64,000 nt of DNA from Tubulanus polymorphus (GCF_964204645.1 NC_134026.1:2976001-3040000); one strand, 5' to 3'. Counted from the stretch's first letter, positions 1-64,000 are shown. A program made the numbers and translations. The notes: generated from the sequence alone by a model not told the origin.

Positions 1-2832
1 TATGTTTTGAATCATGGAGTACAAAAAAAAAAATACGAAATAAAGCGAAATAAATGAAACATTTCGTAGAAAAATCTTTCAAATTACATCGTCAATGCCA
101 CTTTTGAATCTTGATTCAACAGTTCATAAATCTGAGCAAAATTATGACGTGACATAATAATTTCTAATTTATCATTATGTGCCACATCATAGTCGTAGTC
201 GTCATCATTAAACTTAAAACATCATACAATTATCATCATCATACAATTGTGCGTTATATATTCATCTCCATCACAAGTAATTATCATATATTTACATAAT
301 ACAACAATATATCATCAGCATCTAACTCGAGGACAAGCGAGGAGCAGGTTATTTCACTAATATCAAGGACGTGACACATAGCAGAGAGAGAGAGGAGAAA
401 GAGAAGCTATGGAACTAGGTGAAGCATTGGCGGGTGCGCGGCTAGCTATTATTACATCAAACTCTTATACAATGAAGCTAATTTTTAAAAGATGACCTAG
501 AGCTGTCAGAAGTGAAGCCATAATATTCCTCCACTCATCTCTCTCGACATGAGAAAATATAACAGCCACCCGCGCAAAACATGAACTGTTCCCGCCAAAT
601 TTCTGCGAATCGTCAGTACATTCAGAGATTCTAAGAAAAATTATCGATTCCGACATCAAAACAACTCTTCTTCTCGCCGAGTGTCAAATATATAATAGTG
701 ACATTATTCTGACTAGTCATTTTTTTCAGGACTGGTTCTTCAGTCCGAAACTTTTAATATACCTATATGTACATAGCGATGGTTTTTAGTAGCATGCTGT
801 ATTTAACGGTTAGTACGACCACGTGTTGACAAATCGTGGTTAATATTCAACCCATATACAAACACCATAAAATTCACGAATTCATTAGTATTTATACAAT
901 ATAGGCAGCGTTACTTACATGCCACAGTAAGTGCCAGCATTAGGATATCTATAGTTAGCAGATTCAACTATCAGGCATGTTTTTATAGTCGTACTCTCAA
1001 CTTTCCACCCTTAATTACGAGTAATAAATAATCAAGGACGTGGTGTCTTAACAACCCGTGCAGATCAGTCCAAAATTATGAATACAGGCGCAAGAATTGA
1101 CTGCGAAACTGAGTCTATATCAAGTTGAATCTGAGAGCTCCGGGGCACATCGAATCTGTGGAATTTTCCTTTTATCATTAACAACATAACTACATCTAGT
1201 ATTGTCATCGTTTCATACATATTTCGAATATAAAATGTAAGCACATTTTTGTTTTTTTTTAAAGTAAATCTGTATAGAAAAATATATTCACATAGTTTAT
1301 CTCTAACTAATGCCCAGTAGCGGGGAAATTCACAAATGAAAGAAAATCTAGGGTGCTAGTTGCATTAAATTCAGTTTTCGCGTGACAATAAGATAGAAAG
1401 TGAAAAAGTGCCTCGGGAAAAAACGACTAATTAATCTATTCAATAAATCTACTGCATGTTACATCGACATGGCAAGGTCAGAGCTGATAATCAGGTCCCG
1501 GTCTCTCGTTTCATGCGGGGTAACTTCCTGATATATCTCATGACAATTTCCAGCGATCGGCGCGCGCGCTAATAACATCTGCACGATCTAGCTTCCAGGA
1601 TTATTAGCATTTCTAAACGACTGGTGACGTCAAAGTCACCCGAACAATAGCTACATACCATATATTCAAGTATAGAGCACACATTATTAATTGGTTTGAT
1701 TACAATGTTACAAATAGAAGGCTGGTAAGTTTTAACAACCTTCATACTGCGAGTATACTATTTACATACATGATTAGCGAGTGCCAGCACCCCCGAAACT
1801 ATTCCACTAGCAAAAAGTAAAATTAGAGGATATCTAATGATCTCTTCAATGATTTAATGATGTTTGATTTTTTTTTAAAGTCGGCGCTGATGTTTTTCTA
1901 TTAATAGGTTTTTTATTGATATTGCGATGAAGCCTAGTCCTGATACATAAACCGATATAGTTTGAAATTACTAGCTCCAGGGCCCTCGATCCACTTGACA
2001 TATATACCGAGGTTAAACCGATGACGGAGTGGCTGGCAGCGATAACGTTAACAATGCCTGGTCAACGCTTAGTAACACATGTCACTCCGGGACACTGCGT
2101 TCGTATCGAATACCGATTTCATCATGTGACCTTGCAAAAAAGTAAAAAATTGCCACCCGATAATTTAATGAAGTTAAAACATGCGATACAAAGTGCATGA
2201 AATATATGTATTTTTTCCAAGTGTCGCACGTTGCCGGTAAATCTCTCAAAACCTGAAACAGCTGTACAGATTTCTCCGCCATATTTGAATCATCAGCAAA
2301 ATACGTATGACATCGCGATGATTGATGACAATTTCGCAACAACTACGTGCATTTACTGAAACACTGACAAACACGAGTTCAAATCAGTGTTCAAATACAG
2401 GGTTCTAATACAGGGTTCTTACGGATTTCCCAATTTCATTTTCCATACCCCTAAGTTACACATACGAGCCAAGAATAGGCCCATTCAAAGTAAATAACTG
2501 CCAATTATCAAATCAATACCATTGACAAAGTGTTATCAAATGTACAGTAAGACATTTAGGCGTATAGCATAAAACGCAAAATTTGAAAATTTCATTTCGA
2601 GACAATCTTCTGACTTTCCATAGAGAATTTCCGTAGCTGTTCTAGGCCCTGGAACAATATTCCCATTTACATAAACTTTCCAAAACCGGTAAGAGCCCTG
2701 TATATAATACGATTTACCGCCCGTGTCTCTTGAAAACGAATCAATACGCCCTAAAGACTGTATGAGATTGAATTAGAGACGTTAACCTCGGTAATGTCGA
2801 TCGGGAAACTAACGAACTTTCGTCACAAACTC

Positions 2833-2847
2833 GGGGGGGGGGGGGGG
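2833..2847. repeat. Poly-G run
   Basis: Fifteen consecutive G residues on the + strand, in non-coding sequence. The length of such a run is prone to sequencing error. Confidence 0.9.
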
Positions 2848-5778
2848 CAATTACAATAGCAATCACACGTTCGCGTATTAACGACAATATCGAATGATGA
2901 AATCATCAGCGAGTACGAAGATCATTAACGCACCGTTCGAATACGGTGTGTACGTTTTTGGCGCTTTTTAGGCATTATTGAACCTGAGAAGAGACGACAC
3001 GTATATTCAAACGCATGACATAAAATACTGAAGATTTAATAGCTCTGAGTAAAATGTAGCGAACCATAAAAACAACACGCATCACAATCACTCATTACAA
3101 GTTTTTTATCTGTTTTATCATTATCACTACCAGTATTAATCAATGCCCGCTGAAATATCTGTCATGTGTGGTTTTCAATTAAAAAAAAAATTAAAAAAAA
3201 CATGCAATGATGCCAAAAAATGAATTCCATTTCATCGAATGTAGAGTTTATTTTATACTCAACTGTTTGTCACATTCAGTAAATAATGCCGCAAGGAATC
3301 TTAATCCGAGAATTCATCATTTTAATATTATGTAATACTGTCATAAATTACACTGGCAAATTAATTCATCGCCACCTTTATAATGCCGGTTTCTACAGTT
3401 CAATCTAGAAATTTCCCAGTAGGTCTGCTGGTCTACAACGACCACGAGGAGAGTCATAAAATACGCGAAATGTTCTCAACTGACGGTTATTTTGGTAGAA
3501 GAGAACAAAACGCGTGGCTCGATCTGAACTAGAATATCGAATCGGGTTTAAATTATCGTACTGATTATGAAATGAATTCGAGGCACATGGATCGAAGTCA
3601 ACAAAATCCAACTAATCTATCGCGGGTAATAGGCCCCTATCTTCGTTTAAAAATGTCAGACACAATAGCTGCGGTCGAAGATCATAAGTTTTTTTTTGGC
3701 GGCCTCATGAGACTAATGAAAGTTCAACAAGACTGCGTTTAGCAAACACTAAAGTGTCAGTCACCCGAGGATCATTAATTCATAAACAGCACGCATTAGT
3801 TATATAAGAAGAAACCAACTGGGATGGATAGATAGATGCTGCTTCGTCTGACTCATTCTAAACCCTCGATTTTAAGGCACGGAAAAAATACCCAGCCACA
3901 CGTGCGTGTGTGTCACGCTATTCAACACAAAAGATAAACCAACTGAAGCACAGAAACGAGGTTGAGGGGTTGAACAATTCTCTCCAACATCCGTTTCACG
4001 TAGATTCCAATAGCATTTGGGTCATCACCGCATTCATTTTTGCATTATGAAAGAAGATTGCTTTTAGGGCCTAGTTTAGTACACAATAATCGCAATAATT
4101 GAGGTCAGACGTCATCAAGCGAGTCATTTTTCCAGGTCCCCCACGACCAATCCAATAATATTAGTTCGATTGAAGCGCGGTGTATTTTTCCACGGACAGC
4201 TATATTATAACGTACTTATAGCTCGTGGCAATGTATGTTATATTACTGCCCTTGATTTATCCCTGAAACCCAACAAAACACGTGGCACTAGTTGTTCTCC
4301 GGTGCCTGGAGTCGAGTATTTCCCTGGATATACCGGTACCATCCGAAATGATGTTTCTTCACGCAATCTACAATCAACAGGAATTTCTGTCTCAAAAACA
4401 AATACTTGTACTACAAATATATATATATACGCATATGCGTTAGTTTCTTATCAGTTTTTACCCAAAATAGAATAACTTAACGAGAAAGACTTATCTCTAA
4501 AGTACGCTAAACCTCGGTGTCAAACGCGGCAAGGCATTCAACTCAACATCCACATGAGTGCATGTCATGAACTGATGCGAGCTCAAGTTGTTTTTTCACG
4601 GTAAAGTAAGCTCGACCCCGGTGACTGTTTACCACGAATGTCCTTGGTTTATTGATTTTTTTCTCGGTGCAAACAAAGATGCCAACGCACTGACTTCATA
4701 GTATGAGTTGATGACATCTATGACCCGGGTGATATGTACTTCTATCACCAACCAGAAATGACACTACGCTATTGCCATGTACTTCAACTTAGCGACCATT
4801 TCAATTAATATTCCCCGACACTATCTGATATTTCTGAACGAAGCCATTGAACTCATTCCGAAATATAACGCAACTAACTGATCGACAAATTTCACTTGTC
4901 ACGAAATGGCACGCAATATTTTCTCAACTAGCACCAAAACTAAGAAGCATACCTAATTACGAATTTGAATGTCAAGTAAATAACTACCACTTGTAATACT
5001 TGAAGAAAGGTTTGAGGTTTTTTTTTAGTTAATATAAACTGAGTATTCCTCTTATACAAATAAAGCTCAATGCTCCGGTACGCGGTAATAATAAACACTT
5101 TTTCGATAAAACACGTTATTTACAAAATTACTAAGACAAATTCATGACACCGTTATATACCGTTCATCAAACGATGACTGACCCGCCACAGTCTAGCCAC
5201 GAGACGTCGGTTTACTTTTCCTGTATCATGATTTGTTCTTAAAATATCGAATGATGATGAGGTGATGATGAAAAATTATGAAAAAATGTCGATTTATATC
5301 ATCTCATTTAAGACTATTATTATATTCTATACAATTCATAATGCCCATTGTATTCAATATTATCCTTTATAGTAAATATTTCTATAAAAGAGTATTTTAA
5401 TTTCATTATTAATACTTATACGGATGTTTTTTTTTTTTTTACTTCAATATATAGACAAGGCCTTAAATCGTCATTATCCGATATCATCGCGATTTCAACT
5501 TTACAGAAATAAACAAAAACCTCACAGCTCAAGCACGCTTTAGCGTCAACCGATGGCATTCCCACGACCGTATTCTCTCTGAAGGCAGTTTCCGAAAAAA
5601 GATGACGACGATAACTTGAAACGCATCGGTCGGAGGAAGACTAGAAAACCACATTTCTAAGCCATTCAATTCTGAGGGAATACCTCAGAATAAATGAGAT
5701 AAAACTAATATTTTCTAAATTCTGATTTTCACGTGGCTCAATGCTTAATCAAACGCCTGCTGGAGAGCCGGTGGGTCA

Positions 5779-5998
5779 TCCGAGAGTCACCTAACTAGGC
5801 ATAATAATCTGAGTTTTAAGTTTCTAATGATTTCTAGCTGATCTAATCTTCTCAACAAAATAAACTCTTTTTTTTCATATAACTTGAATCCGAGAGTCAC
5901 CTAACTAGGCCTGATAATCAGAGTTAAAAATTAAGATTTCCAGCTAATCGAATCTTCTCCGTAAAATGAATACCCTTTTTTTTTCATTATATAACGTG
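5779..5998. repeat. Diverged tandem duplication, period about 110 bp
   Basis: Two adjacent copies share the core cgagagtcacctaactaggc at 5781 and 5891. Both continue through related sequence ending in a T-run and a 'catataac'-like stretch. The copies differ at several positions. There is no coding content. Confidence 0.8.
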
Positions 5999-6900
5999 AA
6001 AACTCTCTAGTAAAATAAAACTCCCGTTCGATAGTTCTGGGTAAGAGTTTGAGAATTGAAATAAAGTTCATTTCAAATGTTTAAACCTTCCAGTCGAATT
6101 CAAACCGCGAACTACGCCGGAACCGTATCCTGCCTTTCAGTTTCATTCTTACAAATTTTTAGCACACTGATATCAACGCCTAGCGACCAACAATAAAAAA
6201 ATTTCCACACTCTTCACAGAAAATCGCTCCGGTCTTCAGAACCGAAGTATACAACAAGCACCCTTTACTATTTACAGCTGTAATTACAACATCATTTTTT
6301 AGTCTGTACAAAAAATGCAACTTCCATCAAGTCATTGAGAGGATTAAACATATACATTCATCATTAGTTTTAAATATACAGTTTTTCGTATTTTTTTTTA
6401 CGTAGAAAAAAAAAATCAGCATTTTTGCTGCCTCCATTTCTTATCAATCGAACAATTCAAATCACAGCTATGCCTAATGTCAAATCTATCTGATTACCAG
6501 AATTTTGACATAATTATTTATATATATAGATATAAGTCTTTCCGAATATAATATGTGCGATTTTCCTACCAAATTTAACCCAATGAAGAACTGAAGTGGT
6601 TGTCTTTTCATCTCTATTTACGTAGTACATTTTCTCGTTTAATTTTGGTAAGCAAAAAATGTTTTCTTTTGGGAAACCGAACAAACCAATCAAAACTAGA
6701 ATCAAATCAATATTCATAATTTCTGGAATGAAAGGAAAAGTATTTATCAAAAAATATCCCATGCTCCTTTTTCACGACGAACGCCGTGTTTAACCACTTC
6801 AGAACTCAAAACAGTTGAAATCTTATACAATCAATAATTATTAGTAATAAAATAATATTCAAAAGGATACATAATTCAAGCTGTGATTATTAAATTCTGG

Positions 6901-7914
6901 TTAAGTGGATTTTTCTTCAGCAGTCTCGTCATCTTTTTTAAGAATCCAAATAAATTCTTCGTCCCGCACGTCCTGCTCGCTGCAGTCCTTCTCGATTCCG
7001 CTGTCGTTTCGACACCTATCCGCCGGCTCCGCCAAGTCCTTGACCTCCGTATTGATTTTGACCGTAGCGACGACGGGCAAATGATCGAACACATCGCCGC
7101 CGCCCTCGCTTAATTCCGTACGAGATTCATCCGGAGAAATCAACTGACCGTCGTCGGCCATGATCAGCTGTCCGTTCGCCGTCATTTCCGAGCTGAAATG
7201 CCTCCGTCTGCCGGGATGTTTACCGTTCTTCGCCGCTTCGTTCGACGTTTCCTCATCGAGCTCGCCGAGATTGACGGCAGTCGTCGGCACGAACCACAGC
7301 GTCGAATTACCGATGCACGGCTCGTAGAAATCGCTGAACTCGCGCGGACCGCGTCGCCGCGACTTACGCAACGACGACAAACACAAAATCCAATGAGCGG
7401 TCGCCGCGAAAAACTCCAACGACGACATCACTATCAGTAAAACGTCGACCATTTCGAACAGCACCATATCGTCCTGGTGTTCACGTACGATCTCCTCTAA
7501 ATCGATGGCCGTCTTGGCGAGAACGCCGATCGCCAGGATACTCGAACTGATCGAAATCAACATGCACATGACGATGTGCCGCATCAGTTTCGTATTCGCC
7601 GCGTACAATCCGAATCCGCCGCCGGTTAACGCCGCCATCCCCGACAAAACGGCCAAAACAACCGGTAAAACGTGGTCGACGGTCAGTTTGAACACGAGGA
7701 ACAGCTGCATCAGTAAAATCACGATTCCGCACATAACTTGCGTTTCGCCCATCATATTGCACCGATGCGTATTGAAATCTTCGCACGTTTCGGTTTTATT
7801 TACGAATTGCGGCACGGCGAAACGCACTTTGTGCTTTCCTCCTTTGTGATGGTACGGTTTGATGGCAGCTTCCTTCTCGCTGACGCATTCACAGCATAAA
7901 CTAATGGGTGACAT
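6901..7914 (-). CDS. Four-span MS4A/CD20-like membrane protein
   Basis: A single-exon frame of 337 residues. A Cys-rich N-terminal tail is followed by four hydrophobic segments at about 57-77, 81-105, 110-132 and 146-175, and then by a long charged cytoplasmic tail. Spacing and motifs fit the MS4A/CD20-like tetraspan fold: MGETQVMCGIVILLMQ in span 1, a Gly-rich LSGMAALTGGGFGLYAANT loop between spans 2 and 3, and ISISSSILAIG in span 3. The tail is rich in Asp, Glu and Ser. A minus-strand acceptor (tttcag) at about 8022 suggests the start codon lies in a second exon behind a 5' untranslated exon. The family assignment rests on topology and weak motif similarity; TMEM-type tetraspans are the alternative. 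Base composition is clearly richer in GC than the flanks, as in other real exons here. Confidence 0.7.
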   Translation of the reverse strand: MSPISLCCECVSEKEAAIKPYHHKGGKHKVRFAVPQFVNKTETCEDFNTHRCNMMGETQVMCGIVILLMQLFLVFKLTVDHVLPVVLAVLSGMAALTGGGFGLYAANTKLMRHIVMCMLISISSSILAIGVLAKTAIDLEEIVREHQDDMVLFEMVDVLLIVMSSLEFFAATAHWILCLSSLRKSRRRGPREFSDFYEPCIGNSTLWFVPTTAVNLGELDEETSNEAAKNGKHPGRRRHFSSEMTANGQLIMADDGQLISPDESRTELSEGGGDVFDHLPVVATVKINTEVKDLAEPADRCRNDSGIEKDCSEQDVRDEEFIWILKKDDETAEEKST

Positions 7915-7982
7915 GGTGGGTTATTTCTTTCCGTCTCGGATCCAGGAGCTGTGTTAATTGCTACCTGGACGCTATAAAACAC

Positions 7983-9590
7983 TCATCAGGACTGTTACTA
8001 TAGTGAGGCTAGTCTCATACCCCTGAAAAATGAAAGAAAGAGAAACAAATGTTTTAATCACTCATCGGATTATCAAATGAACGTCATAAAATGGTTTTCC
8101 GAAAATCTGTTTCATAAATTGACGTCTTCAACGGAGAAAAAAAAATATACAATATACCCTTTCTCTGTATTTATAAGGGAAGAAAGAAATGATTTAACAG
8201 AGCGCGGATGGTAACAGCGAGCCTCATGCTTCACTCGTGTGCATTCCATGATGCACGAGGCCGCTCCTCTCCCCAGCACAGTGTCTAATTAATAACCGCT
8301 GAATTCATCAGATCACAGCGATAGGCTACAGACAGCAAAATAAAAAGCTAGTTTATTAGATATGAAAATATCTCATATCTTCCGCCGGGTTAAAATATTC
8401 CATTACGGAACTCTTCTTAGTTAGTAACCAGTCTTTTGTCTGCAAAATGGGGATTTAAAAAGTACACAATAACCTTGACATTCATCGACCGCGGATCAGC
8501 TGTTGGTTAAAACGTCAACTGTAAGTCAACGAAAACCGTCTGAATCGGTTAAGATTTTCAAAAAACGATTATTGCACACTACTAACATTAAAATCAAGAT
8601 CGGTTTGCAACTTAAACGCTGTCAAATCAGTATTTCGTTAAGAAAGTGTGTGGGTGTAAACCATGCTATTTTCTAGGAAATTTATCCAGGGTTCAAGCCA
8701 ACCCGGCGCTGCGCAATTTTGCAATCACGCCACTTTTTCAAACTCGATTTAAGAATAAATGACAGCATATCAAAACGCAAATTTGCAATTTATAATATTA
8801 CAGGTATTTAAATTCGTAGCAAAAGTGTCAGATCGAAGTGTTCTTACCCGCAACACAGTTAAATCGGCTCTTAATCCTGCACGTAAAATCCTGCACATCA
8901 GCCATTATTCTAGGATGAGCTACCGGCCGAACTAGGTCAACGCGGCTAGTGCGTCCTCTCGTCGAGAGAGGGCAGTAGCTTACGATCCTGTTAGAGGGCG
9001 CCAGCTGCCGGTACCGAATTCGTGGAGTTCCGAGTTATTGAACCTTTGATCAACCAAACAGCTGTCAAAGTTTTTTGTTTTTATATTGGATACTGGATAT
9101 CGATCTAATCAGATATCGAGTATTCAGGTAAGTTGACAGACGTTAGTAAGTGAAGAATGAGGAATTGCATAATAGGCCTATATGATTATTGAATTTTAGT
9201 AGGCTTGAATTTGAACGGATAAAATGCCAGAGAGAAGAAAGCGAAAGGGAAGGCGGGTGCCCGTTGGAAAAAAACGAACAAGCCGAAAAGGAAGGCTGCC
9301 TCTTTATAGGTGCACCATGGCCGGGCTGGTCTGACTACCATACGATGTACCGTGTTCCCCTTCACTACAGCGATGGGCTGATTAATGCTGTGGACGGTGT
9401 CCGTAATGGTCATGATGGTTGATTTGATATAGGCCTGCTATTACATCAATCATAGTGATAGTTTGAGTAGCATAAATTAAATGAACTGACTGGCCCAGTT
9501 GATGTTTACAATTAATTCGTCAAAAAAGGCACATGCATTTAATTGTCTTTTTTAGATACCACAAATTGTTGGCAAAGAAAACGAGGAATA
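7983..9590. promoter_or_regulatory. Divergent intergenic region and 5' UTR exon of MFSD10
   Basis: This separates the minus-strand MS4A-like gene from plus-strand MFSD10. A splice donor caggtaagt at 9125-9133 and an acceptor ttttttag at 9548-9555 imply a non-coding first exon ending near 9127, joined to the start exon. Sequence around 8920-9010 is CG-richer than its surroundings and is the best candidate for the shared promoter. No other gene is visible. Confidence 0.5.
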
Positions 9591-12500
9591 ATGGCTTCGC
9601 TGACCGCCAGTGGAAGCGGCACTATTTGGATCGTTTTCATATCATTGATTATTGATTTGATTGGTTTCACAGTTATTTTACCATTGTTGCCGGCACAGCT
9701 GGAGTACTATGGCAGACAAGATGAGGTTAGTTATTCCACAATTAGACTGACATCTGACTAACAATTTGGTGCTTTATTTATTTTTACTCGGCCTAAATTC
9801 AATTCCGTGTTGAAACAGGAAGAAGAATACTCTTATCAATAGTGGAATTTTAGAATGAATCTCTTGACCTATAAATAAATGTTCATCGATTCGAAAATTT
9901 TTGTTTTCCAGGATAATTTTTATTCTACAATATTGAAGTCGGTGCGAGGATTCAGAGGACTGGTCGGTGCTCCCGATACCCCGAGATGGAACGCGGTTTT
10001 ATTTGGAGGTAAATGAAAAAATATTCCAATTTTGTATTAGATTCAACATCACTGTATATATGCTTCTATATGATTTGTAGGTTTTATTGGATCATTGTTC
10101 TCAATGCTACAGTTTGTGTCATCTCCATTGACTGGTGCACTGTCTGATGTCTGGGGTAGAAAATCTGTACTCATTATTTCAATGGTAGTTAATCATTTAT
10201 TCATCGAAATTCAGCTTTCAGAACATAAGTGATCAATGCAAGAAGGTCTATACATGTGTTATAGAAGACATGCCTACTCATGTCGCTAAGCTGAGCTTGC
10301 GGTCCATAAAACTGAATCCAAGACTCGAATGGGGCCCAAGAGAACTCAGTATATTTTATAGGCCCTATAGTACATTTTATCTTTCTATTTCAGATCGGTG
10401 TAGCCGTATCTTACGGTTTATGGGCAGTGTCATGGAACTTTAGCTGGTTCGTTTTAGCGCGATTCATCGGTGGACTGAGTAAAGGCAATGTTAGTCTAGC
10501 TATAACTATCATCACAGATTGTACTTCGGTGAAGAATCGCAGTAAAGGCATGGTAAGCATTTCATTATCAGAAACGTCAAGTGTGCTCTGAAGATAACTG
10601 TTGACATCAAAATGTGCATCGAACGTGATGAACTTGTCCATTGTTCGTTTCAATCGAATTTATCGAGCCACTTGCAAAACAAAGATTGTCAAGTGGAAAG
10701 ATTGTAATGCCTAGGAGAAATGTTCTAAGCACTAAGACAATCTGTGAGTTTTTGCTAGATAAAAAATGAATTATTGATTTAATCTACATTGTAATTAGTT
10801 CCAGTGCACAAGTTAAACTTTGAGTATGTATGTATTCTCTATGCAATTTGGTTTGTGAATTTGAATTCTTTGCAGTTCCATCATTTCGCTATTTGTTGAC
10901 AATCGACTAGTGGTGGAGGGCTTTTTGTGGTAGTTACACTGCTCTGGTGATACCTTGATAGATGATACATAGCAAAATCGTGTACACTCGAAATTGAAAA
11001 CGCTCTTATCTAAACCTAGATATATTTTATTTCATATTTCATAATGCACTCTACTAGACATGTTTATTGTACTCACATACTATAATACTTGTATAATAGA
11101 TTCTTTTATACCCAATTGCCATACAGGTATTGCTCTAACTTACCAGTTATGTTTTCTCAAAAACTGATAATTATCTAATTCAATTTCAGGCATTGATTGG
11201 TATAGCTTTTTCTTTGGGTTTCCTAATCGGTCCATTATGCGGAGCAGCATTCGCGAAATGGTCTCGTAGCCATCAAGATGAATTCTTCCAGGCTCCTGCT
11301 CTTTTCGCTCTTGTCTTATCACTCATTGATATACTATTCGTAATCATTTGTCTGAAGGAATCGTTGCCAACACAGAAAAGAGTGAGTACAAAACTGAAGA
11401 AAAATAATTAATTATCCAAATCTGTTTTGTCACTTGTCTATATTTGGTACAAATTTGGATTGTGTCTGTCAAAATTTGTAGAATATTGTGTTTATTATTG
11501 ATTTTATTCATTTTTATTGATACAATGAAAAATAAATTCATTCATTCCCTCACTCGATATGTGTGGGCCTACACAGTTGAAGATGAAATGCTTGATTATT
11601 TTATAGGCCGCATCACTAAGTGATGGTCTATCCGATGCAAGCCATTTGATTAATCCAGTTTCGTTATTCTCCTTCAAAGCTGTAAGAAACATGTCGAATC
11701 GAGGTGAGTTTTAAAGCTGATAAATTGTATTTTGTTCATATTTCCCGGTCTATCCTTTCGATATGAACTTTCTTTTTGCCAGACACGTCAAACTTGCAGA
11801 GAATTGGTGCGGTGTATTTCCTGTATTTGCTGATATTTTCGGGATTAGAATTTACTCTGACTTTCCTCACGCATAATCGTTTCCAATATGACAGGTACCG
11901 TTAACTCGTTAAACTATAATATAGTCCTGATATTTGAAGTAGAAAGAATCAAGAAGTTCATTTTGCGATTTACAGCATGAAACAAGGAAAGATGTTTTTC
12001 TTCATTGGAATTGTGATGGCGACTATACAGGGTAATCCATTATTCCAAACTGCCTAAATTACCAAGTTTGAGTCATTTTAAATGTGTAATACTAATCAAA
12101 TGCCTTCTTTGTTGGTTTTAGGAGGTTATGTAAGAAGAATTAAAGTTGGAACAGAGCAGAAAACAGCTCTTCGGGTAAATGATTCCGCACGGATCATGTA
12201 TTAAAGCCCAGCATTAGTGCGAGATCTCAATTGAAAATTTACTCAATTTCAGGGAATGGTGGCGCTAGTTCCTTCTTTTGTGATAATAGGTTTTACCAAT
12301 AACATATGGCTTCTGTACGTTGCTCTTATATTGTTTTCATTTGGTAAGTACCACTAACCATCATTAGTCAGATTTTTGTCCAACTCGAGAGGTATGATGT
12401 ATAACATATCCACGATTATTTCAGCTGCAGGCACAGTCGTTTCATGTTTAACTACTATCATATCATCATACGGACAAGAAGATCAAAAAGGTCGAATACT

Positions 12501-12751
12501 CGGTATATTTCGGTCTCTGGGTGCATTATCGAGGGCCATCGGTCCTTTATTAGCTAGTACTGGTAGGTGAACTAACATCTCAATAATCCCTTACAATAGT
12601 ATTTGCTAGTGCCAATGTTCATGTAGATATCAACATCATCTCTATTTCAGTTTACTGGTGCGCGGGAGCAACGATATGCTACAGTATAGGCGCAGTGTCT
12701 CTCTTGTTACCGATTATATTGTTGAAAAAGTATAAATTAGCAATACTTTAA
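9591..12751 (+). CDS. MFSD10: Major facilitator superfamily transporter MFSD10
   Basis: Twelve coding exons join in phase: 9591-9725, 9912-10008, 10081-10184, 10394-10552, 11190-11381, 11607-11703, 11783-11894, 11976-12031, 12122-12174, 12253-12343, 12425-12562 and 12651-12751. All have GT-AG introns. The product is 444 residues, close to the vertebrate length (about 455). Diagnostic stretches match MFSD10 (tetracycline-transporter-like protein): LPLLPAQLEYYG in helix 1, the loop 2-3 motif SDVWGRKS, RFIGGLSKGNVSL, IGIAFSLGFLIGP, and the MFSD10-typical FLTHNRFQYD followed by QGKMFFFIG. It is predicted to have 12 membrane spans and to transport organic anions as in vertebrates; the substrate is inferred from the family only. 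The start is the first ATG after a spliced 5' UTR. Confidence 0.93.
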
Positions 12752-12883
12752 TGGTCAAAATTCCATCCAATCCATCCACATTATGCCGGCCGATTAACTA
12801 ATGTGTCCATGAATATTCTACAAATGAAGGCTATTGAGTAGAAACCAATGTCTTACAGGGTACTGTACATTTTATCGTTGAAA

Positions 12884-12975
12884 AATAAAACTCTGGATGT
12901 TCATGGCCATAATTAGCATAAATGTATATACTTTCGAAGCTTCAATGGAAATATTTTTGACCCATTATCAATAAA
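12884..12975 (+). terminator. Polyadenylation signals of MFSD10
   Basis: AATAAA occurs at 12884-12889 and again at 12970-12975, about 130 and 220 bases after the MFSD10 stop codon. Either could direct cleavage of the transcript. Confidence 0.55.
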
Positions 12976-14237
12976 ATGGTGCTACACAAGTTATAGTTCT
13001 GTCTTCCAGCGTATAAGCAATAGAGTGTTAATTTTGACAACAGATGAATTTTATGCTCATTTGAACAATGAAAATCGTGGTGTTAAAAATTCTACGTTTA
13101 TCAACAACCGAACAAAGTGAGCTATATGATCTCTTTTGTTTAGAAATTTATGTACCATTTCGATTTAAGTTGAAAAAGAAAGAAATTTTCATATTTATAT
13201 ATAATTGTATTTTAAGCTTTAGATCAAATAAAACTAAAGAAAAATATATTGAATTATATCGAAAAAATTGTTTTTGTTGTTGTTTAACAAACAAGACTTA
13301 AGGAGTTTCGGCCTATTTTACATGGCTTCCTCTAAAGAATTCAACACCTGTTTTGACTGTGACTAGCTGCCGACTGACATTCTGTTGTTTCTTGTAGACC
13401 AGTCGAACACCAAATTTTAAACAAAACCCGGATTTCGCTAAGAAAGCATGAAAGTCATTTTCATTATAAAATTCATGATTTTATCTATAAATTCTACTAA
13501 TACGTATAATGAGTTAACATAATATTTAAAGTAATTCACTCAAGTTGTGACTCACTAGTTTTACAAATTTTTTTGAAAATACATTAACCACAATTGATTC
13601 CTGCATTACTTTAATAAAATGGAACAATTTCTTTTTTTTAAGCCAAAATAGCAAAAATGGCAGATTTAGGGAGCCATATCTTAAAGACTTCACAAGATTT
13701 TTGTCAAATATAAGTACCATAAGTAGCAGCACTTCAAAATGTGTAAATAAACTGCGTTTACTTGTCAACAAGCAGGTGATGGTTGTGACTCGTAAAGAGA
13801 GTTCATTCAACAGTGCACTGTAAATATATCAGTTCTTAGGAGACATTTTAATCTAATCACATAAGCCAACATCATGGACCCATGCCTAATAACTAAACAA
13901 TAAAGCACCTAACTAACACATAAAATTATCTTAATCTTTTTAAAACTTGACATAAATCAAGTTCTCAAGCATAGAAAATTGCACCTAAATATCTGTTGTG
14001 CTTAAAAAAGTCTCAACTGTGGATATTATGAATATGACCACTTAGCCACTTACATATTTCTTAGAACTTTTTCATAATTATATCCAGCTTCATTCCTTAC
14101 TAGACACTTCATCTTAATAAAATAAACATTCCAACAAATAAGTGGAAATCTATAAACGACAATACAACACTCGATACAGTACCGATTAAATCAATGGATC
14201 AATAACTCGTCGTCAGTTTGGATGAAGTTAGTGATAT
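12976..14237. other. Convergent 3' flanks
   Basis: An AT-rich stretch between the ends of MFSD10 (+) and the zinc-finger gene (-). Most of it is likely the 3' untranslated region of the zinc-finger transcript. I see no further exon. Confidence 0.5.
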
Positions 14238-17200
14238 TTAGTACGGAAAGTTACTGAAGTATGGCCCATATTGCATATAAAGCACGCTATTAGCAGCGGT
14301 AACGTAGTCGTGTTCGGGACCGGATTGCTGCGTTTGGTTCTGTTGTTGGTTCATTATCGGTAGAACCACCGGGTTAATCGGCAGGGTATTTTCACCGGAT
14401 ACCGGAGTCATATTGTGCGTGGCGTGCAAATTCGACTGGTTCAACGAGATTCGCTCGTTGAACGGCGGCGCCACCATCTGATTGTGATGACCGATACCCA
14501 TCTGAATAGTCGTTTGATTTATGTTCGTCGGTTGGTTGAGATTCGAATGATTCGGCATCGAGTTACCGTTACACGACGCGGTCGGCGTTATATTCATCAT
14601 CGAACTCTGTACGCACGACGACGACGGAATAGCCAAGTGATTGACGGATAACGGAGCCGACATCGCCGACATTTCGGTCAAAATTTGACAATTCTGATCC
14701 GAAAGCGATCGCACGGATGTGATAATAGGCGAAGGGTTCATCGGCAAGTTAACGTTAATCCGTTCTTTCGCCGCCGGTTTCGGTAACGCGGCGTTCTTCT
14801 GGACCGGTGCCTGCGGTAAGAAATCGGCGTCCATCGGATTGTCGAGTCGTTTAATCAGAGAATCCGCCTTCAACATGGTCGTGTCGCCGTGCGTTTTCAT
14901 GTGAACGCGGAGATTATCCGATCGCGAACACGTTTTACCGCAAACCAAACAAGCAAAACGTTTATAATCGCTGTGCACGGTCTTCTTATGCTTCGTCAAG
15001 CCGCCTTTATCCGGGAACGATCGTTGACAGACGTCGCACGTGAACGGTTTTAAACCGGAGTGACGTTTCTCGTGCGCGGCCAAACGCTCTTTACTCTTGA
15101 ACTCCTTCGCACATATACAACACCGGAACGGCGTTTCCGTTTTGTGCACGAGTTGATGTGAGTAGAGCGTCGCGTTCGTTTTGAACGACTTCCCGCAGAT
15201 GTAACATTCGAAGCGACGTTCGCTGCCGTGCGTGACGATATGAGCGTCTAGATTACTCTTATACATGAACGTATGGCCGCATATGTCGCACATAAACCTC
15301 GAACCGGCGTCCGTGTGTCGGCGTTCGTGAGCCCGCAATAAACCTTCCGTTTTGTACGTCTTCTGGCAGACGTTACACTGGTACATTTTACCGGTGGTGT
15401 GAGCGGTTTTCTCGTGCGCTTTCAACGCGCTTTTACTCACAAATCCGTTGTTGCAGATCGAACACGAAAACGGGCGTTCGCCTTTATGAAGCATCATGTG
15501 CATCTTTAAACTGCTTTCGTACGGGAAATTCTTGCCGCACGTGACGCATTTATATTTTTTCGGATTATGAATCGCGTCGACGTGGCTCTTCAGATGCGTC
15601 GCCGTCAGGTACGATTTACTGCAATGAGGACACTGGTGCGGCCGTGTCCCGTTGTGATGCAACAGATGCAACTTCAAGCTGTGATGAAAGTTGAAACATT
15701 TCTCGCAGAACTTGCACTTGTACGGTTTCTCGTTGCTGTGCACGCCGCGTTTGTGATGGTAGAGCGTACTCTGCGCGGTGAACACTTTACCGCAGATATC
15801 GCACGTGTGAGACCGATCTTTCAGAGATTTGTGTCGCATCATGTGCTTACGAAGCGTTCGTTTCGACGAACAAACCTTGTTACATACTTTACATTGCAGC
15901 ATCTCTTTACAGTGACTCTCTGTGCGGTGTCGGTGTAAATCGACGACGCGGGTGAACGATTCGCCGCATATCGAACAGATGTGATTATGCGCGTCTTGCA
16001 GATGCGACTGCAACTCGGTGCGATTACTGAACAATTTATAGCACCAATCGCAAGAATAACCTGTCAGGTTGTGTTCGTCTTTCAAGTGTTTTTTCAGCTC
16101 GATTTTTTTTGCGAATTCGATCCGGCAATCGGTGCACTTGAATTTCAGTTTGTGACTGTTCATATGGGCTCTTAACCTCGTCGCCGATAGGAACGATTTG
16201 TTACACTGCAGACACACGTGCAACGAAGCTTGGGCTTTGTGTCGCTTTTTATGCTCTTTAAACGCGCGAGGCTGATTCGTAGAAAACGGACACTCGGAAC
16301 AGATGTACTGACCTTTTTTACTTTTGCGCGCCGACCTAGTTCTAACGGGGTTCGGGTTCGGTTGACTATCGATCTCGGTATCACTGCCACTGTCAGCATC
16401 ACGTATCAAATCTAAACAATTTGAAAATTGCGATAACGAACAAATTAGATTAACTGGCGTGAATTGGAGTGGATTAATTGTAACAAGATGCACTAATCCA
16501 CACTTATTACATATCATTCAGGACCAATGAAATCAATCGGATGAGAAATCCAGATTAAACATTACATGTAACCCTTTAAGTGAGTCTAACTCTTCATCGC
16601 AGTGCTCCAGTTTAACATTATATCTAACCCTTTAAGTGGGTATAACTCTTCACCGCAGTGCGGTGTATAAATCATTGATGAACGTTGTTAAAACACTGCA
16701 CTGCGGTGTTTTGATATTATTTCTACTACTTATATACTCTATTGAAAGATGGCAGCACCTGTCAAAAATTAGAAAAACGTTACGCTGCAGCGCAGTGTAG
16801 ACGCACTTCATTAAACAATGTAGAGCAATGCAATTTTCCAAAATTTTCAAATCATCAGCACTTATAAGGAAGAATTTGTCCGCACTGAAAGGGTAAAGTG
16901 CAACAGGAGCTAACTTACCGGCCAAAGCAATATCATCATCGTCGTCATCATCATCATCGTCATCATCAACATCTTCAACCTCTTCTTTCTCATCCTCTGC
17001 TTTTGTAGCTTGCAATTCTTTACTTTCTCTATCATTAGCTTCAAGATCATCATCTGGAATATCGTCGATTTCATTCTCGGCTATCGAATTCACATCTCGA
17101 TGATTTTCATCCAATGTTGTATCGCCGATGACGATACGATCGTCCGCATCGTGTTCTCCCGATCGATCAGCCGTCTGTTCCCGATCGGACGTTTCACCTC

Positions 17201-17726
17201 CGTCGAAATATTTCTGCGATTCGTTGATCAAATTTTGCAGATGATTTCGAACTTCGAAATCGTTTTTGGCAGTCGCCGCATTATCGAACGAGATATCGGG
17301 AAAAAGCACATTATTCTCTGATTTATCATTTTCGTTCAACGCTTGAACGTTGTCAGTCGGTAAAGTTTTGGTAATCGGCGCAACTTCAAAATGATTGGCA
17401 TAATTCGGCGGCATCGACTGCGTAGGTAGACGCGTGATTGGCTGCAACGTTTCGCGACTATCGAAACGATTCGTAACGATTTGATTCTGCGGCGGATGAC
17501 TAACCGATTCGTTCAACGTTACGTAAGCGATTTCATTATCGTCGATGTTTAGTTTCAGGTTGCCGGTGACGACGACGAACCCGGAGAATTTAACGTAATC
17601 TTGACAGATTTTAGTTAACGCTCTAACGAGTAATTTCTGTACAATTTCCGCTACGCGTATTTCTGGTGGTTGAACGCAGCGCGTTGTCGATATTTTGGTG
17701 GCGTTTGTTGGTTGTTGATTTGCCAT
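14238..17726 (-). CDS. 17-finger C2H2 zinc-finger protein
   Basis: Two exons, 17726-16919 and 16411-14238, join through a donor g|gtaagt and an acceptor tttag|at to give 993 residues. The first exon encodes an acidic, largely disordered region that ends in a run of ten Asp residues. The N-terminal part (about 25-75) has helical and strand-like sequence of unknown fold. The second exon opens with an SGSDTEIDS acidic stretch and then holds 17 C2H2 fingers, including degenerate ones at both ends (for example CSECPF, CNKSFL, CDWCYK, CGKTCSRSDN), with TGEKP-like linkers partly lost. A Gln/Asn/Pro-rich tail follows. It is presumably a nuclear DNA-binding regulator. Long poly-zinc-finger proteins evolve fast and I cannot name an orthologue. 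Frames running past 16919 into the intron are not coding. Confidence 0.9.
16568..16905. repeat. Degenerate inverted-repeat element in the zinc-finger gene intron
   Basis: Two copies of a taaccctttaagtg end occur at about 16570 and 16627. A matching inverted end, cgcactgaaagggtaaa, lies at about 16889-16905. Between them are palindromic accgcagtgcggtg-like motifs. The ends resemble the intact 296-bp element at 46229-46524, so this is probably an older relative. It fills most of the intron. Confidence 0.65.
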
Positions 17727-18267
17727 CTGTCATCGGTCTGTATTGTTAAATAGAGAAAATGAGATTTAATAGGAATGCATCATAAACTGCAGAATGAATG
17801 AATGAAAAGTATATGACCAATAATCCAATAAAAAGTAAAAAATTAAGCTATAAGAGTTCAAATAGCTTGTACAAATCAGTTAGTTAATAAGTCAAAGCGA
17901 ATATTTGAATTTTTTGCAACCCAGTTTTTCCATGCTTGATTAGTAGACGTAGTAGTTGTTTTAGTTAGTTGCGGGATATTTGCCAAAATTGAGGTACAAA
18001 TTATTTAGGTACAAATCATTTTTCTTTGAAAAAAAAACAACAAACTTTTTTACCTAATTTGGCCACACACCACAAGGGTATAGAGACGAATTCAGTGATT
18101 CAGCAACGGAACGGGAAAAGAAAAATTTATTAGGAAGGTTCTTTGGACTTGGTCCGCCGTTTGACGACTCTCGATCCTGCGTTCTTTTCTCAGGCTGGTA
18201 GATCCTTCCTTCGTGTTCCTTGATGCGGTTAATTTTGCCTTTGTGTAAAAATGTATCTTCAGGATGG
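17727..18267. promoter_or_regulatory. 5' flank of the zinc-finger gene
   Basis: About 540 bases lie between the zinc-finger start codon and the left end of the large transposon. No exon is recognised. It probably holds the promoter and 5' UTR of the minus-strand gene, so the transposon sits very close upstream. Confidence 0.4.
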
Positions 18268-18276
18268 GATCAAATC
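18268..18276 (+). repeat. Target-site duplication, left copy
   Basis: GATCAAATC abuts the left inverted repeat and is repeated exactly at 30374-30382. Mutator-like elements typically duplicate 8-11 bases, most often 9. Confidence 0.9.
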
Positions 18277-18320
18277 GCAAAAGGTTGAAAGCCTGTTTTG
18301 GTCGATGGCTAGTGACGTCA
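18277..18320 (+). repeat. Left terminal inverted repeat (44 bp)
   Basis: It begins gcaaaaggttgaaagcctgt and ends tgacgtca. It matches the reverse complement of 30330-30373 at 43 of 44 positions, with one mismatch at 18310. The inner eight bases, TGACGTCA, are a perfect CRE/ATF palindrome. Similarity stops abruptly on both sides, which defines the element end. Confidence 0.95.
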
Positions 18321-18439
18321 TCAAGATCGCCTTTTTGTTACTCCCACAGCTAAACAACTCACTTTTAACGGTTAACCGCTGAATTTGAATTTTCTGTCAA
18401 GTGTATTCTTGCTGGCTGTTGATTAAAAGATTGTGAATC

Positions 18440-21400
18440 ATGTTTTCCGAACGTGTTAAGCTTGTCTCCGGACCAGTTGGTGGGAATATTGGTTTGAAAA
18501 AAGAGGTAGATTGCAAGATTATAAAAAACTCACTGGGTAACACTGGTGAACGCCGCGAGGATCGTACACGGTGGTGCAGGCGAGGCGTCGCGACCGCGCG
18601 GCGGCAGGGCTTTTTAATTTTGGCTTTTGCCAGTTTTGGAGTCTTGTTATTGCCACCACGGCCACGTTACCACCACACTCACATTGTCGCTAGGCCTACT
18701 GTACTGCCACTACTTTACTTGCTACTTACTCGGCTAAATTAATTTGTCTTCATCCACGCTTACTTCCCCCCTCCCCCCCCCCCCCCATGTTAACAAGTAA
18801 TTTCTGCCAACCGAACCACCAGTCGCAGTAGCCGTAGGCAGTATACTATAGTGCAGTAGTGGGTACCCAGTGGCATGCCATTGCCATGCCACTGGGTATA
18901 GGCCTATGTTGCCCGTACACAGTCACCACCTACTAGGCCTTAAATATTCCAACAACCATTCCAAATCCAGCAACAAAAAATAAACAATAAATTTTAAGGC
19001 CTCGAAACAGAAGAATGGTAGTTCCCTGTATTCAGAGTCAATGAAAATGTATTTCTTGTTGCAGATAGATAGCCTAACCAATTTCAGGATAAGTACTTTT
19101 CATTCCTTTATTTATATACGTAGCCTAACTGTTTAATCCTGGCCCTGGCCACTGAGGGTGTATGCATTAGGTCTGGTCCCAGTTTCACTGAGCTAGTTAG
19201 CCAACAATTAAGCTGAGAAATTTTGTTAAGTGGCAATTCAGGGGCAGATCAGGAGAGTATACAGGGGTGTACACCCCTTAAAACTTTTAAGTTGCAATGA
19301 AATTTAAAGGAAAAATTAAAAATATCAACAAGTATTTTTAAAAAGCTTATATTCCAAAACATGTTCTCTGTAGGCCTACTTCCAAAATATAGGTATTATG
19401 TTTTCTGATGATCTGGTGCCCTTTTGATTTTTAATTATATATGATACTGATATGTATGCCCTATTTTGGGCTGCACCCCTCCCTGAATCAGTCTGCCTGC
19501 AATTAAGAGGATGTTTATAGATAATTTGATTTAGAGGAATCTTTTAATTTAGTGCCTGATGTTAGGCCTTCCACAGCCTGGTAGAGGTGGTTTAGGTGAA
19601 CAAGTTAGTCTTCACACTGCAGGACTTTTAGGTGAAGGTGAAACTGGCCCTTGTTTATGCATAGGCTACTGTGTGTGCACGCTTATCTTTATGCTTATTC
19701 AATTAGAATACCCATGTAGCTACCAAATAAGCACCGCTTCAGAGGATTTTAGAAATTTTCACTTCAATAACACTGTGTTCTATTTTTGGGCACTAGCTAC
19801 TATTATGCACAATTTTTCAATCAATTCTATCACATTGATATACATATATGTGTCACTTCTTTTGCATGTAGTAGGGTCTTACAGTAACCAGTGTGCTCTC
19901 TCACACCTCCCTGTGATATTGGCCTGAGACTGACAAATAATCTTTTTTGTAGCGTATTGGTCTCGTAGCAGACAGCATTTTAAAGTATGCTGGGCTAGAT
20001 GGTGTAGGCTTATTTGAATGGACAAGGATCGTGTGCCCCGGAGGAACCATTGAAACATTGATGGAAGGTAATTTCTCGGTTCAGTACTGATTTATATTGT
20101 TCATTTTCATTGGGTTACTGATTAGTTGTATATTACAGAATTGAAAAAGGTGAAGATGCTGAATGTGGAACAACTAATCGTCCATGTTGGAACAAATAAT
20201 ATGACGCGTGATGTCCCGCTTGAGATTGTTCTGCGAAGACACGTTGAATTAATTCGATTGTTGCTCTATAAATGTACTGGGACCATCATTGTACCAGCTC
20301 TTTTTCCTCGATGTGATGAGTAAGTATCAAGAATAGATTTTTCTTGAAGTACTATATTTATGATCGATGTAATGATTTTTAAATTTCTTTCTTTTTTAAA
20401 GTTTCGATGCTGACACAAAAATATTTCATTACAATGAAATGCTGCACCGCGAATGCTTTACACTTGGTGTAAAGTTCGTTGATTTTCACTTCTCAAGAGA
20501 TCTCCTTTCACCGTAAGTAATCGTTTAATTTTAATAAGCCCAGTAGGTTATGTGCATTTTTTCGCGATTTAAACTAACTTGTTTTTTTCTAAATTTTGTG
20601 ATCTAGGACTGACTTGTTACACCCCAGCCGTAAGGGAAATCAGTTCATAAATAACAGGATAATGGAACTACTGCTATTGAAAAATGAAGATGAAATGTAC
20701 GTAGAATTGCATTATTTTATCCAATTACCAGGTATGCAAACTACATAAATTTGATGATTGTACTGGAAATAATGAATGATTCTTAATCAGGTGCCCTCAA
20801 TACTTTCCATATGAGATTGAAAAGATGCAAAGAAGTAGAGCAGTCCATCGACGAAAGGTAATCATTTAGCATTGATATCCTAGAAAATGAATGATTTGCA
20901 ATTAGTTTTTATAACTTGAATACGAAACCACTTTATTCAAAATCCTTGCATTGAATTAATGAATCATATTGATAGCTGATAGCAAAAAACAAATTGAAGG
21001 ATGATCAAGCAAGAGCATGGGATGATTCAACAATAGTGGTAAAGTTGTTTTCCTAAGTGATTTGTACGTGATTTATCTTTATAAAGTTAGATATATTTTA
21101 ACAGTTTTTTGTATCCTTCAATCCAGTATAGCAGTTTTGACGTTGCGCATCATACAAGGAAACAATTCTGTTGTGAAGATCAAAGAGCCTTTTTCACATT
21201 CGACCAGGTACATATCATCTCAAGAACTTATGATTTAATATTAGTTTGGTCACTTTTATTTCACAATTACCTAAAGGCTGTGCATGCACAAATCTGTCTT
21301 TTTTTTCCAGTACATGACTAAAATTGATGTGGCTGGTGTTGCTATTTGTTTAAAGCCTAAATTATTTACTCCTTTTTATCAGACTAAGAACGTGAGTAAT

Positions 21401-24400
21401 ATGTTTCTCGAAATGAAATTATAGAAATTCATTGGTATTGGTATGATTTATGCTGTAAAGCTTTGTTTTCATATTCAGGGATGCTACAATAGAAGTTGTC
21501 ACAATACTAAAAGATTTAACAGAAAAAGGAAGTCAGTGGAACATGTAAGTTTGATGCCCTTTCTGCGAGACGCGGGTTCATTTTTGTTATTTTTGCTTAG
21601 ATGTTGAAGCAAAAACAGATTAATGTGCTCTTCCACATTAGGTTATTCATCCACAGACGGATCCTGCTGACTCGACATGTTTTTGCGGAGTCGAATTCAC
21701 CAATTGGAAAGATCTTCTAGACCATGTTAGTTTAAACCATACTGAAATGTAAGTACAACATAATTCAATTAATTTAGTACCTACAAATCTAAATGACTTA
21801 ATGCAAATGACTCAGAGATACCCATGTTTTATGTTAGGCCTATATGGGTAATTTCATACTCTATCTATTCATATGTCTAAAAAAAGTGAGTTGATAATGT
21901 GTATTTCAGGCGGACAATGGAGGAAGAAGGAAAGGACGCGGCTTGTGACAATTTCTCGGAAGGAACGATAGAGGAAGCAGAAAAGATGCAGGAAGATAGT
22001 TCGAAAGAAAGGATAGAAAGATTAAAGATGCAGGAAGATAGCTGGATGGAAAACAAAAAACAGCTAAGTATCACAGGTGGTGGAGGTATCGAACCAATCA
22101 TAATTGATGATAGTGATGAGAATGATTCTGATGATGAACATGTATGTAGAAGAAATTTTAGTTACAATCCAACAGAAATGTGCCTCAATGACTATCAGTT
22201 TTTGAAAATTCCTCCTGTTATGCCATCAAAGGTCACGTCATTCAGAATTTGTGACATGTCTAATTCATGTCATTTGGCTGATGATGCCCCCACTATGCCC
22301 CACAAAAATCAGTTGGAGGACATAAAAGCACAGATGCAGTCAAGGATTGTCCGTGACCCTTCCATTAATATCCATGTGAGACTCGATACAGGCTGCTATT
22401 CTATTGATCAGATTAATAGGTTTCTTTTCTTACATTATGCTAAAACCAAACAACAAGATCTTTTTGCCATGAATCTTTGGGTAAATAGTAAGCCTTTAAG
22501 CCCCACTGATTCAGTCGATTGGGAACAGATTCAAGCATTTTCAAATATGCTCTTTTCCTTAAAACCCTCTCAACAATTTCCAGTTGGTAATAATAATAGC
22601 GTATCTGTATCAGAACTTCAGACGATGACTAATCAAAAATGGTTTGAAGGATCTGTGTTAAATGCTTTTGCATCTATGATAAATGAACAGTACTGTAATA
22701 TTCATGCATTTATGATGCCACTTACATTTGATGCTAAGAAATATGTTTCAAATTTATATAAAAGATTCGGTCCTAATCCACTCATAAGTTGTGATAAACT
22801 AATTTTTTTCCTGCATGTTGGCACCCAAAACGATTTCGTATTTCTAAATTCTTATGGACATGTTGTTGCCAATCATTATGCACTAGCAGTTTTTTACCCA
22901 AAAAGTAACAAACTGTGTTATGCTGATACACTAGCATGGGATTGTCCAAGGGAATTTAAAAATCATTTAAGATCTGTTTTGAAAGGTTTGAATTGCCCTG
23001 ATCCTGTTTATATCCACCTCCATGATCCTCATTTTGTTACTGAAAATTCAGTGCATGTATGTAGTAATAATTGTACTAGTTATTACCCACTCCAATCATG
23101 TTCATCTGTCTGTGGCCCTGCTACATTAATTGGTGCTTGCATTGCAACCTATTATGAAAAGGATATTTCAAGTGTATTTTCATCTCCCAATGAATTATCT
23201 TATCTTAAGAACATTTCTAACTATTCTGATTTTGTTAGATTGATATTGATTAATTGGCTTATGAAACATCTAATTGATATTACTCAACTCTTCTCAAAGT
23301 CATCTCAACCTACTGCTAATAGTACTACTTTCTCTAAGATATCACGATTATCTCGCAGACAGAGACATAAACGATCAACTGAGTCAAATAATACACTAGC
23401 TAGTTCTGAATTAAAGATGTCAGACTCTTATATTGCCCCTAAAAAAAGCAAATCAGTCTTAACTACAGCCAAATCTAAATCTACACCAATTTTGAATAAT
23501 GAATCAACACTTGAATCTACACCAATTTCGAATTATGAATCTGCAGCAATTTTGACTAATGAATCAACACCAATTTCGAATAGTGAATCTGCACCAATTT
23601 TGACTAATGAATCAACACCTGAATCAACACCAATTTCGAATAGTGAATCTGCACCAATTTTGACTAATGAATCTACACCAATTTCGAATAGTGAATCTGC
23701 ACCAATTTTGACTATTAAATCTACACCTGAATCTACACCAATTTCGAATAATGAATCTACACCTGAATCTACATCCTCAATTTTGAATCCTCAATCCTCA
23801 TTAACTATAAATTCAGCTGAACCATTAACTTCCCATATTAATGGTTCTAAAACTACTATCTCCCATCGCATCAGGAGAGGAAAGCATTATCTTGAAGTTG
23901 CTTTTCATTCAACTGGCAGTAAGACGAAGTATAAAAGTTTTCATTGTACAGACCAAGGTACAAATGACCAGATAGCCATTGACACTATCAAGAAATACCT
24001 CAACAACCAGAATCCACTTAGTGATGAATGGGTTGAAAATGGGGAAGTAATGACTGGTGCTGACACAAAATATTATTTCGATAGATTCACTTTTGATTTT
24101 ACAAAAACAGTTCGTCTGCATAAGAATGTGCGGCCTTCATTTGTTGGTAACCAGACAACGATGAAAGCTTCCTTAACATTAAAAAAGAATTGGCAAACCC
24201 ATAGATTAGATAATAAATTTGAATTTATTGAGCCAATTGTTGAGGATACTTCTCAATTTGTGGCTGCAGAAATGCTCATAAAATGTTCGTCAAAGTCTTC
24301 AGTTTGTAAATCATCATGTGGATATTATCTTTCAAAGTTGAATATGTCCAGTAACATCACTAATTGTCCCTCATGTCAAATTGACGTTGTTTTAAATGAT

Positions 24401-27400
24401 AAACAATGTATTCATTGCTCCATTACCATGTCTAACAAATGGAGGAAAAATGCTGATGGTGAAACACTTTGTTCCAACTGTTACAACTATAAGCTGAAGA
24501 ATAAACGTGATCGTCCTGTGAAGTTAAGGCAGCAGTTTGAGCCAAAAAAATTAATTCACCCTCATTTTATGTGTTATTGGGCAACGAAACTTGTATTATT
24601 TAGTACTGATTTATCCAAGTGGAGAATCTTCAGCAAACCACTTAATGGTCAATATCATGACAATATTCCTTTACAAATTAAAAAGCGACCTAATTTATCT
24701 ACTAGAGATAGATGGGATGAAAATAGAGTCATGATGAAAGCCACAGCAATGAAGGTTCTTTCTGCCACCAATGCTCACAATAACCTTCATGTATCAAATG
24801 TAAATGATGGCGCCGGTCATGACCATACCCTAGATCAAATTTCAAATAGATTGAAATATATTGATAAATCTTCGATAAAATTACATATGAAATCTCAAGA
24901 CGAAATACCTATTCTAAGTTCTGATTGGAGAAATACTGAAAAATTATTAGAGGGTAACTATGAATCTGTCCTTTTATTTCAACGAGGGGATGCCACACTC
25001 AAACGTAATTATCACATTATTCTCTCTGATCCTCGTTCTCTGGAACATTTATCCAACTTTGGACAATCTGTCATTGGTATTGACGTGAAACATGATTTCA
25101 ATTCGTGGAAATTCAAAACTTCATTTGTAACTTTTGCAGACAACAAAAATGAAGGACGTATTGCTGCTGCATCAATTAGTAGTGATGAAGGGGGGGCTAC
25201 TCATGCAACTACCATCCAGTTAGTTCTAGCCAATACACCATGTAAAGACGAAAAATGTAATCATCCATCTGAATTCTATATATTTAATGATGGCAATGGT
25301 TTTTTCAGAATCAAGCCATGTTCATCAACATCTAGATTTTGTCCTTTTGTACAACATGATAAAGATGCAAGTCTAAAGCAAGGAGCATCTGACAATAATC
25401 TTAAATCAGTACTATGTAATTTTCATGTCCTGCAGTGTATTCGTCGCTTCATGAATGAAAATCAAGAACTTCGCTTATTTTGCAAGCCTCTAGAAACTGG
25501 TTTCAAATGCATTATGAGATCATGGGATGCTTCCTCTAGAACTGATATAGCCAATTCATTTATTAGTTTTATTGAGAATGATATTTCTTTAGACCTTATG
25601 TCGCAAGATACAAAAACATTATTTATTGATTACCTAAAGAAGAATTGGTTTAATTCCCAAATTTGGTCTGATGCATTCAATGCTGAATCAATTTATCAGT
25701 CAGACCAATCTAACAGAAATAACCCTTTGCTATTAACTGATAATATTACTGAGCGCAAATTCAAACAAATAGATGATGTCTACTTAAGTGGACACCTAAA
25801 TAAACTGATATCATCTTTTGTACGATTACTGTTTGAAAATGTTTTTAATGATGAGATCAAAGCGACAAATATGAACAATCTCCAATTTAAGCAACTTGAC
25901 CAACGAGTTAAGAATATACGTCACCTTGAAAAGATAGAAAAGTGTTGCAAAAGAGCCTTTGATTTTTTACAGAATAATGAGATTTTAAAATATGATGAAG
26001 AAACTAATTGGTTTGTTGTGAAGAGTTCTTCACGAAAGAACTTAAATAGGTTAGAAGATAATGATAATTTTTTCAATGGTGATACTCAATATACATTCAA
26101 TCAGCTTGATGTTTTAGAAGAAAGATTCCCCGATAAAGTATCAATATCCGAGGAACATTCATATGACATTTCAAAAAAATGCCGAAGGTACATAGGAAAT
26201 TTAGATTCAATATCCAGTCGTATCTTATTCAATTACGTTATTACAATCGTTCCTGAAAATTGTCTTTCATACGTAGATGGTAATTGCCATTTAATCAATT
26301 TGAAACTAGGTATATGTACTTGTGAAGCTTTTATAATGATTGGACAACCATATTTTTGCAAACATCTTTTTGCCTGTTTTGCCCAAAAAAACAATATAAC
26401 CACAACGAAGGCTTTAATTGATGCATATAAATTCCACATTGTGGAGCCTCTGCCAACTTACAATTTTACTCGACAAAATATTTCTGTTTCATCTACCCTC
26501 ATTGATAAGTTAAAAGATCATTCCCACATTGCTAGCTCGAATGATATCAATGCTGCTCGGAAAGGGCACATTCTAAGTATTTTACATAATGAAAGCCACT
26601 GTGGAATTAAGTTAATAAGCGGACGACCTGCCAAACGACAACCTCACAATATGGCTCATAGGCGTGCTGAGGGTCCAATCAAGGACAATCAGGTTGCCAT
26701 AAACCTTCCTGAACTTGAAGTGATAGACCCTTACTGCCCTAAGGTTACAATGCCTAAAGATGCTGAGAATGCAAGACACGGAGGGCGAAAGATAATTAGA
26801 CCTGCTAACAGAGGTGTATCCTTTTCTGCTATGGTTGAAAATGCTGCTATCAAACTAGGTAAAAAAGCTAAAATATCAGAAATTGAAACCATAGACTCCA
26901 CTGATCCAGATCCTGGCAATGATATCGAATTTTCAGCAGATATTTTAAGTCAGAATAAATCATCCTTACCAAAAAAATCAAAAGATACCAAACCAAAAGA
27001 TATTAAGTCAATACCAGTTGTTAAAAATGACTCGAAGTCTGTTTTATTTGAAAAAAGTATTGTCTGTTCCTTTTGTATTAAAGACAAAATAAATCCTCCA
27101 TATCTTTGTTCATGTCGCAGGGAACTAGATAGGCACATATCCACTTCTCATTCATCTTTGAAACCTATCTCATGTGCTATTTGTTGGGCAGATGGGGTTA
27201 TTAATTCATATGCAAGTGAAACATTCCTTCAAAAGCACATTCGTATTGAACATAATCATCATAAGAAAAAATCTATTGTAATCGATTATAATAATAGAGA
27301 TGATTATCTCAACAGTTCTCCTATTACAGAAATCAATAATTCCAATTCTGAAAAAGAATTAGAAATTCTTATAGATCAACCTGGAAATGCAGGCCTCCAA

Positions 27401-27646
27401 AACCTAGCAAAATTGAAACTAGATAATCTTTTGTCATCAAAAGTTGAAAAAACCCCTTCTCAGTTAGTTGCTGAAACCTGCCCTGTCTGCCACAAAAACT
27501 GCAATGCTAATCCTAAGAAAAAGTCCACATTCTCAATTGAATGTGATAATTGCCATAGATGGTATCATTGGAAATGTGCTCCAATCAATGAGGCTCCTCC
27601 TGAACATATCAGGTGGTTTTGTTTTCATTGTGACCCGATTTCCTAA
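18440..27646 (+). CDS. Multidomain MULE-type transposase with SGNH, Ulp1, GATA, SWIM and PHD domains
   Basis: Twelve exons join in phase: 18440-18505, 19953-20067, 20139-20319, 20402-20512, 20607-20696, 20791-20857, 20976-21038, 21127-21207, 21311-21391, 21479-21544, 21642-21748 and 21910-27646. The product is 2254 residues. Residues 23-175 are an SGNH-hydrolase fold: block I VADSIL with Ser30, HVGTNN at 76-81, and DLLHPS with Asp160 and His163. A Cys/His finger (CFCGVEF, LDHVSLNH) lies near 320-340. A SUMO-interaction-like PIIIDDSDE is at 405-413. A Ulp1/C48-like protease spans about 590-780 (His665, Asp682, Gln739, Cys744). A Ser/Thr/Pro repeat occupies about 867-968. A GATA-type finger starts near 1176 (CIHC, WRKNADGETLC, SNC). 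The MULE DDE core has Asp1401, Asp1493 or 1495, CNFH at 1512-1515 and Glu1624. A SWIM finger uses Cys1812, Cys1814, Cys1826 and His1828. Two C2H2-like fingers lie near 2060-2125, and a PHD finger spans 2200-2250. The first exon is the least certain: other start exons may hide in the 1.4-kb intron 1. Confidence 0.88.
18766..18786. repeat. Poly-C tract
   Basis: Twenty C residues are interrupted by one T, within intron 1 of the transposase gene. Confidence 0.9.
18864..18898. repeat. Perfect 14-bp-stem hairpin
   Basis: tacccagtggcatg and its exact reverse complement are separated by seven bases in intron 1 of the transposase gene. No function is apparent. Confidence 0.85.
23480..23790 (+). repeat. 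In-frame coding minisatellite in the transposase
   Basis: Repeats of about 36-51 bases encode units such as STPISNSESAPILTNE. They form a Ser/Thr/Pro/Glu-rich linker between the Ulp1-like domain and the GATA finger. Copies differ by few bases, so the array expanded recently. It looks disordered and phosphorylatable; it may be only a spacer. Confidence 0.9.
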
Positions 27647-28419
27647 ATAGTTTGTATAGAATATTATTGATCGGGTTTCGAATGAATCCCTGACGTTAGA
27701 AATATTTTCATTTCCCATGGTGAACGTAGAAGCCTATAATGACCGTCACTTAGTCACCTATATATTTACTCGATTATATATAAGGTTAAGAAGCGATGTA
27801 TATGCACTGGTGTTTATAGTGCTCTATTTCAGGTTTTTTCTTTCAGGAAAATATATTTTGTGAATAGATTACCGCTTGATTTTTTATGTTACAGGTTACT
27901 GCAAAATCATCAGTTATTGTGATGCGTGCCGATGTCTCTGGATGATTCTGACCATGTCTAGAACTTCAACATCCTTGACTTATCATCAATTGGCTGCAGT
28001 ATACATACATGCATGTTCAGAGAGTGTATGAAGAGAGTGTATGGACACATCAACCTCGGTTCAAGGCTGTCCCTGATTAAATTGTATAATCCATATATAA
28101 TATATATAGATTGGTCCCATTTTAACTTACTCAACTGCTTGAATGTCTTGTTTGTTATTCGTAAATTTTCACTTATTCATTGATTGTTTCTGTAGAATTT
28201 TATATGTGATATATAAACGTGGAAACCAGGGCCCATTGCACTATGAAAGACACTTGACATTTTTTTGGGACAGATCTTTCTATATGTTTATGTCCTCGAG
28301 GCATCTGAAGTTAAGAAAATTCCCTTTGAAAACTGGAAATGACATAATGAAATAAGTTGTGGAATGTTTACAAATGACAAAATGAATGAATTTTGCATTC
28401 CTAAGGCCCTATATATTTA

Positions 28420-29290
28420 CTGCAGTTAGTCCTGTATGTCTTTTTTATCGCAATTTACTGTGGTTTATTCCTGTTTGTCCTGTATGTCTTTGTGATCGCG
28501 ATCGCAATTCATTGGTTGCATTGTTTACTGTTAGTCCTGTATGTCTATCGCAATTAAGTTAGTCCTGTATGTCCTGTATGTCTTAGTTAATCGCAATTCA
28601 TTGGTTGTTGAATTGTCTACTGTTAGTCCTGTATGTCCTGTGGTTTAGTCCTGTATGTCTTAGTTAATCGCAATTCGTTGGTTGAATTGTCTACTGTTAA
28701 TCCTGTATGTCCTGTATGTCTATCGCAATTAAGTTAGTCCTGTATTTCTTAAATAATCGCAATTCATTGGTTATTGAATTGTCTACTGTTAGTCCTGTAT
28801 GTCCTGTGGTTTTGTCCTGTATGTCTTTGTGATCGCGATCGCAATTCATTGGTTGCATTGTTTACTGTTAGTCCTGTATGTCTATCGCAATTAAGTTAGT
28901 CCTGTATGTCCTATATGTCTTAGTTAATCGCAATTCATTGGTTGTTGAATTGTCTACTGTTAGTCCTGTATGTCCTGTGGTTTAGTCCTGTATGTCTTAG
29001 TTAATCGCAATTCGTTGGTTGAATTGTCTACTGTTAATCCTGTATGTCCTGTATGTCTATCGCAATTAAGTTAGTCCTGTTTGTCCTGTATGTCTTAGCT
29101 ACGAGCAATTATCAAACTTGATAATTGCTCGTAGGTCTTAGTTAATCGCAATTCATTGGTTGCATGGTTTACTGTTAAAGCTGTATGTTCTGTATCTCTA
29201 TCGCAATTTCATTGGTTGCATTGTTTACTGTTAAAGCTGTATGTTCTGTATCTCTATCGCAATTTCATTGGTTGAATTGTTAACAGTCCT
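28420..29290 (+). repeat. Complex minisatellite with 337-bp higher-order period
   Basis: Units are built from ttagtcctgtatgtc, atcgcaattcattggttg and gaattgtctactg. A larger block starting at 28488 recurs almost unchanged at 28825, a 337-bp period. It lies inside the transposon, downstream of its gene. It might be a subterminal binding array for the transposase, but that is inference. Confidence 0.9.
29099..29134. repeat. Perfect 17-bp-stem palindrome
   Basis: ctacgagcaattatcaa is followed by ac and then the exact reverse complement. It interrupts the minisatellite. It could form a cruciform or an RNA hairpin. Confidence 0.92.
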
Positions 29291-29430
29291 CTGTATGTAC
29301 ATGTAAAAATAATTAAGGTTCTGACAACAGGTTTGTAAAGTAATCAGCTATCTGTTTTGTCTATCGTTGCTTAAATTGTTAACTGTTGTTTTAGAGTTCT
29401 GTATGTCTTTGTCGATCATTTTGTCTGCAC

Positions 29431-29671
29431 TCAGGGGCGGATCCAGCATTTTGAAGGGGGGGGCAAATGAAAGCAACAACAGATGGCTGTAAGCCATTCC
29501 AGAGCAAGCACCGATAACGCGAAGACCCTTCCTAAAAATTTTTTGGAAAAATAGATGCAAGCAGGTGCATTCTGAGCATTACTTAATAGAAAGATTTCAT
29601 TCGGTTTTTACTCAGTAACGCATAGATTTGCGGCTACATCGGTAAAAATAGAGGGGTGGATCCGCCACTGA
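29431..29671. mobile_element. Nested short inverted-repeat element (MITE-like)
   Basis: Ends tcaggggcggatcc and ggatccgccactga match as inverted repeats at 13 of 14 positions, 241 bp apart. No coding capacity and no clear target duplication. Similar ggatcc-type ends occur around 48412-48530 and partly near 19240, so it appears to be a small family. Confidence 0.6.
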
Positions 29672-30329
29672 ATAGCTATTGTTTTGTGTAGGATTGTATC
29701 TGTGAATTAAGTAAAGTTACTTACTCCAGTCTGATGTTATTGCTTATTGCTCGTATTTTATTGTTTTAAGTGTGCGAATACTTTTCTTAGATTTATGGAG
29801 ATCAGGATGACGAGGGTTCGATTTGAACCAACAAATAAACAAAAACATTCAAACCTCAAATTAATCCGTTTACTTGTCTTTATTTTTGGGGAACATTTTT
29901 TTACCTAGTTCAGATTTGATAACACAGTAGTCGCTTGTTCCAAAGCGATGTGCCGTTGAAGACAGACCTGAAGGTCTTTGCCGACAGCGATGCTATCCAG
30001 GATTTCAAAGGATGTGAAGAAGGTGCATCTTCGACAACCATAGTTTGCAGTTTTAACAATTTAAAACAATAATAGTTTCATTAAACAACTTAAAATTTAA
30101 AGATTTAGTGGACTTACTGTTTAACCAGGGCAGGGATTTCTCTCAACCGTACATGATATATACATACACTAGCAGTAAATACAATGTACTTCTAACCCTT
30201 ATAAAACTTAAACTATTATTAGTTATTTTACAATTATTAAACGGCAACGTTGAAATGCGATGTGCGCTCAGAGCGGCCGTAGTGATTTTGGCGTATTGTG
30301 GGATTCGAACCGCTCGGAATTTGTACTAG

Positions 30330-30373
30330 TGACGTCACTCGCCATCGACCAAAACAGGCTTTCAACCTTTTGC
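30330..30373 (-). repeat. Right terminal inverted repeat (44 bp)
   Basis: It is the reverse complement of 18277-18320 with one mismatch. Its inner end again carries TGACGTCA (30330-30337). Its outer end abuts GATCAAATC. Confidence 0.95.
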
Positions 30374-30382
30374 GATCAAATC
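30374..30382 (+). repeat. Target-site duplication, right copy
   Basis: GATCAAATC is identical to 18268-18276 and in the same orientation, immediately outside the right inverted repeat. Confidence 0.9.
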
Positions 30383-30770
30383 ATAATAACCATCGTAAAG
30401 TGAAAGGGTCGAAGTTAAAATTAAAATTAATTTTTATTTTTTAATCGGATAGACGGTGCCACCATCTTTGAAACGATCGACAATACCTGAATTTGGGTTA
30501 ATTACCTATTGTCGGCGGGACGGAGGTCGGAGGTGAGGATATTATTTTAATATAGTCAGTTTCGTCTTCGTTTCTAATATGACTTGTTTTTACCATATGT
30601 AGCCCACTGTGTATATATTTATTATGCATAAACATGAAATAATTTTTTTGTAGTTCGTGTCACTGCCGGTGTATTGCACTGCAGTCGTTATTCAAGGCAG
30701 TTCCGGCTCAGAGGCTTTGGGCAGTGTTTTCTCGGTCGCCCTCCAGTGCACAGCACAGTGCTCGTGAACA
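30383..30770 (+). promoter_or_regulatory. 5' flank of the coiled-coil gene
   Basis: About 390 bases between the transposon and the next start codon, with no exon seen. It presumably holds the promoter and 5' UTR of the gene at 30771. The transposon therefore sits less than 400 bases upstream of this start codon. Confidence 0.4.
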
Positions 30771-32706
30771 ATGGCATGTTCGTCACGGGGTGAACATGCT
30801 CTCTCTGTAACATTCAGAAAACGAAAAATCAATGTTTTTGCTGATCCGCAAAATGAAAAACCGTCGGCGTCGGTGTTGAAATTCCAGTATCAACCCTTGC
30901 TGGAACTGGAAAGTGATTCGACATGTAGCGAAAATAATTTGCTGCTGCTCTCAGTAACTATGTGGAGTGAGGAACTCGAAGAAAAGATTTACGAGGAATT
31001 AGGATCCATCTATCAAACTGTCAATATACAAATGATGCCACTGGACGAGGTACAAAAAAACTTGCCACCAACTTTCAGTTTCATCAGTTCATGGCGTACC
31101 AACTTCGATCTTGAAATCATTACATTTTACTAGTAGCCTAATGTAAGGCTTTTCTTCTTTTTAGGTGAAATTAGAATGGAGAAACCCGCCAAACAACATT
31201 TGCTTTGATGATCCAGTTTCATTAGATCATTGTCCTATGGTCCATGTATTTACTGTGGAATGTCAGAATGCTGCAGCGGCCAAAATATATGCCAACCAAA
31301 TTCGCCGTTCACCGCAAACGCTCGCCCGAGGTTTGCATGTTTCTGCGATATGCGATGGCCAGAAATCATCGCTAAAGATTAATTTGGGTTGCGCTCCTGA
31401 AAGACAACAAGGTGGAGGCAGCAATGATGCCGATCACTCATCCAACGGAGCTAATGATGTTGCGGAGCTGATGACAACTGTCAAAGAAAATATTGCACAG
31501 GTGGAAGAAAAACTGGCACTGAGTTTGAATGCTATGAATGAAGACGTTAAACAATACCACGACAATATGGAAAATCGTTTCACTCATCTCGAAACAACTG
31601 TCAATCAAGTGGCACAATCAACTAGTCAAGATCCGACGCGCGAAGAACTGGCCGCTGTGAACGAACTATTTAGGAAGTTAGAGTTGGATGTGACGCAAAT
31701 CCAGAGAGACCAACGCGTAAAGGACGAAGAAACGAAAGAGTTGAAAAATCGATTGAAAGCTACAAACGATTTATTAGAGGCTGCAAATGATCAAATCAAA
31801 GAATTGAAAATTAAGCTCGAAAAAACGACGACAAAAAGCAAAGATTTTACCGTGGCCTACAGTAAACAAATATTAACCTCGTATAGGCAAGATTATATGA
31901 CGGTTATTCCTGCTGAACGCGATGGTGCCAAATCACTTTTGATAACTGCTGATTGTAGGAAAGATGCTAGTCTTTTCTGCTATGACAGTAAAAGAATAAA
32001 TACATATTTGTCTAATAAGGAAACCATACGAGGATTAGGTACTTCTAATGATGGTCGTCTGTACGTTTTAGTTTTTCTAGACGACGGCAGTTCATACTTG
32101 AAGCAGTACAGAAAGAAGGTTCCTCTAGCTGAAGATTACATCACAGATATCATCACAGTCGATGCCGCGACGTGTCATCTTTCATTCGTCCTGAAAAATG
32201 ACGTCGCATACATTCAAACGCAAACGAAGATATTCGCGATGCCGCTCGATGAAAAATCTGGTCTAATCGATAGGAATAAGATGGCAATTCGTGAATTACC
32301 AGATAATTGCTCGTCCGAGTGGATTAATAGTTTTGATGTGAATGACCGCGGTGAGATGTTCCTGTTTTGCTACAGACGAAGGCGGTTGTTGTATCTAGAT
32401 TCTGATTGCGGTTTGCTCGATGGTTTCGTCGTAGACCTGCCGGATCTACCGTTCCCGCCTCATCTCGTTTTCCCGCACGTACTAAGCGATTCCAGTTTGC
32501 TGTTGTCCGTCAGTCCCAAGGTAGAAAACAAGGGAGCTTTGATCCTCGTTGAATATGACCGGGAATCTTTCCAAGGGTCGAAAATTATCTTCACTGAAAT
32601 TGACAGCATATTGTGCGATTTACAGATAGTTGACGACGAGTTGGCAGTTCGTCATTACGACAGATCCAGTACACAGAGAGCATTGCGGTTGTATAAGATA
32701 AACTAA
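30771..32706 (+). CDS. Unrecognised coiled-coil protein with beta-propeller-like C-terminus
   Basis: Two exons, 30771-31049 and 31165-32706, join in phase (gacgag|gtacaa, tttttag|gtgaaa) to give 606 residues. Residues 1-180 form a mixed region that includes a stretch rich in Cys, Pro and hydrophobic residues (PNNICFDDP, HVFTVECQ). Residues 185-320 are charged heptad-like coiled coil (VEEKLALSL, NRFTHLETTV, LEAANDQIKELKIKLEK). Residues 330-606 alternate hydrophobic strands with DGR/DRGE turns, for example SNDGRLYVLVF and VNDRGEMFLFCY, like TRIM/NHL-type propellers. There is no RING or B-box. I do not recognise the family. The whole frame is open, has coding-like composition and is followed by AATAAA near 33048. 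Confidence 0.75.
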
Positions 32707-32754
32707 ACTGGAATATGATAAAGCCGTTGAAATGAATTTTACCATCATCAAGTT

Positions 32755-32799
32755 ACAGGCTAGTCAGTGACCTGTCTGACGGATTACTGACTAGCCTGT
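32755..32799. repeat. 14-bp-stem hairpin after the coiled-coil gene
   Basis: acaggctagtcagt is followed by a 17-base loop and its exact reverse complement, about 50 bases after the stop codon. A related sequence, gtagtcagtaacctgtctg, lies near 60070, so this is probably a remnant of a small foldback repeat family. Confidence 0.8.
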
Positions 32800-33242
32800 C
32801 TGTGCTTCAGTTTCACGATAGGATATTTTCATGGAAAAGCCTGTTCGATTATAAAAGCTTACCACTAACGATTTAAGGAAACTAACCAAGGTTCGGCTGC
32901 TAATGAAGTTGTTTTATGCATGTAAGCATAGCCGTCAAATGTAGATGCAACACATATATCATAAAAGAAAAATATTGTACATGAAAAAGAATATTGTCAC
33001 ATATTTTATGATGCACATTCTGTTCAATCCTCGATTATTGATTGTAAATAAATACATGTAGTAACTTTAAATGTCTCGTCAGAATCGATATAATAGGCTA
33101 CAGTCCGTTGAATCAAATCCGACCAGAATCTGGAGTTTGCTGTGGTTTTCCACGTCCCATTTTAAAATAATTTTATATGAACCGTTTACAACCTAGAGGA
33201 AGAACACCAGTTTCAATGCAGGAGAGGCTTAAATGGACATCT

Positions 33243-33509
33243 GGGGCCAGTTGCACAGTCGTGACTTAAGTCAAAAAGTGGTCTTAAATCTTAAGACGTA
33301 CCAGTCTTAAGTTGTTATATTGGCTATAGAACTAAGTTGGTCTTAGACTGGTCTTAAGTCTAAGCCATGACTATGCAACCGGCCCCAGGGGCCAGTTGCA
33401 TAGTTGTGACTTAAGTCCAAAAGTGGTCTTAAGTTGTTAGATTAGCTATAGAACTAAGTTGGTCTTAGACTGGTCTTAAGTCTTAAGCCACGACTATGCA
33501 ACTGGCCCC
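33243..33509. mobile_element. Two tandem foldback (MITE-like) elements
   Basis: Two adjacent copies (about 33243-33389 and 33387-33509) each start ggggccagttgca and end tgcaac(c/t)ggcccc. The arms fold back through gtgacttaagtc and gacttaagac-type segments. They share the middle gctatagaactaagttggtc. A degenerate relative lies at 52725-52848. There is no coding capacity, so these are non-autonomous. Confidence 0.85.
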
Positions 33510-36145
33510 TGGGAAGTAGAGAATAGCCACACTCAAATTTGGAGAATAAATTATGTATGAAAACCCACATTCTGCAAAAATTCTTTACGGAGGACATGAC
33601 GTTTCATACACTATGTAGAGTCCGAAATGTTGTCCTGCAGTTTTTAATTGAATACAAAGTTTTGCTTATCAAATAACTGGTAAATATAGGGTAGAAAACA
33701 GCAAGATATTCTTATGGGGGGGGGCTGGCCAGTGAAATGAGTAATCGATTTGATGACGAATGTTGAAGTATGAACATTCCCAGGTCACGACACAAATCCA
33801 CGAACGACGACAAATTATTTCAATATATTGCAATGGAATATACTTTATTCCGATTTTAAAGTTTATATTCTGAACAAATAGTAAAACTGGGATGATCATC
33901 AAACAAAACTATTATTTATCAACATACCACGACGTTTCTTATAACGCAAAACTTCACATAATATTCAAATCAATTAAATTGTTTTGACACTAAAGCAGAT
34001 GAAAGTTTCACATACTCTGTATAAGACAAATGTCATTATTTTGTGATGATAAATTCTGTACGGAGCACCTAAATCAATCTGGCCGGTTTACATTCATAAA
34101 TTGCCGATTCCACAGACAACATGCAGCACACGGTACATCTCGAAGATTAGAAATTCCACTATTACATGCAATTATTTGAAACCGATCTATGAAAAATACA
34201 CGTTCGGGTCATTTTCCAAATAATGTCAGAAACTTAAGCAGTTACGCATTAAAATGTGTCGATGGTCGAGTTAGGCACGTTTTCATGGTTTCAAAAATGA
34301 ACCCACATACAGCAAATTGTTTCAGTCAAAGTCCGTTACGTATTTACCATCATTTTCAATGCCACAGTTTGCTCAATCCAACCTTATCAATTCGATAAAA
34401 ATACCAATCTTTAAAACGCCACACTCGTGGCATTATAAAGGATATTTACTGTTTTCAAAATACATGTATGTATGATGTATCAATGACTGGAAGACTGGTC
34501 CCCTAACAATCTGGCATCTGGAGAAGGCTAGCATTGCAACACGTCTCAATGCAATGAACTTTTCAGTATTAGACTTTGATCAGTAGAGAAATCAACAATC
34601 GCATAATCTAGACAATGTATCACGACAACAAGCACTGAGGTAAATCAAATATTCTATCTTTTGATTTTGATTGAACAGAAATTAGTAAAACAAAGTAGGA
34701 AATACAACTGTTATATGATTATTGTAACAGCTCTTACTTTTTAAGTGTGAGCGTTGATCACAGAAAAATTGCGCTGGACCTGCCAGAAACGAATCTCCAA
34801 TTAATTTCTGCATAAAAAGCATTTCAATTCGAAGATTCTGCACATCATAGAATCTGGGGTTAGAATAGTGTTGTATATCATTGGCCATAATTGAAGGTTA
34901 TTTGACAGTGGAACCTTGTAACAAGGAATTTCAGTGGACCAAAAAGTCTCATTTTACTCGTACAATATCAATGTAACTGAAAATTGTTCATATCCAGTAT
35001 GAAATTTCTCATTCTTTTGTTACATGTCGGGGCTCGTTTATCGTCACAGTGAGATGCACTTATGTAACGAGGGAAGAGCAGCAAATAACTCATTTCAAAT
35101 ACACCCTATGGATATGTCTGTTTTTTGGCCGTGTGCATATAATTTTGTGGGACATCGATATAGCCTACAGGTACTGCATTGAACGAATCTAAATCATCAT
35201 AATCTATACTAAACCAAAAAAAAAAACACGTACTTCATAGTACTAAGTTACATTACAACTGTTTTCAGATTGAGTATAAAGCACCGAGGGAACACTCTTC
35301 GCACATGTCATTCATCTATGTACACCAACCCCTTTCCCCAATGCCGCAGCTTCTTGCAATAGATGCGCACGCTTAAGTAGACATTACAATAGAAATACTT
35401 ACAATCTCTCCAACACTTTCCATTTAACTATAGTTATAGTAATTCACCCTCCTCCAATAAGAATTGTCACTCTTTAAAAATTGCATATAATAGCCCAAAA
35501 TATTACCATTTGTTACATAGAACCAAAGAATCACTCTCAGGATGCAGTTCCCAGTGATTTCGAAATAGGATCAAAATTATAGGGAATGAACTGAAAGCAG
35601 CTAGCAAGGTCAGATCGAACTCATAACTGCGGAACAGGGTCCCGGGTAAAATGACCGTAGTTTTGCGTGTTAATAAGTTGAGATGATACAGTTTCTGCGT
35701 AGGAAGGATACATAAAAAATTCCGCAAAGCGTCCAGAAAATAAGACGAAAAATTCTAGTATTGAATGTATTGAGCAACGTTTCAATTACATTTTATTAGC
35801 ATACTTAAATTACATACCGGTACATGTAGTATGCCTGATGATGGCTACAAGAATGTAGCTGAAATGTTGCTCCCCTCAATACAATGTATAAACTTTCATC
35901 TTTTTCAGGATTTATTGTGGGGTTTTTTACGTATTTGCTTGTTGACCCTCTTAAGGGTTTCGGTTCAAACTTTTGACTTTAACACTGACCAAATTTTCAT
36001 GTACGCTAGGCAGAAATCCACCGTTAAAATTCACCAAGAAGAACAGCTCAGGTTGCAGTTGCACTATCTTGTTGAAAATATTGAAATTCTACAATGCGTT
36101 AACCAAGTTATTACTTTTTCGTAATACACGCATAATTCAAACATT

Positions 36146-36179
<34 letters not shown>

Positions 36180-36180
36180 C
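36146..36180. repeat. ATC trinucleotide microsatellite
   Basis: About eleven uninterrupted ATC/TCA units in non-coding sequence near the 3' end of the DnaJ/TPR gene. Confidence 0.95.
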
Positions 36181-36457
36181 TCTTGAAAGCTTTCGTCACG
36201 CGCGTATCGAACTGAACTTGTAAAAATAAAATCTAAAAATAACTTCAAAACGTAAATACTTTCGCCATACAGGAAAAATCATCACATACATGTATATGAA
36301 TGATAATATGAGAAGAATAATCAGGATATTCTACTAAATGCCAGAACTATCTTCAACCATAATCGTCAACATTATGTTAATAATATACACGATATATCTA
36401 GATATATCAATATCATATTCATCGATACGATTGTATTATATTTAATAAAGACCGCTT

Positions 36458-39400
36458 TCATTTTGTTTTCTGCCACGGTTTACGATCGAGACCTTTATGA
36501 CTGGGTATATGTTTCCAATGACACTTTTCGCCGTACGTACAGCCGGTCGTCCTCCAGAAGTAACATTCATTACCGTTCACCGGACCGCTCTGTTTTTGAA
36601 TATTCGGATCTGTATCGCTGAAAAAACGAGTAGTCGAATAGAAGACATCCTTCGAAATTGGTATCGTTATAAAATGTTATTCATTCCGATATGTTTTCGA
36701 GGCACAGCAGCATTCATACGTTTTTAGTATATCAATGAGTGAGAAAAGTTGCAAAGCTTTTGGTAATACAGTAAAACCCGCGGCTTAATCACCTAGGAAC
36801 ATTGAAATTCATCAAGTTTATGAGAACATTTTGCAGGAAGACCAATTATCAGAGGGGTGTATTGGGTATGTGAAAATGACAGGGTGGAGCTGCCCCATTG
36901 GAAGACTTTGCTGAGAACACCGACAGAATCATTCATTCAAGGCAAAGGCCATTTATAAAGTATGTATGCATCTTTGGGAAGTGAGTAAAAAATTGACCAC
37001 TTCTCTCTTTGTATGAGTAATGCTTAAAATTGCACACATGTGCAAGGACCGGGTTAAAAATCAGCAAAATATTGTTTACCTACTTTATCAACGGCCCCTT
37101 CAGAAAGTAAAACAAATAATTACTTTGATATATTTTCTTTTTGTAGACGTTTAGGAGTATTAGGAGCACCAGATTTTTTAATGACGACACTTCCCGTTCC
37201 TGCTTGCGCCGCCGCTGTCCGCTCGATCGGGTTATCAGGAAATTTTATCAGTAAACGCTGACCTCCGCATTCAACACTCTACGCATAGAAAACAAGAACT
37301 GCGTATCAAAAGTACGTAAATCAATGAAATCGATGATGGTTTTAAGATTCAGAAGCGAAAACGTTTCCTTCAATTTCTAAAATGTACCTGTAATAAATGC
37401 ATTGCGCGACCAGCCGATTCTTTTGTTTTAAAATTCACGAAAGCACAATATTTTTCTGGTAGACATCGAACACTGGTAACAGAACCATATCTACGAAATA
37501 AACAAAGAAACTATCATCATTTAGAGGCTCTTCTCAAAATTTCTCAAAACTGATTCTGTCAAATGATAGTGATCTTACCTGGAAAACATTTGAGTTAGTT
37601 TCTTTTCAGTGACTTCAGGTAAGACATTGCCGACCCATAATGCCGTGAGACCTTCGGGATTTGTTGGACTGAAGCGAAAATGAAATGAATAATTGTATTC
37701 AAACATATTTCATCAAAGGAGTAGCTTAAACCCTGCGGAGCACAGTGCTTGGGTATTAACTTACTCCATTTTAGTTTCTGGAGGGCTTGAAGAATTTATG
37801 ATTGAACTAGAAGGATTTGTATTGACTTCTATAAATTCATCATCTTCAGATACTGTTGAATAATCATTATTCAAAGAATTTTCAGCTGAAACAAATAAAT
37901 GTGAATCCCATCGATTAAGTATGACTAGTTGATTACATTGAATTGGTAGTGTCTCAAGAGATGCAAATGACTCACCAACTCCAGCTAGTAATGAATCTAA
38001 AGCACCTTGCACCGTTCCATACTGACGTATTGCAGCTTCTGCTTGCTGTTGCGAAAAACCCATTTCCTATAGAAGCAAATCAAGGTTTCTTTTCTAAATT
38101 CTGATGAAAATATTCATTACAGTAAACTAAGCTTTTTACTGCAGTTTCTCTATTAACGTCCAGGGTGCAGCTCCACAGTTACGAGTAAAGATTTGACTCG
38201 GGAGTTAACTCATCGAAAATGAACTGATTTTAACTCAGAGTTTACTCTAACTCACAACTGAAAAACTGGATCCCGGAAATCATGCACATTTCAATTTGAA
38301 ACTTACAGTTATTTGAGCCGTACGAACTCGTATCAATTCCTGTTGAGCGTCTTCACAATTTCTATCTAATTTTAACACCTGCATAAAAGCTTGTTCAGCA
38401 TCAGCGCTTAACTGAAAAATCAACCACATACAGAAGATTGAATAAAGTCTTATTCCACAGTTACTATTAATCCTGTTAAACACCAAGATAATTAATTAAG
38501 CCCACAAACTATTGCAAGAGTTTTAAGAGGTGGTTTTTAACATTGTTGACAAAGACACTTAAGATTCTATTCCTTCTTAATAAATTCCTTCTTCTGTAAA
38601 AACTTCCAAGGTATGGCTATATTGTAAGACTTACTTTTAAACCAGCTAACGCCCGACCTTTTCTAAAATATCCTTTTGGCCAGTCAGGAGCTAAACTTAT
38701 AGCTTTATCTGCATCACGTAATGCTCTACAAAATAAATATTCAAAATTCCAGTGAAATACACCCCAATCGCAGCAAACTCGGAGAACTCAAGTATTAAGT
38801 ACCAGTAAAATAAGTAATCCTTGAGATAATCATTAAACTGAAGATCCTTATGAATCAAACTTACTTTTCATATAATGTTATTCTATCGTAACAATAAGAC
38901 CTGTTACCGAAGAATCGAAAATCCTTCGGATCAAGTTTTATAGCTTCGGTAAATAGATCAACAGCAGCAGCGTAATGACCTGTATTAGCCAATTCATTAC
39001 CACGAACTGAAATATTCATTGAAATCTTATTAAAATATAATCAACATCATTTATACATTAATCGTATTCGGTCTTCGGTTTGTTTGAGATGTACGGATTA
39101 TTCAGTTAAGATTCAAAACCATTCGATCGCCAAAAACTGGTGAAAACATACAGAACAAAGCTTTACTGAGTCTTTGGAGACTGATAAATTCATCCACAGA
39201 AGGGAGCAAGAAATAGTGAGGCCACGAGATCCAGAATCCAGGTAACCTGAGATCCATGACTGTTTCGAAGCAAACGCTTTAAGCTAAGCTCAGGTCAACT
39301 TACGACCCGATCATCTTGTCAAAAATTTCTGCGCAGCAAGAATTTTACAGACTTGGTCAAGTAATCAGTTGTAACATACGTACTGGCTAACTGTCGACTA

Positions 39401-42056
39401 CGCAAGACAATTGGATCTAGATCTTCAGCTGAAACTTCATCACCGGCTTTGGATTGAACATTCACAGCAGTATGAGCAGTTTTATTCTTCGCGCTGCCGA
39501 CGCCTTTTATACCACCGCTAACGTTCGAGTCCTGAACGAGGCCTTTCTTCTTTTTATTGCGTACTTTCGTGAAAAACGCCGCGTTCGTATCCAACTCCTA
39601 GAAATCAAAGCAGCAATCCAGTATCGATTTGAGTAAACAATATCTTATACTGGCCGGCTACGAACACATGGATTATAGGATTATTATTTACCTCTTCATC
39701 TGTAGCACTTTTATCTTTAGACCTGAAAAAGGACACGAGATTTCATCACTTTCTGCGAAAAACACAAATTCTAATAGGCCTACAACAGCAACATCAAGAT
39801 AGTACTCACTTCTTTTCAGCCTTTTTATTATTACTGGTCGGTGATCTTTCCGTTGCATTACTAGATGTTTCAGTTTTTTTACCATTTACTTGTTTTTTCT
39901 GTTCAGTTTGTTGTTTATCTAATTTTTTCTTTTCTCGCTGGCGCTGTTTGAAAATTACAAATCTTTTATTAGGTAATTTTGCCCCGATCAAAAATCATTT
40001 AAGATTTTCGTTCATACCTTTTTCTTAGCTCTCCTTTTCTCGGCCTTTCGTTTCTCCTTCTCTTCTTCAGCGACTAATTCATCAGCGTTCTTTTTTATCT
40101 CCTGGAAAGATGGGGCAGAAAATTACTGTAATAGGCCTATCAGTGCTGTACGCGGGAGGTAGGGGTAAATCAATGTAATATCAGGGTTGTATAGCGCGAG
40201 GCAGGAAGGCCTTTTTGCAAATATTGTTATATCCAATCAAACTGCCGTTTTTTCGGGTTTCTCAAGCCCCCCCCCAAATTAAAATTCTAGGTATGGCCTT
40301 GAATATATTTCAAATCAACATTCTTCAATATTTCTATTCACCTCAGGAGTAAGTTTCTTCCTCGCTGGTTGAGTGGTAGGAGTATCTAAACAAATAAAGA
40401 AAGACTATTAATATCCCTTATAATACAATGACAATGAGTAGAGCTTTATTCTCATTGAACTGGTTCGACGCAGCAATCCACCGTCCATAGCATACTTTTG
40501 CGATCGGCAGTTTTGTTTGGAAACTTTCCGGTCAGAAAACTAAGATAATCAACTTCATCATCGTCGTCGTCATCTTCATCATAATCATCATCATCGTCGT
40601 AATCATCATCACTACTACTGTATCCATTAAATGCATTCGCTGAAAATAAACGGGAAACATCCGATTCAAATTCCTTTTTTAAGAAATAAATTTCAAATTT
40701 GTAAACATGCATAATTTCTTACCCATGGCTTTTGCGAAGAAAATTTGTTGAAACAGTTCGAACATATCATCCTGAAAACAATAACAACGAAACAATTGTG
40801 AACTCTGTCTTTCGTGAAAAGGTTTTCCACAGACAGTGTGTTTGAACCGAGTAGGAATATAAAGTTACCATCGTCATAATGATATCTTCAGCTTCATCTT
40901 CTTCATCATCTTGTAATCGTTTATACGCGGCACTAATCTGCTGGAATCTCTACAATCATTCAATACGTCATCAGTAATTACCAGTTCTACGACAATTAAC
41001 GCTCAACTTTCAACTCTCGACGTAAATTCAGTTTAGTGTAATGAAAATTAATAACCAACAGCAAGTAAACCAAATTTCTGGCTACTTTTCTGTGAAACTG
41101 TTCTTCGCGTTAATCCCCGAAATATGAGTTAAACTGTTTTTGGTCAATCTTTTTAATGAATAAAGAACTAATAAGAAGTCTGTTAAGTAGCAGTGATATT
41201 CATATATTTTACCTGTGTTGCTTCTGCTTTATCCTTATGTTTATCTGGATGCCATTTCAGAGCTAATTTTTTATAATTAGAACGAATATTTTCAGAATTG
41301 GCCCCTAAAAGGAAAAATAATTTCTAACGTCATGTTTCGCAGTTGAATTACTCTTATCAACTTTCATTTTCGCTTTCAATGGTAAGAAAAACCTTTTCAA
41401 GATGATTATGCAATGTAAATTATTTGATGACTATTTGAATAAAGTCGAAAGTTTGGATTTCATTGTAGAATATTTTAGCTTAAGAAAACTTTTTAGACTG
41501 ATTTTCCTTTTTTATTGTGGGATTTTTATATTGACAGCGTAGTATTTCACCAAGGTTATCATGTAACATTATATTCCCTATGGCTATATGGCTATATGAT
41601 GGTAGTTCTGATAATTCGAGCAAGTTTATTAACCTCAACTGGCTAAACATTTTCAGTTCCAGCAGAATCTACTAAAATACGTAACACGATTATGTCAATA
41701 AATGGAGCAATAAAAACTTACGTAAAGTAAAATGTCAAATAATGAATAGCCAGCAGGAAAGGAAATTGTCTTTTTCTATCCCTTTCATGTTCTATGTTCA
41801 TAAGCAAACACTAATTAAGTGAATTTCTAAAATTGTCCAATAGTCTGGTACATCCGTCACAATCAAATAGATGTATTATGCGACAGCAAGGATATGGTTT
41901 CTTTTTCTACAGCAGAGATACTGTCCTGCGTCCAGAGAAGAGTCAATCAATCTCTTTACAAAATCTAATCACTTGCTTCAGATAACAAGTATGCGTCTTA
42001 CACTTACCAAATGGCAATTCTAAAATATGGTAGGCTTCTTCAGTTGTCAGTCTCAT
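36458..42056 (-). CDS. DnaJ-TPR-UBA-RRM-CCCH multidomain protein
   Basis: Nineteen exons join in phase to 659 residues: 42056-42008, 41304-41213, 40949-40869, 40771-40723, 40639-40496, 40385-40342, 40101-40018, 39943-39810, 39722-39692, 39597-39384, 39006-38865, 38725-38635, 38411-38307, 38066-37976, 37885-37765, 37668-37579, 37490-37388, 37278-37124 and 36617-36458. Domains in order: J domain 1-74 with WHPDKHKD; an acidic run of Asp at about 95-120; a Lys/Glu coiled coil 153-236; three TPR units 308-420 (GNRSYCYDRI, GYFRKGRALAG); a UBA-like helix bundle 420-450 (MGFSQQQAEAAI); an RRM at about 494-580 (LWVGNV, YCAFVNF); and a CCCH finger with C625-x7-C633-x5-C639-x3-H643. TTC31-type proteins are the closest family I can suggest, without certainty. 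Likely an Hsp70 co-chaperone with an RNA-binding end. The exon 5 donor (gtatgc at 40495) is chosen because it keeps the frame. Confidence 0.85.
38163..38278. repeat. Possible degenerate foldback repeat in a DnaJ/TPR gene intron
   Basis: The sequence has related gagttaactc and aactcagagtttactc segments flanked by ccagggtgcagctcc and ggatcccgg. It resembles the layout of other foldback elements in the window, but the arms are imperfect. Confidence 0.4.
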
Positions 42057-42499
42057 TATTTACGGTATGTATAAATGTGTCATACAATCAAAAACGAATG
42101 TACATGCTGTTCAAACGTCTACATTCACACTGAAGATTTCTCGGTTCACTGGCAGTCGCCATTTACGAAATGGGTCACGTGACACGAATCAGTGCGATGG
42201 GTTCGAATCCCGCGATTAGTTTGCCTAAAACTTGTCAAATAATTTGATTAAAGTAGATTTTTGTAACTCTGCAACTGGAAATAATCCAACTGTTCTAAAA
42301 TGACGAATAATTGTTCTTCATTAAAACAGCAAAGATGGCTGATCCAAAGGAAGGCAACATACATACACAAACAACTACTAGGTCTAGAGAACTCCATTCA
42401 ATTGATAAAGTTTTATTTATTTCATTAACGTAATTCAAACAAAATAATTTATTCACAAAAAAAAATAAAAGTTTAACAGCCCGATTATTATTGTATCAT
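42057..42499. promoter_or_regulatory. Spacer between two minus-strand genes
   Basis: It contains the 5' flank of the DnaJ/TPR gene and the 3' flank of the 98-residue gene, with minus-strand AATAAA motifs at about 42446 and 42413. A tRNA-like B-box string lies at 42201-42211 without the rest of a tRNA. Confidence 0.5.
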
Positions 42500-42796
42500 T
42501 CAGCTCGGTTTTATAGTGTTATTACTGGAAGCCGGGTTTAATCCAATAAGACTATCGATGGTTGGATAGCGCCAGTTATCCTCAGCAACATCTTTTAATT
42601 TCTCTTTTATATGCTTCAGTCTCTGTTTGTGCAAGTCTTTTTGTAAAGAGTATAAACTGGCTTCGGTGTCGTGGTCGATCATTAATATATTCATCATATT
42701 TTCCGATACGCCAACTTGGTCATCATCAGCAACAGCGTGCGGGGACTGAAATAAAGCCTTTCTAATGTCGACTGGTGGAGGTGATGGTGATGTCAT
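42500..42796 (-). CDS. Small unrecognised protein, 98 residues
   Basis: A single coding exon. A minus-strand acceptor (atttcag) just upstream at about 42825 points to a spliced 5' UTR, and AATAAA lies about 50 bases past the stop, so it looks like a complete gene. The protein is acidic in the middle, with a helical stretch (ASLYSLQKDLHKQRLKHIKE) and a distinctive NWRYPTIDSLIGL near the C-terminus that resembles a short linear binding motif. No membrane segment or signal peptide. I do not recognise the family. It is read towards the DnaJ/TPR gene and divergently from EFR3. Confidence 0.7.
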   Translation of the reverse strand: MTSPSPPPVDIRKALFQSPHAVADDDQVGVSENMMNILMIDHDTEASLYSLQKDLHKQRLKHIKEKLKDVAEDNWRYPTIDSLIGLNPASSNNTIKPS

Positions 42797-43464
42797 TGTC
42801 TTCGATCTTAAGAAGTATTTTCACTGAAATTACATATATGCTAAATATATCATTTACATTAAGAGGCACAAATGTAGATAACCAAATTAAAGTCCTGATC
42901 CTATTTTTATCTATTCTCACTAACAATTTACACATTTCAGCCTGAATATTCGAAAAAATTTCGATAATTTGTATAACGAATATGAAACATTCTACTAATT
43001 ACACATACATCCACAATTATAATAATTTTACATCGATTTACCTACAAATTAACCTCTGAAATCAAATTTTAGGAGGACTGACGATGTACAGGGATTTCGG
43101 ATCGAACGCGATCGAAGGCGGTCAAAGCTATTATGCGAATATGGACTCGTTTGTGGGTCTGGATCGATTTCCGGGTTTAATGGTTTTTCGTTTTTTCGCC
43201 CTTTTTCTCATAAATTCATCGACCCAGTAGGTACTGATAATGAGATTAATCGAATGAATTAAACCATAGACATGCCAGGTTCGTAAATACGTATTTTCGA
43301 TGAAATTCCTAATCTTTAAATGTGATATTTTCAATGTCTTGATTGATAGACTTCAATTTAATTACCTTGACTGCCTCCTTTTTTAATCTAGTCTGTGTTT
43401 TTACTGTCCAGTGGTCGGTATCGACACGGATGATGCTTTGATGATATTTTATCTTTGATTACAG
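42797..43464. promoter_or_regulatory. Divergent region between the small gene and EFR3
   Basis: It should hold promoters for both neighbours and the missing EFR3 start exon. That exon needs to supply an ATG and one extra base before CTTGTTACGG at 43465. I could not identify it with confidence, and it may lie further upstream. Confidence 0.4.
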
Positions 43465-46400
43465 CTTGTTACGGTTGCTGTGTGGCTTGTAAGCCGAGGT
43501 ACAAGGTGCTCGTTGATAATATCTTCCCGGTCAATCCACAGGTCAGGGAATAAATGTCACTTATTTCATAAAATGATGTTACTTATCTTGAGAATGATAG
43601 TACAGATTGTATATTTATATCATGTTTTTCTAGGATGGTTTGGTCAAAAATAACATGGAAAAGTTGACATTCTATGCCTTATCATCACCAGAGAAATTGG
43701 ACCGGATTGGAGATTATCTAGCGAAACGCTTGAGTCATGATGTACATAGACACAAAATACCGTTAGTATCTAAATACATGGCTAGAGAAAAAAGTTTAAA
43801 ATTTTTGGCATAAAACTACCTAAGATTACCAAACTGTTTCATATTTAAAGGTTTGTTTTCATCGCAATGGAAGCTTTAGATCAGTTACTAGTCGCGTGTC
43901 ACGCACAAACTCTCAACTTGTTCGTCGAAAGTTTTCTGCGTATGGTACAAAAACTATTAGAATGCGATGAGCCCGATCTCCAATGTATGGCTACATCTTC
44001 AGTAAGTCTGTGTTAATTTTTGGTACTATATTTACTTGTATTAACATTGTTGAAAAAATCTATCACTAGAAAAATTCATTTTTTAGGCTGTGAATCCTTT
44101 TTTTTTTTTTATATGTTTTAGTTCGTAAAATTTTCCAATATCGAAGAAGACACGCCTTCTTATCATCGACGTTACGATTTTTTCGTATCGAAATTTAGTT
44201 CCATGTGTCATTCAAACCTCGACAATGAGGACGATCGTACCAGGTAAAAATAGGGAAATGAATTCATTCATTCCCTCAGCGAGATTATGTACTGATTATT
44301 CCGTTATTTTGTACGTATTTAGAATACGAGTTGCTGGATTACGAGGACTTCAAGGTGTCGTACGAAAAACTGTCTCCGATGATCTTCAGGTTAATATTTG
44401 GGAACATATGGATAAGATAGTTCCTTCGTTGCTCTACAACATTCAAAGGTATGCAATTCATATGCGGTTCACGATAATAAGTGTGGAAAGATTCAATTAA
44501 CCGGTAGTTGAATAATTTTTGTAAATATTTCAGTCATAGTCGCGAAGTTGAAAGTCCAGGAGGAGAGGAACATCCTTCGGTAGTTGCTGAAACTTGTGTC
44601 AGAGATCTCATTTGTCGCGCGTCTTTTGGAAATATTAACTCAATTTTACAACCCGCTCTCAAGTAACTATCAACGATCTTGAGCACATTGATTTAATAAT
44701 AATTTCTTCAATGAATTGTACTGAAATTGATGATTTCATATTATTTTCAGTCACCTCGACAATCATGGTTTATGGGTTCCTAACGAGTTTGCTGTGAAAT
44801 GCTTTAAAATGGTTATGTATTCTGTACAGGTATGTTTGTGGTGGCTGAGCATAGAATAAATCCCCTGTTCAAAAATAGAAAATAAAGACATCAATAATGT
44901 ATTTGTACTTATTTGACTTAGGCTCAGTTTGGATATCTTGTGGTGCAAATACTGATGAGTCATTTAGATGACCACAGTCACAGTGAAGCGAAGGTCAAGG
45001 CCAGTATTGTAGACGTGTTAGGAGAAACTGTGCTAATTGCTGCTGGTGGATCTATCGGTTCGTATCCTTAAAAGCAATAAACAGTTCCAACTCTAATGAA
45101 TTGATGAATTTAACATATTTTGCTGCGTTCATTTAGGCCCATCAGTTTTAGAAGTATTCAACACATTGTTGCGACATTTAAAGAATTCAGTCAATTCCAT
45201 GACAATAAATGAACAGTCATTGAATGAAGAAAAACGATTTCAAGAATCGATCATCAATACAATCGGTAAAATCCTCAAATATCTCGTTAGCCTCAACTCG
45301 TTATACATGTATATTCATACCTAACTTCCTGTTTATAGGTGAATTCGCAAATCACTTGCCCGACTATCAGAAGATAGAAATTCTAATGTTTGTGATGGGA
45401 AAAGTTCCGATGCCATCTGATGATGACAATCTATCCGATTCATCGGATGTCCTTTTACAAACTATGCTACTGAAGACTTTACTGAAGGTAACTTAAATTA
45501 CAAAGCTCATGATCGTGCATATCTGCATAATTCTTCCGCCTAGAAATGCTGATCTAATTACTATGAAAATCAAGAATCAGATTGCTGATAAAAAGTGATC
45601 CTTCTTTCTTAAGGTTGCGACCAAATACAAAACAGTGGTTTACTCGAATGCTTTTCCGCCGGCGTTTCTAGAACCTCTTTTAAGAATAGCTACAGTTAAT
45701 GATAGCGGTATACGACTGATCGTGCAAAAGATTTTACACACATTACTCGATAGACATGATAATTCTGTGGAAATACAACACGTTCGGTAAGCCACATTCT
45801 CCATTAAACAATAGAAAGGCAACTGAATTGCTTAATCTAAAGTCTTTCTCATCATAAATGAATTACGGTATGTTTCAGCATTCCGAAAGATATAGCGCAA
45901 TTGGACCTGACAGTAGAGTTGCCTCCCAGACAGGATATTATGTTTCTGAAAAAGGTTAGTTCATAAACAACTTTTGCATGTATCTGAATTCATCGAATGA
46001 GAAAAATTAGAAGCTGATTAAATGCGCGTGTGATGTCTAAATTTACAGCATGGTATGCAAATATACTGGCATCTTTATGAGAATATGCAAATGTTCAACA
46101 ATAAATCGGAGAACTTTGAGGCGTTGTATTGTACGTTAGCATTACTAAGTATTGAATGCGGAGGAGAAGAGATTTTAGTGGATCTAATACGGCTAGCTCT
46201 AGGAATACAGGTCTGCCTGAAATTTCTCTTAACCCTTTCAGTGCTGACTAATTAATACCCTATAGTGCTGGAGAAAATTTGAAAATTCTAAAAAATTCCA
46301 CCCTAGTGTGTTGAACAATGGGAATACCACTATAGTGCGTCTACACCACAGTGCGGTGTATCGTTAGTTACTAGTATTTCACTATGTTTGACACTTGCTG

Positions 46401-49400
46401 CCATTTTTCAATAGAGATAATTACAAATTACTAATTACATCAATACACCGCAGTGCGGTGTACTAGCATAAACCATCACTGATTTATACACCGCACTGCG
46501 GTGTAGACGCACTGAAAGGGTTAAGTTCAAAATATGTGTTAATTTTTGAGTGATATTCATCGTTGTTTCTCTATCATATTACAGCAAGTGGTGCAAAATA
46601 AAACCGATCTTCCATTGACGCATAAATGCGCAGTTCACTCAGTAGTGGCTGCATATTTGAATTTGATCAGTCAACTTACAGCGATTCCTGCATTTTGTCA
46701 ACATTGTACAAAGGTAGATTAGCGAAATATTTACACGGAAGACCCTTGTCTCTCATTTTGATCAATGATCCTTTATTTAGGAAAATTTTGTTTACGAACT
46801 CGAATATATAGATTTTACTTTTTGTGGTATTTGTTAGGTTATACAAAGTCGCGAAATTGAAGCTGGTTACCTTCTACCCGACCAGGCCTTCAATAGAACT
46901 AATACTATTAAAAGGTGATTTGGTGATTTCGCTTTCAAAAGACTATTTACTCAGGAGGATATATATAATGGAATATTATTGATGATTTTGCAGCTACCCA
47001 TCATCTTCGGATAGCATCAAAGAACATCTGCTATTCAATAAGAACAGTATCGCTGAAGCTTTAAAGAATGCTGGATTTGATACAACAAAACTTGATACTC
47101 CTTTCGCTGCCAGACCATCAGGAATCGGAATTGGTACGTTATTACGCCTTTAATTAGAGTTACTTAATGACAGAAAATTAGCAAGCTTATTGACACTTGA
47201 TATCTTGTGACTATAATTACTGGCAGTTTCATAAAGATGTTGTGTGTTGCTATCAATTAACATAAGCTAGAAAAAAGAACTGATTTAATTAATTGAATTA
47301 TTATTTTTATCTGATGCATAGTAATAGTCTGGTTTATTTAGCAAATTTTCGGTTTTGATATTAAGATATGATTTGATTACACATAGTTTATTTATGTTGA
47401 ATATTGTTTCAGGAATCCCAGGTCTGTAGACCTTATTGGGTACTTTTGTTTCAAAAGTTGATTTGCTGAAATTTCCTCATTTTCTCTTGTACATCTATGT
47501 CCAATCAATGATTGTGTAATTGTTGAGATTTATGGACAAAATTTTTAAAAGCTTTTAAAAAATTTTCCCTCAAAGCCTTTTTAAAAGGCTTCGAGGGAGA
47601 ATTTTCAACGATACTGTCACCTTATAGGTTACATTTATGGTGTTAAATGAAAGGACATACATGTCATGAGTTGATGAATAATTCATTAATCATTTTTAGC
47701 TTCAAAAAAATGAAAAAAACCATTGCGAAATTTGTTTCTTGTCTAACGCTTGCTTAATTAGTTGAATATTTTAGATGAATCAATGGTAGTTTATATTTTG
47801 TTGTGTTCAGTTGGTGTTGGGAACGAAAAGTATTTCAAGAGACGATTAAGAAAGAAAAAAATATGAAAAAACATGCGTTCAATCGTTGACTGTTAATATG
47901 CTGTGTTCTATTTGATACTAATACTCATATTTCTCATTTTTTGGTACAGTGTTTCAGTTTGGTAAAATATCAAATTTTAACAATTTTCTGCTAAGAAAAA
48001 CTTCTGATTTCTATTCGCCTTTGATGGAGATTACACACAGCAATTCTCTGAATGCGACTCAAAAGTCAAATGCACTGTCTACCGTTGTGTATATATGTCT
48101 GCACTCCATCAGGGGCTGCATGGTGTTTTTATATCAATGTGTTGTCTTCATTACGGGATACCACAATCAAATACTAGGATATATATTCTAGTCATAAATG
48201 ACTGGTGCCTTTAATTGGGTTGGCGATGATTTTGAGTTGTTGTACGCTAGAAATCAAGTTTGTTGTATCACATTATGTTGTCGCATCGGCTTTATATATT
48301 TCCTAGTAGCTTGTTCGAAACCTTTTGTAAATGATGCCATTGGTACCATGAAGATTAGAAAAGTCCTAAACCTATAAATGCAGTGTTTTTGTATCACATC
48401 CCTTCCTTTGTAGAGTAGATCCAGCATTTTAGGCCAGGCCTACTTCATCGAAAAATCGGTATTTCCTTCATTTTTAGGATTTATTACTGAAGTGTGGCCC
48501 CCTTGCTGGATCTGTCCCTGCTCTACCACTGCCCCCACCACAACCCCCCCTTTCATGGTTCAGGTCTTGTTCTGAATTTTATTCTACATTGTCATAGGTT
48601 TTACTTCTTCATTGCTACTAATCAAATTTCTTACAATCTTGTAATAATTGTGACATGTTATGACTGGTGAACTTTACGCAGGCAACTGATTCATGAAAAA
48701 CTATGCCCCTTCTAGCATGGCTCATTCCCCATAAGAACACTAGTTGTGTGCTGCATTCTTCTATATAGGTGTGTTTTCCTGCAGTCTTGTTACAGCGATA
48801 CGCTTTCAGTATTAGACAATTCTTCATCTTCGAATACTGCTTTTGTATCAAATTGTGCTTCTTGTGAATTTATTCATTCGGTTGGATGTGGTAGATAAGA
48901 AGTCAATATGCTGCTTTTTAGGTTTTGATAAATGTGCCTTACCCAGCAAACATTCCCAAGCTGTTTCAATCCCACTCCGGGCCATTATCATACTTCGCCT
49001 TTCATACTTATAATTCCGCATCCTCCAAAGGTTAACTTTTCAATAGTAACTGTTCAGATTCAAACTCCTCATACAGAAATTTGACTTGCGAGTATCTTAG
49101 TTTTCTGAATTGTTGGCATATTTGAAATTTCAGACATGGTTGACCGAGCTTACAGCGCGAATGATATTCATTCAATTAGCCTGGAGGTGGATAGTGTACA
49201 TTCGTCACCAGGACTCGGAGGGAGGGTAAGTTATTTCCTCGTTGGATCTTGTCTTAGCTTATTCATCATGCAAGGGATGCAGTAAGAGAACATGTTATTA
49301 AAATGTTCATCGACATATGAGCTGCAAATGCCTTGCTGTCATCTAAATTCTGTTGCCTAGATGTCTTTGAGTTAAATGTCTTATGTGAGTACCATGTTTG

Positions 49401-51861
49401 TCATGTACTAATTTGGAATACCGCAGTATATCCTCGCTTGGGCACAATAGTGAAAGAATAAAAGTGATTAGTTTATGAAGACGTGTCTTACAATTAGATA
49501 GATACAGATTTCATTCAAATCTTTACTCAAAATAATCACCAACTTTCCGAAATGTGTTTCCAAGTTGCGGGCGAAATCAAATTCCAAGTTGGAAGTGTAA
49601 CTACCAGTAACAGCCTGTGCTTAATGAAATCTTATAGCATGACTCATAACACTCGTCCGTTCTTAATTTCAGCGTATATCGATAATAAGCCGAAAGTTTT
49701 CGGTTGATTTGGTATGTCGACTTTTATATCCAGTAGCCCTTATAATAACGCTTAGCTTTACCGCGGGTCAATTTTATACATATATCTTATTAGCTTATTT
49801 TATTGATCTCTCAGTTTTTGCAAACGTGTCGTGAATTCGTACACTGAAAAAAAAACCGTATCCGAGCTCGTCGCGCTCTGCGGCAAGCGAGGATGAAGTT
49901 TGTATTATTTTAGCGGCTTATATAATTGCACCGCTGGCTTTTGTACAGTAATCGTAGAGCTGAAGCTTTGAGTATTACATGAATATTACGTATCTATTCG
50001 TGTAGGCAACATTTTAAGATAAATTTTCTGTGTTGTTATCATATTCGTCGGTGAAACTATCAAATAAATTACCGGGGGGTGTTTATACAGTTGGCTCATT
50101 TGCCCTTGATTGCGATTCGATATAATGCTGGATTATAAGCCTTTGAGAGAATGCTAGGTCGTAGAAGTCGAAGCTTTTACAGAACAAAGTTTTTCATTTT
50201 ACGGTTTCTAGATAGTTTGGAGAACTGAGATTTAGTTGACTCGGGTAATTCTTTCTTTTTCCCTTCAGCTCTGAGTGGTCATCTTGAGTAAATGATTACT
50301 CGGAGCTCTACTATAAACTGTACCTACTATAGTTAACATTACATTGATCATAGTTTTATACGACAGGACTAGTGCATCTATTCACCGGTTTATTGGTCCC
50401 AGTTCCTTGGTACAGGAAGGCGCACACATCCTTAGCCCATTCATCAACAGATCAATGAGATTTTCGATGTTGCACCAGGCTGAGAGAAAGTATCGCGCTC
50501 CTGGCTGGGAACTTGGGCTTCGGTCTTTTTTATGAAATTTTCAAATAAATACCGTATCAATTCGAATTCTTACTTCATCTCTGTCCATAGATTCCATTGA
50601 TAAAAATCTCTTACTTAAACTATTTCTTATGAACTTAAGTTTCAATCAGGCTATGGGCTATGATGCGCATATTATGGTAACCATTTTATCATCAGTAATT
50701 GGTAAATATGATGTGCCATTAATATTAATTGATTATTTTCAGTGTAAGGTATCGATACTGTCAAAAATACTTCTTTATGTATTTTTGATACTGTGTGGAG
50801 GGCCTGTTTAGAGGTTGCATATTTCATACCTGGGGATGTTTCGACTGTTTTTTTTTTCATGGTAGATATATCTCATTTTCAGAGGCATGTTGCTGTACTT
50901 GTATTTATGATATAAAGTAGTTCGTATTAAGACAACACTCGTGTGAATATGTACTTACGTAGATTCTTAGAGGTCAACGGTTCTCTTTTCTACCTGGTTT
51001 GAGAATAGTTATCGAATACGGTGATGGTTCTCATTTGCAGCAGCACTCCCAACATGTACCGGAGAATATGTATATATACAATGTATTGAATGACTGGTTT
51101 ATGCGATATTTCTATTTTCAGAGACACCCAGAGGAAGAGATCACTTTTGAGTCAATGAAAAAGATCCTAGGTCAGTTCTCCATAGTTAATGCTTTGCAAA
51201 TGTAGTCAGTAGTTTTTCAAGCAATTAGAAATGTCTTCCTTATTTGTTGCAGCCCAAAGTGATGAGAAACTCAAGCAAGAAGAAGAAGAACGAAGGTTGT
51301 ATATATTGGACACATTCCGCAATGCACCATTCGAAGAAATCATGGCTAGATCCGAAGCTAAGGTGAGCGTTAATATGCATGCAGATTCACAGTTGAGTCA
51401 CAGTATCCCACCAGAGGGTATGACAAGCACTTAACTTTCTTTTTACTCAGATATCGGTATAGTTATCATCCGTGATTGATTCATTTAAGAAAAAGTTCAT
51501 TCAGTTTTCATTGAAATGTAGAACAAATCGAACACGGAAGACCAAGTTACTGCTAGGGAACCTGGTGGATCCTCGCCTGCCATAAGTGGAATCCTTGATT
51601 GCTGCAGTAGTGGTGCCACTACCCCATTATCTCGACAAGATAATTACACCAAGCAGGCCCTTGCAAGCAGCCAGTGTCCAGTCGCAAAAGAAACTTCATT
51701 ATTCATTCTATCTGTTTCAGAATAAGTTGGATGATATTCTCAGTGCAATAGCTCAAGAAAGCGATAACAGTGCCGAAAAAACCCCTCTCATGACAAAGTA
51801 TGAAGATAATTCTAACGAGCCATCGTTTGAAATGCAATTTCCTGACTTGTTTGTGTACTAA
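43465..51861 (+). CDS. EFR3: EFR3 (plasma-membrane scaffold of the PI4KIIIa complex), first codons not found
   Basis: Twenty-one exons join in phase: 43465-43541, 43634-43761, 43851-44001, 44122-44243, 44323-44448, 44534-44662, 44751-44829, 44922-45057, 45137-45265, 45339-45487, 45614-45786, 45879-45954, 46049-46210, 46585-46713, 46838-46914, 46994-47133, 49134-49225, 49673-49711, 51122-51170, 51253-51362 and 51721-51861. They give about 804 residues against 821 in human EFR3A. Family hallmarks are present: a Cys-rich palmitoylation site CYGCCVACKPRYK, VDNIFPVNPQDGL, EKLTFYALSSPEKLDRIG, NIEEDTPSYHRRYDFFVS, GVVRKTVSDDLQ and the C-terminal MQFPDLFVY. It anchors phosphatidylinositol 4-kinase at the plasma membrane, and the fly homologue is rolling blackout. 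An extra frame at 51522-51719 follows an acceptor and may be an alternative exon. Confidence 0.93.
46229..46524. mobile_element. TTAA-flanked MITE (piggyBac-like) in an EFR3 intron
   Basis: The ends ttaaccctttcagtgc and gcactgaaagggttaa are perfect 16-bp inverted repeats, including the terminal TTAA. The interior is rich in palindromic caccgcagtgcggtg motifs. A CCCTTT-type terminus flanked by TTAA fits non-autonomous piggyBac-type elements. No coding capacity. A degenerate relative sits in the zinc-finger gene intron at 16568-16905. Confidence 0.85.
47134..49133 (+). other. Large EFR3 intron
   Basis: A 2.0-kb intron, far longer than its neighbours. It holds a long imperfect hairpin at 47561-47606 and a ggatc-type inverted-repeat pair around 48412-48530. 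I see no coding exon that would keep phase with its flanks. The open frame near 47949 has no EFR3 similarity. Confidence 0.6.
47561..47606. repeat. Imperfect 23-bp-stem hairpin in an EFR3 intron
   Basis: aaaattttccctcaaagcct pairs with the right arm ending gagggagaatttt, with two mismatches and almost no loop. No function is apparent. Confidence 0.75.
49712..51121 (+). other. Second large EFR3 intron
   Basis: A 1.4-kb intron between the exons ending SVDL and beginning RHPEEE. It contains an inverted repeat of tcaaaaatac / gtatttttga near 50760-50800 and no supported exon. Confidence 0.55.
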
Positions 51862-54162
51862 GGTCAATTCCAGCTCTGTAATTAACTATACTGTCATTTA
51901 TTAGTCGCTGTAAGTATGACTAGTAAAAACTGATAACCATCAAGATTTAGATTATCCATAGACTTATATATACTCGTATTTACCTAACATATGCATTCAA
52001 AATACGTAGATTGCTGGCTGTGTAAAATAGATATTCCATCCATTCTGGTCTATGACATGCATCTAGTCTTAAATGCAAAGGATTCATTTCTTCCATCAAA
52101 AAGTGCCAGCACAAATTCATGTCGATTTTAATAAGAACATTTTGTAATAATCGAACATTAACAGCAGCGCTTTCAGATACAATCTATACAAGATTTGCTT
52201 ACATCATGAAAATAGTTGATATCAATGAATTATAAATGTATTGAGAGAATTTGTCAAATGTAAAAAAAACCAATGTATTTTGTACATTATTGATTGGGAG
52301 ATAGCTATGAAATAGAAATGTATATGAAATATATGAATAGAATTTTATGTACAAATATTGTTGAAAGTATAGATCATAGATTGTAGAAAAATATTGTAAA
52401 TAATGATTGTAAGATAGAATTAATTTAAAGATATATGGTGAAAAGTATTTACGAGCAATGTCTATTGTAGCTTTAAAGGTTTGTAGATGATATTGTAAAG
52501 TGTAGCAAAAATCTGAGTGATATGCGATTGTTGGAAAGCTTGCCATCATCATCATCATATGATGCTAGTCATTGTGTATGTTTCGGGTCGATGTTTTATC
52601 CAGGGAGAAACACTAGATAATAGGATGGTTATATCAATTTCGGGTAGATATTTTATCTAGTGAAATGCTTCTGTTAAGATGATTACCGGTAAAACAAGAA
52701 GTTTTGAGGTTCACTTCGAATTCAGGGGCTGGTTCCATAGTCAAGAAAAGGGCTTAAAACTTTAGACTGGTATTAAAATGTTAGATTAGCTTTTGAATTA
52801 TGATGGTCTTGGACTGGTAAGCCATGAATATGGAACTGACCTCCTAGGACTCGAGTGGATACATGGTAGGGCAGTCTTATATTTTGCTAGCAGTTGGGAT
52901 TTAGTAAAGTACTTAGTAAACAACCGATATTCAGTTTGTCTGTAATTTATTTTTGGTAATATTGTATGCTTGTAATTTTTGTTAAGAGTATACTGTAGGG
53001 TAGATTATCTTACCGCAGATATTTTACCTGGTCCCGAGTGATAAGAAATATCCGTGTTTTGTTGTACATTATATCATAAAATGTTATCTAAATTATGGGT
53101 TTTATAACTTGATTATTGTCGAAAAAATGTTAGAAGGATCCGTTTGAAAATACCGGTATGTCTGTGATAGTTATTGTGTTTTATATGTACGTATAATACG
53201 AATTAAAGCTTAAGCTTCTCTCACATTTCCTCATTACTAGACCATTCCAAATTGATGTAAATTCTATTCGCACAATTTCCTAAATTGTTTCACTTCCGAA
53301 GTGGAGATTAGTTAGTTTAAAAATCCGTGCTAAATGAATAAATAAAATTCATTCCTTCTCTCAAGTATATTTAATGCGATACATGTACCGTAGAGGAATT
53401 CAATCAGCTTTTTGCTTGTAGTGTACCTACATAGTGCCAAGATACTGGTAGAATCAAACCATTAATAAAATTACCACTGCCTAAATACTTTGTCAGGTTT
53501 GTTCTTTGTTTTACTTCCTTTGTCTGGGTTATCCTATGTCTATTTGTTATTTAAGCTCACTGGTACAAGCTGAAAAAGGACTGCAACTCAGTGATGAGCC
53601 CGCAGTGATTGGATAAAAGCAATTGGAGTTTTCACTGGTGGAATAAGCCTCCTATTGACTGAAACCATCCTTGAAACAAAAGATCCAACAAAATATTCAC
53701 CTCATTTAAAGCTTTATTAGTCACAAGACCAGCACCATGTAAATAATATAAGTAATCCATGATTGTAAGGAAGAATAAGTAACTAATTTCGATACAGCAG
53801 AAAATCGTACAGAAATGTCCATAATATACCTAATACCAGGTATATTTTGGGTTAAAAATATAATCAAAAATAGTTGGTCAGAATAACATTCAACTAATCT
53901 ATGTAAAATATAAAGACTACCGGTAGCTACCCTATGATTACGGGTAAATACTGTTGAACAATACAAGTAAGAACAGAATTTTAGGAGAGAACAATCAAGA
54001 TCTACAATTAACACCGGTTAAGATATTGAACCATTCATATATAACTATAAATCGACGAGTAATTTACGTATCAAATAGAATCAAATAAGTAGGCCTACCC
54101 AGCACATATTGTGACTAATAACTGACACTGATTTTTACAGAAAAACATAATATATTTAATAA
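51862..54162. other. Convergent 3' flanks of EFR3 and DPYD
   Basis: An AT-rich non-coding stretch between the two stop codons. AATAAA-type signals for EFR3 lie near 53337-53345. It includes a degenerate foldback element at 52725-52848. No other exon is seen. Confidence 0.55.
52725..52848. repeat. Degenerate copy of the ggggccagttgca foldback family
   Basis: It starts ggggctggttccatagtc, ends gaatatggaactgacctcc, and keeps the internal gttagattagct and gatggtcttggactgg segments found at 33243-33509. It lies in the presumed EFR3 3' UTR. Confidence 0.7.
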
Positions 54163-60380
<6,218 letters not shown>

Positions 60381-60780
60381 GATTCTGAATCCTAAACTAA
60401 GAAGTTCGTGTTGAAGTCCATAGTCCGCGATATAGTTGAATACCCACCAGGGGGCACTAGCGCCGAAAATTGTATTTATTGTGGAGGCGGATGATTCAAA
60501 TTCAGCGTTGAAATACATGAAATAAAGGTAAATTTAGCATGATAACGACCATAGATGAAATATATATTTCATCCTAATGAATATTTATTGTATGTAGTGT
60601 GAGGCAGCATCTGTTGTTGTTCTTATTGAATGTATGGACTGAGAGTGAGACTGACTGAGTCGTCCAGCAGGTCACTTTTTTGAGTTTTCAGTTTTTGTGT
60701 AACCTGTGTATTTATTTATCAAGAATGATTAAGATTTAAAATGAATTCTATCTTATTTTCAGTTGTAACCAAGCGGTAAT
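60381..60780. promoter_or_regulatory. Divergent promoter region of DPYD and moonraker
   Basis: Start codons of DPYD (-) and moonraker (+) are only 400 bases apart. An acceptor ttttcag at 60756-60762 puts the moonraker start in its second exon. The minus strand is open upstream of the DPYD ATG to 60518, but that stretch has no counterpart in known DPYD and is taken as 5' UTR. Confidence 0.6.
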
Positions 60781-63700
60781 ATGGTCATACAAACGGAAAT
60801 GATGGCAGCGCCACCTATACCTCACATACAGAATCAATTACGATTCAATTTGCACCGGTCGACTTCGCCGTCAAATCTGGCCGTGCGATTTCGTAAACCC
60901 GGCCCGGTTATCGTCGAACGCCTCGGATCGAGTCCAACTAGGAGACATCCGGATTTCGTCGAGCACGCGCCTCCGTCCGTGCAGTTCTCCGTTATTTCTG
61001 AAGAAAGTTTATCGATGGCCGTGAAGCTTGCTAAACGCGACATCAAGAAGAAAAAGATGGATCTCGAACTAGAAAAATTACGTAAAGAACAAGAACAAGC
61101 CGTTAGCGGACGCGCGAAGAAGACTAAAATCGTGCCGAGTAAACAATATTTAGTAAAAGCCCAGCAGCGTCAGGATCGTCGTCGAGCTGGAAAAACTGTG
61201 CAATCCGTCGAAACTCAAGCCGATATTAAACCGAAGAAAAAAAGACCGACATCGAAGACACAAGCGACAAACCGACAAACTAACGTCGAACTTCATTATC
61301 CTCGTATGTTTCTTCAGCAATTTAGTTTCTTGTCATTCGATTTTGTCTCGTTATTTTAGAAGATGTATGTCGTCCATTTTCAGCTACCACAGACTCGCCA
61401 CCTACCAGAGATATCGATAACTATCAGGTGACGAAATCCGAAGATGAGAAAAATATCGATGAAATTTGTCAAATACGACACGAATTGAACGATTGCGTTG
61501 AGAAAATCTATCAAGTTGAACGCCGCGTTTTGGCAAAACGAGGTGAGGAAAATTGTCATTTTACTGGTTGTCTTTAAAAAGCATTACTAGATGCGTTTAC
61601 TATAAGATATGAACACAACAAATGCGTAGCAATAACCAGTAGATTTTGGAATACGTGTATGAGGTCTGTCACACCCCAAATCTTCACTAAGCAACTTTAT
61701 GAAAAAAAACCATGAACATTAGGTTGGGAAATTTATCAATTCAATCTTTTATTTTCAATTCTATCGAGGCACTGTTCTATGCGATGAAGTAATTCTGTGT
61801 GATAATTTTACGAGCAGGTGAACCACCTCAGTTCTCTGAAGAAGAAAGATTGCTCGAAGTAAAACGTGTGTCTCACGCCGAAGACAAGGCTTCGCGTACC
61901 ACCAGATTAATGTATGGACTTCAACAACAAGTTCGAGAAATAAAAGCGGATTTAATAAAACTCGGAGCCGAGGGTTTACATGGCAAGAAAAAGGTAATTT
62001 AGTCATGATTGCGTTATCCTTACAGTATCATAAAAACTCTTTCCAAACCACGGAAAAAAATTTTCAGATTCATTTCAATTTTTACGTGTTGGGATTTGAA
62101 TTCAAGGCCATATACACAAATCTTTTTATTTGCTGTAAATTGTGAAATGTTGGAGTTTGATTTCAACGTTTTTATGTTACAGACATTGATAATCGTGAAG
62201 CTGGGCGCGGCTCATCGCGCATTTTTACGTGCCGTTCAAGCTTTCGTTTACAACTTGTCGGATCACGATATCAAATTCGGTTTACCACGCGTAAACAAGG
62301 ATATCAATTTCATCAATGAACAGATGACTGAATTGTGTATCGAACTCGGTATCGGAGGACATTCTGGTATTCCTGTAGGTGTAGTTAATCTCATCAAACG
62401 AGAGGTAAATATCTTCAAAAAACTTCTCAAAGTCTGTAAAATTTTGGGTACATTGCATCGGAAACTTAAGAAATAAATTTCGTGAAAATTTCCGTCTTTT
62501 AGGATAATTATGAGCGCTGGGCACGGGATAAGGCCTTGCCAAACCGAACTCGTAAACCGCAGAATGAACGTTTTAAACCAGTTAAAGAAACTGTTATTAT
62601 TGGTAAGTAAATCTTTGATGATGATGCAATTGAGGTTTAGATTTTTTGTCTGACTTCGTTATGTCATTTTTAGGACGATCGCATTCCCCTCCTCGCTCTT
62701 CAAGGTCGGATAAAGATCACCACTCAGCAAGGTTATGTCAAGGTCAGACAAGTAAGACACTAATCTACCTTTTGCCAAATTATTTGTAAAATAATGTAAC
62801 ATAGGAAAATGTGTTCAAATCGAATATATTCACTGTCATATCTGCATCTATCTGCATCTGCAGGTGTTCACAATGAACCGACCCCAGAAAGACAGGAAAC
62901 GATCAGGTCTGGTATTAATGCATTGCTGCGGGCTCGAGATCGATCATCTTCACCACCTCTCAGTCCAACTAGAAAAGGGAACAAACCCAGAGGACTCCTC
63001 TTAGCTGAAAAATTAAAGGTAACGATAAATACAATTTTTGGATTATTGTCATTCTTGTACAAGTTTACTTAGATTCCTAATGCACTGAGTGTACGAAAAT
63101 GTTTTGTAGAAAGAGAAAGTAAGGATTGCTATTCCGGAAGTGACCGATCTAAATGATGATTATGGATACCTTGAACCTACATATTCATCACAACAAAAGA
63201 CGAGAGATCTGCATGAAATTCATCGTCCTGAATCTCCAAAATCTCCTCGGTATAAGAGTTATTTCTCAAAGGTTTAGAATCTATGTAAAATATACTCATT
63301 GGCCTTACATTATATACACAAAGAGAACACAGAAAAGTTTAATTGTAAGCTTAGGGGAATAAATGGGTTTTGAGATTTGATTTTAAGATAGATTCATGGA
63401 CTAGAAATTATCACGTAACCCGAAGGGACATTACTAACCAAGTGGTTGGTAGATAAGCAGTCAATACAACCAGCCCCTTTATTTGTACTTGAATTCTAAC
63501 AAGTATTTTACATCTTGTAGGAAAGACTTAACTCCGCGATCGATGCGAGGATTGTCACCCAGAAGAGAATATGGTATATCTCCAAGATATGGACGCTCAC
63601 CGAGAGTGGGTGTGTCTCCCAGACGTGACGTCGATGGATACCTAACACATTTAGATGTAGGTGTTCCTCGTGAATGGGTCGCTGATGCTGAACGCGCGAT

Positions 63701-63897
63701 AAAATCGCAGCTTAAACCTCTACTAGATCAAGCGAAGGTTTGTGAATTTTGCCTTTACGTTCACCGAGGATACAATCAAGACCACTGTTAGCTAATATCG
63801 ATTTCAATTCATACGTATCTGCTTTTAGGAAATATCTGGCAAGACTCGAGATCCATTCTCTCTACGCAACAAACTATCTGAGAAAACTTCAGAGAAG
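60781..63897 (+). CDS. KIAA0753: Moonraker / KIAA0753 (OFIP), 5' part, cut by window end
   Basis: Ten exons in phase fall inside the window: 60781-61303, 61384-61542, 61818-61993, 62183-62404, 62503-62602, 62674-62751, 62864-63018, 63110-63249, 63521-63737 and 63829-63897. Together they encode about 613 residues, and the last donor (gtgaga at 63898) leads beyond the window. Vertebrate KIAA0753 is about 967 residues. Matching stretches include NQLRFNLHRSTSPSNLAVRF, VQFSVISEESLSMAVKLAKR, RTTRLMYGLQQQVREIKADL, AAHRAFLRAVQAF and AERAIKSQLKPLLDQAK. The family acts at centriolar satellites and in ciliogenesis with OFD1 and FOR20. The sequence is Lys/Arg-rich and coiled-coil prone, with repeated SPR(R/Y) motifs in the exon at 63521. 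Confidence 0.92.
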
Positions 63898-64000
63898 GTG
63901 AGACCGTGAACGCTTGTTCCGGGCAAGGCATTCACTTGATTGAATAAGAACTAGAAAATTTATGACAGAAGTTTTCACTATTGTAGGTTTTACTGTATTT
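63898..64000 (+). other. Moonraker intron, truncated by window end
   Basis: Intron sequence following the gtgaga donor. The acceptor lies beyond the window. Confidence 0.7.

Follow-up and report, generated by a model that had tools for sequence, protein, structure and literature searches.

A recently active Mutator-superfamily transposon of Rehavkus-like architecture appears to join an SGNH hydrolase and an Ulp1-like protease to its transposase

A 12-kb insertion with target-site duplications

The window, i.e., the whole 64-kb stretch of DNA analyzed here (G000:C2:2976001-3040000), is part of a 267.8-Mb eukaryote assembly. It contains a transposon of 12,097 bp (18277-30373) bounded by a 5' terminal inverted repeat (TIR) that begins with GCAAAAGGTTGAAAGCCTG (18277-18320, plus strand) and a 3' TIR on the minus strand (30330-30373), two 44-bp repeats that are identical at 43 of 44 positions. 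Directly outside of them lie the two copies of a 9-bp target-site duplication (TSD), GATCAAATC (18268-18276 and 30374-30382). Matching 9-mers also flank all 4 further copies that could be read at both ends (CGTATGGCA, GTTTGATAC, CTTTAAACT, and GTTGAAAAT), so that a 9-bp TSD is present in 5 of 5 such copies including the window element. Because the flanks match at each copy and differ between sites, they are the signature of an insertion and not a chance repeat, and the TSDs show that the element was inserted with a 9-bp stagger. Together with paired ends across the genome (see below), these features bear out the complete, MULE-like transposon of the preliminary description and show that it is multi-copy. 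Between the gene of the element and its 3' TIR lies a minisatellite (28501-29281) with units of 56, 74, and 166 bp, and minisatellite arrays are also present in the paralogs P51 and C39 that are discussed below.

On one side, the transposon is flanked by a minus-strand C2H2 zinc-finger gene (14238-17729) with 9 C2H2 stretches and on the other side by a plus-strand open frame of 513 aa (31165-32706); the two genes probably diverge from each other, with the element in their 5' region. MULEs often insert in the 5' regions of genes. Elsewhere in the window, an exon at 60769-61359 strongly matches the Pfam model MNR (Protein moonraker; E 3.9e-21).

A single open phase from the SGNH exons to the transposase

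The coding part of the element, all on the plus strand, can be read from 19953 to 27646 through eleven GT-AG exons in one phase and without conflict, yielding a predicted product of 2232 residues. Its first four exons (19953-20067, 20139-20319, 20402-20512, and 20607-20696; together 19953-20696) encode an SGNH/GDSL hydrolase domain and are followed by five linker exons with phase-matched GT-AG borders (20791-20857, 20976-21038, 21127-21207, 21311-21391, and 21479-21544; span 20791-21544), the first of which has a counterpart in the diverged locus L052 (see below). Then come an exon with a C2H2-like finger, CFCGVEFTNWKDLLDHVSLNH (21642-21748), for which related exons exist in the paralogs P51, P48, and C39, and a main exon of about 1911 codons (21910-27646) that ends in a TAA stop and is open in 7 copies. 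Within the main exon, an in-frame tandem repeat of ~24-108 bp, NESTPISNSESAPILT (23478-23773), forms a low-complexity linker of ESTPISN type that is absent from P51. The preliminary description had counted twelve exons and 2254 residues, of which eleven exons and 2232 residues stand; the twelfth was probably a candidate first exon at 18440-18505 (MFSERVKLVSGPVGGNIGLKKE), whose 22 aa would bring 2232 residues to 2254, yet its donor is weak, agreeing with the consensus at just 5 of 7 positions, and no independent support for it was found.

The diverged paralog P51 on C6 (L009 and L010) retains an intact 5.3-kb main exon and can be read from an ATG through SGNH exons and a C2H2-like exon into this main exon, in phase and stop-free over 2183 residues. 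Intron positions in its SGNH part differ from those of the window element. From the SGNH exons to the main exon, 8 of 8 introns of P51 and, independently, 10 of 10 in the window are GT-AG and phase-compatible. This phase-matched splicing in two diverged lineages supports a model with the 5' exons in the same transcript as the transposase, and a single gene most likely makes one large fused transposase.

Domains of the predicted product

The SGNH part displays the motif blocks ADS, GG, GTNN, and D-x2-H (DLLH) and matches PF13472 above the Pfam cut-off both in the window product (E 5.6e-9) and in P51 (E 2.3e-9). When the window SGNH was compared by sequence to solved structures, the best match was ZfL2-1 (PDB 4c1b) at a non-significant E of 0.26.

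Downstream lies a putative Ulp1/SENP-like cysteine protease domain (22523-23266) with H643, D660, Q716, and C722 of the 2232-aa model as catalytic residues. Pfam Peptidase_C48 gave no match in the window product, including searches with single domains. An AlphaFold model of the region reaches a mean pLDDT of 50, a middling confidence, with most of the core at 60-74; in a Foldseek search of this model against the PDB, SUMO proteases ranked first (E 2.8e-6), and VIA aligned 187 residues of it to 1euv with a Z of 11.2 at an rmsd of 4.5 Å. The spacing of the catalytic residues (17 residues from H to D and 6 from Q to C) is the same in the window element and P51 and equals that of yeast Ulp1 (H514, D531, Q574, and C580). 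The Ulp1-like part of P51 as a whole is 32% identical to that of the window. Predicted structure and catalytic spacing thus support an Ulp1/SENP-like domain. Immediately N-terminal of this domain is a SUMO-interaction-like motif, EPIIIDDSDENDSDDE (SIM-like; 22091-22144), in whose place P51 carries EEIIMISDDETSD, and such a stretch beside an Ulp1-like domain would fit a SUMO-directed protease.

The remainder of the main exon encodes a zinc finger of the form C-x2-C-x17-C-x2-C (24407-24487; conserved in P51), the candidate DDE transposase core with D1379, D1471, LCNFHVLQCIRR (C-x2-H), and E1602 (25082-25753), a SWIM finger C-x-C-x11-C-x-H (26315-26365), two C2H2-like fingers recognized from the sequence and the P51 alignment (27065-27253), and a C-terminal PHD finger (27479-27631) that matches PF00628 above the Pfam cut-off in the window product and in P51. 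We call the first of these fingers GATA-like because its Pfam score is below the cut-off (E 0.0013-0.0026; 17.7-18.7 bits vs 26.8) though its cysteine spacing is intact. The Pfam MULE and SWIM models gave no match in the window product, single domains included, an AlphaFold model of the DDE/SWIM region built from two sequences was unusable (pLDDT 31), and a DDE profile matched the canonical MULEs of the host weakly (P 0.011, Prob 3.8). We recognize the DDE core and the SWIM finger by motifs conserved in paralogs, up to 10 of which, mostly decayed, have a nearly invariant second D, C-x2-H, and E where these stretches are covered. Among individual paralogs, L044 has N at the first D, P_C8 has D at the H, and C39 has lost one SWIM cysteine. 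The protein of at least seven modules proposed in the preliminary description is therefore retained for SGNH and PHD by Pfam, for the Ulp1-like domain by predicted fold, and for DDE and SWIM by motifs, whereas its GATA finger can be called only GATA-like.

An old association of SGNH and transposase

All of these modules occur in the same order in P51: SGNH, C2H2, SIM-like, Ulp1-like, GATA-like, DDE, SWIM, C2H2, and PHD. Protein identity between P51 and the window in the transposase part is 43-51% (43.5% over 1371 columns), and conservation of the modules in an intact paralog at this distance excludes chance. This set of domains occurs again in distantly related copies within the same genome. 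In the 20 kb of P51 sequence examined, its 3' TIR was not found. P48 and C39 (L013) are relatives of P51, and the comparison of P51 with C39 gave a dN/dS of 0.249 for the main exon and of 0.147 for the SGNH domain over 97 alignable codons, which indicates purifying selection on the SGNH domain where this is testable. C39 also contains a recent internal duplication (3029-3669 vs 4801-5440; 99% identical) that includes SGNH exons.

With the window SGNH as a query, we additionally found diverged SGNH exons at L050 (C10), L051 (C4), and L052 (C7). At L051 and L050, these lie upstream of diverged transposase remnants at distances of ~16.5 kb and 5 kb, respectively. The exons of L052 (G000:C7:9333300-9335000) are 51-61% identical to the SGNH exons of the window with the same intron positions, and no transposase neighbor of L052 was found among the genome search results. 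Because SGNH exons recur in diverged lineages, the association of SGNH domain and transposon is old and has been mostly maintained; in the decayed lineage L050, a proline replaces the catalytic SGNH histidine.

Genome-wide, there are at least 81 SGNH/GDSL matches (on C1, C6, C8, C12, and others; L053-L061), and the retrieved loci, L053-L061, lie in long open reading frames that resemble ORF1 of non-LTR retrotransposons, with zinc knuckles in several of them. Capture of the SGNH domain from the CR1-like ORF1 of this same genome is not favored, given that a tree of transposon SGNHs and same-genome ORF1 SGNHs separates the two (support 90/86), though this tree is weak with 11 short rows.

Copy number, recent activity, and deletion derivatives

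The 32-bp end sequence occurs around 65 times in the genome at up to 3 mismatches compared to zero hits for a reversed control. Further copies in the same genome, for which the preliminary description had suggested looking, are indeed found: at least 25 pairs of ends face each other at element lengths of 2.1-17.3 kb, and the full 1918-codon main frame is kept in 7 genomic copies, with 1770 codons of it in an eighth. For the first 424 bp of the element, 10 copies were reported, with the top score at 100% identity. A second full copy is 99.8% identical; leaving the minisatellite aside, 15 mismatches separate the two in 10.5 kb. This copy together with the 7 intact main frames indicates that the transposon was recently active.

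Near-identical elements of 6.86 kb at three sites (two on C3 and one on C11) appear to be a single deletion derivative. The one that was sequenced, at C3:6469429, consists of element positions 1-2432 fused to 7793-12097, so that the D1-D2-CxxH core is missing, and several elements of 4.77-4.79 kb are also without a transposase match. Since these deleted derivatives keep intact ends, mobilization in trans is suggested.

Classification

In our view, the element belongs to the Mutator (MULE) superfamily and is an autonomous cut-and-paste transposon that was active recently, is built like members of the Rehavkus branch, and encodes one fused multi-domain transposase, a reading to which we assign a probability of roughly 75%. 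Rehavkus elements have been described as an outgroup or sister of MULEs that is characterized by a 9-bp TSD, TIRs between 26 and 400 bp long, a single ORF, a PHD finger, and a minisatellite that precedes the 3' TIR (PMC6446971), and Rehavkus-1_TC has a length of 9.5 kb (PMC10218199). The window element shares four structural hallmarks with them (9-bp TSD, 44-bp TIR, PHD finger, and the minisatellite at 28501-29281) and, like Rehavkus-1_TC and Rehavkus-1_HR, is large, while SGNH, Ulp1-like, and GATA-like domains are not mentioned in the published accounts of Rehavkus consulted here. We claim Rehavkus architecture and not proven membership, for the likeness is to published descriptions rather than to transposase sequences. 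The MULE-like reading of the preliminary description is thereby upheld, but it had missed TSD, PHD finger, and minisatellite as the marks of a class already known. At the motif level, C-x2-H lies between the second D and E as in MULEs, and 9 bp is within their TSD range of 8-11 bp. Canonical MULEs, including L035 of the same genome, share with the window element these TSDs and the order of D, DKD...LC-x-FHVL-x3-RR, E, and SWIM, whereas the window element is much larger, adds SGNH, Ulp1-like, GATA-like, and PHD modules, and escapes detection by PF10551 (MULE), which has no match in its product and does not list it among 56 places in the genome. A lack of PF10551 is compatible with Rehavkus because the latter is described as a MULE outgroup.

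We think it improbable that the element instead belongs to another undescribed MULE-related lineage that carries PHD finger and minisatellite independently. Such a lineage could be conceived because the likeness to Rehavkus is one to published descriptions, because aphid Phantom elements are also listed with a minisatellite (PMC6446971 Table 1), and because Rehavkus is reported from arthropods and annelids while the present host is probably not an arthropod: it has TTAGGG repeats and no match to PF00379 (arthropod RR cuticle), though the control for this search matched nowhere. Against it, a PHD finger is found only in Rehavkus among the groups of that table, and the element also agrees with Rehavkus in its TSD length, in a TIR within the reported length range, in having one gene, and in being large. 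The likeness to KDZ elements drawn in the preliminary description does not hold, and a KDZ element of Zisupton type in place of a MULE is highly improbable. The large multi-exon gene would be in line with the multi-exonic Zisupton elements (PMC9297572), but PF18758 has no match in the window product or in P51, and the Zisupton TSD of 8 bp (PMC12730594) differs from the 9 bp seen here in 5 of 5 copies; we therefore reject KDZ membership.

Possible functions and relation to other mobile elements

We propose that the predicted RNase H-type DDE core would cut at the TIRs and insert the element with a 9-bp stagger, that GATA-like, C2H2, and SWIM fingers may bind the element ends, and that the PHD finger could plausibly bind chromatin. 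The SIM-like/Ulp1-like pair might strip SUMO from local silencing factors and let the element escape repression. We favor such local deSUMOylation because the Ulp1 of plant VANDAL elements (VANC gene) has been linked to silencing escape (PMC13317346). The SGNH domain may have a lipid or acyl ester as its substrate or ligand, a role that has been proposed for the ORF1 esterase of CR1/L2 elements, and our guess for its target is a membrane or an acyl-protein.

Two other readings of the gene and its product deserve weighing. Cutting of the polyprotein itself by the Ulp1-like domain, releasing SGNH from transposase, rather than action on host SUMO would suit the position of this domain, which has the SGNH/linker part on one side and the DDE core on the other. 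In some viruses, related CE-clan proteases cleave viral precursors, and such folds are also among the VIA matches of the Ulp1-like model. We nevertheless regard self-processing as unlikely, with SUMO proteases as the best fold matches and a SIM-like motif directly preceding the domain in both the window element and P51. Rather unlikely, too, is a two-gene element in which the SGNH exons form a separate cargo or helper transcript and the start of the transposase lies close to the main exon, e.g., at MEEEGKDAACDNF. That the main exon alone contains every transposase module and an early ATG speaks for two genes, as do the unconvincing start exon preceding SGNH, exon 8 of P51, a short linker exon that is unconstrained (dN/dS 0.96 between P51 and C39), and the fact that the joined transcript is deduced from genomic sequence; the GT-AG and phase-compatible introns of both lineages argue against it and for the fused transposase.

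Individually, these features are known already: some MULEs carry Ulp1, Rehavkus has a PHD finger, and SGNH domains occur in other mobile elements. Plant MULEs with an Ulp1-type protease (Kaonashi/KIU VANDAL) belong to the same superfamily and have been linked to silencing escape (PMC13317346), but their Ulp1 lies in an accessory gene of VANC type and the elements are non-TIR, whereas the domain described here is part of the transposase frame of a TIR element. The best analog of the window SGNH is the ORF1 esterase of ZfL2-1 (CR1/L2; PDB 4c1b), which binds acidic phospholipids and shows esterase activity (PMC3905857); it, too, is an SGNH protein of a mobile element, but in a retrotransposon ORF1. 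SGNH proteins have also become associated with mobile elements independently as Texim genes on fish Helitrons and as GDSL ORF3 of rotifer LTR retrotransposons (PMC4021074, PMC5408684), which are separate genes in other element classes, in contrast to the fusion of SGNH with a DDE transposase proposed here. The papers searched describe no SGNH-bearing cut-and-paste transposon and none that combines SGNH, Ulp1-like, GATA-like, DDE, SWIM, and PHD, though Repbase may hold one.

Tentatively, and at less than even odds, we read the element as a member of a long-lived transposon lineage in which a single transposase polypeptide includes both an anti-silencing protease directed at SUMO and a lipid/acyl esterase, which would be the first SGNH-DDE fusion; SGNH in at least 4 unrelated mobile-element classes would then hint at a shared host barrier. 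That diverged lineages have kept an esterase as well as a SUMO-protease-like domain suggests that each is important for transposition. Rehavkus is known almost solely through Repbase entries, and a young multi-copy family with intact frames and diverged relatives in one chromosome-scale genome makes gene structure and domain set testable. Two further ideas become testable as well: that deSUMOylation bypasses silencing, and that SGNH enzymes, previously known from retrotransposons and Helitrons, have a role in a DNA transposon.

As a side observation on the assembly, TTAGGG arrays lie near the contig ends of C1, C4, and C7, some tens of kb inward, which suggests that they are subtelomeric interstitial telomere repeats.
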